NCBI GenBank assembly: GCA_040756475.1 | Contig: JBFLZB010000017.1 | Span: forward strand, 1 to 42,255 | Origin: Thermodesulfobacteriota bacterium | GTDB taxonomy: Bacteria; Desulfobacterota; Deferrisomatia; Deferrisomatales; JACRMM01 | Length of the DNA: 42,255 bases | Direction of reading: 5' to 3' | Shown here: positions 1-42,255 of the stretch, one piece after another | Numbering within the stretch: position 1 is the first letter of the stretch | Layout of the letters: each line of letters starts with the position of its first letter | The notes under the pieces: model-generated | Databases searched by the model: none | What the model saw: the letters and a program-made list of their open reading frames with translations, nothing else | Told to the model about the DNA's origin: nothing | Position numbers and translations under genes: made by a program

Positions 1-13
1 CGATGAACTTCAT
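1..13 (-). CDS. obg: GTPase Obg/CgtA, first 4 codons only (partial)
   Basis: The window opens inside a minus-strand gene. Reading down from position 13 gives ATG AAG TTC ATC G, that is Met-Lys-Phe-Ile, the usual start of Obg/CgtA proteins. A GAGG Shine-Dalgarno motif lies a few bases upstream. Obg is a ribosome-associated GTPase of late 50S assembly and is normally the third gene of the rplU-rpmA-obg operon, which is exactly the position here. The identification rests on four residues plus gene order; the rest lies outside the window. Confidence 0.7.
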
Positions 14-24
14 GTCACGTCCCT

Positions 25-45
25 CGTGGGGAGGAAAACCCCACG
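25..45 (-). other. Hairpin just upstream of the obg ribosome-binding site
   Basis: A perfect 7-bp inverted repeat (CGTGGGG at 25-31, CCCCACG at 39-45) with a 7-base loop ends about 5 bases before the GAGG motif of obg. No T-run follows, so it is not a standard terminator. It may be an mRNA structure modulating obg translation or an mRNA-processing site. Nothing else is recognisable in the 260 bp between rpmA and obg. Confidence 0.35.
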
Positions 46-273
46 CTCAAACGAATCCTGCGGCGGGGTACCGGGCGGGGGTAGCGGAGTGGAGCGCGGC
101 GACCGCCAGCAGCCGCAATTTCGCATCGCGCGGAGCGCAGTCGCCCCCGCCCGGTGCCCCGCCGCACCACGGACGCCACGGGCCGCCGCTTCCGCCCTGA
201 CGCACGACGGCCCGGAGGGCTTCGCGCCGCGTCCGGGCCGGGTCGTGTGGGGGGAACCGGGGAGCTGCGCGTC

Positions 274-555
274 CTAGGCCGCACCCTCCGGAGCAGGAAC
301 CACGCTGGCCACCTTCTTGAGCCGCTTGCCCCCGCGCCCCTGGGTCTCGTACTTCACCACCCCGTCCACCAGGGCAAACAGGGTGAAATCCTTGCCGAGC
401 CCCACGTTGGCGCCGGGATGGATCTTGGTTCCGAGCTGCCGCACCAGGATGTTGCCGGCCCGAACCACCTGTCCGCCGAACCGCTTCACGCCCCGGCGCT
501 GGCCGCGGCTGTCGCGCCCGTTCCGGGAACTGCCCCCTGCCTTCTTGTGTGCCAT
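274..555 (-). CDS. rpmA: 50S ribosomal protein L27
   Basis: A 93-residue protein with the L27 hallmarks: start [16 protein letters not shown] followed by a [15 protein letters not shown]-type core. L27 sits at the peptidyl-transferase centre, its N-terminal tail reaching the tRNA acceptor ends. Length and N-terminus are typical, and there is no Firmicutes-type cleavable N-terminal extension. GGAGGAG precedes the ATG. It lies 36 bp downstream of rplU on the same strand, so it is almost certainly cotranscribed with rplU and obg. Confidence 0.97.
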
Positions 556-591
556 GGGTCCTTCTCCTCCGAATCCGGAACGGCCGGATCC

Positions 592-903
592 TCAAGCCTC
601 GATGGCGCTCACCTTGACGCCGGTGTACCACTGCCGGTGCCCCTGCTTGCGGCGGTACCCCTTGCGGCGCTTCATCTTGAAGACGATGATCTTCTTCTCG
701 CGGCCCTGCTCCACGATCGTGCCCTTGACCCGGGCGCCTTCCACCACGGGCCTGCCCAGGGTCAGCTCCCCGTCCTTCGAGACGAGCAGCACCTGGTCGA
801 AGACGATCTCCTCGCCCACGGCCCCGGGGCACTTCTCCACCTTGAAGAAGGTGCCCTCGCCGACCGTGTACTGCTTTCCTCCGGTCTTCACCACTGCGTA
901 CAT
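592..903 (-). CDS. rplU: 50S ribosomal protein L21
   Basis: 103 residues beginning MYAVVKTGGKQYTVGEG, with the conserved C-terminal KRRKGYRRKQGHRQ segment followed by Y-T-G-V-K; this is a full-length L21. L21 binds 23S rRNA in the large subunit. A GGAGG ribosome-binding site lies 5 bases before the ATG. It is the first gene of the rplU-rpmA-obg operon. A good sigma70 promoter is found about 50-80 bp upstream and a GC hairpin followed by TTTT lies in the short leader. Confidence 0.97.
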   Translation of the reverse strand: MYAVVKTGGKQYTVGEGTFFKVEKCPGAVGEEIVFDQVLLVSKDGELTLGRPVVEGARVKGTIVEQGREKKIIVFKMKRRKGYRRKQGHRQWYTGVKVSAIEA

Positions 904-914
904 GGGTCCTCCAG

Positions 915-932
915 AAAAGCCCCCGGGGGGGC
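915..932 (-). promoter_or_regulatory. Hairpin with T-run in the rplU leader (possible attenuator)
   Basis: On the minus strand the leader reads GCCCC-CCCG-GGGGC followed by TTTTCT and then the rplU ribosome-binding site. This resembles a small intrinsic terminator placed between promoter and start codon. Leader control is common for ribosomal protein operons, but the stem is only 5 bp, so this is tentative. Confidence 0.3.
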
Positions 933-955
933 CGCCGGGATACGGGGAAAACGGG

Positions 956-985
956 AGGATAGTGAACCGGGGGGGCGGGTGTCAA
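956..985 (-). promoter_or_regulatory. Sigma70-type promoter for rplU-rpmA-obg
   Basis: On the minus strand, a perfect -35 TTGACA (985-980) and a -10 TATCCT (961-956) are separated by 18 bases. The expected transcription start is near 949, giving a leader of about 45 nt before the rplU ATG at 903. Confidence 0.75.
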
Positions 986-1003
986 CCGGAAAACGGCGCC
1001 AGG

Positions 1004-1208
1004 AACCACCACCTGGGTAGCAAGCTGGGTCCGGGAGCCCTTGCGCTCCGCCCCGCAATCCGCGATGTCCTGAGGCCGCGGATCCGAGGGAGCCGGTGCG
1101 CCGAGCCTCACTGATTTCGGCCGAGCTGCCGCCGTTCGGTCGAGGGGGCACGGGGCTGCGCTCCAGGACTCCCGGACCCCGCCCCAAGAATTTGGTGGTG
1201 GATACTGG
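1004..1208 (+). repeat. ~205-bp intergenic repeat, copy A (self-complementary ends)
   Basis: This stretch is strongly similar to the reverse complement of 3361-3570 (copy B). Shared blocks include GGTGCGCCGAGCC, GGCACGGGGCTGCGCTCC and the end TTTGGTGGTGGAT. Within a copy, the left arm (GGTCCGGGAGCCC near 1028-1040, then GCGCTCCGCCCCG) is roughly the inverse complement of the right arm (CGGGGCTGCGCTCC, then CTCCCGGACCCCG near 1151-1181), so it could fold into one long imperfect hairpin. It fills the 338-bp gene-free gap between rplU and the AsmA-like gene; I see no gene there. Confidence 0.8.
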
Positions 1209-1241
1209 AGCGGCGGCAGCGGGCATCGCCCCCTGCGCCCC

Positions 1242-3263
1242 CTATCTCCCCAGGAGCCTTCGCAACCCCTCCTGGAGCTGCCCCTTCTCCTCCTCTCCCA
1301 CGGGCAGCTTGTCCAGCACCTTCTCCTCCAGGACCCTTTCGACCTTTCCCCCCACAGCCCGGGCCGCCGCCTCCCTGAGCCCCTCGGCGTCGAGGCCGTA
1401 GGAAGGCGCGTCCACAGTGCCCCGCAGGCGCAGGGGGAGCCGCGACCAACCCTGGGCGTCCGTCACGGCCGCCAGGGTATTGGGCTCCCGCACCAGCCGG
1501 GCCGCGAGCTCCCGGGGCAGGGCCACGGCCAGGCGCAGATCCAGGGCCCGGTCGGTCAGCCCCACGGTGCCGGTGGCCGTGGCCTGGAGGTTGGGGCCGC
1601 TCAACACGAGGGACTTCACCTGCCCCACCCCCTCCGCGGTCTCCACGTCCGCCCGGAGGCTGTAGAAGTTCAAGGTCTCCAGCTCCTTCACCTGGAAGAG
1701 GGCCGCCAGGTTCTGGGCGAGGGGGTGGTTGAGGATCTTCCCGTCCTTGGCCTCGGCCTGGGTCTGGGAGCGCAGCGTGGCGAGATCGCCCCCCAGGCCC
1801 TGTGCCCGCAGGGCGAGCCCCAGAGTGCCGGTCAGGGTATCCTTGAAGGCCGGCGCAAACGCGGTCAGGAGTGGGGTGAGTTGGGTGCCGGCGAGGTCCA
1901 CCCCCGCAGCGAAGGGGGGCCCCGGGTTCTCCAACTCGGCCCGGGCGGTGAGTCGCAGGGTTCCGCCGTAGAGCTGCGCGCCGGCGGGCTCCACCACGAG
2001 GACGCCCTTCTCCAGGGCGACCCGGGCCTCCAGGGCCTCGATCGCGGCTCCGCCGACGAGCACCCTTCCGATCCGCACGTCGCCGAAGGCGTCCACCGGA
2101 ACCGGCGCCGGTTCGGCGGCCCCGGGGGCGGACGCCCCTTGCGCCCCCTGAGTTGCCCCGGGGGAGGCTGGATCGGCCGGGGGAAGCAGAGCCAGGAGCG
2201 GGTCCACCCGAAGCTCCTCGGAGGCAAGCACGAAGTCGACCCGCGGGCGCGTGTGGAGGCCCTGGACCTTGGCCTGGGCGCGAACCGTCTGATCCCCAGC
2301 CTGCAGATCCAGGCGCCGGACCTCCGCGGTCCCCCCTGCCAGGTCCGCTGCGGCGTCCAGATCGAGCACCACGTCGGTCGCCGGCCCCGCCTCCGCGCCG
2401 GAAGACAGCGCCAACCTCGCCACCCGGGCAGATCCCTGTACCGCTGCGTGAGCCCCGCCCGAGAGGGTCACGTCCAGGTCGAGTCCGAAGGTCCCCCCCG
2501 CAAACCGCATCCCGTCTCCCATCAGGGGGTTGAGCCCCGGAAGGTCGAACGCCGTCACCGCCACCTTGGCCGCGGTGTCGCCGGTGGCGGGATGGACCGT
2601 ACCCGCCAGGGAGAAGCGTCCGGCCTCGGCCAGGGGCAGGCGGGCCGAGAGCTCGAAACGCGTCGGCCGGTCCAGGGCGAAGTCGAAGAGGCGCGAGTCG
2701 ATGGCGTCCAGGACGTACACGCCCGCCGGTTCCCGCTTCTGGTCCTCGAAGGTGATCCGGCCGTTCTCCAGGGAGAAGAGCGCCACCGCGAGCCCCACGG
2801 CGCTGCCCTGTGGCGTGGGCTGTCTACCCGGCTCCGCGGCCGGCTCGGCGGGGACCTCCTGGAGCCTGTCCTCACCGCGGGTCAGGAGGTCGTCGATGTC
2901 CAGGGTTCCGTCGGCGAGGCGCACCACCCGGATGCGGGGCTCCACCAGGCGCACCTCGTCGATCTGCACCGTCCCCCGCAGCAGCGCCCACAGATTCCAG
3001 CGCACTCGGATCAAACCGGCGGAGACCAGGGGCTCGACCGCCCCTTCGGAACGCACGTCGAGCCCCGCGAGCCGGATGCCCGTGAAGCCGGCCCCCGCGT
3101 CCGCAATCACGACCCTTCGCCCGAGTTGCGCCTCCAGGGGCGGAACGACCCACGCCAGGATGCGGTCCTTTGTCAGGTAGAGCTTGAGCCCCACCAGCGC
3201 CAGGGCCAGAACCAGAACCAGGCAGCCTACCCCCCAGACGAGGATCCTTGCGGGTCGATTCAT
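1242..3263 (-). CDS. AsmA-family inner-membrane/periplasmic protein
   Basis: 673 residues. The start at 3263 is chosen over the much longer upstream reading frame because AGGAG lies 8 bases upstream and the protein then begins with a proper membrane anchor (N-terminal Arg, then a hydrophobic run at about residues 6-27). The upstream frame runs through the repeat copy B. After the anchor come typical AsmA features: repeated beta-rich segments of the type 'VVIADAGAGFTGIRLAGLDV', an internal Pro/Ala-rich linker, and a C-terminal part with 'GKILNHPLAQNLAALF' and 'LRGTVDAPSYGLD' motifs typical of AsmA C-termini. AsmA-like proteins are large periplasmic bridge proteins linked to outer-membrane assembly and phospholipid transport. 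It stands alone, flanked by inverted copies of a 205-bp repeat. The exact subfamily is uncertain. Confidence 0.85.
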   Translation of the reverse strand: MNRPARILVWGVGCLVLVLALALVGLKLYLTKDRILAWVVPPLEAQLGRRVVIADAGAGFTGIRLAGLDVRSEGAVEPLVSAGLIRVRWNLWALLRGTVQIDEVRLVEPRIRVVRLADGTLDIDDLLTRGEDRLQEVPAEPAAEPGRQPTPQGSAVGLAVALFSLENGRITFEDQKREPAGVYVLDAIDSRLFDFALDRPTRFELSARLPLAEAGRFSLAGTVHPATGDTAAKVAVTAFDLPGLNPLMGDGMRFAGGTFGLDLDVTLSGGAHAAVQGSARVARLALSSGAEAGPATDVVLDLDAAADLAGGTAEVRRLDLQAGDQTVRAQAKVQGLHTRPRVDFVLASEELRVDPLLALLPPADPASPGATQGAQGASAPGAAEPAPVPVDAFGDVRIGRVLVGGAAIEALEARVALEKGVLVVEPAGAQLYGGTLRLTARAELENPGPPFAAGVDLAGTQLTPLLTAFAPAFKDTLTGTLGLALRAQGLGGDLATLRSQTQAEAKDGKILNHPLAQNLAALFQVKELETLNFYSLRADVETAEGVGQVKSLVLSGPNLQATATGTVGLTDRALDLRLAVALPRELAARLVREPNTLAAVTDAQGWSRLPLRLRGTVDAPSYGLDAEGLREAAARAVGGKVERVLEEKVLDKLPVGEEEKGQLQEGLRRLLGR

Positions 3264-3284
3264 CGCTATGCTCCTATCTACTTG

Positions 3285-3360
3285 TTCGCGGACGCGCTTG
3301 GCTGCTTGGCGGCCCAGCCGCCTCGCTGCATAGCTGTCCGGCGGCCTGGCTGGCTGGCCG
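3285..3360. repeat. Low-complexity word repeat (GGCTGCTTGGC / GGCGGCC words)
   Basis: The region 3264-3626 upstream of the AsmA-like gene has no coding gene. This part is built from iterated words such as GGCTGCTTGGCGGCC, CCAGCCGCCT and GGCCTGGCTGGCTGGC, giving overlapping small palindromes around GGCGGCC. It abuts repeat copy B. Confidence 0.6.
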
Positions 3361-3570
3361 CCAGAATCCACCACCAAAATCTTTGGAGCGGGGTCCGGGA
3401 GCCCCGGAGCGCAGCCCCGTGCCACCTCGACCGATCCGCGGCAGCCCGACCGAAACCGGTGCGGCTCGGCGCACCGTCTCCCTTGGAGATGCTCGTTTCG
3501 AACGCCGCGGATTGCGGGGCGGAGCGCAGGGGCTCCCGGACCCCGCTTGCCACTCAGGCGGTGGATCGCG
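3361..3570 (-). repeat. ~205-bp intergenic repeat, copy B (inverted relative to copy A)
   Basis: The reverse complement matches copy A (1004-1208) along its whole length, with scattered substitutions. The internal arms GGGGTCCGGGAGCCCC and GGGGCTCCCGGACCCC are an almost perfect inverse pair here. The pair A/B brackets the AsmA-like gene in opposite orientations. It occupies most of the 363-bp gap before tRNA-Arg. Confidence 0.8.
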
Positions 3571-3626
3571 GGCCGCCTGGCAGCTTGCATTCCTCGAAGC
3601 CCTGTGCTTTACTGGCGCGCCTATTC

Positions 3627-3703
3627 GGGCGAGTAGCTCAGCTGGATAGAGCGCAGGTCTCCGGAACCTGAGGCCGTGGGTTCGAATCCCGCCTCGCCCA
3701 CCA
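3627..3703 (+). tRNA. tRNA-Arg (anticodon CCG)
   Basis: A complete cloverleaf: acceptor GGGCGAG pairs with CTCGCCC at 3693-3699; D-arm GCTC/GAGC; anticodon stem CAGGT/ACCTG with loop CTCCGGA, so the anticodon is CCG reading the Arg codon CGG; T-arm GTGGG-TTCGAAT-CCCGC. The 3' ACCA (3700-3703) is genomically encoded. CGG is expected to be a common Arg codon in such a GC-rich genome. Confidence 0.96.
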
Positions 3704-3728
3704 TTTACCCATCCGGGGCAGTACAGCG

Positions 3729-3769
3729 AAGGCCGGCGACCCGCTGGAGTAGGGGGTCTTCGGCCTTTT
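3729..3769 (+). terminator. Intrinsic terminator after tRNA-Arg
   Basis: AAGGCCG..GACCC and GGGTC..CGGCCTT form an imperfect stem of about 12 bp around a ~10-base loop, followed by TTTTC. It starts about 25 bp after the tRNA 3' end and probably ends the tRNA transcript. Confidence 0.65.
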
Positions 3770-3902
3770 CTGCGTCTGACCGGTTCCGCCCTGCCGCCCG
3801 CCCCGCGGCGTTGCCGGAGCCAGGGTGACGCGGGGCAAGGATACAGCCCCGAGGACTTCCCGCAAGCAGGACGAGAGGACGGACCGGACCCCGTGGGCAC
3901 AC

Positions 3903-3963
3903 GGTCCGAATCGAAATCGACCCCGACGCCGACCGCGATTTCGACTCCGATTTCGATCTTGTC
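3903..3963. repeat. Degenerate hexamer-phase repeat (CGATTTCGA / TCGAAATCGA words)
   Basis: A run of six-base units around the core NNNTCG/CGANNN, including AATCGAAATCGA, CGATTTCGA and CGATTTCGATC. The same pattern occurs at 15540-15590 and 18455-18545. It sits in the 436-bp gene-free gap between tRNA-Arg and the homocysteine operon, directly followed by a partial copy of the 205-bp repeat. Confidence 0.7.
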
Positions 3964-4030
3964 GCGGATCGCGCGGCGCAGCGTAGGGGTTCTCCGAACC
4001 CGCTCTCCGCCCAGGCGGTACATCCTGGCC
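3961..4030 (-). repeat. Partial (half) copy C of the 205-bp repeat
   Basis: About 70 bp resemble one end of copy B (3509-3572): GCGGATCGCGCGGCGCAGCG, then GGGGTTCTCCGAACCCGCT, then CAGGCGGTACAT, against GCGGATTGCGGGGCGGAGCG, GGGGCTCCCGGACCCCGCT and CAGGCGGTGGAT. Only one half-element is present, joined to the hexamer-repeat tract. Confidence 0.65.
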
Positions 4031-4045
4031 GGCCAACCCCCTGGA

Positions 4046-4075
4046 CCTCTCGACCCGAGTTGAGGGAGACTCGGG
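4046..4075 (+). promoter_or_regulatory. Two mutually exclusive hairpins in the homocysteine-operon leader
   Basis: CTCTCGAC (4047-4054) can pair with GTTGAGGG (4059-4066) around the tetraloop CCGA. Alternatively CCCGAGT (4054-4060) pairs perfectly with ACTCGGG (4069-4075). The two stems share bases and cannot coexist, as in switch-like leaders. I see no match to a SAM or SAH riboswitch core. The pairings are seen; a regulatory role is inferred. Confidence 0.3.
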
Positions 4076-4139
4076 CCCGCGGACTCGCAGGGACCTGCCG
4101 GCTCCGCCCCCTCCCACACCGCGCCGGAGAACGACCCCC

Positions 4140-5339
4140 ATGCCCGACCGCCCCGCTCCGCAGAAGACCATCCAGGAGATCAACGAGAAGATCCGCTCCG
4201 GCAAGGCGGTGGTCGTCACCGCCGAAGAGATGGTGGGCGTGGTGCAAAGCGAGGGGGCCAAAGCCGCCGCGAAGCGGGTGGACGTGGTGACCACCGGGAC
4301 CTTCGGCACCATGTGCTCGTCCGGGGCATTCCTGAACTTTGGACACACCAGACCCAAGATGAAGGCGTCGAAGGTCTGGCTGAACGAGGTCGAGGCGTAC
4401 GCCGGCGTGGCGGCCGTGGACTGTTACGTGGGCGCGACCCAGGTGCGGGAGGACGACCCCCTGAACCGGGTGCACCCGGGCCGTTTCGCCTATGGGGGGG
4501 GACACGTGATCGAGGATCTGGTGGCGGGGCACAAGGTCACTTTGCGGGCGAGCTCCTACGGCACCGACTGCTACCCCCTGCGGGAGCACCGGGCAGAGAT
4601 GCGCCTGGCGGACTTTTGGGATGCCCTCCTGGTCAATCCCCGCAACGCCTACCAGAATTACAACTGCGCCGTGAACCTCTCGGACCGCACCATCTACACG
4701 TACATGGGAGTGCTCCGGCCCCGCATGGCCAACGCCACCTTCTCTTCGGCCGGAGAGCTCTCGCCCCTGCTCAACGACCCCTACTACTGGACCCTGGGAA
4801 CGGGCACGCGGATCTTCCTCGGGGGGGCGCCCGGGGTCGTCTCCTGGGCCGGCACCCAGCACGCGCCGGCTGCTCCCCGCAACGCCCGGGGCCTCCCCCG
4901 GGGCGGCGCCGGGACCCTCATGGTGACCGGCGACCTCAAGCAGATGGACCCCCGGTTCCTCCGGGGGGCTAGCCTCGTGGGCTACGGCACGAGCCTCATG
5001 GTGGGTCTCGGGGTCCCCATCCCCGTGCTCCACGAGGAGCTCGCCTGGCTCACCGGGGTCTCGAATCGGGACATCACCTGCCCCGTGGTCGACTACGGCC
5101 GCGACTACCCCCAGGGGGAGGGAGAGCCTCTGGGGGAGGTGACCTACGCGGCCCTCCAGGCCGGCACGATCTCGTTGCGCGGCAGGGACGTGCCGTCCTC
5201 GCCCCTGTCGAGCATCCCCATGGCTCGAGAGATCGCAGGAGCCCTGAAGGACTGGATCGCCTCGGGGCACTTTACCCTGGGCGAACCCCAGGTGCCCCTG
5301 CCCAGCGTCCCGTGGGGGGGCTTGGGGCATAGGGCATAG
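4140..5339 (+). CDS. DUF39 homocysteine synthase (sulfide + aspartate semialdehyde route)
   Basis: 399 residues matching the DUF39/COG1900 family: 'TIQEINEKIRSGKAVVVTAEEM' type start, 'GTFGTMCSSGAFLNFGHT' with Cys59, 'ASSYGTDCYPLRE' with Cys144, and 'NYNCAVNLSDRTIYTYMG' with Cys176. Family members in methanogens make homocysteine directly from aspartate semialdehyde and sulfide and need two conserved cysteines; Cys59 and Cys144 are the likely counterparts. The C-terminal CBS pair of some archaeal members is absent. The next two genes are the two known partners (UPF0280 and NIL-ferredoxin), which makes the assignment strong. GGAG precedes the ATG by about 10 bases. The last residues are encoded by a GGGCATA word repeat that runs through the stop codon, so the true C-terminus may have been altered by repeat insertion. 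Confidence 0.9.
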   Translation: MPDRPAPQKTIQEINEKIRSGKAVVVTAEEMVGVVQSEGAKAAAKRVDVVTTGTFGTMCSSGAFLNFGHTRPKMKASKVWLNEVEAYAGVAAVDCYVGATQVREDDPLNRVHPGRFAYGGGHVIEDLVAGHKVTLRASSYGTDCYPLREHRAEMRLADFWDALLVNPRNAYQNYNCAVNLSDRTIYTYMGVLRPRMANATFSSAGELSPLLNDPYYWTLGTGTRIFLGGAPGVVSWAGTQHAPAAPRNARGLPRGGAGTLMVTGDLKQMDPRFLRGASLVGYGTSLMVGLGVPIPVLHEELAWLTGVSNRDITCPVVDYGRDYPQGEGEPLGEVTYAALQAGTISLRGRDVPSSPLSSIPMAREIAGALKDWIASGHFTLGEPQVPLPSVPWGGLGHRA

Positions 5340-5356
5340 GGCGTGGGACATAGGGC
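5325..5356 (+). repeat. GGGCATA-type word repeat across a stop codon
   Basis: The sequence iterates GGGGCATA, GGGCATA, GGGCGTGGGACATA, GGGC over the 3' end of the DUF39 gene (stop 5337-5339) and the gap to the next gene. The related GGGCATG array is found at 6686-6727, after the third gene of the operon. Confidence 0.75.
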
Positions 5357-5369
5357 AAGCTTGGGTGTC

Positions 5370-6209
5370 ATGGGTCCCATGCCCCCGCCTCCCCGCGCCC
5401 TCGGCAACACCGAACGAACCTATCGGCGTTTCGCCGCTGACGGCGTCACCCGGATCCCCTTCCAGGCCCGGGTCGGCACCACAGACCTGTACCTGCTTGC
5501 CGATCGGGACCTCACCCGGGCGGCCCGGGAGGCTGCACGCCGATTTCGGACGGAGGTGGAGGTTCACATCGCGGCAGAGCCCGCCTTTGCCACCGCCTTG
5601 AAGCCCCTGGAGCCCCCCACCGGGCCCCTGCCGCCCGTCGTAGCTTCCATGTACGCGGCGGCCCGGTCGGCGGGGGTAGGCCCCATGGCCGCCGTGGCCG
5701 GGGCCATCGCGGGCGCCGTGGGTCGGGAACTGCGGCTGCATTCCCGGGAGGTGCTGGTGGAAAACGGCGGAGACCTGTTCCTCGATCTGGCGCAGGACGC
5801 CGTGGTCGGGATCTTTGCCGGAGGCTCGCCCTTCACCGGGCAGATCGCCCTGCGGGTGCGGGCCCAGAACTCGCCCCTGGGGATCTGCACCTCCTCGGGC
5901 ACCGTGGGACCGAGCCTGAGCTACGGCCGAGCCGACGCGGCCACGGCGATGGCCCCCGATCCGGCCCTGGCGGACGCCGTCGCCACGGCCCTGGGAAACC
6001 GAATCCACGGGCCGGAGGACTTGCAGGCTGCCGTGGAGTGGGCTCGATCCGTTCCCGGAGTCCGGGGAGCCCTGGCCATCCTCGGCGACCGCCTCGCCGC
6101 GGCGGGCGAGGTGGAGCTCGTGGAATTGGCTGTTGGCGATTCGCTGTTGGCAGTTGGAAGCCGGGGGGGGTCGTTCCTTACCCAATGGCCAACAGCGAAC
6201 GGCCAATAG
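5370..6209 (+). CDS. UPF0280 (COG2122, ApbE-like) protein of homocysteine synthesis
   Basis: 279 residues from ATG 5370 (a GTG at 5343 or ATG at 5379 are alternatives; none has a strong Shine-Dalgarno). The core shows 'ERTYRRF', 'FQARVGTTDLYLLADRDL', 'GPMAAVAGAIAGAVGREL', 'VLVENGGDLFLDL' and 'NSPLGICTSSGTVGPSLSYGRADAAT', diagnostic of UPF0280, a family distantly related to the FAD:protein FMN transferase ApbE. In methanogens the COG2122 gene is one of the set linked to sulfide-based homocysteine synthesis; its chemistry is not settled. Its position between DUF39 and the NIL-ferredoxin supports that role. The last ~30 residues are encoded by an inverted repeat (6125-6208) and look non-native. 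Confidence 0.88.
   Translation: MGPMPPPPRALGNTERTYRRFAADGVTRIPFQARVGTTDLYLLADRDLTRAAREAARRFRTEVEVHIAAEPAFATALKPLEPPTGPLPPVVASMYAAARSAGVGPMAAVAGAIAGAVGRELRLHSREVLVENGGDLFLDLAQDAVVGIFAGGSPFTGQIALRVRAQNSPLGICTSSGTVGPSLSYGRADAATAMAPDPALADAVATALGNRIHGPEDLQAAVEWARSVPGVRGALAILGDRLAAAGEVELVELAVGDSLLAVGSRGGSFLTQWPTANGQ
6125..6208 (+). repeat. Inverted repeat forming the 3' end of the UPF0280 gene
   Basis: The left arm (about 6132-6157, words GTTGGCGATTCGCTGTTGGC) is inverse-complementary to the right arm (6182-6208, words GGCCAACAGCGAACGGCC), separated by about 24 bases. The mRNA could form a ~26-bp imperfect hairpin covering the stop codon just before the next ribosome-binding site. Confidence 0.75.
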
Positions 6210-6229
6210 CCCCTTTTCAAGGAGTTTCC

Positions 6230-6679
6230 ATGGAGATCTCGAAAAACGTGCTGCTGGTCTTTCGGCCAGAGGTGATGTACCAGCCGGTGATCTACCGGCT
6301 CGCCCGGGAGTTCGACCTCCTCTTCAATATTTTGGAGGCCAAGATCTTTCCTCGGCTGGAAGGACGCCTGATCCTGGAGCTCCGGGGGGATCCCGAGGGA
6401 GTGGCCCGGGGCGTGGCCTACCTGGAAGAGGCGGGGGTGGAGGTCACGTCCATCGCGGAGAACATCAGCCGCGACGATGACCGGTGCGTTCACTGCGGCG
6501 CCTGCACCGGCGTGTGCCGCACCGGCGCCCTGGCGGTGGAGCGGGGTTCCATGCAGGTGCGTTTTTCTCCGGAGAAGTGCGCCGCCTGCGGCCAGTGCGA
6601 GCTCGCCTGCCCCGTCCGGGCCCTGGCCGGCATCAACATCGAGCGCCTGGGGGGAACGGGCATAGAGCAGAGGACGTAG
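6230..6679 (+). CDS. NIL-domain plus two [4Fe-4S] ferredoxin protein
   Basis: 149 residues; AAGGAG five bases before the ATG makes this start very clear. The N-terminal ~75 residues form a NIL domain (the small regulatory domain also found in methionine importer ATPases). The C-terminus is a two-cluster ferredoxin with Cys86-x2-Cys89-x2-Cys92-x3-Cys96 and Cys117-x2-Cys120-x2-Cys123-x3-Cys127-Pro. The first motif lacks the usual proline after the fourth Cys. This architecture is that of the third component of the DUF39-dependent homocysteine pathway, where it is thought to provide reducing power or carry sulfur. It ends the operon; a GGGCATG array follows. Confidence 0.9.
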   Translation: MEISKNVLLVFRPEVMYQPVIYRLAREFDLLFNILEAKIFPRLEGRLILELRGDPEGVARGVAYLEEAGVEVTSIAENISRDDDRCVHCGACTGVCRTGALAVERGSMQVRFSPEKCAACGQCELACPVRALAGINIERLGGTGIEQRT

Positions 6680-6685
6680 ACCAGA

Positions 6686-6727
6686 GGGCATGGGGCATGG
6701 GGCATGGGGCATGGGGCACGGGGCATG
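6686..6727 (+). repeat. Tandem 7-bp array, GGGCATG x6
   Basis: Six consecutive 7-base units, five GGGCATG and one GGGCACG, start 7 bp after the stop codon of the NIL-ferredoxin gene. It is the same word family as 5325-5356. Confidence 0.95.
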
Positions 6728-6764
6728 GGACTCGACCCACGGCTGCGGGTTCCGGCTGGATCAC

Positions 6765-6807
6765 CCGTTACCCGCAACCCGTCACGCGCCACCCGCAGCC
6801 CGCCACG
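6765..6807 (+). repeat. Short word repeat (ACCCGYNACCCGY type)
   Basis: Iterated words TTACCCGCAACCCGTCAC, GCGCCACCCGCAGCCCGCCAC fill the rest of the gap before the TolC-like gene. No promoter or terminator is obvious in it. Confidence 0.55.
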
Positions 6808-6828
6808 GCATGTTCCGGAGAACACCTC

Positions 6829-8136
6829 ATGAAGCGACGCCACACCGGCATCTTCCTTCTTCTCCTCCTGGCCATTCTCACTGCCAAGCCGACCGCCGCA
6901 CAGGACGAGGGCGGGCTGACCTTGGACCAGGCGGTTTCCCTGGCATTGGCGGGAAACCACGAGGTGCTCCGGGCCCGGGAGCGCTTGTTCCGCCAGGAGG
7001 GACAGATCCAGGAGGTGAAGAGCCAGATCTATCCGCAGGTCGGCCTGGAAGGCAGCTACCGCCGAAGCTACGACGAGAGCTTGCGGGACAGCGGTATCGG
7101 CGCCTTCGTGGACCCCGAGGTCGCGGACAGCTGGGTCGCCAGGACGACCCTGCGCCAGCTCCTCTTCAGCTGGGGAAAGGCCTCCACGGCCGTGGAGATC
7201 GCCGAAGCCCTCCTGCGGCAGGCGGGCCAGGACGTGGCCAGCTCCGAGCGCGCCGTGGTGCTCCGGGTGCACGAAGCCTTTTACGACCTCCTCCTCACCC
7301 AGCGCTTGGTGGAGGTGGCCGAGGAGCGCCTGGCCCAGCGCGAGCGCGTGCTCGACGTGGCGCAGAAGCGGTTCTCGGCGGGGGTCGTCAATGAGTTCGA
7401 GGTGATTCGCGCCCGGGTGGACGTGGCCAACGCCCGAACCCCGGTGATCCAGGCCCGCAACCGGGTGCGCCAGGCCAAGGCCGCCCTCAACAACCTGCTG
7501 GCGAGAGAGCAGACCGAGCCCGTGGAGGCCCGGGGCGAGCTCACCCATGTTCCCCTCGAGCCCCTGACCCTCGAACAGGTCGTGGAGCGGGCCGTGGCCC
7601 GGCGCCCCGAGCTCGCCTCGCTGCGGGTCGCCCGGGAGATCGCCGAGAAGAACCTCGCCATCGCCCGGGCCGAGGACAAGCCCCAGGTGAATCTGGACGC
7701 GGAGTACGGCTTCGCGACCCAGCACTTCGAGCACCTGGGCCCCAACCGGGAACGCTGGGGCGCAGGGGTGAGCCTGAGCTTCCCCCTCTTCGACGGCTGG
7801 CGCACCCGCGGCTTGGTGGCCCAGGCCCGCAGCCAGGCCCGCGACGCGGACCTGGCTGCCGCCCAACTGCGCCAGGTCATCACCCTGGAGGCGAAGGTGG
7901 CCCTCGACGACCTGGGGGAGGCCGAGGAGATCATCCGGGCGTCCAGCCTCAACATCGAGCAGGCCCAAAAGGCCCTCGAGCTCGCGGAGACCTCGTACCG
8001 CTACGGAGTGGCCATCCTGCTCGACGTCTCCGACGCCCAGCTCGCCCTGACGGCAGCCCGGACCGACCACGCCCGGGCGCTTCGGGACTACATGCTGGCC
8101 AAGGCACGGGTGCTCTCGGTCATGTACCAGCTCTGA
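6829..8136 (+). CDS. TolC-family outer-membrane efflux channel
   Basis: 435 residues with a classical signal peptide (MKRRHTG, hydrophobic core, cleavage near Ala-Gln-Asp at about 22-25). The mature part shows the two TolC/OEP halves: 'LTLDQAVSLALAGNHEVLRARE', long alpha-helical stretches rich in Ala, Glu and Arg, 'RFSAGVVNEFEVIRARVDVANA', then 'WGAGVSLSFPLFDGWRTRGLVAQA' and 'SYRYGVAILLDVSDAQLALTAARTD'. Such proteins form trimeric beta-barrel/alpha-tunnel exit ducts for RND, ABC or MFS exporters. GGAG lies 8 bases before the ATG. Unusually, no periplasmic adaptor or inner-membrane pump gene is next to it; rimP follows on its own promoter, so its partner must lie elsewhere. Confidence 0.9.
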   Translation: MKRRHTGIFLLLLLAILTAKPTAAQDEGGLTLDQAVSLALAGNHEVLRARERLFRQEGQIQEVKSQIYPQVGLEGSYRRSYDESLRDSGIGAFVDPEVADSWVARTTLRQLLFSWGKASTAVEIAEALLRQAGQDVASSERAVVLRVHEAFYDLLLTQRLVEVAEERLAQRERVLDVAQKRFSAGVVNEFEVIRARVDVANARTPVIQARNRVRQAKAALNNLLAREQTEPVEARGELTHVPLEPLTLEQVVERAVARRPELASLRVAREIAEKNLAIARAEDKPQVNLDAEYGFATQHFEHLGPNRERWGAGVSLSFPLFDGWRTRGLVAQARSQARDADLAAAQLRQVITLEAKVALDDLGEAEEIIRASSLNIEQAQKALELAETSYRYGVAILLDVSDAQLALTAARTDHARALRDYMLAKARVLSVMYQL

Positions 8137-8199
8137 CGCGCCGGGGGGGCGCAGGTGGGCAGGGGCCCCGGGCACCGGCCGCGCGGCGAGAGTTCCCTC

Positions 8200-8228
8200 T
8201 TTACACCCCGGAAACCCGCTGCTATAGT
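8200..8228 (+). promoter_or_regulatory. Strong sigma70 promoter for the rimP-nusA-infB operon
   Basis: -35 TTTACA (8200-8205) and -10 TATAGT (8223-8228) with an exact 17-base spacer. The expected start near 8235 gives a ~115-nt leader that contains the hairpin at 8256-8281. Confidence 0.8.
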
Positions 8229-8255
8229 TCCGCCCTTCGCCCGGGTCCGCAGCAG

Positions 8256-8281
8256 AAAGTGGGTAGCACGCCCACTTTTTT
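8256..8281 (+). terminator. Leader hairpin/attenuator upstream of rimP
   Basis: AAAGTGGG and CCCACTTT form a perfect 8-bp stem with a 7-base loop followed by a run of T (TTTTTT with the stem). It is a textbook intrinsic terminator placed between the promoter and rimP. Terminator-like rimP leaders are a known attenuation class in proteobacteria; here it could let NusA or IF2 levels feed back on the operon. That last point is inference. Confidence 0.75.
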
Positions 8282-8351
8282 CATTTGGTGTCCGAGCAAC
8301 GAGCGGTCTGTGGGCGCCCCGCCCGGGGGGATTCCCGGCACCCGGTTCGCC

Positions 8352-8828
8352 ATGGAACGAGAAAAGACCGTCGAGGCGATCGAAGAGCTCCTGCGCCCTC
8401 CCGTGGAGGGCCTCGGGTACGAGCTCGTGGCCGTGCAGCTGCGGCCCGAGCAGGGGCGCCTGGTGCTGCGGCTCCTGGTGGACCGGCCCGGGGGCATTAC
8501 CCTGGGGGAGTGCGTGGGGATCAGCCGCGAAGTGGGCCCCCACCTGGACGTGGCCGATCTGATCCGGTCGCGCTACGCCCTCGAGGTCTCCTCGCCCGGC
8601 ATCCTGCGCCCGCTCCGGCGGGCGCAGGACTACGAGCGGTTTCGGGGAGAGCGGGTGGTCGTACGAACCCGGGCGGCCGTGGACGGCCGCAAGACCTTTC
8701 GCGGCATCAACCGGGGCCTGGACGAGGAAGGGCTCCTGATGGTGGACGACCGGGACACCGGGCGCCGGCACGCGATTCCTTTGGGCGAGGTGCGGGAGGC
8801 GCACCTGGACCCTGACCTCCCGTTCTGA
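8352..8828 (+). CDS. rimP: Ribosome maturation factor RimP
   Basis: 158 residues with the RimP pattern: 'EKTVEAIEELLRPPVEGLGYELVAVQL' N-terminal domain, 'LRLLVDRPGGITLGECVGISREVGPHLD', 'YALEVSSPGILRPLRRAQDYERFRGERVVV' and a C-terminal Sm-like beta barrel. It is required for 30S subunit maturation. The ATG at 8352 has no strong Shine-Dalgarno; longer frames to 8259 would begin inside the leader hairpin and are rejected. First gene of the transcription/translation block; 48 bp separate it from nusA. Confidence 0.95.
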   Translation: MEREKTVEAIEELLRPPVEGLGYELVAVQLRPEQGRLVLRLLVDRPGGITLGECVGISREVGPHLDVADLIRSRYALEVSSPGILRPLRRAQDYERFRGERVVVRTRAAVDGRKTFRGINRGLDEEGLLMVDDRDTGRRHAIPLGEVREAHLDPDLPF

Positions 8829-8876
8829 GACACGCAAACCCGGGGGTCTTCCCCCGACGGTGACGGACAGCGAATC

Positions 8877-10271
8877 ATGAAAGACCTCAACCGAGTCATC
8901 GAGCAAGTCGTACGCGAAAAGGGCATCGACAGGGAAATTCTGATCGACGCCCTCGAGCAGGCCATGGCCACGGCCGCCCGCAAGAAGCTGGGCAACCGAA
9001 ACCTCGAGGCCCAATACGACGAAGAAGCGGGTCGGATCAATGTGTTCGAGTACATGACGGTGGTGGAGGAGGTCGAGGACTCCTACACCCAGATCGGCAT
9101 CGAGGAGGCGCGAGAGAAGTACGATCCCGCCTGTGAGATCGGCGACGAGCTCGGCATTCCCGTGGAGCTCGGGGATCTGAGCCGGATCATCGCCCAGGTG
9201 GCCAAGCAGGTGATCATCCAGAAGGTGCGGGAAGCGGAGCGGGACATCACCTACAGCGAGTTCATCGATCGCCGCGGCGAGGTCATCAACGGCATCGTCC
9301 AGCGCATGGAGAAGGGCGACCTGATCGTGAACCTGGGGCGCACCGACGCCGTGCTGCCCCACGGCGAGCAGATCCGCAGCGAGCACTACCGCCAGGGCGA
9401 CCGCATTCGCGCGCTGCTCCTGAAGGTGCAAAAGGAGACCCGAGGGCCCCAGCTCATCCTCTCGCGCACCCACCCGGACTTCGTCAAGAAGCTCTTCGAG
9501 CTGGAGGTGCCAGAGGTGCGGGAAGGCGTGGTGGAGATCAAGGCCTGCGCCCGAGAGCCCGGGGAGCGGGCCAAGATCGCGGTCGTCTCCCACGACTCGG
9601 ACGTGGACCCGGTGGGCGCCTGCATCGGCATGCGCGGGAGCCGGGTCCGGGGGGTGGTGCAGGAGCTCCGGGGCGAGCGGGTCGACATCGTGGTCTGGCA
9701 CGAAGACCCGGCCATGTACGCGGTCAACGCCCTCTCGCCGGCCCAGATCTCCCGGGTTCTGATGGACGAGGCGCAGCACGCCATGAGCGTGATCGTTCCC
9801 GAAGAGCAGCTGAGCCTCGCCATCGGGCGCCGCGGCCAGAACGTGAAGCTCGGCGCCAAGCTGATGGGGTGGAAGCTCGACATCATCAGCGAGGAGGAGA
9901 GCCGGCGCCGCGAGGAGGAGAAGGGCAAGCTCCTGCGCCTCCCGGGCATGGATCCCCTCAAGGTCTCTCGCCTGGCCCGGGTCGACGTCCACTCCCTGGA
10001 GGGGCTGACCAACGCCTCTCCTGCGCAGATCGCAGAGGTGCTCGGTACCGAGCCAGAAGAGGCCGAACGGCTGCAGGCGGCGGCTCGGGCCGCGTTCGAG
10101 GCCGAGGTGATGGCCGCCACCGGCGGGGAAGACCTGGGAGACCTCAAGGAAACGCCGGAGGAAGCGCCGGTCGAGGTTTCCGCGGAGAACGGGGAAGTCG
10201 CAGACTCGAGCGAACCGACCTCGGGGGACGCCGACCCGGAAGAACCGGCGGCGACCAGTGAGAAGGCGTAG
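8877..10271 (+). CDS. nusA: Transcription termination/antitermination factor NusA
   Basis: 464 residues. Domains in order: N-terminal RNA-polymerase-binding domain (about 1-125, '[27 protein letters not shown]'), S1 domain (about 130-200, '[28 protein letters not shown]'), two KH domains (about 200-345, '[21 protein letters not shown]' and '[21 protein letters not shown]'), then a helix-hairpin-helix-like segment and an acidic Glu/Pro/Ala-rich tail (from about 425). NusA binds RNA polymerase and nascent RNA and modulates pausing and termination. Only a weak ribosome-binding site is visible. Between it and infB (95 bp) there is no ylxR or L7Ae-like gene, unlike in Firmicutes. Confidence 0.97.
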
Positions 10272-10366
10272 GGAACCCGTGCAGGCCGCAGGGTAGCGGC
10301 CGCGGCCGACGGGTCCCACCGGGCGGGCTCGCGGGACATCGAGAGACATCATCCAGGAAGAAGGGC

Positions 10367-12793
10367 ATGTCAAAGGTTCGCGTATTCGAAGCAGCCAAGG
10401 AAAGCGGCCACGAGGTCCAGGATCTCCTGGCCGCGCTCACCAAGCTGGGCGTCAAGGTACGGAGCCACCTGAGCCCCGTCGACGAAGTTGACATCCAGAA
10501 GGCGGTCGAGAGCCTGGGCGGAGCCGCGAAGGCTGCCCGCAGGGCCGCCGAACCCACCCAACCTGCCGAGGCGGCGGCCAAGCCCAAGCCCGTGGTCCGG
10601 CGCCGCCGCAAGGCCGCCGAGGCGGAAGAAGGGGCGGTGGAGCCGGAGGCTGTCGCCGAGCTCGCGGCGCCCGCGGAGTTCGAAGGACCGCCGGCCCCCG
10701 CGGTTCCCGTGGAAGAAACGGCTCCAGAGGGCGAGAAGCCCGTCGCCGAGGCAGCCCCCGGGGAAGCCGAGCCCGTCGCCGAGGCAGCGCCCGAGGAGGC
10801 CAAGGAGCCGACCGAGCCCGCCAAGGACGAGTTCGGTCTCAAGGTGGTGCGCTTCATACACCCGCCCCCGGAAGACAAAGCGGCCGCGGCTGCGCCCGTC
10901 TACCACATGAACAAGCAGGAGCGCGAAGCCTCGCGGGCTGCGCGAAAGTCCAAGAAGAAGAAGGGCCGGCGGGAAGCGCCCACCGCCAGGCCCGAGCTCC
11001 TTCGGGCTCCCCAGCGCACCCAGATCACAGTGCCCAAGGCCAGCAAGCGCCGCATCCGCATCACCGAGGTGATCGGGCTCTCCGACCTCTCCCAGCGGAT
11101 GGGGGTCAAGGCTACCGAGCTCATCAAGAAGCTCATGTCGCTCGGAGTCCTGGCCACCATCAACCAGACCGTGGACTCCGACACCGCCGCGTTGGTCGCC
11201 GCGGAGTTCGGATACGAAGTGGAAAACGTCGCGGTGGCCGAGGAGGAGTTCCTGACCCGGAAGGAGGACCTCCCGGAGGATCTCGAGCACCGGCCCCCGG
11301 TGGTCACGGTCATGGGACACGTGGACCACGGAAAGACCTCACTGCTCGATGCCATTCGCAAGACGCGCGTCGCCTCGGGCGAGGCCGGCGGCATTACCCA
11401 GCACATCGGGGCCTATGCGGTGGAGACCTCCCGCGGTCCCCTGGTCTTCCTCGACACGCCGGGCCACGAGGCCTTTACCGCGCTGCGGGCCCGGGGCGCC
11501 AAGCTCACCGACATCACGGTGCTGGTGGTGGCGGCCGACGACGGCATCATGCCCCAGACCGTGGAGGCCATCGACCACTCCAAGGCCGCCAAGGTGCCCA
11601 TCATCGTAGCCGTGAACAAGATGGACAAGCCCGAGGCCGATCCGGATCGGGTGAAGCGGGGGCTCACCGAGCACGGCCTGGTGCCGGAGGACTGGGGCGG
11701 AGACATCATCTGCGTGCCCGTCTCGGCCAAGAAGGGCACGGGCTTGGACCAGCTCCTGGAGATGATCGCCCTCCAGGCCGAGATCATGGAGCTCACCGCC
11801 AATCCCAAGCGTCCGGCGCGTGGAACGGTGATCGAGGCCCGCATCGACCGGGGCCGCGGGCCCGTGGCCACGGTGCTCGTGCAGGAGGGAACCCTGAAGC
11901 TGGGCGACATCCTCCTGGCCGGTGCCAACTCCGGGCGCATCCGCTCCCTCACCAACGACCAGGGCAAGCGGGTGAAGGAAGCCGGGCCGAGCATGCCCGT
12001 GGAGGTGACGGGGCTCGACGGGGTGCCGACGGCCGGAGAGGCCTTCCTGGTGGTGGACAGCGAGCGCGCCGCCCGCGAAGTGGCCGGGAGGCGGGCCGAG
12101 AAGAGCCGGGACGAGGAGATGGCCAAGGCCCGCAAGGTCACCCTGGCCGACCTGCACACCCGCATTGCCGAGGGAGAGATCAAGGAGCTCCCGGTCATCG
12201 TCAAGGCCGACGTGCAGGGCTCGGTGGAGGCGCTCACCCAGGCGCTGGAGAAGATCGCCACTTCCGAGGTCAAGATCCGCGTCATCCACGGCGCCGTCGG
12301 CGGCATCACCGAAAACGACGTGAACCTCGCCAGCGCCTCCGACGCCATCATCGTGGGCTTCAACGTGCGGCCCGAGGCCAAGGCCGCGGGCCTGGCGGAC
12401 CAGTCCAACGTGGACGTGCGGCTCTACAACGTCATCTACGACGCCACCGACGACCTGCGCAAGGCGCTGGCGGGGCTGCTGGCCCCCACCCAGCAGGAGC
12501 GCGTGCTGGGGCGCGCCGAGGTGCGGCAGACCTTCAAGATCCCCAAGGCAGGCACCGTGGCGGGGTGCTACGTCACCCAGGGCCTGGTCCAGCGCAATGC
12601 GAGGCTGCGCCTCCTGCGGGACAACGTGGTGATCTACACGGGCGAGTTGGCGAGCCTCAAACGCTTCAAGGACGACGTGCGCGAGGTGCGCGAGGGGTTC
12701 GAGTGCGGCCTCTCCGTCCAGAACTACAACGACGTAAAGGAAGGCGACGTGCTGGAGTTCTTCGTGGTGGAGGAGATCGAGCGAACCCTGTAA
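10367..12793 (+). CDS. infB: Translation initiation factor IF-2
   Basis: 808 residues. N-terminal IF2N domain ('[21 protein letters not shown]'), a long Ala/Glu/Pro-rich linker (about 60-200, low complexity), a second IF2N-like domain ('[26 protein letters not shown]'), then the G domain with G1 GHVDHGKT (317-324), G3 DTPGHE and G4 NKMD, and C-terminal domains II-IV with '[14 protein letters not shown]' and 'VAGCYVTQG'. It brings fMet-tRNA to the 30S subunit and promotes subunit joining. AGGAAGAAGG precedes the ATG. Size and layout are normal for the family. Confidence 0.98.
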
Positions 12794-12815
12794 CCCGGAT
12801 TCGGAAAGCGGAACC

Positions 12816-13103
12816 ATGGTCGTAGGCCTCGCCACCATCGACCTCTACCTCGCGGGGGTCCAGGGCCTCAAGGAAAAGAGGGGCGTGGTGCGGCGGGTGC
12901 TCGAGCGCACCCGGAACCGCTTCCCGGTGAGCGCGGCCGAGGTGGACAACCTCGACCTGCACCAGAAGGCCACCATCGGCTTCGCCGTGGTGAGCAACGA
13001 CGCGCGGGTGGCGGACTCCATCCTGAATCAGGTGATGGACTACGTGGAGGAGCTCCACCTCGCCGAGGTCACCCGGGCCGACCTGGAGATCCTCCACGTG
13101 TAG
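12816..13103 (+). CDS. ylxP: DUF503 (YlxP-like) protein
   Basis: 95 residues: 'VVGLATIDLYLAGVQGLKEKRGVVRRVLERTRNRFPVSAAEVD' followed by 'LHQKATIGFAVVSND' is diagnostic of DUF503, a small ferredoxin-fold family. Members sit between infB and rbfA in many bacteria, as here, and are presumed to act in ribosome biogenesis or RNA metabolism; biochemical role unproven. Its coding sequence starts 22 bp after infB. An inverted repeat fills the gap to rbfA. Confidence 0.92.
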   Translation: MVVGLATIDLYLAGVQGLKEKRGVVRRVLERTRNRFPVSAAEVDNLDLHQKATIGFAVVSNDARVADSILNQVMDYVEELHLAEVTRADLEILHV

Positions 13104-13110
13104 GGGGAGG

Positions 13111-13206
13111 GCGCGTTGCATGTTGCGGGATGCGCGTTGGAAGCGAGTCCATCGGGCACGCCGGGACCCGCCTCGACCCCCGACGCGCCACGCGCGACAT
13201 GCAAGC
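13111..13206 (+). repeat. Inverted repeat between ylxP and rbfA
   Basis: The left arm TTGCATGTTGCGGGATGCGC plus GTTGG (about 13116-13140) is nearly the inverse complement of the right arm at 13181-13204 (CGACGCGCCACGCGCGACAT plus GCAA). About 40 bases separate them. It lies inside an operon, so it may form a long intercistronic hairpin. Confidence 0.7.
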
Positions 13207-13231
13207 ACCGGCAAAAGGAGCACCACAGGCC

Positions 13232-13594
13232 ATGCAAACCAGGCGCGCGCAGCGGGTCGCCGACAGCTTGCTCCACGAGGTAGCCCAGATCCTGCAAAAA
13301 GACGTCAAGGATCCTCGGATCGGCTTCGTCACGCTGACCGGCGCGAAGGTCTCACCCGACCTGCGGGTGGCCACGGTGTACTACACCGTTCTCGGGGAAG
13401 AGGAAAACCGGAAGGCCAGCGCCCAGGGCCTCGCCAGCGCCCAGGCGTTCATCCGCCGCGAGGTGGGCCAGCGCCTCAAGCTGCGGCTCGTACCCGACGT
13501 GCGGTTCCTGTATGACGACACCATGGCGCAGACCCTGCATGTGCAGGAGCTGCTCGAGGGCCTCTCCCATGCCCCGGAAGAACCCGATCGCTGA
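13232..13594 (+). CDS. rbfA: 30S ribosome-binding factor RbfA
   Basis: 120 residues: 'RRAQRVADSLLHEVAQILQKDVKDPRIGFVTLTGAKVSPDLRVATVYYTVLG' and 'AQAFIRREVGQRLKLRLVPDVRFLYDDT' define RbfA, a KH-fold cold-shock factor for 16S rRNA 5'-end maturation. The ATG at 13232 follows AAGGAG with a 12-base spacer; ATG 13199 is an alternative but would translate part of the inverted repeat. Its last 26 bp overlap the start of nrnA. Confidence 0.96.
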   Translation: MQTRRAQRVADSLLHEVAQILQKDVKDPRIGFVTLTGAKVSPDLRVATVYYTVLGEEENRKASAQGLASAQAFIRREVGQRLKLRLVPDVRFLYDDTMAQTLHVQELLEGLSHAPEEPDR

Positions 13595-14570
13595 GGTCCG
13601 GCACGCCCTGCTCTCGGGCAGCCGCTTCCTGATCGTCTCCCATCACAATCCCGACGGCGACGCCATCGGCTCGAGCCTGGCCCTGGCGGCAGGCCTCGGC
13701 GCGCTGGGCAAGCACTGCGACCTCCTCAACGCCGACGGCGTCCCGGCCAACCTCTCGTGGCTGCCCCTGGCCGAGAGGGTGCACCTGATGCCGGATCCGG
13801 GGGAAATCTACGACCGGGTGGTCCTTCTGGACTGCGGCAGCCCCGACCGGACCGGTTTCGGCGACGAGGTCTTCGGGCACGGCCGGCTCGTGGTCAACAT
13901 CGACCACCACCCGGGCAACGGGCACTTCGGCGCCGCCAACCTGGTGGACCCGGAGGCCTGCGCCACCACCGAGCTCGTGTACGACGTCTTGCAGGCCCTG
14001 CCTGCCCCCATCGGATACGGCGCCGCCACCGCGATCTACACCGGCATCCTCACCGACACGGGGTGTTTCCGGTTCTCCAACACCAACGCCCGGGCCTTCG
14101 AGATCGCCTCCCACATGGTAGCCAAAGGGGTAGACGCCGCCGCGGTCTCCCAACTGGTCTTCGACCAGCAGCCCGTGGCCCGTCTGCGCCTCCTGAGCCG
14201 GGTCCTGGAGACCCTCACCCTCTCCCCCCGAGACAAGGCGGCGTGCGTCGTGGCCACGCGGAGCATGATGCGGGAGACCCACACCGGGGTGGAGGACGTG
14301 GAGGGGTTCGTCAACTACCCCCGCTCCATCTGCGGGGTGGAGGTGGGCCTGCTCTTTCGCGAAGAGGCGCCGGGGCGCTACCGGCTGGCCCTGCGATCCA
14401 AGGGGCGGGTGGACGTGTCCGTCATTGCCCGAGAGCTGGGCGGCGGCGGGCACCGAAACGCGTCCGGGGCCACGGTGGAGGGGAGCCTCGACGAGCTCAA
14501 GCGGCGGCTCTTCGAGCGCATCGAGCAGGCGCTCGACGAGGAGCTCCTCTGCTGGCGCCGGACCGGTTGA
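13569..14570 (+). CDS. nrnA: DHH-family oligoribonuclease / pAp phosphatase (NrnA-type)
   Basis: 333 residues. DHH motifs: 'FLIVSHHNPDGDAIGSSLALA' (His25, Asp29, Asp31 metal ligands), 'VVLLDCGSPDRTG', 'VVNIDHHPGNGHFG', and the DHHA1 motif 'GGGGHRNASG' near the C-terminus. NrnA-type enzymes degrade short RNAs to mononucleotides and dephosphorylate pAp, a by-product of sulfate assimilation. The ATG at 13569 gives a typical N-terminus and overlaps rbfA by 26 bp, implying translational coupling. The rbfA-nrnA-truB order is usual in this lineage and in Firmicutes. Confidence 0.93.
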   Translation: MPRKNPIAEVRHALLSGSRFLIVSHHNPDGDAIGSSLALAAGLGALGKHCDLLNADGVPANLSWLPLAERVHLMPDPGEIYDRVVLLDCGSPDRTGFGDEVFGHGRLVVNIDHHPGNGHFGAANLVDPEACATTELVYDVLQALPAPIGYGAATAIYTGILTDTGCFRFSNTNARAFEIASHMVAKGVDAAAVSQLVFDQQPVARLRLLSRVLETLTLSPRDKAACVVATRSMMRETHTGVEDVEGFVNYPRSICGVEVGLLFREEAPGRYRLALRSKGRVDVSVIARELGGGGHRNASGATVEGSLDELKRRLFERIEQALDEELLCWRRTG

Positions 14571-14576
14571 CGAGCG

Positions 14577-15464
14577 GTGTACCCCGAGCCCTGGGGCCTC
14601 CTGGTCCTGGACAAGCCGGAGGGCCTCACCTCGCACACGGCGGTGCAGCGCGTGCGTCGCTCCCTGGGGGCTTCCCGGGCCGGACACGCCGGGACCCTCG
14701 ACCCCCTCGCCACCGGGGTCCTCCTGGTGGGCCTGGGGCGTGCCACGAGGCTCCTGGAGTACCTGGTGGGGCACGACAAGGAGTACCGCGCCCGCATCCG
14801 GCTCGGAGAGCGCAGAGACACCCTCGACCGGGAAGGAAGGCTCTTGGAGACCCTGCCGGTCCCCTCCCTGAGCCCCCGCCTGATCGAGGAGGCCCTGGCA
14901 CGGTTTCGGGGGGCCTTCGTCCAGATTCCCCCCGTATACAGCGCCGTCAAGGTGCAGGGGGTGTCCCTCCACCGAAGGGCCCGGCGGGGAGAGGCCGTGG
15001 AGCCCCCCCCCCGCACCGTGGAGATCCACGAGCTCGAGCTCGTGGGCATCGAAGGGCCCGACGTCCTCTTGCGGATCGCGTGCTCCTCGGGAACCTACGT
15101 GCGCTCCCTGGCCCGGGACCTGGGGTCGGCCCTGGGGACCGCCGCGGCCCTCTGGGAGCTGACCCGCATCCGCTCGGGCCCCTTTGGGCTGGGGGACGCC
15201 CGGTCCCTGGCGGAGGTCGTGGCGGCCGGCCCGGAGGCCTGGCCCTGGGTGCTCCCTGCCGAGCGGATGGCCGACGGTCTCCCCGCGTGCGCGATTTCTG
15301 CCGAAGAAGCCCGTGAGATCGCCCAGGGCAGAGCGCTGCACCGCGTCCCGGAGGGCGAAGGGGGGCCCATCGCCCTGTTCGGCCCGGGAGGCACCCTGGT
15401 GGCAGTCGCCCGACCCCAGGGGGGCTGCCTCCAGCCGGTGAAGGTGTTTGACGGCGCGGGTTAG
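14577..15464 (+). CDS. truB: tRNA pseudouridine(55) synthase TruB
   Basis: 295 residues from a GTG start 6 bp after nrnA. Family motifs: 'GLLVLDKPEGLTSHTAVQRVR', 'AGHAGTLDPLATGVLLV' with catalytic Asp42, 'YRARIRLGERRDTLDREG', 'QIPPVYSAVKVQG', 'CSSGTYVRSLARDLG', plus a C-terminal PUA-like region. It makes pseudouridine 55 in the T-loop of tRNAs. Full length. Confidence 0.96.
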   Translation: MYPEPWGLLVLDKPEGLTSHTAVQRVRRSLGASRAGHAGTLDPLATGVLLVGLGRATRLLEYLVGHDKEYRARIRLGERRDTLDREGRLLETLPVPSLSPRLIEEALARFRGAFVQIPPVYSAVKVQGVSLHRRARRGEAVEPPPRTVEIHELELVGIEGPDVLLRIACSSGTYVRSLARDLGSALGTAAALWELTRIRSGPFGLGDARSLAEVVAAGPEAWPWVLPAERMADGLPACAISAEEAREIAQGRALHRVPEGEGGPIALFGPGGTLVAVARPQGGCLQPVKVFDGAG

Positions 15465-15539
15465 AGACCTCCGCGGACCCAAGAGCTGGCGAGGCTGTGC
15501 CCCAAACCGCTGAGGCGTGACAGCACCTTTGCCCTTGCC

Positions 15540-15590
15540 CGATCGAAATCGAAGTCGCGATCGGGGTCGAAATCGATATCGATATCGATG
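15540..15590. repeat. Degenerate hexamer-phase repeat (ATCGAA/ATCGAT units)
   Basis: Six-base units following CCCTTGCCC: GATCGAAATCGAAGTCGC, GATCGGGGTCGAAATCGA, TATCGATATCGATG. The leading word CTTGCCCGATCG is shared with the tract at 18449. It lies in the 297-bp gap between truB and rpsO; the rest of that gap holds the rpsO promoter and no gene. Confidence 0.8.
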
Positions 15591-15653
15591 TGGACGGTGC
15601 GACGGGTCGATCCCCCCTGCTCTCGGCACATCGCTCGAACCGTCCTTCGCTCC

Positions 15654-15682
15654 TTTACGGCAGACCCCTGCCTGTGTTAGAA
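15654..15682 (+). promoter_or_regulatory. Probable sigma70 promoter for rpsO-pnp
   Basis: TTTACG (15654-15659) and TTAGAA (15677-15682) separated by 17 bases, about 80 bp upstream of the rpsO start. Moderate match; an internal rpsO-pnp promoter is usual in bacteria. Confidence 0.45.
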
Positions 15683-15761
15683 AAGCCGATCATTTGGCGG
15701 TTCGCGGGCTGTGCGACGCCGCCTCGACAAACGGAAGAGAGAAGCGAGGAGGATAGAGGAC

Positions 15762-16031
15762 ATGGTGATGACCCCGGAAAAGAAGCAGGAAGTGATCGAC
15801 CAGTACCGGATCCACGAGAACGACACCGGTTCTCCGGAGGTCCAGATCGCGCTCCTGAGCGAGCGGATCAGCTACCTGACCGAGCACTTCAAGCTCCACA
15901 AGAAGGACCACTCCTCCCGCCGAGGTCTGCTGAAACTGGTCGGCCAGCGCCGCCGCCTGCTCGACTACCTGAAGAGCAGCGACGTCGAGCGCTACCGCAA
16001 CGTGATCGACCGGCTCGGCATCCGCAAGTAG
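15762..16031 (+). CDS. rpsO: 30S ribosomal protein S15
   Basis: 89 residues from ATG 15762 ([20 protein letters not shown]), exactly the usual S15 length; the longer frame to 15711 adds a non-conserved basic stretch. Conserved '[16 protein letters not shown]', '[25 protein letters not shown]' and the C-terminal 'IDRLGIRK'. GAGGAGG precedes the start by about 9 bases. S15 binds 16S rRNA early in 30S assembly. It is paired with pnp as in most bacteria. Confidence 0.97.
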
Positions 16032-16088
16032 ACGAACTCCATCCGGCCCGAAAACCCATTCCACAACCCGAGACGGGAGAGTGCTGCA

Positions 16089-18254
16089 TTGTTCGATGTG
16101 AAGACCGCCACACTGGAAGTGGGGGGTAGAACCCTCACGATCGAGACCGGCCGACTGGCGCGACAGGCCCACGGCGCCGTGCTGGTAACCTACGGCGAGA
16201 CCGCCGTCCTCGTAACGGCCGTGGCCGAGGCCGAAGGCCGCGAGGGGATCGACTTCTTCCCCCTCACCGTGAACTTTCAGACCAAGACCTTCGCCGCGGG
16301 CAAGATCCCCGGCGGGTTCTTCAAGCGGGAGGGGCGTCCGCCCGACTCCGACACCCTCACCTCCCGGCTCATCGACCGGCCGATCCGGCCCCTGTTCCCC
16401 AAGGGCTTCACGAGCGAGACCCAGGTCATCGCCACGGTGCTCTCCCACGACACGGAGAACAACCCCGACATCGTGGGCCTCATCGGGGCGTCGGCGGCCC
16501 TGGCCATCTCCGACATCCCCTTCCAGGGGCCCATTGCCGGGGTGCGCATCGGCCACGTCGACGGGAAGCTCGTGGTCAACCCCACCCTGCAGCAGCTCGA
16601 GACGAGCCGCCTGAACCTCATCATCGCAGGCACCAAGGACGCCGTGACCATGGTGGAGAGCGGCTCCAAGATGCTCAGCGAAGAGGAGATGCTCGCCGCC
16701 ATCGAGCTCGGGCACGCCGAGATCCAGCGGCTGGTCGCCCTCCAGGAAGAGCTCGCCCGGGCCGTCGGCAAGCCCAAGCGCACGCTCCCGCCGGCACCCC
16801 AAGCAGACCCGGCCGTGGCCGAGAAGGCCGCCGCGTGCTTCGCCGAGCTGGGTGTCGCCGCCTACCAGGAGCGGGACAAGAAGGCCCGCTCCGCCGCCGT
16901 ACGGGCCGCCAAGGCCGCCCTCGTGGCGTCCCTGGGAGAGGCGGAGAAGCTCAAGGAGAAGGAGTTCAAGGCCGCCTTCGAGGAGGTCGCCAAGAAGCAC
17001 GTGCGCCGCATGATCCTGGAAAACGGCCGCCGCATCGACGGCCGCGGGCTCGAGGACATCCGGCCCATCGACTGCCAGGTGGGAATCCTGCCCCGCACCC
17101 ACGGCTCGGCCCTCTTCACCCGGGGCGAGACCCAGGCGCTGGTCGTCCCCACGCTGGGCACCTCCAGCGACGAGCAGCTCATCGACGCCATCGAGGGGTC
17201 CTACTACAAGAAGTTCCTCCTCCACTACAACTTCCCGCCCTTCTCCGTGGGCGAGGCCCGTTTCCTGCGGGGCCCCGGCCGCCGGGAGATCGGGCACGGG
17301 GCGCTCGCCGAGCGCGCCCTGGAGGCGGTGCTGCCCGCCCACGAGGATTTCCCCTACACCATCCGCCTGGTCTCCGAGGTTCTGGAGAGCAACGGCTCCT
17401 CCTCCATGGCCACGATCTGCGGTGGGAGCCTGGCCCTCATGGACGCGGGCGTCCCCGTCTCCGCTCCGGTGGCGGGCATCGCCATGGGCCTCATCCTCGA
17501 GGGCGCCCGCTTCGCGGTGCTCTCCGACATCCTGGGAGACGAAGACCACCTGGGCGACATGGACTTCAAGGTGGGCGGCACCCGGGAGGGCATCACGGCC
17601 CTCCAGATGGACATCAAGGTCCAGGGCATCACGGTGGAGATCATGCGCACCGCCCTGGAGCAGGCCCGCCGGGGGCGCCTCCACATCCTGGACTGCATGG
17701 ACAAGGCGCTCACCTCGGCTCGGCCGAGCCTCTCGCCGCTCGCCCCGCGCATCACCGTGATCCACGTGAGCACGGAGAAGATCAAGGACGTCATCGGCCC
17801 CGGCGGAAAGAACATCCGCAACATCATCGCCGTGACCCAGACCAGCGTCGACATCGAGGACGACGGGTCGATCCGGATCGCGAGCACCAACGAGGCCCAG
17901 ACCCAGCAGGCGATCAAGATGATCCGCGACCTCACCCAGGAGGCGGAGGTCGGCAAGGTCTACGACGGGATTGTCCGCAAGATCATGGACTTCGGAGCCT
18001 TCGTAGAGATCTTCCCCGGCACCGACGGCCTGCTGCACATCAGCGAGATCGACAAGGAGCGGGTCGCCAACGTGACCGACTTCCTCAAGGAAGGCGACAC
18101 CGTACCGGTGAAGGTCATCAACGTGGAGGCCAACGGCCGCATCAAGCTCTCCCGCCGGGCAGCCCTCTACCCGGACGAGCCGGGAAGCGCCCCCCGCGAG
18201 GGCCGCAGCCCGCCCCCCCAGCGCCGGGGAGACCGGGACCGGCGCCGGAGCTGA
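16089..18254 (+). CDS. pnp: Polyribonucleotide nucleotidyltransferase (PNPase)
   Basis: 721 residues from a TTG start (GGGAGAG upstream). Two RNase PH domains ('[26 protein letters not shown]' and '[29 protein letters not shown]'), the linking helical domain, a KH domain with '[10 protein letters not shown]', and a C-terminal S1 domain ('[35 protein letters not shown]'). PNPase degrades RNA 3'-to-5' with phosphate as part of the degradosome. The last ~20 residues are Arg/Pro-rich. A strong terminator follows 25 bp after the stop. Confidence 0.97.
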
Positions 18255-18279
18255 GCCAAGAAGCCAGCCGGCAATGCGC

Positions 18280-18315
18280 AAAGGGCGCGGCGAGAGCCGC
18301 GCCCTTTCTCTTTTT
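18280..18315 (+). terminator. Strong intrinsic terminator after pnp
   Basis: A perfect 12-bp stem, AAAGGGCGCGGC / GCCGCGCCCTTT, with a GAGA loop, then CTCTTTTT. It closes the long rimP-to-pnp block. Confidence 0.95.
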
Positions 18316-18331
18316 GCGCAACCGGGGCCGT

Positions 18332-18579
18332 GGACGGGATGACAGGATGGGCAGGATGGCGACCGGGCCTTCGGCAACGGCGTCGTCACGGCGCCGCGAG
18401 CGCAAACGCGGCTGCGCCTCTGACCGACCGGTCATGTCAGCCCCGATTGCCTTGCCCGATCGGTATCGGTATCGGCATCGGCATGGAGGTCGGGATCGGA
18501 ATCGGTATCGGGATCGGGGGCGGGATCGATTTCGATTTCGATCTGGACTCTACATCCTGCCCATCCTGTCGTCCTGTCC
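18332..18579. mobile_element. 248-bp MITE-like element: 27-bp terminal inverted repeats around a hexamer tract
   Basis: The left end 18332-18358 (GGACGGGATGACAGGATGGG plus CAGGATG) is the inverse complement of the right end 18553-18579 with 2 mismatches in 27. Inside, 18455-18545 is an uninterrupted six-base-phase tract (GATCGG, TATCGG, CATCGG, then GATTTCGATTTCGATC). The element occupies nearly all of the 330-bp gap between the convergent pnp and nrdJ genes, its right end 5 bp from the nrdJ stop codon. No ORF inside looks real. Calling it a mobile element is inference from the ends; no target-site duplication is obvious. Confidence 0.55.
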
Positions 18580-18584
18580 AGGAG

Positions 18585-20330
18585 CTACTCGGCACCCGCC
18601 TCATGGGCCGAACCCGCGCAGCGGGTGCACCCGTCGCCCACCTCCAGGGGCTGCTCCGGGAGGGAGCCGTAGCGGTAGAGGGTCACGCCCTTGAGCCCCA
18701 GGGCGTGGGCCTGGCGAAAGATCCCGGCCACGGTCTCCCGGGGGCTCTCCGCCGGGAGGTTGATGGTCTTGGAGACCGCGTTGTGGGTGTGGGCCTGGAA
18801 GGCGGCCTGCATCGCCAGGTGGTCTCCCGGGGCGAGCTCGAAGGCCGTGACGAAGACGCGCCGCACGGCCTCCGGGACCGCCGGGAGGTGACCTACCCTG
18901 CCCTCGGCGCGCACCCGGGCTTCCACCCGCTCCAGGGGAGCCCCGCAGGCCGCCAGCGCCGGCCCGAGCAGGGGGTGGAGCCCAAAACTCACGGGACGCC
19001 CCTGGATGCGCCGGGTATACGCCAGGCTGAAGAAGGGCTCGATGGAACCGGAGACCCCCGCCAGCACCGCGATGGAGCCCGTGGGCGCCACGGTCGTCAC
19101 CGTGGCGTTGCGCATGGCCCGAAACCCCCGCTGCTCCCAGCGGCTTCCCGGGAACGCCTCGAAGCTTCCCCGGCGCTCCCCCAGGGCTCGGGACGCCGCG
19201 ACCCCGGCGGCCTCGATGCGGGCCATGACCTCCCGCCCCAGGGCCCGGGCCTCCGGGGAGGCGTAGGGGATGCCCAGGGCCGCCAGGAGGTCGGCAAACC
19301 CCATGACGCCAAGGCCCACCTTGCGGGTGCGCCGGTTGGCCCGCCGGATGGCTTCCACCGGGGGTACCGAGACCTCGATGCAGTCGTCCAGGAACTCCAC
19401 GGCCAGGCCCGCCGCCGCCTCCAGGGCTCCCCAGTCCAGGGTGCCGCTGCGCAGGAACCGGGGGAGCACCAGCGACCCCAAGGTGCAGGACTCGTAAGGC
19501 AGGAGCGGCTGCTCGCCGCAGGGGTTGGTGGCCTCCATGGGCCCGAGGCGCGGAACCGGGTTTTCGCGGTTGACCGCGTCCAGGAAGACCGCCCCCGGGT
19601 CCCCGGTGGCCCAGGCCCCCTCCACCAGGGCGTCGAAGATCTCCGCCGCCGGCACGCGACCCCAGACGGCTCCGCCCCGTGGATTGACCAGCTCCACGTC
19701 GCCCCCCCGGGCCTGGGCCTGGAAGAACGCATCCGTAACCCCCGCCGAGAGGTTGAAGTTGGCGAACCGCCCCGAGAGCTTGGCCCGGCAGAAGGCCAGG
19801 ATGTCGGGGTGGTCGATGCGCAGCACCGCCATGTTCGCGCCCCGGCGCCGGCCTCCCTGGCGGATGACCCGGGTCGAGGTGTCGAAGAGCTCCAGGAACG
19901 AGAGCGGGCCCGACGCCTGCCCGCCCGTGCTCGCCACGACGTCGCCCTCGGGGCGCAGGCGCGAGAAGGCAAATCCGGTGCCCCCGCCGCTCTTGTGGAT
20001 GAGGGCCATGTGCTTGAGGGAATCGTAGATGGACTCGATGGAGTCCTCCAGGGGCAGCACGAAACACGCGGCGAGCTGTCCCGAAGGCAGCCCCGCGTTC
20101 ATGAGGGCCGGGGAGTTGGGGAGGAAGCGCAGGCTGCGCAGCAGGTCGTGGTACTGGTCGGCCCTGGGCTCGGGGCACCCCCCGAACCGCGCCTGGGCTG
20201 CCGCCACTCCCGCGGCCACCCTGCGGAAGAAGCCCTCCTCGTCCTCGCAGAGGTCGCCGTCTGGCCCCCGCCTCAGATAGCGAAGGGCCAGGAGCTCCTT
20301 TGCCTGGGGAGTCAGCACGGGATAGGTCAA
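18585..20330 (-). CDS. nrdJ: Adenosylcobalamin-dependent (class II) ribonucleotide reductase
   Basis: 581 residues from a TTG start at 20330, with GGGAGGG five bases upstream (an ATG at 20335 is out of frame and stops at once). Hallmarks: 'RFLPNSPALMNAG', 'LAACFVLPLEDSIESIYDSLKHMALIHKSGGGTGF' with redox Cys89, 'GRRRGANMAVLRIDHPDILAF', the catalytic 'NPCGEQPLLPYESC' with Asn269, thiyl Cys271, Glu273 and partner Cys282, and a C-terminal CTRC pair (Cys568/Cys571) that would relay electrons. It reduces ribonucleotides without needing or being killed by O2. No N-terminal ATP-cone is seen, so overall activity control may be missing. The cobalamin adenosyltransferase gene cobO lies just upstream on the same strand, fitting cofactor supply. 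Confidence 0.95.
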   Translation of the reverse strand: MTYPVLTPQAKELLALRYLRRGPDGDLCEDEEGFFRRVAAGVAAAQARFGGCPEPRADQYHDLLRSLRFLPNSPALMNAGLPSGQLAACFVLPLEDSIESIYDSLKHMALIHKSGGGTGFAFSRLRPEGDVVASTGGQASGPLSFLELFDTSTRVIRQGGRRRGANMAVLRIDHPDILAFCRAKLSGRFANFNLSAGVTDAFFQAQARGGDVELVNPRGGAVWGRVPAAEIFDALVEGAWATGDPGAVFLDAVNRENPVPRLGPMEATNPCGEQPLLPYESCTLGSLVLPRFLRSGTLDWGALEAAAGLAVEFLDDCIEVSVPPVEAIRRANRRTRKVGLGVMGFADLLAALGIPYASPEARALGREVMARIEAAGVAASRALGERRGSFEAFPGSRWEQRGFRAMRNATVTTVAPTGSIAVLAGVSGSIEPFFSLAYTRRIQGRPVSFGLHPLLGPALAACGAPLERVEARVRAEGRVGHLPAVPEAVRRVFVTAFELAPGDHLAMQAAFQAHTHNAVSKTINLPAESPRETVAGIFRQAHALGLKGVTLYRYGSLPEQPLEVGDGCTRCAGSAHEAGAE

Positions 20331-20350
20331 GTCATCCCTCCCGGGCGAGA

Positions 20351-20396
20351 AGACACGCTGTCTCGATGGGCGGTGCCCACCCTACGGCTCGACCCA
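20351..20396 (-). repeat. Palindromic intergenic words upstream of nrdJ
   Basis: On the minus strand: GTAGGGTGGGCACCGCCCAT followed by CGAGACAGCGTGTCT, giving two small hairpins (TGGGC/GCCCA and AGACA/TGTCT). The 275-bp cobO-nrdJ gap otherwise shows no gene. I looked for a cobalamin riboswitch B12-box (GCCACTG type) and did not find one. Confidence 0.45.
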
Positions 20397-20605
20397 CCGG
20401 CCGCCGCACAACGCTTGGGGGGAGCGGGCCGGGGGTCTCCCCGGAGGCGGCGCAGGCGGCTTTGGGGATGCCCTTGCGGACACGAGATGCCCTTCCCCTC
20501 CCGCGCTGGAAGGCCTCGGACCATCCAAGAGCTCACGGGATCCTGCGCCGCCGCAGGGGAGGCCCCCGGCCCGCCCATGGCTCGACGGTCCGAGGCGGGG
20601 CCTCG

Positions 20606-21133
20606 TTAGAACTCGATCCCCTTCTGGGCCTTCACTCCCTTGCGGAAGGCGTGTTTGACCTCCCGCATCTCGGTGACCAGATCGGCGGCCTCGATCACCT
20701 CGGGCCGGGCGTCGCGACCGGTGAGCACCAGGTGCACCTGGGGCGGCTTTTCGCGGATGAGCCCGAGCACGCTCTCCACGTCCAGGAGCCCGTAGGCCAC
20801 CGCGTAGTTCGCCTCGTCGAGGATCACCATGTCGTAGGCGCCGGAGAGCACCTTCTCCCGCGCCGCGGCGAAGGTCTCCCGGGCCAGGGCAACGTCTTCG
20901 GGATGGGGCTCCTTCCCCCCCAGGGCCACGAAGCCCCTGCCCATGGGGCGAATCTCGAAGCCCGGGAGGAACTCGGGAGCACGAAGCTCCCCGTACTTCC
21001 ACGACCCCTTGATGAACTGGACCATGGAAACCTTCAGGCCCTGCCCCACGGCCCGCAGGGCCAGACCCAGGGCCGCCGTCGTCTTTCCCTTGCCGTTGCC
21101 CGTGTGAACGATCACCAACCCCTGTCGCGCCAT
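20606..21133 (-). CDS. cobO: Cob(I)yrinic acid a,c-diamide / cobalamin adenosyltransferase CobO (BtuR type)
   Basis: 175 residues beginning MARQGLVIVHTGNGKGKTTA, with the P-loop GNGKGKTT at 12-19, followed by 'GLALRAVGQGLKVSMVQFIKGSWKYGE' and 'YDMVILDEANYAVAYGLL' (Walker-B-like DE) and 'LVLTGRDARPEVIEAADLVTEM'. It transfers the adenosyl group of ATP to Co(I) corrinoids. The start at 21133 has GAGGGAG upstream; the longer frame to 21205 would translate a GATCCGAC word repeat and is rejected. It sits between ybaB, where recR is usually found, and the B12-dependent nrdJ. Confidence 0.93.
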   Translation of the reverse strand: MARQGLVIVHTGNGKGKTTAALGLALRAVGQGLKVSMVQFIKGSWKYGELRAPEFLPGFEIRPMGRGFVALGGKEPHPEDVALARETFAAAREKVLSGAYDMVILDEANYAVAYGLLDVESVLGLIREKPPQVHLVLTGRDARPEVIEAADLVTEMREVKHAFRKGVKAQKGIEF

Positions 21134-21165
21134 GGCCGCTCCCTCGGTTCTTCCCGAATCAAGCC

Positions 21166-21216
21166 CATCCGGCGGATCCGACCGATCCGACGAAGCCACC
21201 GTCACCCGTCACCGGC
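21166..21216. repeat. Short word repeat between ybaB and cobO
   Basis: Iterations GGATCCGACCGATCCGACGA and CGTCACCCGTCACCGG fill the 88-bp gap. These are similar in style to the other word repeats of the window. Confidence 0.55.
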
Positions 21217-21221
21217 CTCCC

Positions 21222-21539
21222 TCAGAACAGCCCCGGAAGGTTGAGCCCCATGCCGCCAGCGATCTTGCCCATCTCCGAGGCCACCATTTCCTGGCTCTTC
21301 TTCACCCCTTCGTTCACGGCGGCCAGGACCAGGTCCTGAAGCATCTCCACGTCTTCCGGATCCACGACCTCCCGGTCGATGGTGAGGGAGAGCAGCTCCT
21401 GCTTGCCGCTCACCACGCAGCGCACCATTCCCCCCCCGGCGCTGGCCTCCACGCTGCGGGAGGCCAGCTCCTCCTGGATCTGCGCCATCTTCTTTTGCAT
21501 CTGCTGCGCCTGGCGCATCATGTTTCCGAGTCCCTTCAC
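21222..21539 (-). CDS. ybaB: YbaB/EbfC nucleoid-associated protein
   Basis: 105 residues from a GTG at 21539 with AGAGGAGG upstream; an ATG-only search would miss this start. The protein reads (M)KGLGNMMRQAQQMQKKMAQI, then 'SVEASAGGGMVRCVVSGKQELLSLTIDREVVDPEDVEMLQDLVLAAVNE', typical of YbaB/EbfC, a dimeric DNA-binding protein almost always encoded after dnaX, as here. The C-terminus is Gly/Leu-rich ('GGMGLNLPGLF'). Confidence 0.94.
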   Translation of the reverse strand: MKGLGNMMRQAQQMQKKMAQIQEELASRSVEASAGGGMVRCVVSGKQELLSLTIDREVVDPEDVEMLQDLVLAAVNEGVKKSQEMVASEMGKIAGGMGLNLPGLF

Positions 21540-21577
21540 GGCCGCACCTCCTCTGGCTGGTTTCTGTGCCGCGCAGG

Positions 21578-23365
21578 TCAGGGCTTGAGCACCCGGACCT
21601 CCTCCACGTCTGCCTCGAAGATCTCCATGGCTTCGCGCACCAACGGGTGCTCGAGGGTCTCCCGCTTGGCGCTCCGCGCCCAATCCGTCTCCCGCCCCCC
21701 GTCGCGCCCCCGGGCCGGTCGCTGGTCGAACCGCAGCTCGAGTCGGGCCCCCGGGCCTGCCGCCTCGGTGAGCACCCGGGTCAGGAGGTCCGCCTTGGAC
21801 CGCACGAAGAACTCGTGACCCGGGTCGTCCAGGGCCACCGCAGCCACCCGGGTTTCTGGGTCCCAGGAGGCCAGGCTGCCGTGGGCCTTGAGCACGTTCC
21901 AGAAGGGGCGGTTTCCGGTCTCCGCACCCCGGAGCAGCGCCTCCCACACCGCTGCCCCGTCCCGGGGCCCGGTCTCCGGCCCGAAAGGCGCCGCAGGTGC
22001 CGCCGGCTCGGGGGAACCCGCCGCCGCCCCAACCTCGGCGGCCCCCTGCTCCGCGTGGGCCCGAACGACCGCTCCCGGGGCCACCGGGCCCTGGGAGCTC
22101 TCCGTCGGGCGAGCCCCCCCAGCTTCGGGCCCCGGAGCGCGTGACGGAGCCCCAGGGGAACCCGGGGCGAGCCGGCCTGGGCGTCCCTCGGGCCCACGGG
22201 AAGGGGGCGACACGGCCCCCTCCCCTTCCCCCATGCGCTCCCGCACCCGCGAGAGTACCTCGGCCAGGGGAAGAACCGGGGGGAGCTTCGCCATCTTGAG
22301 CAGCGTCATCTCCAGGAGGGGTCCCGGCCGAGAGGCGCTGCGCAGGCCGTCGAGACCCCGCCCCAGCATGTCGAAGAGGGCGTGGAGCTCCTCCCAGGAG
22401 GCTTCGCCCAGGAACTCGCCCGCGCAGGCCGTCTCCTCGGGGGAGAGGTCCACCAGGTCGGCTCCGTCCGGCAGCGCCCGCAGCACCGCCAGATCCCGAA
22501 ACACGTCCAGGAGGTCGTAGCCGAACCGGCGCACGTCGTAGCCGAACCGCTCGGCCTCGGACAGGGACTCCACCACCCTGCGGGGATCCCGCTCCACCAC
22601 TGCCTGGGCCACCCCCAAAAGGAGGTCTCGGTCCACCACCCCCAGCACGTCGCGCACGTCCTCGTAGGTCACGGTCTGGCCGCAGTAGGAGATGACCTGG
22701 TCGAGCAGGCTCTGGCCGTCGCGCACGCTGCCCTCGGCCTCCCGCGCCAGGGCGCCCAGGCTCTTGTCGTCGATGGCGATCCCCTCCGCCGCCGCCACGT
22801 CGCGCAGGAGGGACGTCATCTCCCGCAGGGAGAGCCTCTTGAAGTCGAACTGCTGGCACCTGCTGAGGATCGTGACGGGGATCTTGTGGGGATCGGTGGT
22901 GGCCAGCACGAACACCACGTGGGCGGGAGGCTCCTCCAGGGTCTTCAACAGGGCGTTGAAGGCCGCCGTGGAGAGCATGTGGACCTCGTCCACGATGTAC
23001 ACGCGGTAGGGTCCGCGCACCGCCGGGTAGCGCACCGCCTCCCGGAGCCGGCGCACGTCGTCCACCCCCGTGTTGGAAGCCCCGTCGATCTCCAGGACGT
23101 CGCCGGAGCGTCCGTCGGTGATCTCCACGCAGGAGGCACACGTGTTGCAGGGAGTAGGAGTGGGACCGTCGACGCAGTTGAGCGCCTTGGCCAGCACCCG
23201 GGCCGCGGAGGTCTTCCCGACCCCCCGGATCCCCGTGAAGAGGTAGGCGTGGGCGATGCGGCCCGAAGTGATGGCGTTTCGCAGGGCGCGCACGATGTGG
23301 TCCTGGCCCCGGATCTGCTCGAAGCTCTGGGGGCGCCACTTGCGTGCCAGGACGAGGTAGGACAT
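21578..23365 (-). CDS. dnaX: DNA polymerase III subunit gamma/tau
   Basis: 595 residues. AAA+ domain: 'YLVLARKWRPQSFEQIRGQDHIVRAL', Walker A GIRGVGKT (45-52), zinc cysteines 64, 73, 76 and 79, Walker B DEVH (126-129), sensor 'LSRCQQFDF' with the SRC motif at 168-170. Then domain III, a Pro/Gly/Ala-rich linker (about 375-460) and a C-terminal tau-like domain. It is the clamp-loader ATPase and organiser of the replicase. The start ATG gives a canonical MSYLVLARKWRP. The SRP RNA gene lies just upstream on the same strand. Confidence 0.97.
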   Translation of the reverse strand: MSYLVLARKWRPQSFEQIRGQDHIVRALRNAITSGRIAHAYLFTGIRGVGKTSAARVLAKALNCVDGPTPTPCNTCASCVEITDGRSGDVLEIDGASNTGVDDVRRLREAVRYPAVRGPYRVYIVDEVHMLSTAAFNALLKTLEEPPAHVVFVLATTDPHKIPVTILSRCQQFDFKRLSLREMTSLLRDVAAAEGIAIDDKSLGALAREAEGSVRDGQSLLDQVISYCGQTVTYEDVRDVLGVVDRDLLLGVAQAVVERDPRRVVESLSEAERFGYDVRRFGYDLLDVFRDLAVLRALPDGADLVDLSPEETACAGEFLGEASWEELHALFDMLGRGLDGLRSASRPGPLLEMTLLKMAKLPPVLPLAEVLSRVRERMGEGEGAVSPPSRGPEGRPGRLAPGSPGAPSRAPGPEAGGARPTESSQGPVAPGAVVRAHAEQGAAEVGAAAGSPEPAAPAAPFGPETGPRDGAAVWEALLRGAETGNRPFWNVLKAHGSLASWDPETRVAAVALDDPGHEFFVRSKADLLTRVLTEAAGPGARLELRFDQRPARGRDGGRETDWARSAKRETLEHPLVREAMEIFEADVEEVRVLKP

Positions 23366-23403
23366 GGCCGGACTCGCGGGAGGGCGGTGGGAGGCGGGTT
23401 CGA

Positions 23404-23509
23404 GGGATGGCTAGGCTGCCTGCGGCGCCCACAGGACATGGCTGCCGCTGCTTCCTTCCGGACCTGACGGGGTTCACCGCGCCTGCGTCGCGCAGGGCCC
23501 AGCCATCCC
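23404..23509 (-). ncRNA. ffs: 4.5S signal recognition particle RNA (small bacterial SRP RNA)
   Basis: The minus strand carries the universal SRP core GTCAGGTCCGGAAGGAAGCA within a hairpin whose ends, GGGATGGCTGGG and GGCAGCCTAGCCATCCC, are complementary. Total length is about 106 nt, typical of the Alu-less form. It binds Ffh for co-translational membrane targeting. The position 38 bp upstream of dnaX is a known arrangement. Confidence 0.96.
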
Positions 23510-23551
23510 TACAACCCACCTCTTCTCAGGTTCTCAAGGAGCTCTGGCAAG

Positions 23552-23584
23552 CCCGGGGGCCGGGCGTGAAACCCGGCCCCCGGG
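23552..23584 (-). terminator. Very stable hairpin after tRNA-Ser
   Basis: A perfect 13-bp stem (CCCGGGGGCCGGG / CCCGGCCCCCGGG) with a 7-base loop, between tRNA-Ser and ffs. It lacks a T-run, so it is either a non-canonical terminator or an RNA-processing barrier. Confidence 0.5.
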
Positions 23585-23630
23585 AAACCGTGCACCAGCC
23601 CGGCGCCGACCGGCCTTCCGGTTCAAAGGA

Positions 23631-23720
23631 TGGCGGAGAGGGAGGGATTCGAACCCCCGGTACCCGTAAAGGTACAACAGATTTCGAGTCTGCCGCCTTC
23701 GACCACTCGGCCACCTCTCC
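23631..23720 (-). tRNA. tRNA-Ser (anticodon CGA)
   Basis: The minus strand reads GGAGAGG...CCTCTCC at the acceptor, with a long class II variable arm (TACC..GGTA), T-arm GGGGG-TTCGAAT-CCCTC-like, and encoded GCCA end. Anticodon loop CTCGAAA gives CGA, reading the Ser codon UCG. 90 nt with CCA. Confidence 0.95.
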
Positions 23721-23728
23721 GCAAACGA

Positions 23729-24178
23729 TCAGTCTTCGGGCCCCTCGACACCCCGCCTCCCCCGGAAGAAGCGGCGCAGGAGCTCGGCCGCCTCCTCCTC
23801 CCGCACCCCGCGCACCACCTGGATCCTGTGGTTGAGCCTCGGGTCGTCCGAGAGGTCGTAGAGGGTACCCGCCGCCCCCGCCTTGGGGTCCGGCGCCCCG
23901 TATACCAGGCGCGGGATGCGCGCCTGGAGCAGGGCACCCATGCACATGGGGCAGGGTTCCAGGGTCACCACCAGGGTGGCCTCGGACAGCCGCCACCGCC
24001 CGAGGCGCCGCGCGGCCTCGGCGATGACCAGGCACTCGGCGTGGGCCAGGGGGTCTGCGCGGGTCTCCCGGAGGTTGTGAGCCCGGGCCAACACCCGGTC
24101 GCCCCAGAACAGCACCGCCCCCACCGGCACTTCCCCCCGCACGAGGGCTTCCTCGGCCTCGGCTAAGGCAAACCCCAT
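23729..24178 (-). CDS. tadA: tRNA-specific adenosine deaminase TadA
   Basis: 149 residues from ATG 24178: 'GFALAEAEEALVRGEVPVGAVL', zinc/catalytic 'PLAHAECLVI' (His46, Glu48) and 'TLEPCPMCMGALLQARIPRLVYGAPDPKAGAAGTLYDL' (Cys76, Cys79). It converts A34 to inosine in tRNA-Arg(ACG). Upstream in-frame ATGs at 24247 and 24244 would add 22-23 non-conserved residues, and a good promoter lies between them and 24178, so I prefer the shorter form; its GAGGGG lies unusually close to the ATG. First gene of the minus-strand run ending in nrdJ. Confidence 0.93.
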   Translation of the reverse strand: MGFALAEAEEALVRGEVPVGAVLFWGDRVLARAHNLRETRADPLAHAECLVIAEAARRLGRWRLSEATLVVTLEPCPMCMGALLQARIPRLVYGAPDPKAGAAGTLYDLSDDPRLNHRIQVVRGVREEEAAELLRRFFRGRRGVEGPED

Positions 24179-24202
24179 CCCCTCGCCGATAAGAGGGGCG
24201 CG

Positions 24203-24231
24203 AAGATAGCACGGGGTTTCCTCGGTTGCAA
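24203..24231 (-). promoter_or_regulatory. Sigma70-type promoter for tadA
   Basis: On the minus strand TTGCAA (24231-24226) and TATCTT (24208-24203) with a 17-base spacer. The predicted start near 24196 leaves only about 18 nt of leader before ATG 24178, which argues for the short TadA start. Confidence 0.55.
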
Positions 24232-24345
24232 CGGCGCGGGTCATCACCGACCCACTCTAGCACCGGGCCCCGACCGCGGACAACCGCGCCGCCTCGCGGA
24301 CGCGGCGCGAACCGCCCCTGGCCCCCAGCCCCGGGAGGAGCAGCG

Positions 24346-24753
24346 ATGCACCCCATGTCTACCCCGCCCGCAGCCCCCGACCTCTCGGCCCTCCTGGCCG
24401 ACGGCGCCTCCCCCGGGAGAACCGTCCCCCTCGACCTCCAACGCCGGTTCGAGGCCCGCTGGAGCGCCCTGTGCGACCTGGGGTTCGACCTGGAGGTGCG
24501 CCGGGACTCCCTGCGCGTATCCCACCGGGACAAGAGGTTCGAGACGGTCATCGAGCTCTCGGGCGACGACGACCTGGGGGAAAAGCGCGAGCTCTTCCGC
24601 GCCCTGCGCGCGACCTTCGGAAACACCGCGGAGCGGTGGTTCCCCACGCTCGTCCAGTGCAGCCCTGCGGTCACGGCTCCCTACCTGGCCCTCAAAGAGG
24701 TGCTCGACGTGTGCCAGGCCCTGAGACGGAGCCGCCGCGGGCGGGCAGCCTGA
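24346..24753 (+). CDS. Unknown small protein (135 aa)
   Basis: Not recognised. GGGAGGAG lies 6 bases before ATG 24346, and codon use fits the region, so the gene is probably real. The first ~35 residues are Pro/Ala/Ser-rich; the rest looks like a compact alpha/beta domain ('FEARWSALCDLGFDLEVRRDSLRVSHRDKRFETVIELSG', then 'LFRALRATFGNTAERWFPTLVQCSP' and a C-terminal helix 'LALKEVLDVCQALRRSRRGRA'). No signal peptide or membrane segment. It is divergent from tadA and about 100 bp upstream of the histidine kinase, with which it might be cotranscribed; no function is inferred. Confidence 0.7.
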   Translation: MHPMSTPPAAPDLSALLADGASPGRTVPLDLQRRFEARWSALCDLGFDLEVRRDSLRVSHRDKRFETVIELSGDDDLGEKRELFRALRATFGNTAERWFPTLVQCSPAVTAPYLALKEVLDVCQALRRSRRGRAA

Positions 24754-24854
24754 AGCCGGCCGGGGGGTCGGCACGGCCGGGCGAGGCCAGGAGAGGCTTT
24801 CCCCGGGGCGGACCCGTGGAGTAGACTTCCGTTCTCCTCCTGCCGGCGGCTCCC

Positions 24855-27362
24855 ATGAAGAGCACCACCGAACGCAGACTCCTCTTCGCGCTCCTCATGT
24901 CGTCCCTCGTCCCCGTCGTGACCCTGGGGTTCCTCGCCGCGGCGGCGGTACATCGCCTGGGCGAGGCCGTGGAACGGGAGGCTGAGGAAGCGGGCCACGC
25001 CCGCGACCGGGAGGCCCTGGGCACCCTGTGCCGGGAGGCAGCGGACCGGGTGGGGGTCTTTCTGCGGCGCCGGGAGGCAGACCTGCGCGCCCTCACCCTC
25101 ATCCCACGAACGCCTTCGGCCTATGACGCGTTTCGGCGCACGAGCCTCGGCCCCCTGCGCATCGAGTCGGACACCGGCGAGAAGACCCAGGCCTGGTTGC
25201 CGCTCTACACCCTGGTGTCCTTCACGCCCGCCTCCGGGGGCGACCCCGTGGAGGCCTCGGAGCGAAGAGGACCTCCGGCGTCCGACGCCGACGCCCCCCC
25301 GGAGGCAGACTTCCTCCCCAAGACCCTCTCCCTGGCGCCGGACGAAGTCTCCCTCACGCCCGCGCCGCAACACGGCAGGGGGGCGATGCGGCTCGCCCTG
25401 GCGGTGCGCTCGCCGGGCGGCGAAGCGCAGGGCGTCGCCAGCCTGGTGCTCGACCCCCTACAACTGGCGGGCCAACTGCCGCCGCCCGGGGGGAACGTCT
25501 TTTCGCACCCGGAAGTCCGGGATGCCCAGCTCCTGTTCTTCTTCCACAACCGCGCCGCTACCGTCATCGGCCCCCCCGGCCCCCTGCCTGCGCCCCTGGA
25601 ACAGTGCCTGGCCGAGTCCCTGCCGGAGGCCGCCGCCGCCGTGCGGGCCGGTGAGACCGCGGTGCTCGCTCCTTCCGCCTCGGTCGAGCACTGGCGAGCC
25701 TTTGCGCCCTTGCGCCGCGACGGCAGCGGCGACGACCCGGCGCCGGAGATCGTGGGGGGCGTTCTCACGTGCTCGCAGCGGTTCTCAGGATCTCCGGCAG
25801 CAGCGCGCACGCTGGCCAACCGGGCCGAGACCCGGATCGGGGTCCTGACGCTGGCGGCGACCTTCGGGGTGGCCCTGGCGGCGCTGCTGGTCGCCCGGCG
25901 GATGTCCGGACCCTGGGTTCGCCTACGGGAGAAGGCCCGATCCGTGAGCACCGGCGCCGGGGAAGAGGAGGATCGGGACGAGCTCGACGAGATCTCCCGC
26001 TCCTTCGACTCCCTGGCTTCCCGCGTGGCGGCAAGCGACGGCCTGGTGCGCGCCAGCGAGGCGCGGCTGCGAGAGTTTGTCGAGATGAGCCCCGACGGCA
26101 TCGCCGTGGTCGACCCCCACGGCCGCTTTCTCCACTTCAACCGGGCCCTGTGCCAGATCCTGCGCCGGGCGCCGTCCCAGCTCGCCCGGTTGGACAGCGC
26201 CGAGCTCTGGGCCCGCCCGGGGGACCGGGAAAGGATGCTCAGGCAACTCCGAGAGAACGGACGGCTGCGCAACTACGAAGTGGAGCTCGTCCGGGGAGAC
26301 GGCAGGGCGTTCGCGGCGCTCCTGAGCGTGCGCCTCGGGAGCTCGGGCGACGGCGAGTGCCTGGACGTGATCCTCCGGGACGTCTCGGACTGGAAGGAGG
26401 CCCAGCGCCGGGACCGGGAGCAGACCGAGGCCCTCGTCCGGGTACACGGCGAGCTCAACCAGGCCCATCGGGCCCTGCGTCGCGCGTACGCGGAGGTGGA
26501 AGAGCAGGTGCGCCGCCAGACCTCGGAGCTGCGCACCGCCTACGAGGCCCTCCAGACCTCGGACCGGGTCAAGACCGAGTTCCTCATGAAGATGAGTCAC
26601 GAGCTGCGCACCCCGCTCAACTGCATCATCGGGTACTCGGAGGCCATGGGCGACGGCCTGGACGGCCCGGTGACGCCCGACCAGAACCGCAGCCTGGAGC
26701 GGATCGCCCAGAGCGGGCGCCGACTGCTGCGGATGATCGAGGATCTCCTGGACCTCTCGCGGCTGGAGGCAGGCCGGCTCGACATCGCCTGTGCGGAGCT
26801 GCGGTTGGAGGACGTCCTGGAGGATCTGCTCCACCAGGCGCGCAGTCTCGTGGGAGACAGGCCGCTGCGGCTGGAGCTCGCCGTGGAGGAGCCCCTTCCC
26901 CCGGTGTGGGCCGACGCCGATCGAGTGCGTCAGGTGCTCTTCAACCTCCTGGGCAATGCCCTGAAGTTCACGACCGAAGGGTGGGTGCGCATCGAAGCGC
27001 GGCGCCGGGACGCAGCGTCGGTCGAGGTGTGCGTGCGCGACACCGGGCGCGGAATCCCCCCCGAGTTCCTCGACAGCGTGTTCGAGAAGTTCACCCAGAT
27101 CCCCGGAGCCGACCGCACCGGCGCCGGCCTGGGGCTCGCCATCAGCCGCGAAATCGTGGAGGGGATGGGCGGACGCATCTGGGTCGAGAGCGACCTGCAC
27201 CGCGGGAGCTGCTTCGGGTTCACGCTGCCCGTGCGCAGCGGCGCGGGGCAACTGGCGCTGCCGCTGGAAGGCGTCGGGCCCCCCGCCTTCCCTACCCCAG
27301 CAGGGCCAGCCCCGACTGCACCCCCCCCACCAGCGCCCCGAGCACGCCGCCCCACCAGGTGA
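24855..27362 (+). CDS. Membrane-bound sensor histidine kinase (sensor-HAMP-PAS-HisKA-HATPase)
   Basis: 835 residues. TM1 about 9-33, a ~290-residue extracytoplasmic sensor domain (Cache-like in layout, not assigned), TM2 about 327-350, HAMP about 350-400, PAS about 402-515 ('FVEMSPDGIAVVDPHGRFLHFNRALCQIL'), a coiled coil (about 515-570, 'ELNQAHRALRRAYAEVEEQVRRQTSELRTAYEAL' type), HisKA with 'MKMSHELRTPLN' and phospho-acceptor His582, and a HATPase domain with N-box near 697-701, 'DTGRGIPPEF' and 'GAGLGLAIS'. The C-terminal ~40 residues are Pro/Ala-rich. No response-regulator gene is nearby, so it is an orphan kinase. Its last 71 bp overlap, antisense, the 3' end of the DUF445 gene; the Pro-rich tail is the part in the overlap. 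Confidence 0.93.
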   Translation: MKSTTERRLLFALLMSSLVPVVTLGFLAAAAVHRLGEAVEREAEEAGHARDREALGTLCREAADRVGVFLRRREADLRALTLIPRTPSAYDAFRRTSLGPLRIESDTGEKTQAWLPLYTLVSFTPASGGDPVEASERRGPPASDADAPPEADFLPKTLSLAPDEVSLTPAPQHGRGAMRLALAVRSPGGEAQGVASLVLDPLQLAGQLPPPGGNVFSHPEVRDAQLLFFFHNRAATVIGPPGPLPAPLEQCLAESLPEAAAAVRAGETAVLAPSASVEHWRAFAPLRRDGSGDDPAPEIVGGVLTCSQRFSGSPAAARTLANRAETRIGVLTLAATFGVALAALLVARRMSGPWVRLREKARSVSTGAGEEEDRDELDEISRSFDSLASRVAASDGLVRASEARLREFVEMSPDGIAVVDPHGRFLHFNRALCQILRRAPSQLARLDSAELWARPGDRERMLRQLRENGRLRNYEVELVRGDGRAFAALLSVRLGSSGDGECLDVILRDVSDWKEAQRRDREQTEALVRVHGELNQAHRALRRAYAEVEEQVRRQTSELRTAYEALQTSDRVKTEFLMKMSHELRTPLNCIIGYSEAMGDGLDGPVTPDQNRSLERIAQSGRRLLRMIEDLLDLSRLEAGRLDIACAELRLEDVLEDLLHQARSLVGDRPLRLELAVEEPLPPVWADADRVRQVLFNLLGNALKFTTEGWVRIEARRRDAASVEVCVRDTGRGIPPEFLDSVFEKFTQIPGADRTGAGLGLAISREIVEGMGGRIWVESDLHRGSCFGFTLPVRSGAGQLALPLEGVGPPAFPTPAGPAPTAPPPPAPRARRPTR

Positions 27363-28851
27363 TGCTGCGCAGCTCCCGGCGGGCCACTGAGAGGATCACG
27401 GCTTCCACCTCTTCCGGGGAAAACCCCAGAATCTCCCGCTCGATGAGCCCCTGCACGTCCACGATGGCGAGGATGGCGGGCACCTGAGCCGAGATGACCG
27501 GCATCAGATGGTCCAGGGCGAGGTCCGTCACCTCCGCCACCAAAGGGCCGGGCAGGTACCGCGCGGGACAGCCCACGGGTGCCCGCAAGAGCAAGCCGAT
27601 CAGCCCGGGAGCCTCTCGGCCGGCCAGTGCCCCCAGCCCCCCCCCGGACGCCCGTTCCGCGAGCTGCACCGCCCAGCGGCGGGACACTCCTTCGGGAGCG
27701 CCCGCCGCCCGCACCAGATCCACCAGGGGGGTCCGGCACAAGGACTCGAACTCCCGCTCGACGACGTCGGTGAGGGCGGCGGCCACCGGCGCCCGCCGAA
27801 GCTGCGCGCACGCCCAGGATGCGGCCTGGTCGTGCAGGCGGTCCAGGGTCTCCGGCGGAAGCGAGGCGAGCAACTGGGCGGGGGTGTGGGCCAGCACCTG
27901 GTCCAGGGCCTCCGCCACGCCGTCTTCGAGCCGCGCCCGGTTCTCCTCCTGGTACACCAGCTCCCCGAGGCGATGGAGGTTCGCGTCCACGAGCTCGTCG
28001 GCCTCCCGGAAGATCCGATTCCTCCCGACCAGGGCCGCCTGACGGACGACGTTCCTGACGAAGCCCCCCTCGGTCTCCAGGAGGTAGGCCTCGATGCCCG
28101 AGCGCACCGCGGCCTTGATCTTCTCCACGTTGGAGGCGGAGAGGAGGGCCTCCTCGAAGCGCCGCAGCAGGGCCGGCACCGCCGACCGCACGGCCGCCAT
28201 CCCCGCCGACCGCACCCCCTCCGGCAGCAGATCCCCCAACGGGGCCGGGGAGCTGGCCAGGGCAACCAGGGCCCGCGCCACCGCCGGCCGCACCTTGGCC
28301 TCCAGGTCCGGATCGGCCAGGAACTGCGCCACCTTCCCCACGGCCACCTGGATCGCCAACCGTTCCTCTCCCCGCAGCAGATCCGCGGGGCTGCGCTCCA
28401 GGGCGGTCCCCAGGAGGTGCTCCAGAAACCCCACGCCCTCCGGGGTCTGGAGCCACCGCTCCGCCGCGTCCCCCACCCGGCACGCCAGGTGGACGAGCTC
28501 CCTCTCCACGGCCCGCGCCCGCTCCGGCCCCAGTACGTGGAGCAGGCTTCCGTACTCCCGGCCCAGGTAGCGCTCCAGGAGCTCCAGGACCAGCCGCCGC
28601 AGGGCGCTGCGAACCTCCGGTCCTCCCAGCCGGCGGGCCACGCTCTGCTCCTTGAGCAGCTCCGAGACCACGGTGCGGGAGACCGTGGCCGCGATGTCCG
28701 CTTTCCGGCGGGGAATCATGCCGTGGAAGCGAAGTCCCAGGACCCGGACCTCTCGATAGGGCCGAAAGAGCATCCGGATGGCCAGGGCATTGGTGGCAAA
28801 ACCGATGAGAAAACCGAAAGCGGGGGGAAGCGCGAGGCGCACGAAGTCCAT
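27292..28851 (-). CDS. DUF445 family membrane protein (YheB/YjiN-like)
   Basis: 519 residues. N-terminus 'LALPPAFGFLIGFATNALAIRMLFRPYREVRVLGLRFHGMIPRRKADIAATVS' is the DUF445 signature: a transmembrane helix, the FATNALAI motif, then 'GMIPRRK'. A long helical middle region follows, and the protein ends 'ITWWGGVLGALVGGVQSGLALLG', a second hydrophobic segment. Function of the family is unknown. It lies downstream of a 24-codon ORF and a strong hairpin on the same strand, and converges with the histidine kinase, with a 71-bp 3' overlap. Confidence 0.88.
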   Translation of the reverse strand: MDFVRLALPPAFGFLIGFATNALAIRMLFRPYREVRVLGLRFHGMIPRRKADIAATVSRTVVSELLKEQSVARRLGGPEVRSALRRLVLELLERYLGREYGSLLHVLGPERARAVERELVHLACRVGDAAERWLQTPEGVGFLEHLLGTALERSPADLLRGEERLAIQVAVGKVAQFLADPDLEAKVRPAVARALVALASSPAPLGDLLPEGVRSAGMAAVRSAVPALLRRFEEALLSASNVEKIKAAVRSGIEAYLLETEGGFVRNVVRQAALVGRNRIFREADELVDANLHRLGELVYQEENRARLEDGVAEALDQVLAHTPAQLLASLPPETLDRLHDQAASWACAQLRRAPVAAALTDVVEREFESLCRTPLVDLVRAAGAPEGVSRRWAVQLAERASGGGLGALAGREAPGLIGLLLRAPVGCPARYLPGPLVAEVTDLALDHLMPVISAQVPAILAIVDVQGLIEREILGFSPEEVEAVILSVARRELRSITWWGGVLGALVGGVQSGLALLG

Positions 28852-28899
28852 GGTCGGCTCCCGAAAACAGACGCGCCGAGGCGGGCGCCAGAAACGGAC

Positions 28900-28925
28900 G
28901 CTCCCCCGGCCGCGGCCGGGGGAGC
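28900..28925 (-). terminator. Perfect GC hairpin between the 24-codon ORF and DUF445 gene
   Basis: A 26-base perfect palindrome (GCTCCCCCGGCC / GGCCGGGGGAGC around GC) at the end of the small-ORF transcript and about 50 bp before the DUF445 start. On the minus strand it is followed by CGTCCGTTTCT, a weak U-tract. It could terminate or attenuate transcription into the DUF445 gene. Confidence 0.5.
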
Positions 28926-28957
28926 CTCGATTCTGCGGTAGTGCCGTTACGGGCCGT

Positions 28958-29032
28958 TTACCGTCGTGCCCAGGACCTTCGAGGGCACCCCTCGCTGCAG
29001 TGGGCGACCCGGGGGATCATGAAGCGCTTCAT
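28958..29032 (-). CDS. 24-codon small ORF (leader peptide or small protein)
   Basis: Too short for ordinary gene callers but well equipped: ATG at 29032 preceded, six bases upstream, by a perfect AGGAGGTGA ribosome-binding site; a TTGACA-N17-TAACCT promoter 50-75 bp upstream; TAA stop; a GC hairpin 33-58 bp after the stop. The peptide is MKRFMIPRVAHCSEGCPRRS followed by WARR: 6-7 basic residues and two Cys (Cys12, Cys16). It resembles no family I know. Its place ahead of a hairpin and the DUF445 gene suggests a leader peptide; a free-standing small protein is the alternative. Confidence 0.5.
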   Translation of the reverse strand: MKRFMIPRVAHCSEGCPRRSWARR

Positions 29033-29079
29033 CAGGGCTCACCTCCTCTCCGAGAAATTCGGTTTTCACCACGACGCTC

Positions 29080-29108
29080 AGGTTAAGCAGCCCCCCCTAC
29101 CCTGTCAA
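29080..29108 (-). promoter_or_regulatory. Sigma70-type promoter for the 24-codon ORF / DUF445 unit
   Basis: On the minus strand a perfect TTGACA (29108-29103) and TAACCT (29085-29080), 17 bases apart. The predicted start near 29073 leaves a ~40-nt leader before the small ORF. Confidence 0.65.
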
Positions 29109-29153
29109 GCCGACCCGTGCCGACGGTAGCCCCGCGATCGGTTCGATTGCGGC

Positions 29154-29182
29154 TTGATGCTCCGGGGGGTCCAGGGTATATA
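29154..29182 (+). promoter_or_regulatory. Sigma70-type promoter for the 74-codon ORF
   Basis: TTGATG (29154-29159) and TATATA (29177-29182) with a 17-base spacer, about 65 bp before ATG 29249. It is divergent from the promoter at 29080-29108. Confidence 0.6.
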
Positions 29183-29248
29183 GGCTGCTTGCCGCGTGCT
29201 GCCCGCGCCCGACTCGGGCCCGCAGCAGCCCCAGCAGAGGAGGTGGTC

Positions 29249-29473
29249 ATGGCAGGCCAACCGAGCGCCTTCGAAAGGCTCCCGAGCGACGACACCCTGG
29301 CCCGTTGGGTGCGCGAGCAGCAGGTTCTCCTCCAGGCCGAGCTCCTCCGGGCGGGGGCCCAGTGGGAGGAGAGCCTGTCTCTGCTGCGAGAGATGGTCGG
29401 CCACCGGCGGCCGTTTCCCGCCGCAACCGAGGCACTGGCGTGGTACCGAAATCCGTACCACCCCCCGACCTGA
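29249..29473 (+). CDS. Unknown small protein (74 aa)
   Basis: Not recognised. ATG 29249 follows AGAGGAGG at a good distance and lies behind a TTGATG-N17-TATATA promoter, so I consider it a real gene. The protein is soluble and mostly helical ('LARWVREQQVLLQAELLRAG', 'WEESLSLLREMVGH') and ends in a Pro/Tyr-rich tail (YRNPYHPPT). It is followed by an AT-rich island with two palindromes before the PFOR gene. No function is inferred. Confidence 0.6.
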   Translation: MAGQPSAFERLPSDDTLARWVREQQVLLQAELLRAGAQWEESLSLLREMVGHRRPFPAATEALAWYRNPYHPPT

Positions 29474-29547
29474 GCCCTTCCCGCCGGCCCGAGCCCCGAG
29501 CGCTCTCCGAGGCGGGAGCCGCGGCACGAGGGGGACAATCCGGCCCG

Positions 29548-29586
29548 TTTTAGCGAAACTAAACTTCTTTATTATTGCTAAAGAAG
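29548..29586. promoter_or_regulatory. Two adjacent palindromes in an AT-rich island upstream of PFOR
   Basis: TTTAG-CGAAA-CTAAA (29549-29563) is followed at once by the perfect 8-bp inverted repeat CTTCTTTA / TAAAGAAG (29564-29571 and 29579-29586, 7-base spacer). The local AT content contrasts sharply with the ~70% GC surroundings. A TATTAT-like -10 (29570-29575) lies inside. It could be an operator for the PFOR operon or an RNA hairpin ending the 74-codon ORF transcript. It does not match Rex or FNR consensus. Confidence 0.45.
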
Positions 29587-29707
29587 GGGCCGGGTGCTAA
29601 AAGCCGGTACCCTGTCCCGGTGCGCCGCCCTCCCGGGTGCCGCCGCGCGAACGCCGTCCGCCAGACCGATCTTCCCACACCCCACGTCTCGAACGAGGAG
29701 GAGCACG

Positions 29708-32700
29708 ATGTCCACCCGCCGCCAGATCACCATCGAAGGCAATGAGGCCGTAGCCTCTGTGGCCCACCGCTTGAGCGAGGTGATCGCCATCTACCCCATC
29801 ACGCCGTCGTCGGGCATGGGGGAGTTCTCAGACGAGTGGTCTGCGAAGGGCTCGAAAAACGTCTGGGGTACCGTGCCCCAGGTGACCGAGATGCAGTCCG
29901 AGGGGGGCGCCGCCGGGGCGGTGCACGGCGCGCTCCAGGCCGGCGCGCTCACCACGACCTTCACGGCCAGCCAGGGGCTGCTCCTGAAGATTCCCAACAT
30001 GTTCAAGATCGCGGGCGAGCTGACCTCGTTCACCATGCACGTCTCGGCCCGGACCCTGGCCAGCCAGGCGCTCTCCATCTTCGGCGATCACTCCGACGTG
30101 ATGGCCGCCCGCCAGGCCGGGTTCGCCATGCTCGCTTCCGGTTCGGTGCAGGAGGCCCATGATCTGGCGTGCGTCGCCCACAGCGCCACCCTCCAGGCCC
30201 GGGTGCCGTTCCTCCATTTCTTCGACGGCTTCCGCACTTCCCACGAGGTGGCGAAGATCGAGGAGCTCACCGACGCCGACCTCCTGGCCATGATGGACGA
30301 GGAGCTCATCGGCGCCCACCGGGAGCGGGCGCTCTCCCCGGACCGGCCCAAGATCCGCGGCACGGCCCAAAATCCCGACACGTTCTTCCAATCTCGAGAG
30401 GCCTGCAACCCCTTCTACGCAGCCTGTCCCGGCGTGGTCCAGGAGACCATGGACCGGTTCGCGAAGCTCACGGGCCGCAGGTACAAGCTCTTCGATTACG
30501 TTGGAGACCCCAAGGCCGAGCGGGTGGTCGTGATGATGGGCTCGGGGGCCGACGTGGCCCATGAGACCGTGGAGTACCTCGCGGGCAAGGGCGAGAAGGT
30601 GGGGTTGTTGAAGGTGCGCCTCTTCCGGCCGTTCTCGGTCAAGCACCTGAGCGCGGCACTCCCGAAGTCGGCGCGGGCGATCGCCGTGCTCGACCGCACC
30701 AAGGAGCCCGGCGCCACCGGCGAGCCCCTGTACCAGGACGTGGTGACGGCGCTCGTGGAGGCCGGTAGGGCCGGCGACCTGCGGATCATCGGCGGCCGCT
30801 ATGGCCTCTCCTCCAAGGACTTCAGCCCCGCCATGGTCAAGGCTGTGTTCGACGAGCTCAAGAAGAAGAAGGCCAAGAACCACTTCACCGTGGGCATCAC
30901 CGACGACGTTTCGAACACCAGCCTCTCCTTCGATCCCGACTTCGCCATCGAGCCCAAGGACGTGGTGCGTTGCGTCTTCTGGGGACTCGGGGCCGACGGC
31001 ACCGTCGGCGCGAACAAGAACTCGATCAAGATCATCGGCGAGGAGACCGACAACTTCGCCCAGGGCTACTTCGTCTACGACTCCAAGAAGTCCGGCGGCG
31101 TCACCGTGTCGCACCTGCGCTTCGGGCCCCGCCAGATCCGCTCGAGCTACCTTGTCAAGCAGGCGAGCTTCGTCGCCTGCCACGCCTACAGCTTCCTCGA
31201 GAAGTACGACGTGCTGGGCTTCGCCGCGCCGGGCGCGACCTTCCTTCTCAACGCCCCCATGGGCGCCGAGGCCGCCTGGGACCACCTGCCCTGCGAGGTG
31301 CAGGAACAGATCATCGCCAAGAAGCTCAATCTGTACGTGATCGACGCCTACGACGTAGCCAAGAAGACCGGCATGGGCACCCGCATCAACACGATCATGC
31401 AGACCTGCTTCTTTGCCATCTCGGGCGTACTGCCCCGGGGCGAGGCGATCGCCAAGATCAAGGAGTCGATCGAGAAGACTTACGGCAAGAAGGGCGAGGC
31501 CGTGGTTCAGAAGAACTTCGAGGCGGTGGACGAGACCTTGGCGAACCTCCACGAGATCAAGGTCCCCAAGAAGACCACCTCCACCTGCTACCGGCCGCCG
31601 ATCATCTCGGCCAAGGCCCCGGAGTTCGTGCGCAAGGTCGAAGGCGCCATGATGGCGCTCAAGGCCGACGACCTGCCGGTGAGCGCCTTCCCGGTGGACG
31701 GCACCTGGCCGGTGGGCACCACCCGGTGGGAGAAGCGCAACATCGCGCTCGACATCCCGGTGTGGGAGCCGGGGATCTGCATCCAGTGCGGCAAGTGCTC
31801 CTTCGTCTGCCCGAGCGGCACCATCCGGCCCAAGGTGTACGACGCGGCGCTGCTGGCCGAGGCCCCGGCGACCTTCAAGAGCGCCGACGCCAAGGCCAAG
31901 GACCACAAGGGCCTGAAGTGGACGATCCAGGTGGCCCCCGAGGACTGCACCGGGTGCAGGGTATGCGTCATGACCTGTCCGGCCAAGGACAAGGCCAACC
32001 CCAGCCGCAAGGCCATCAACATGGAACCCCAGCTCCCGCTGCGGGAGACGGAGAGGGAGAACTGGGCGTTCTTCCTGACCCTGCCCCACGTGGACCGGAC
32101 TACGGTCAAGACCGACGTCAAGGGCACGCAACTGCTGGAACCGCTCTTTGAGTTCTCGGGCTGCTGCGCGGGCTGCGGGGAGACGCCCTACATCAAGCTC
32201 ATGACGCAGCTCTTCGGCGACCGGATGATGATCGCCAACGCCACGGGCTGCTCGTCGATCTACGGCGGCAACCTGCCCACCACCCCTTACACGTCCAACG
32301 CCGAAGGCCGTGGGCCCACCTGGTCGAACTCGCTCTTCGAGGACAACGCCGAGTTCGGCTTTGGCATGCGCCTGGCGGTGGACAAGCACCACGAGCAGGC
32401 GGCGGAGCTCCTTCGGGCCCTGGCCCGCAAGGTCGGCGACGAGCTGGTGCAGGCGCTTCTCACCGCCGACCAGACCGACGAGGCCGGCATCGCGGCCCAG
32501 CGGGCGCGGGTGGCCGAGCTCCAGGCCAAGCTCAAGAAGCTCCGGTCGGCCGAGGCCAAGCGGCTGCTGGACCTCTCCGAATACCTGGTGAAGAAGAGCG
32601 TCTGGGTGCTCGGGGGCGACGGCTGGGCCTACGACATCGGGTACGGGGGCCTCGACCACGTGCTGGCCATGGGACGGGACGTGAACATCCTGGTCATGGA

Positions 32701-33262
32701 CACCGAGGTGTACTCCAACACCGGCGGACAGATGTCCAAGTCGACCCCCATGGGCGCGGCGGCCAAGTTCGCGGCTGCCGGCAAGGGGATGTACAAGAAG
32801 GACCTGGGCCTCATGGCCATGACCTACGGCCACGTCTACGTGGCGAAGGTGGCCTTCGGCGCCAAGGATCAGCAGACGGTGAAGGCCTTCGCCGAGGCCG
32901 AGAGTTACCCCGGCACCTCTCTCATCATCGCCTACAGCCCGTGCATCGCCCACGGCTATGACCTGGCCCAGGGGCCCGAGCAGCAGAAGCTCGCGGTGGA
33001 CTCGGGGCACTGGCCGCTCTACCGTTTCGACCCGCGGCTGCGGCTCCAGGGCAAGAATCCCTTGCAGCTCGACTCGGGGGCCCCAAAGATCGACCTCGAG
33101 GACTACATCTACAACGAAACCCGCTACCGGATGCTGCGGGACCTGGATCCGGAGCGGGCCAAGGCGCTGCTGGGCTGCGCCCAGGCGGGGGTGACGAGCC
33201 AGTGGAACCTGTACGAACAGCTCGCCAAGCTCCACGTGGGCCAAAGCACCGGGGGAGCGTAG
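29708..33262 (+). CDS. nifJ: Pyruvate:ferredoxin (flavodoxin) oxidoreductase, single-chain
   Basis: 1184 residues from ATG 29708 (GAGGAGGAG upstream; the longer frame is non-conserved). Domain order is that of one-chain PFOR: 'TIEGNEAVASVAHRLSEVIAIYPITPSS' pyrimidine-binding domain, domain with 'YRLFRPFS'-like 'VRLFRPFSVKHL', gamma domain with 'WGLGADGTVGANKNSIKII', 2x[4Fe-4S] insert (Cys691/694/697/701 and Cys747/750/753/757), and the thiamine-diphosphate domain with proximal-cluster Cys 819/820/823 region, 'GGDGWAYDIGYGGLDH' and 'DTEVYSNTGGQMSKSTPMGA'. It interconverts pyruvate+CoA and acetyl-CoA+CO2 with ferredoxin. The C-terminal protective extension of the Desulfovibrio africanus enzyme is not evident. 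A DHOD-like gene follows 50 bp downstream. Confidence 0.97.
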   Translation: MSTRRQITIEGNEAVASVAHRLSEVIAIYPITPSSGMGEFSDEWSAKGSKNVWGTVPQVTEMQSEGGAAGAVHGALQAGALTTTFTASQGLLLKIPNMFKIAGELTSFTMHVSARTLASQALSIFGDHSDVMAARQAGFAMLASGSVQEAHDLACVAHSATLQARVPFLHFFDGFRTSHEVAKIEELTDADLLAMMDEELIGAHRERALSPDRPKIRGTAQNPDTFFQSREACNPFYAACPGVVQETMDRFAKLTGRRYKLFDYVGDPKAERVVVMMGSGADVAHETVEYLAGKGEKVGLLKVRLFRPFSVKHLSAALPKSARAIAVLDRTKEPGATGEPLYQDVVTALVEAGRAGDLRIIGGRYGLSSKDFSPAMVKAVFDELKKKKAKNHFTVGITDDVSNTSLSFDPDFAIEPKDVVRCVFWGLGADGTVGANKNSIKIIGEETDNFAQGYFVYDSKKSGGVTVSHLRFGPRQIRSSYLVKQASFVACHAYSFLEKYDVLGFAAPGATFLLNAPMGAEAAWDHLPCEVQEQIIAKKLNLYVIDAYDVAKKTGMGTRINTIMQTCFFAISGVLPRGEAIAKIKESIEKTYGKKGEAVVQKNFEAVDETLANLHEIKVPKKTTSTCYRPPIISAKAPEFVRKVEGAMMALKADDLPVSAFPVDGTWPVGTTRWEKRNIALDIPVWEPGICIQCGKCSFVCPSGTIRPKVYDAALLAEAPATFKSADAKAKDHKGLKWTIQVAPEDCTGCRVCVMTCPAKDKANPSRKAINMEPQLPLRETERENWAFFLTLPHVDRTTVKTDVKGTQLLEPLFEFSGCCAGCGETPYIKLMTQLFGDRMMIANATGCSSIYGGNLPTTPYTSNAEGRGPTWSNSLFEDNAEFGFGMRLAVDKHHEQAAELLRALARKVGDELVQALLTADQTDEAGIAAQRARVAELQAKLKKLRSAEAKRLLDLSEYLVKKSVWVLGGDGWAYDIGYGGLDHVLAMGRDVNILVMDTEVYSNTGGQMSKSTPMGAAAKFAAAGKGMYKKDLGLMAMTYGHVYVAKVAFGAKDQQTVKAFAEAESYPGTSLIIAYSPCIAHGYDLAQGPEQQKLAVDSGHWPLYRFDPRLRLQGKNPLQLDSGAPKIDLEDYIYNETRYRMLRDLDPERAKALLGCAQAGVTSQWNLYEQLAKLHVGQSTGGA

Positions 33263-33312
33263 CCCCCCTTGCCTTCCCTTCGCCGGGTCCCGATCGACAA
33301 AGGAGTGCGCCG

Positions 33313-34314
33313 ATGGATCTGTCCACCACCTATCTGGGGCTGAAGCTCTCCAACCCGCTCATCCCCGGGGCCTCGCCCCTGACCGACGATCTGGGCACCG
33401 CCAAGCGCCTCGAAGATGCCGGAGCACCGGCGCTTGTGCTCCCCAGCCTCTTCGAGGAGCAGATCGAGAACGAGCAGTTTCGGGAAGTGCAGGACGTTGA
33501 GGCCGCGGAGGGCACCTTTGCAGAGGCCCTCACCTACTTCCCCCGGCGCGACGAGTACCGTGTGATCGGTCCCGACCGGTACCTGGAAATCGTCCGCAAG
33601 GTGAAGGAGGCGGCGGGAGTACCCGTGATCGCTTCCCTCAACGGCGTCTCCGACGGCACATGGGTCGACTACGCACGCCTGTGCCAGGAGGCCGGGGCGG
33701 ACGCCCTGGAGCTCAACGTCTACCTCGTCGCAGCCGATCCCGACGTCGCGGGATCAACGGTGGAGGACCGGATCGTCCGGGCGGCCAGGGCCGTGAAGAC
33801 CGCGGTGCGCATCCCGGTGGCCGTGAAGCTCTCACCCTACTTCTCGTCACTGCCCCACATGGCGAAGCGGCTCGAAGAGACGGGCGCCGACGGCCTGGTG
33901 CTCTTCAACCGCTTCTATCAACCCGAGATCGACCCGGAAGCCCTCGAAGTGGTTCCGAAGCTTCGGCTCTCCGACTCATCGGAGCTCCTCCTGAGGCTTC
34001 GGTGGCTCGCGATCCTCTCGGGCCGCGTGAATCTGAGCCTGGGGGCCACCGGCGGGGCTCACACCGCCGCCGACGCGGTCAAGGCCATCATGGCGGGCGC
34101 CCACGGGGTCCAGATGGTCTCGGCCCTACTCAGGAACGGCCCCGCCCACCTGACGAAGGTCCGCGACGAGCTCTCCGCGTGGATGGAGGCCCACGGGTAC
34201 GAGTCCGTGGCCCAGATGCGGGGTTGCATGAACCTCTCCAGGAGCCCCAACCCCGCCGCCTTCGAGCGGGCGAACTACATCAAGGTGCTGCAAGGGGGGG
34301 TGAAGCGGGTGTAG
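33313..34314 (+). CDS. Dihydroorotate dehydrogenase-like flavoprotein linked to PFOR
   Basis: 333 residues, AAAGGAG 8 bases before ATG. TIM-barrel DHOD features: 'MDLSTTYLGLKLSNPLIPGASPLTDD', 'PVIASLNGVSDGTWVDYARLCQEAGADALELNVY', 'IPVAVKLSPYFSSLPHMAKRLEETGADGLVLFNR', 'GATGGAHTAADAVKAIMAGAHGVQMVSALL'. Typical FMN-binding segments are present, but the family is the divergent group often encoded beside PFOR, not in a pyr cluster. The 50-bp spacing from the PFOR gene suggests cotranscription. True dihydroorotate oxidation is uncertain; another FMN-dependent reaction tied to ferredoxin metabolism is possible. Confidence 0.88.
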   Translation: MDLSTTYLGLKLSNPLIPGASPLTDDLGTAKRLEDAGAPALVLPSLFEEQIENEQFREVQDVEAAEGTFAEALTYFPRRDEYRVIGPDRYLEIVRKVKEAAGVPVIASLNGVSDGTWVDYARLCQEAGADALELNVYLVAADPDVAGSTVEDRIVRAARAVKTAVRIPVAVKLSPYFSSLPHMAKRLEETGADGLVLFNRFYQPEIDPEALEVVPKLRLSDSSELLLRLRWLAILSGRVNLSLGATGGAHTAADAVKAIMAGAHGVQMVSALLRNGPAHLTKVRDELSAWMEAHGYESVAQMRGCMNLSRSPNPAAFERANYIKVLQGGVKRV

Positions 34315-34335
34315 GGGCCCCCATGCAGGGGTGTC

Positions 34336-34438
34336 ATGGGACCGATGGGACGCATGGGTAGAGAGAGCACCGTCGGAGCTCCTTCGGTGCCTCTTCCACC
34401 CTTTCGTCCCTTGGGTCCTTTGGGTCCTTTGAGGACCA
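34336..34438 (+). repeat. Word repeats at the DUF3047 gene start
   Basis: ATGGGACCGATGGGACGCATGGG-type words (34336-34358) and TTGGGTCCTTTGGGTCCTTT words (34410-34430). The first family recurs at 5365-5382 (GTGTCATGGGTCCCATG). Both are read as coding in the annotated frame. Confidence 0.6.
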
Positions 34439-35076
34439 GGGTCGCCCTCCTGGTCCTCCTCGCCCTCCTCCTCGCTCCGGCCGCCTCCGCAGCCTCCCCG
34501 ACCCTTCTCGTGGACGACTTCGAGGAGGGCCTGCGGCGGGGGTGGAAGGAGCGGTCCTTCCACGGCCACACCCGCTACGAGGTGGTGCCGGACAACGGCA
34601 ACCGGGTCCTCCGGGCCGAGAGCGAGGGAACCGCCTCGGGGCTCGTCTACGAGGTGGCTTTCGACCCCCGGGAGTACCCGGTCCTCGCCTGGCGCTGGAA
34701 GGTCGAAGGCCTCGTCGCGGCCAGCGACCCCACCCGCAGGAGCGGCGACGACTACCCCGCCCGGGTCTACGTGGTCTTCCCCCACTGGTTCTTCCCCCGC
34801 ACCCGGAGCCTGGTCTACATCTGGGCCACGGACGTTCCCCTGGATGAGCCCGTGGCCAATCCCTTCACGGGCAACGCCGTGATGATCGCGGTCCGGTCCG
34901 GCCCCGAGGACGTGGGCCGATGGGTGGAGGAGCGCCGCAACCTGGTGGAGGACTTCCGCGCCGCCTTCGGCGAGGACCCGCCCCGGGCCGGGGCCGTGGC
35001 CCTCATGACCGACACCGACCAGACGGGGGAACGGGCCGTGGCCTACTACGACGACCTGCGGCTCCTGGGGCAGTGA
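34336..35076 (+). CDS. DUF3047 exported protein (start uncertain)
   Basis: 246 residues as framed. The conserved DUF3047 part starts near residue 54: 'LLVDDFEEGLRRGWKERSFHGHTRYEVVPD', 'LRAESEGTASGLVYEVAFDPREYPVLAWRWKVEG', 'SGDDYPARVYVVFPHWF', 'YIWATDVPLDEPVANPFTGN', ending 'GAVALMTDTDQTGERAVAYYDDLRLL'. A signal peptide (RTRVALLVLLALLLAPAASA, about residues 33-52) precedes it. The first ~32 residues come from ATGGGACCG and TGGGTCCTT word repeats and have no ribosome-binding site, so the true start may be a later codon (for example GTG near 34387). The role of the family is unknown; a periplasmic carbohydrate-binding-like fold is likely. Confidence 0.8.
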   Translation: MGPMGRMGRESTVGAPSVPLPPFRPLGPLGPLRTRVALLVLLALLLAPAASAASPTLLVDDFEEGLRRGWKERSFHGHTRYEVVPDNGNRVLRAESEGTASGLVYEVAFDPREYPVLAWRWKVEGLVAASDPTRRSGDDYPARVYVVFPHWFFPRTRSLVYIWATDVPLDEPVANPFTGNAVMIAVRSGPEDVGRWVEERRNLVEDFRAAFGEDPPRAGAVALMTDTDQTGERAVAYYDDLRLLGQ

Positions 35077-35184
35077 GGGCCCGGCTCCCGGCCCTTCCGT
35101 CGGATCGCGGGCGGCGGTTCGGCGGGGCATCCTCACCCGATCGTGCTTATGTTTCCATCGTGATGATCGGGAAAGGAGGCGGCG

Positions 35185-36060
35185 ATGAGACATGCAACGA
35201 TGCGGATTTGGAAGACCGTTGGGGTCCTTCTCTTCCTTTGGGGCGCAGCGTCGGCCGGGGCGGAAGGCCGGACGGGCCCGGCGGGCATCGAGGCATTGCG
35301 CCAGGCAGCCGAGGCCGGAGGGGCGCAGGAGCAGTGCGACTACGCCGTTGCCTGTGAGCTGGAGGGCGACTCCACGGAGGCCTTCCGGTGGTTTCTCCGG
35401 GCCGCGGACCAGGGGCTCGCCGAGGCACAGTACCAGGTGGGTCTGGCCTACTCCGAGGGGCTCGGGGTGGAGGCGGATCCGCGCAAGGCGGTGATCTGGC
35501 TCGCCCGGGCAGCCGCGCAGGGGTACGCCGCGGCACACTTCGACCTGGGGGTGGCCTACGCGACCGGCAGCGGCGTGGAAGCCGACCCACGCAAGGCCGT
35601 GGAGTGGTTCCAGCGAGGGGCCGCCCAGGGCCATGCCCTCTCCGAGTGCGGGCTGGGGTGGATGTACCTGGACGGTACCGGGGTCCCCCAGAACTTCGAG
35701 GAGGCCTACTTCTGGCTCAACCTGGGCGCCTCGGTTCTCCAGGACGACGAGGCGGACCTGTGCCTGGACAAGCGCGAGGAGGCCCTCGAGCGCATCACCC
35801 CCGAACAGCTCACGGCGGCACAGCGCCGGGCCCTGAGCCACCGGCGAGGCGACCCCCAGGCCGCCCTCGGGGCAACAGAGCCCCACCGGCTGGCGTCCTC
35901 GGCCGAAGACCCGGAGGAAGCCGAGCACCGGCGCGAGATGGAGCTGGAGCAGATGCGCTTCCAGAACCAGATGCGACTCCAGGCCCACCAACTGCGCCAG
36001 CTCCGCAAGATCGAGGACGCGCGCACCCGCGCCATCCGCCGCCGCCTGCGGCATCGATAG
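35185..36060 (+). CDS. Exported Sel1-repeat protein
   Basis: 291 residues with GGAAAGGAGG upstream. Signal peptide (about 1-26, 'RIWKTVGVLLFLWGAASAGAEG'; ATG at codon 6 is an alternative start), then three to four Sel1-like repeats (about 36-180) with the pattern 'AEAQYQVGLAYSEGLGVEADPRKAVIWLARAAAQG', and a charged coiled-coil C-terminus (about 240-291). Sel1 proteins are periplasmic or surface adaptors for protein-protein contacts. No partner is obvious beside it; the DUF4388 gene follows after 250 bp that hold only GC-rich hairpins. Confidence 0.88.
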   Translation: MRHATMRIWKTVGVLLFLWGAASAGAEGRTGPAGIEALRQAAEAGGAQEQCDYAVACELEGDSTEAFRWFLRAADQGLAEAQYQVGLAYSEGLGVEADPRKAVIWLARAAAQGYAAAHFDLGVAYATGSGVEADPRKAVEWFQRGAAQGHALSECGLGWMYLDGTGVPQNFEEAYFWLNLGASVLQDDEADLCLDKREEALERITPEQLTAAQRRALSHRRGDPQAALGATEPHRLASSAEDPEEAEHRREMELEQMRFQNQMRLQAHQLRQLRKIEDARTRAIRRRLRHR

Positions 36061-36313
36061 CCCCAGCAGCAGCCGTCCCCCGGGGGGGGGGCCCTCCTCG
36101 AGGGGTCCATCTCGCCCTGCCTCCCTCGCGGCCCCGCCTCGACGTATCGTGCGTTTCTTCCCACAATCCCCGTTAAGTTGCGGCTCGTTGTGCCGATCTA
36201 TTCCCGTGCCCTCCGGGCAACGGCGGCCGCGAGACCTCCCGGTGCCGGGCTGGGTGGACAGGGGAGAGGGGAATGGGAAGGCAACGCGTGCCGGCGGCAG
36301 AGCCCGGGGCGAC

Positions 36314-37339
36314 ATGAAGCTCAGCGGGACCATCGCGCCGGCCTTGTCGGGACACGTCTCGGGGTTCGACCTGTTCGACGTGACCCAGCTGCTGTGCCTG
36401 AGCGGCCGGAGCCGCATCCTGCGGGTGAGCTTCGGCGACCGCCGGGGCACCCTGGTCTTCGAGCAGGGCGCCCTCACCCACGCCTCGACCCCGAGCGCGG
36501 GGGGGCAGGATGCGTTCTTCGAAATCGCCCAGTGGACGGGGGGAAGCTTCGAGAGCGTGGACGCGGCGGAGGCAGGAACGTTCCCGCCCAACATTCACGT
36601 GCCCACCATGCACCTGCTCATGGAGTCGGCCCGCCGGAAGGACGAGGGCGAGGGCGCCCCTCCCGCGTTGCCGCCGGAGGAGGCGGAGGAGCCCGCGGAA
36701 GTGCCGGCCGAGGGAGCCCTCGCCTGGGACAGCCCCGCACACGACCGGCTGTGGGACGAGCTGGCCACGATCCAGCAGGAAGTGGCCGAGGAGCTCGCTG
36801 CCGGCGTCGCGGCACCGGTTCCGGCGCGGGAGGTGCCTTCGGGAACCTCCGAGCAGGCCCCTGCGCCGGCAGCGGCGGAGCCCGTGCCGGATGGGGGTCC
36901 GCCCGGGGAGGAGCCCTGGTGGCGTCAGGTCACCGCCCGCTGGGGCGAGGCCGTGCAGGTCGTAGTGGCCTGGCCCCCCGAGGCAGGCTGGGACCAGGCC
37001 GCCGCCGAGGTACGACGCCTCGCGAAGGTGGCGGGGGCCAAGCCGCCTGCCGACCTCCTTTCGGCCACCGGCCCCTCCTTTGTGCGCATCTACCCCGAGG
37101 CGGGGGGCATCCTCTCCCTGGTCTTCCTGGGCATCTCCAAGCGGCACCGCTTTCTCTTCGAGACGCTGGTGCGCTCCGCCCACGCGGCCCTGGTTCCCCG
37201 GGAGTGCGCCGGCAGCGAGACCCAGCACTGGATGGGCGCCCTCCCGGCCACGCTCGACTGGTGTGTCGTGGCTCCCGATTCCGACGGCTGCTGGGGCTTT
37301 TCCGATCGGCTCCGGGAGCTCGCAGGGAATGCGTCGTGA
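36314..37339 (+). CDS. DUF4388 (PATAN-domain) protein
   Basis: 341 residues from ATG 36314; the longer frame to 36149 has no conserved residues. N-terminal DUF4388/PATAN domain: 'MKLSGTIAPALSGHVSGFDLFDVTQLLCLSGRSRILRV' with 'GTLVFEQGALTHASTPSAGGQDAFFEIAQWTGGSF'. A Pro/Glu/Ala-rich linker (about 105-205) leads to a C-terminal domain of about 130 residues ('WDQAAAEVRRLAKVAGAKPPADLL', 'FLGISKRHRFLFETLVRSAHAAL') I do not recognise. PATAN proteins typically act with Roadblock proteins and small GTPases in polarity, motility or signalling. Two Roadblock genes follow directly, in line with that. Confidence 0.82.
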   Translation: MKLSGTIAPALSGHVSGFDLFDVTQLLCLSGRSRILRVSFGDRRGTLVFEQGALTHASTPSAGGQDAFFEIAQWTGGSFESVDAAEAGTFPPNIHVPTMHLLMESARRKDEGEGAPPALPPEEAEEPAEVPAEGALAWDSPAHDRLWDELATIQQEVAEELAAGVAAPVPAREVPSGTSEQAPAPAAAEPVPDGGPPGEEPWWRQVTARWGEAVQVVVAWPPEAGWDQAAAEVRRLAKVAGAKPPADLLSATGPSFVRIYPEAGGILSLVFLGISKRHRFLFETLVRSAHAALVPRECAGSETQHWMGALPATLDWCVVAPDSDGCWGFSDRLRELAGNAS

Positions 37340-37423
37340 CCTACGCGAAGAACCCACCCCGCGTGAGGGCTCTGATCGAGACCCCGTAACCCGTTCCACC
37401 CGCACGACCAAAGGAGCAGACCC

Positions 37424-37792
37424 ATGGCGACCCGAGCCGAACAAATGCAGCAGGTGATGCGCACCCTGGTGACCAACACCCCCGACCTGGAAGGGGCGGC
37501 CATGGTGAGCACCGACGGCCTGGTCCTGTCTTCCGTGCTCCCGGCCGGAACCGACGAGGACCGGGTCTCCGCCATGGCGGCGGCCCTCCTCTCCCTGGGG
37601 GAGCGCACCGCCCAGGAGCTCCAGCGGGGAACCCTGGAGCAGGTGTACGTGAAGGGGAACGCCGGCTACATCATCCTGATGCAGGCGGGTCCCGAGGCGG
37701 TGCTCGAAGCCATCGCCGGGGCCAACGCCAAGCTGGGCATGGTGCTGCTCGACATGAAGCGCGCCGCCCAAGAGCTCACGAGGCTCGTCTAG
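37424..37792 (+). CDS. Roadblock/LC7-domain protein 1 (MglB-like)
   Basis: 122 residues, AAAGGAG 8 bases before ATG. The single Roadblock/LC7 fold is indicated by 'VMRTLVTNTPDLEGAAMVSTDGLVLSSVLPAGTDEDRVSAMAAALLSLGERTAQELQRG' and 'EQVYVKGNAGYIILMQAGPEAVLEAIAGANAKLGMVLLDMKRAA'. Such proteins form dimers that act as activators or platforms for Ras-like GTPases (MglB for MglA). No GTPase gene is present in the window. Two bp separate its stop from the next Roadblock gene. Confidence 0.9.
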   Translation: MATRAEQMQQVMRTLVTNTPDLEGAAMVSTDGLVLSSVLPAGTDEDRVSAMAAALLSLGERTAQELQRGTLEQVYVKGNAGYIILMQAGPEAVLEAIAGANAKLGMVLLDMKRAAQELTRLV

Positions 37793-37794
37793 CC

Positions 37795-38193
37795 ATGTTC
37801 GCCCAGCGGGCCCGACAACTCCACGAGGTCCTCATGGCGGTCCTGGTCCGGGTCCGCGACATCCGCGGCCTCGTCCTGGTGGACCCCGACGGCCTGGTCC
37901 TGGTCTCCACCCTCGACTCCCGGGCGCTGGAGGAGTCCCTCGGCGCCTTCGCGGCCGCGGTGCTCCCCGCGCTGCACCGGGCGCGGCAGGACTTCGAGAT
38001 GGGGCCCTTGCAGCTGGGCCACGTGGCCGCCCGGGACCGGCAGATCTTCATCACCCCCGTGACGGAGGACGTAGCCCTCCTGGCCGTCGCCGACTCCGGG
38101 GCCACCTCGGCGACCATCGCCCTGCACCTGCTCTCCCTGACCCGGGAGATCCTGGGCGTGGTGACGCGCCCGGCCGAAGGCCCCGAAGCCTGA
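37795..38193 (+). CDS. Roadblock/LC7-domain protein 2
   Basis: 132 residues starting 2 bp after the first Roadblock gene, so probably translationally coupled. 'IRGLVLVDPDGLVLVSTLDSRALEESLGAFAAAVLPALHRARQDFEMG', then 'HVAARDRQIFITPVTEDVALLAVADSGATSATIALHLLSLTREIL', matches the Roadblock pattern but is clearly diverged from the first copy. It may form a heterodimer with it. The role relative to the downstream hydrogenase is unknown. Confidence 0.8.
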   Translation: MFAQRARQLHEVLMAVLVRVRDIRGLVLVDPDGLVLVSTLDSRALEESLGAFAAAVLPALHRARQDFEMGPLQLGHVAARDRQIFITPVTEDVALLAVADSGATSATIALHLLSLTREILGVVTRPAEGPEA

Positions 38194-38221
38194 CCCGCTG
38201 GAACGAGAGGAGGCATACGCC

Positions 38222-38710
38222 GTGGATCGACAACTGGAGACCCTCCACAAGGCATCCTACTTCCTGGGGGCCCTGGCCCACGGGGCCGAGCAGAACCTGG
38301 GCCGGGGAAGCCTCTCCTTCGGCCTCCTGGCCGGGAAGAAGTTCGGGATCGAGGCCGTAGAGGGAGCCGAGACCACCAGCGATCCCTACCGGGCCCTGGA
38401 GATTCTGCGGGCGGCCCTGGCCGCCAAGGGCATCCGGTGGGACTTCGAGCCCTTTGCCGGGGCACGAGAGAGCGCACTGCAGCAGGAAGGCTCCACCCGG
38501 CGCCTGCGGCTGGTCTTTCACACCTGCATGGTCCGAAACGCCCTGTTTCGCTACGCCCACGAGCAGAAGCAACTGCTCTGCTACATGGCCCACGGGGTCT
38601 TCGCCGGGGCGATGGAGCGGGTGATGCCGGGGACCACGGTGAAGCTCGAAATCGCGCACGCCGGGCCCAACGCGTGCCTCAAGGACATGATCTGGGAGGT
38701 GAAGCCATGA
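38222..38710 (+). CDS. Three-cysteine (V4R-like) protein preceding the hydrogenase
   Basis: 162 residues from GTG 38222, with GAGAGGAGG 9 bases upstream. Its C-terminal half carries His100-x-Cys102, Cys120 and Cys152 in the order 'VFHTCMVRNAL', 'QLLCYMAHGVFAGAMERV', 'NACLKDMIWEV'. This closely parallels the C-terminus of the ferredoxin-fusion protein at 41101 (Cys179, Cys197, Cys228), with identical 18-residue spacing between the first two Cys and 32 against 31 between the next. The layout recalls V4R small-molecule-binding domains, some of which bind metal through Cys. Its stop overlaps the hydrogenase small-subunit start (ATGA), implying tight coupling. Function is not established. Confidence 0.75.
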   Translation: MDRQLETLHKASYFLGALAHGAEQNLGRGSLSFGLLAGKKFGIEAVEGAETTSDPYRALEILRAALAAKGIRWDFEPFAGARESALQQEGSTRRLRLVFHTCMVRNALFRYAHEQKQLLCYMAHGVFAGAMERVMPGTTVKLEIAHAGPNACLKDMIWEVKP

Positions 38711-39621
38711 AGGCGCGCATCTCCACCGAGTGGCTCTCGGGGTGCTCCGGCTGCCACGTGGCGGTGGTGGACCTGCACGAGAAGCTCGTCAACCTGGCCG
38801 AGCACGCCCAGTTCGTGCGGCTGCCGGTGCTCGCCGACGAGAAGGGCTATCCCGAGGCCGACATCGGCATCGTGGAGGGGGCGGTGCGCAGCGATCACGA
38901 CCGGGAGTGCCTGCTGCGCATGCGCGAGAGCGTAAAGACGCTGGTGGCCTTCGGGAGCTGCGCCGTCTACGGGGGACCTTCGGGGCTGGGATGGCTCTAC
39001 GGCAAAGACGCGGTGATGGAAACCGTGTACCGGGAGGGTCCCACCAACGCCGGCGGACCCGGCCCGGATGCCGCCGCGGTGCCCCTGGAAGAGAGCGTGG
39101 TACCCATCGACGAAGTGGTCCCCGTGGACTTCTACCTCCCCGGGTGCGCACCCCATCCCTACTTCATCGCCGCGGGGCTCGGCGCCCTCCTGGGCGGCAA
39201 GGGCACCCCCTTGACCGAGAAGACCGTCTGCTCCGAGTGCACGCGAAAGATGCGCAAGCGCCCGGGAGTGGCGCTGCGCAAGGGCGCCGTCACGGCCGAG
39301 GAGCCCGACGTGTGTTTCCTCAGCCAGGGGGTGGTCTGCCTGGGATCGGTCACCCTCAACCGGTGCAAGGCGCCCTGTCCGGCGGCCGGCACGGCCTGCG
39401 CCGGGTGCGCGGGTCCCTCGCTGGACGTGATTACCGAGCCCCACCTGGACCTGCGAAACCTCGTGGCCACGCGGATGCACAAGCTCACCGGGCTCGAGCC
39501 GTCCGCGGTCAAGGCCTATTTCGAGGAGAACGCCGCCACGTTCTACGCCTACGCCCTGGCCTCCCCGGTGCTCTACAAGAAGCCCACGGTGGAGCTGCGC
39601 GAATGGATCGGGGGGCGATGA
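38707..39621 (+). CDS. [NiFe] hydrogenase small subunit, group 3-like (MvhG/HoxY-type)
   Basis: 304 residues starting in the ATGA overlap. No Tat signal peptide, so it is cytoplasmic. Proximal [4Fe-4S] ligands Cys13 and Cys16 ('WLSGCSGCHVAVVDL'), Cys85 ('FGSCAVYGG') and Cys147 ('YLPGCAPHP'). The C-terminal part has further clusters: Cys175/178 ('CSECTRKMRKRPG'), Cys203/211, and Cys220/224/231/234 ('NRCKAPCPAAGTACAGCAGPS'). This is the arrangement of cytoplasmic group 3 (F420-non-reducing/Mvh-like) small subunits. It passes electrons between the NiFe site and partner iron-sulfur proteins. No HdrA, MvhD or HoxEFU gene is in the window. Confidence 0.92.
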   Translation: MKARISTEWLSGCSGCHVAVVDLHEKLVNLAEHAQFVRLPVLADEKGYPEADIGIVEGAVRSDHDRECLLRMRESVKTLVAFGSCAVYGGPSGLGWLYGKDAVMETVYREGPTNAGGPGPDAAAVPLEESVVPIDEVVPVDFYLPGCAPHPYFIAAGLGALLGGKGTPLTEKTVCSECTRKMRKRPGVALRKGAVTAEEPDVCFLSQGVVCLGSVTLNRCKAPCPAAGTACAGCAGPSLDVITEPHLDLRNLVATRMHKLTGLEPSAVKAYFEENAATFYAYALASPVLYKKPTVELREWIGGR

Positions 39622-39700
39622 CCGCCCGGCGCGCGCCCGAGCACGGCCCATGGGGGGCACCGCAACCGCCAGCTCGAACCGGATGAGAAGAGGAAACGCC

Positions 39701-41104
39701 ATGGGACAGACCATCGTCGTCAGCCCGGTGACCCGCATCGAGGGCCACGCCCGCATCGCCCTGGACCTGGACGACCAGGGCGCGGTGACCAAGGGCCACC
39801 TCCAAGTCCTCGAGATCCGGGGCTTCGAGAAACTGCTCCTGGGGATGGAGCTCTCCAAGATGCCCCTCATGACGGCGCGCCTGTGCGGCGTCTGCCCCGC
39901 TGCCCACCACCTGGCCTCGGTAACCGCCATCGAGGGGGGGTTGGGGGTCGCCCCTCCCGCCGACGCGGCGCTCCTTAGGGAGCTGCTGTACGCCGGGCAC
40001 ATCCTCCACTCCCACGCCCTGAGCAACTTCGTGCTCTCGGGCCCGGACCTCTTCCTGGGGATCGGAGCCCCGCCCGAGACGCGAAACGTCTTCCACCTGC
40101 TCGTCGCAGACCCCGACCTCGCCAAGAAGATCCTGCGGCTGCGAAGCCTGGGCCAGCGCACCGTGGAGGTCGTGGGAGGCCGGGGGATCCACCCGGTGAC
40201 CGTGATCCCCGGGGGGATGAGCTTCCGACCCGCGCCCAAGGACCTGGAGACCATCGCCGGGTGGGGCGCCGAGGCCCTGGCGCTGCTCGCAGAGCTGGGA
40301 GCCGTCCTGCAAAAGGGGCTCGCCGCCCTGGCCGATCTGCGCGACCGGCTGGCGATTCCCTACCCGCCCCTGGCCTTTGCCCGGGACGGGCGGCACACCT
40401 TCCTGGGCGGCGAGATCGTGGTCCCCGCCGGCTCCCACGGGCCGGAGCGCCGGTTTGCCCCCGCCGCCTACGCCGAGCACCTGGTGGAGCACGCGGTGCC
40501 GGGCTCCTACATGAAGACCGTGCGCCTGCGGGGAACCCCCGAGGCAAGCTTCTTCGTGGGCCCGCTGGCCCGGCTGCGGGTGAGCGCGTCGCTCTCCACC
40601 CCGCTCGCCGACCAGAAGCTCCAGGCCTTTCGCGAGCGCCAGGGGCCGCAGGCGTGCGCCCTGGACAACGTGGAGGCCCGCTGGATCGAGATGCTCCACT
40701 GCGCCGAGCGCATGGCCCGCATCCCCGTCGAGCTCCAGGGCGGGCCCCTGGCCATCCCCGTGGAGATCCGGGCGGGTCGCTACGCCGGCGCCATCGAGGC
40801 ACCCCGGGGTCTCCTGGTGCACGACTACACCGCCGACGCCCAGGGCAAGCTGACGGCCGTGAACCTGATCGTCGCCACCCAGAACAACTACGACGCCATG
40901 GACCACGCCGTGACCTCCGTAGGGGGCCACTTCGCGGGCCGCGGCGACGACAACCTGCTCCTGAACGGGATGGAGTTCGCCCTGCGCTGCTACGACCCCT
41001 GCCTGGCCTGCGCCACCCACCTGGCTGGGCGGATGCCCCTGGAGGTGGAGGTGCGCCGGGGGGGCCGAACCCTTCGGACCATCTCGAGGAGGACCGCGCC
41101 ATGA
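39701..41104 (+). CDS. [NiFe] hydrogenase large subunit, group 3-like
   Basis: 467 residues from ATG 39701 (AGAAGAGG upstream). 'VSPVTRIEGHARI' start; nickel ligands in 'RLCGVCPAAHH' (Cys62, Cys65) and 'YDPCLACATH' (Cys434, Cys437). His440 is the expected cleavage point, leaving a 27-residue C-terminal extension to be removed by the protease encoded at 41808. It holds the NiFe(CN)2CO site for reversible H2 activation. The ATGA overlap with the next gene shows operon structure. Subgroup cannot be fixed by eye; the motifs fit group 3 (Mvh/Frh/Hox-like). Confidence 0.95.
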   Translation: MGQTIVVSPVTRIEGHARIALDLDDQGAVTKGHLQVLEIRGFEKLLLGMELSKMPLMTARLCGVCPAAHHLASVTAIEGGLGVAPPADAALLRELLYAGHILHSHALSNFVLSGPDLFLGIGAPPETRNVFHLLVADPDLAKKILRLRSLGQRTVEVVGGRGIHPVTVIPGGMSFRPAPKDLETIAGWGAEALALLAELGAVLQKGLAALADLRDRLAIPYPPLAFARDGRHTFLGGEIVVPAGSHGPERRFAPAAYAEHLVEHAVPGSYMKTVRLRGTPEASFFVGPLARLRVSASLSTPLADQKLQAFRERQGPQACALDNVEARWIEMLHCAERMARIPVELQGGPLAIPVEIRAGRYAGAIEAPRGLLVHDYTADAQGKLTAVNLIVATQNNYDAMDHAVTSVGGHFAGRGDDNLLLNGMEFALRCYDPCLACATHLAGRMPLEVEVRRGGRTLRTISRRTAP

Positions 41105-41811
41105 TCACCGTCTCGATAGACGAGAAGGCCTGCGTGGGATGCAGCCTGTGCGCCGACGCCTGCCCCACCGGCGTCTTCACCTTCGACGCCGCGGCCGACC
41201 TGCCCCGGGTGAGCGAACCCCGGGAGTGCTTCGGGTGCCTGAGCTGCTCCGAGATCTGCCCGGCCACGGCGATCTCCCACGGGGAGCTCCCCCTCTCGGA
41301 GAGCTTCTACCACGATCCCTACGCCCTGCGCCTCGCGGGCCTGCTCACCGGGAACGGCGGACCGCGCGTCCACGTGCCCGAGGACCGGGCCGGAGGCCTG
41401 GCGGACCTGGGTGTTCGGCTGCTCTCCGTGGCCTGGGTGCTCAAGGACATCATGGGCAACGGCCTGCCCGTGGTGGGGACCATCGCCGGGCGCACCCTGG
41501 CGAACCAGCTGCCCCGGTACCAGCCGCCCCGCAACCTGCCGGAAGCCCTGGAGCTGGCCCGGCGCGAGTTCCATCCCGCGTGGGAGCTCTCCGCCCGCGC
41601 CGAAGGAGACAGCCTCAGCGTGGAGATCGGGGGCTGCGTGCTGCGCGACCTGTGCGCCCGGGAGAAGGTGGAGCTGGGAGGGGAGCTGTGCGTCCTCTTC
41701 TTCAACTATCTGGGGGGCTACCTCTCCCACATGGGGAAGACGCGCCTGAAACCCGTGGGGGCGACCCGGGGCGCCGAGCGCTGCGCGTACCAGTGGAAGC
41801 GCGTGGATTGA
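41101..41811 (+). CDS. 2x[4Fe-4S] ferredoxin fused to a three-cysteine (V4R-like) domain
   Basis: 236 residues, start overlapping the large-subunit stop. N-terminal two-cluster ferredoxin: Cys11-x2-Cys14-x2-Cys17-x3-Cys21-Pro and Cys43-x2-Cys46-x2-Cys49-x3-Cys53-Pro. After a linker, the C-terminal ~130 residues carry 'IGGCVLRDLC', 'GGELCVLFFNYLGGYLSHM', 'RCAYQWK' (Cys179, Cys197, Cys228), matching the small protein at 38222. The ferredoxin part is the likely electron partner of the hydrogenase; the fused domain may sense or bind a ligand. Its stop overlaps the maturation protease start. Confidence 0.85.
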   Translation: MITVSIDEKACVGCSLCADACPTGVFTFDAAADLPRVSEPRECFGCLSCSEICPATAISHGELPLSESFYHDPYALRLAGLLTGNGGPRVHVPEDRAGGLADLGVRLLSVAWVLKDIMGNGLPVVGTIAGRTLANQLPRYQPPRNLPEALELARREFHPAWELSARAEGDSLSVEIGGCVLRDLCAREKVELGGELCVLFFNYLGGYLSHMGKTRLKPVGATRGAERCAYQWKRVD

Positions 41812-42255
41812 GCCAGGCCCGCCGGGCCCGGATCGCCGTCATCGGGATCGGAAACCCCATCGCCGGCGACGACGGAGCCGGTATCCACGTGGCCCGCCGG
41901 CTCGCCCGGGCGTTCGCCGCCGAACCCCGGGTGTACGTGGCCGAGTGGGAGGGGGACCTCTTCGGCCTCGCCGACGTGCTGCCCCGGGCCGAGCGGTTCG
42001 TCCTGGTGGACGCCGCGGTGGGCGACCGTCCCGGGGAGGTGCGCCGGTTCGACCGGGGCTCGACATGGTTTGCCCCTTCGTTCCACCAGCTCGACGCCGG
42101 CACCGTGCTGCGGGCCCTGGAAGCCCTGGGCACGGTGGCTCCCTTTCCCCCCTGGGAGCTCTGGGGCATCACCGCGCGGCTTCCCTGCCAGTTCGGCGAG
42201 GAGCTGAGCCCCGAGGTGGAAGAAGCGGTGACACAGGTGGCGGCGGCGCTCGAGC
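41808..42255 (+). CDS. Hydrogenase maturation protease (HycI/HoxM/FrhD-type), 3' end outside window
   Basis: Partial: 149 codons open to the window edge. The start is a TTG at 41808 in a TTGA overlap with the previous stop; no other in-frame start precedes the conserved N-terminus. Motifs: 'IAVIGIGNPIAGDDGAGIHVARRL' (nickel-binding Asp in GDDGAG), 'RFVLVDAAVG' (second Asp) and 'PSFHQLDAGTVLRALEALG' (His). It removes the C-terminal peptide of the hydrogenase large subunit once nickel is inserted, so it belongs to this operon. Confidence 0.92.
   Translation, partial: MSQARRARIAVIGIGNPIAGDDGAGIHVARRLARAFAAEPRVYVAEWEGDLFGLADVLPRAERFVLVDAAVGDRPGEVRRFDRGSTWFAPSFHQLDAGTVLRALEALGTVAPFPPWELWGITARLPCQFGEELSPEVEEAVTQVAAALE

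Follow-up and report, generated by a model that had tools for sequence, protein, structure and literature searches.

The window analysed here comprises 42,255 bases and represents an entire contig of a Thermodesulfobacteriota bacterium. At its end we found a [NiFe]-hydrogenase operon preceded by genes for a DUF4388/PATAN protein and two Roadblock/LC7 proteins (Table 1). All genes of the set from position 36314 to 42255 that an earlier note on this DNA had placed in one direction are real and lie on the plus strand; the last one, encoding the maturation protease, is truncated at the contig end. The DUF4388/PATAN gene and the first Roadblock gene are separated by 84 bp, the two Roadblock genes by 2 bp, and the second Roadblock gene and the gene of a Cys-rich protein, named CysA, by 28 bp. 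Overlaps of 4 bp connect CysA with the small subunit, the large subunit with a ferredoxin fused to a second Cys-rich domain (CysB), and this fusion gene with the protease, while a gap of about 79 bp lies between the small and large subunits. Our scan of the operon, which is weak in GC-rich DNA, revealed no promoter-like site and only one terminator-like site, on the minus strand within the large-subunit gene. With neither kind of site at 38193–38222, nothing visible interrupts the transcript there, and a transcript break at this junction was rejected on the basis of this weak scan. A defence system was also rejected, as PADLOC gave no match for the proteins P0001, P0003, P0004 (CysA) and P0007.

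Table 1. Genes of the hydrogenase operon at the end of the window and the evidence for their assignment.
Feature	Position	Strand	Evidence
DUF4388/PATAN protein, 341 aa, with C-terminal extension	36314..37339	+	Pfam PF14332, E 1.3e-17
Roadblock/LC7 protein 1	37424..37792	+	PF03259, E 7.6e-20
Roadblock/LC7 protein 2	37795..38193	+	PF03259, E 1.7e-9; 29% identity to Roadblock 1
CysA, predicted V4R/TRAPPC3 fold	38222..38710	+	40-sequence alignment, AF2 model, Foldseek
[NiFe]-hydrogenase small subunit, MvhG-like	38707..39621	+	NCBIfam VhuG 4e-59 (best NCBIfam match); PDB 5odc_E 2.7e-63
[NiFe]-hydrogenase large subunit, MvhA-like	39701..41104 (alternative start 39650)	+	NCBIfam VhuA 5e-77; motifs; tree
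Ferredoxin domain with two [4Fe-4S] clusters, fused to CysB	41101..41811	+	Pfam Fer4 matches, AF2, Foldseek, CysA-CysB homology
Hydrogenase maturation protease, 3' end missing	41808..42255	+	TIGR00072, E 1.5e-24

Five other MAGs contain the five-gene core of the operon with unchanged gene order, at 36–78% identity. Contig ends apart, the core of CysA, small subunit, large subunit, ferredoxin, CysB and protease is found in 25 loci that we named type A and in 31 that we named type B. Type A comprises the window, Desulfuromonadales and Fermentibacterota and usually adjoins Roadblock/PATAN genes, often accompanied by a gene for a Ras-like GTPase or by histidine kinase and response regulator genes. 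Type B occurs in one class of the same phylum, and its core is followed by a soluble chemoreceptor. CysA and the hydrogenase subunits are approximately 40% identical between the two types, and the fusion of ferredoxin and CysB is a feature of type A. The genomes of five weakly matching loci from other groups lack CysA.

The earlier note had made the meaning of the Roadblock genes depend on their presence beside homologous operons elsewhere, and they are indeed present: of the 21 type A loci whose flanking sequence is long enough, 18 have Roadblock/PATAN genes at a distance of no more than 8.5 kb, and most of these have a GTPase gene there too. Since the six Roadblock/PATAN-linked type A genomes that we counted have only 1–5 Roadblock genes each, such proximity is expected by chance at approximately 0.8–2.4% per genome. 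The genes are found in at least four arrangements (upstream on the same strand, upstream and divergent, downstream and convergent, or as a receiver–PATAN–Roadblock fusion). In locus L004, the gene for this fusion protein lies directly upstream of CysA and is itself preceded by a histidine kinase gene; L004, L005 and L079 all have adjacent histidine kinase and response regulator genes. In type B, a soluble HAMP_2/MCP chemoreceptor gene is located directly downstream of the core in all loci that extend far enough (30/30), and a CheW gene directly upstream in 18 of 31. No membrane-like segment was found in these MCPs, the maximum 19-residue hydropathy being 1.48. Beside 18 further hydrogenase loci in these genomes, there is no Roadblock, PATAN, GTPase or CheW gene and a single weak MCP-like match. 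The gene set is not fixed: type B lacks Roadblock genes and some type A genomes carry the module elsewhere. In a subclade without linkage to the Roadblock module, a V4R-type protein is encoded upstream.

The closest sequence relatives of the two subunits are group 3 [NiFe] enzymes (VhuG/VhuA, 5odc, 7t2r and 5xf9). The small subunit has 12 cysteine residues that are invariant in 56 sequences, leaving room for three [4Fe-4S] clusters. The large subunit of the window contains RLCGVC and DPCLACATH motifs and a C-terminal tail of 27 residues. Among 51 large subunits, the L1 motif RxCGxC is present in 50, the exception having unreadable bases at this position, and the L2 motif DPCxxCxxH in all; thus the NiFe motifs are intact in every readable sequence. 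The large subunit of group 2b H2 sensors is not known to carry a cleavable C-terminal tail or to be C-terminally processed, whereas the enzymes studied here have tails of 23–33 residues and a protease gene in the operon. In our tree, the large subunits of the type A and type B loci form a single clade (100/100), within which each type is itself a clade (100/100 each). The MvhA references fall outside this clade, with the deep branching order unresolved, and the Hdr-linked and Hox hydrogenases that these genomes also encode belong to other clades. Reading by eye, we found HdrA- and MvhD-like genes adjoining other hydrogenases (L156 and L010) and Hox-like genes at L158, which belongs to a different clade. 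Among solved structures, the small subunit is nearest to the group 3c MvhADG-HdrABC complexes (PDB 5odc and relatives), and the large subunit is likewise MvhA-like. Unlike group 3c, the enzymes form a separate clade with signalling genes as partners; MvhD and HdrA are missing both from the window operon and from the conserved core of its relatives. Hox genes, including those for the HoxF/HoxU diaphorase partners of group 3d, are also absent from the operon, in agreement with the earlier observation that it has no HdrABC/MvhD or HoxEFU partner.

CysA shows no match to any Pfam (V4R included) or NCBIfam model. A 40-sequence alignment reveals three invariant cysteines (C102, C120 and C152) and an invariant histidine (H113), and CysB has four invariant cysteines. 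Although BLAST detects no similarity between CysA and CysB (E 1.1), profile-profile comparison (95% probability, E 1.8e-8) indicates that the two are homologous. The operon had been described as bracketed by two copies of a three-cysteine domain; the relationship of the two copies is invisible to BLAST, and the second copy has four invariant cysteines. The AF2 models of CysA and the ferredoxin–CysB protein have pLDDT values of 85 and 90, respectively. In Foldseek searches, both domains match solved V4R/TRAPPC3 structures with a probability of 1.00 (best E 1e-4 to 1e-3, TM approximately 0.5–0.7), and the top matches include the PoxR/MopR phenol sensor domains and the lipid-binding Bet3. Structure comparison therefore predicts a V4R/TRAPPC3 fold like that of PoxR/MopR sensor domains and TRAPP subunits, with cysteines on the last helix and strands, while profile comparison of CysA with the V4R protein from L006 gave no direct match. 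CysA and CysB differ from known V4R/TRAPPC3 proteins in their low identity (approximately 10–16%), in being missed by the Pfam V4R model and in their coupling to a ferredoxin and a hydrogenase.

The best matches of Roadblock 1 are Roadblock proteins adjoining homologous hydrogenases (53% identity in L005 and 52% in L079), and the hydrogenase-linked Roadblocks are separated from MglB-like Roadblocks in a tree (93/92). The C-terminal part of the PATAN protein resembles hydrogenase-linked receiver–PATAN proteins (L079, E 4e-4; L005, E 0.004). A pseudo-GTPase in this part, suggested by eye, was rejected (hhalign probability 6%, no HMM match). Five MglA-like matches are found elsewhere in the source genome and none in the window operon; adjacent Roadblock and Ras-like GTPase genes are seen in Fermentibacterota. 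Roadblock is found in 19 of 20 genomes with CysA (one being a fragment) and in 8 of 22 Fermentibacterota genomes lacking CysA (Fisher p 7.5e-5, for related and hence non-independent genomes). The pairing of Roadblock and hydrogenase is thus not exclusive. In a Sabulitectum-like subclade, the Roadblock/PATAN/GTPase module is unlinked from the hydrogenase. The MglA/MglB polarity module and the Streptomyces conservons (PMC4316618) combine Roadblock with a Ras-like GTPase, as the Fermentibacterota loci do, and sometimes with a histidine kinase, but in the present loci the Roadblocks form a group apart from the MglB-like proteins and are accompanied by PATAN and a hydrogenase.

The earlier note knew of no related system. 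However, in Geobacter sulfurreducens the eight genes GSU2416–2423 have been annotated as a cluster for a cytoplasmic hydrogenase of the Mvh type that includes the methyl-accepting chemotaxis protein MvhV (PMC7894505, PMC8691401); there it was treated with regard to H2 production and not as a sensor. Type B likewise has eight genes (CheW, CysA, small subunit, large subunit, ferredoxin, CysB, protease and MCP) and probably corresponds to this cluster, equated here by hydrogenase type, gene count and the presence of an MCP. Type A differs from it in the fused ferredoxin–CysB, the Roadblock/PATAN (GTPase) neighbours and the lack of MCP and CheW. A survey of the chemotaxis genes of Geobacter makes no mention of hydrogenase in its main text (PMC2577667). 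Part of the HydDB description (PMC5037454) covers regulatory [NiFe] groups 2b (HupUV/HoxBC with a histidine kinase) and 2c and the putatively chemotactic [FeFe] group C2, in which a hydrogenase serves, or is proposed to serve, as an H2 sensor feeding a kinase, cyclase or chemoreceptor; that part names no sensory group 3 enzyme. These systems belong to a different hydrogenase group or use a different metal, and the present large subunit retains its cleavable tail and protease. Our searches of the literature on hydrogenases with Roadblock proteins, on DUF4388 and MvhV and on H2 taxis returned nothing on such a system: in the literature searched, we found neither type A nor a unified sensor interpretation.

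The occurrence of signalling neighbours instead of metabolic partners in dozens of genomes suggests that these enzymes probably serve to sense H2, not to live on it. In our view, the product of the operon is probably a cytoplasmic hydrogenase that senses H2: its electrons would reach the Cys domains by way of ferredoxin, and these domains would switch the signalling module encoded nearby; the direction of the signal and the mechanism are what we infer. H2 would be split at the mature, intact NiFe site; from there the small subunit, with its three [4Fe-4S] clusters, would conduct the electrons to the ferredoxin domain and its two clusters. The electrons may then alter the redox or metal state of CysB and CysA, which would hand a conformational signal to the adjoining output module. 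In the window lineage, the output would be the Roadblock pair and the PATAN protein, elsewhere joined by a Ras-like GTPase or by a receiver and histidine kinase, and in type B the soluble chemoreceptor with CheW. Sabulitectum silens is described as non-motile (PMC5763382), so the output there is not simply motility. A bolder version, which we regard as distinctly unlikely, is an H2-driven bacterial analogue of the eukaryotic TRAPP/Ragulator-type control of GTPases, in which two TRAPPC3-fold proteins switched by hydrogenase electrons would act on Roadblocks and a Ras-like GTPase; dissolved H2 would thereby directly set a small-GTPase switch.

Besides an H2-sensing device, the earlier note had offered a ferredoxin-linked hydrogenase under the control of its neighbours, and such a metabolic role is the main alternative. 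The enzyme would be an H2:ferredoxin oxidoreductase for fermentative H2 release or uptake, with the platform of Roadblock and PATAN proteins, together with the V4R-fold domains, controlling its activity or cellular position, information thus flowing from the module to the enzyme. The complete catalytic motifs, the processing tail and dedicated protease, the two-[4Fe-4S] ferredoxin domain and the existence of the signalling module as an independent device without hydrogenase agree with this role. The tail and protease, as in metabolic enzymes, the ferredoxin, which could equally supply metabolism, the occurrence of the module without hydrogenase and the lack of a GTPase or histidine kinase gene in the window operon speak against a sensor. 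In addition, a possible role of G. sulfurreducens Mvh in H2 production has been discussed (PMC7894505), and the obligate fermenters of the Sabulitectum study were reported to transcribe H2-producing hydrogenases (PMC5763382). On the other hand, the core encodes no electron-accepting oxidoreductase, and the sister clade has swapped the Roadblock set for a chemoreceptor and CheW, input-receiving devices with CheA as their target, for which no control of enzymes is known. Because of this swap we favour the H2 sensor and consider the metabolic role unlikely. It is quite improbable that the operon encodes a two-input switch, in which the V4R/TRAPPC3-fold domains would sense a small molecule, as PoxR/MopR sense phenols, and the hydrogenase would set their redox or metal state. 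The phenol sensor and Bet3 matches, the hydrophobic cavities and the four-Cys zinc site linking the sheet to the last helix in V4R/TRAPPC3 proteins (PMC10933270), and the upstream V4R-type protein of the unlinked subclade are consistent with this idea, but the modest TM-scores and the missing Pfam V4R match of CysA argue against it. An ordinary group 3c hydrogenase beside unrelated signalling genes is highly improbable and already contradicted, despite the numerous MCP genes of related lineages (18–34 mcp genes in Geobacter genomes; PMC2577667), by the MCP and Roadblock/PATAN linkages, retained through rearrangements and a gene fusion and absent, save the one weak match, from the control hydrogenases.

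H2 is among the main currencies of anaerobic syntrophy. What is known of its sensing by anaerobes is limited to a few systems of the respiratory type (group 2) and some proposed ones of the [FeFe] kind. If the H2-sensor interpretation is true, an entire clade of group 3 [NiFe] enzymes, cytoplasmic and hitherto counted as metabolic, would be sensors serving two outputs unrelated to each other: arrays of chemoreceptors and Roadblock/GTPase/PATAN switches. Dozens of genomes would then receive corrected annotations, in a genetically tractable organism the orphan chemoreceptor MvhV would gain a stimulus, and H2-directed behaviour would become testable.

The eight genes listed in the earlier note for the window's hydrogenase operon are all real, lie on the same strand and are tightly packed. 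The small subunit is most similar to VhuG and PDB 5odc chain E, and the large subunit to VhuA, 7t2r and 5odc, which makes this an MvhAG-type hydrogenase. The window spans a whole contig of its genome, and the protease gene runs off the contig end. A scan of the operon found no promoter-like sites and just one terminator-like site, which falls inside the large-subunit gene on the minus strand. Upstream of the operon are genes for a PAS-histidine kinase and pyruvate:ferredoxin oxidoreductase; after these come genes for a dihydroorotate-dehydrogenase-like protein, DUF3047 and a Sel1-repeat protein. The kinase gene and the Roadblock/PATAN set are separated by about 9 kb.

Coordinates of features in the window and at related loci (L-numbers)
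Feature	Sequence	Position	Strand	Remark
CysA (P0004)	window	38222-38710	+	
Ferredoxin-CysB (P0007)	window	41101-41811	+	CysB is the C-terminal domain
PAS-histidine kinase	window	24855-27362		
Pyruvate:ferredoxin oxidoreductase	window	29594-33262		
Dihydroorotate-dehydrogenase-like	window	33313-34314		
tRNA gene	window	3627-3703	+	ordinary
SRP RNA	window	23406-23504	-	ordinary
tRNA gene	window	23631-23720	-	ordinary
V4R-type protein	L006	6028-6672	-	also carries XylR_N
Split hydrogenase genes	L008	7662-10700		Sabulitectum silens MAG
Chemoreceptor	L023	13491-15098		type B
Chemoreceptor	L024	14030-15559		type B
Chemoreceptor	L025	4072-5652		type B
Weak MCP-like match	L164 (G265:C39)	~3882-5099		

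A pattern scan with P0007 retrieved five full-length relatives, all from MAGs that belong to Desulfuromonadales, to Fermentibacteria or to a deltaproteobacterium in the same family as the window, and all five keep the order CysA-small-large-ferredoxin/CysB-protease. The CysA profile was positive in 20 of 42 Fermentibacterota genomes, in 32 of 277 from another class of the window's phylum, and in only 5 of 395 sampled across the phylum. Flanking regions were mapped with HMMs built for this analysis, and twenty flanking proteins were checked against Pfam. The CysA-associated large subunits form one clade (100/100), apart from the MvhA and HoxH references and from the Hdr-linked and Hox enzymes that these genomes also encode. 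It divides into two subclades (100/100 each), type A with Roadblock/PATAN neighbours and type B with a chemoreceptor (MCP). We do not claim a new HydDB class, because the tree does not resolve the deep order.

CysA has no match in Pfam or NCBIfam, and BLAST detects no similarity between CysA and CysB. Their profiles align, over 139 columns with 95% probability (E 1.8e-8). In CysA, C102, C120, C152 and H113 are invariant in a 40-sequence alignment, and CysB keeps four cysteines (C78, C84, C96 and C127 in domain numbering; 32 sequences). The AlphaFold models are good (pLDDT 85 for CysA and 90 for CysB). Foldseek comparisons assign the two domains to the V4R/TRAPPC3/BcsD/H-NOX fold group; CysA is closest to Bet3/TRAPPC3 and to PoxR and MopR, which are phenol sensors, and CysB to YslB, BcsD and MopR. 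In solved V4R/TRAPPC3 proteins, the last helix is linked with the sheet by a four-cysteine zinc site (PMC10933270). The cysteines of CysB fall in similar secondary-structure elements (strand 70-78, helices 79-86 and 94-110, strand 127-134), where they may form a redox-active or metal site.

In type A, ferredoxin and CysB are fused. Among 25 such loci, 18 have the Roadblock/PATAN module, four are too short to judge and three (L006, L109 and L114) lack it nearby; these three all have a V4R-type protein upstream, and in two of the three genomes the module is on another contig (L182 and L194). In the subclade with the hydrogenase unlinked from the module (these three and L064), the V4R-type gene lies upstream of CysA and is encoded on the other strand. 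The usual Fermentibacterota order is Roadblock-Roadblock-GTPase-PATAN-DnaA-like ATPase-CysA, with L007 and L008 as exceptions. This phylum's module regularly includes the DnaA-like AAA+ ATPase, whether or not it lies beside the hydrogenase; the ATPase gene stands between PATAN and CysA at L111, L115, L118, L123 and L125, and also occurs at L187-L189, L193 and L194. The L008 copy matches Pfam Bac_DnaA. At that locus the small, large and ferredoxin genes are split over several frames, probably through sequencing errors. At L004, one protein combines receiver, PATAN and Roadblock; its gene lies immediately upstream of CysA and follows that of a histidine kinase. At L005 and L079 the set comprises two Roadblocks, a kinase and a receiver-PATAN protein, located downstream and convergent at L005, and upstream and divergent at L079. 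The kinase belongs to the set at these last two loci, unlike the distant kinase of the window. A separate PATAN-Roadblock fusion protein lies away from the hydrogenase locus at L177 (G395:C193).

The type B order is CysA-small-large-ferredoxin-CysB-protease-MCP; here ferredoxin and CysB are encoded by separate genes. The protease HMM misses some of these loci; in two of them, L024 and L025, the protease was read by eye. All 30 loci long enough to show it have the MCP, and CheW is directly upstream in 18 of 31. The MCP contains two stretches each of HAMP_2 and MCPsignal, and hydropathy reveals no membrane segment. In the L023, L024 and L025 receptors the hairpin tip is SNLLGVNAAIEAAHVEGAGN, preceded by a second tip-like segment, which may indicate an unusual signalling bundle. 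Both types occur together in one genome, G613 (L079 and L083), which makes it a natural setting for comparison.

Six genomes have one to five Roadblock genes each, so a Roadblock would fall within the 24-kb neighbourhood by chance in about 0.8-2.4% of cases per genome; it does so in five of the six. The linkage is kept through rearrangement and fusion. At 18 other hydrogenase loci of the same genomes we found no Roadblock, PATAN, GTPase or CheW, and one weak MCP-like match; this lies at L164, a short way upstream of a different hydrogenase, one from the Hdr-linked clade. Among the proteins compared, those most similar to the window's PATAN and Roadblock 1 are their hydrogenase-linked counterparts at L005 and L079. 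Hydrogenase-linked Roadblocks split from MglB-like ones with 93/92 support, on a short domain with long branches.

Type B has probably been annotated already, since the Geobacter sulfurreducens Mvh cluster (GSU2416-2423), mentioned in connection with H2 production, contains the chemoreceptor MvhV (PMC7894505, PMC8691401). The part of the HydDB description used here gives [NiFe] groups 2b and 2c and the putative chemotactic [FeFe] group C2 as sensory, and names no sensory group 3 [NiFe] enzyme (PMC5037454). In the open-access literature we found neither type A nor a homologous V4R-fold pair described, nor both types treated as one sensor family, which does not prove absence.

The NiFe ligands are intact, the large subunit has a tail of 23-33 residues, and 12 small-subunit cysteines, enough for three clusters, are kept in 56/56 sequences. 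The tail and the operon's protease point to normal maturation. Given these features, the enzyme should react with H2. Electrons would leave through the only exit encoded, the ferredoxin with two clusters that is fused to CysB or lies next to it. The Roadblock module also occurs without the hydrogenase, which counts against a dedicated hydrogenase-module pair, and a regulated metabolic enzyme is a possible alternative. The same occurrence is expected if the module serves as an output that can take different inputs and the core is a sensor. Sensing is also favoured by the pairing of one core with two signalling outputs that are unrelated, a soluble chemoreceptor plus adaptor being one of them. 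Thus, the core probably works as an H2 sensor. In Fermentibacterota it may control something other than motility, as Sabulitectum silens has been called non-motile (PMC5763382).
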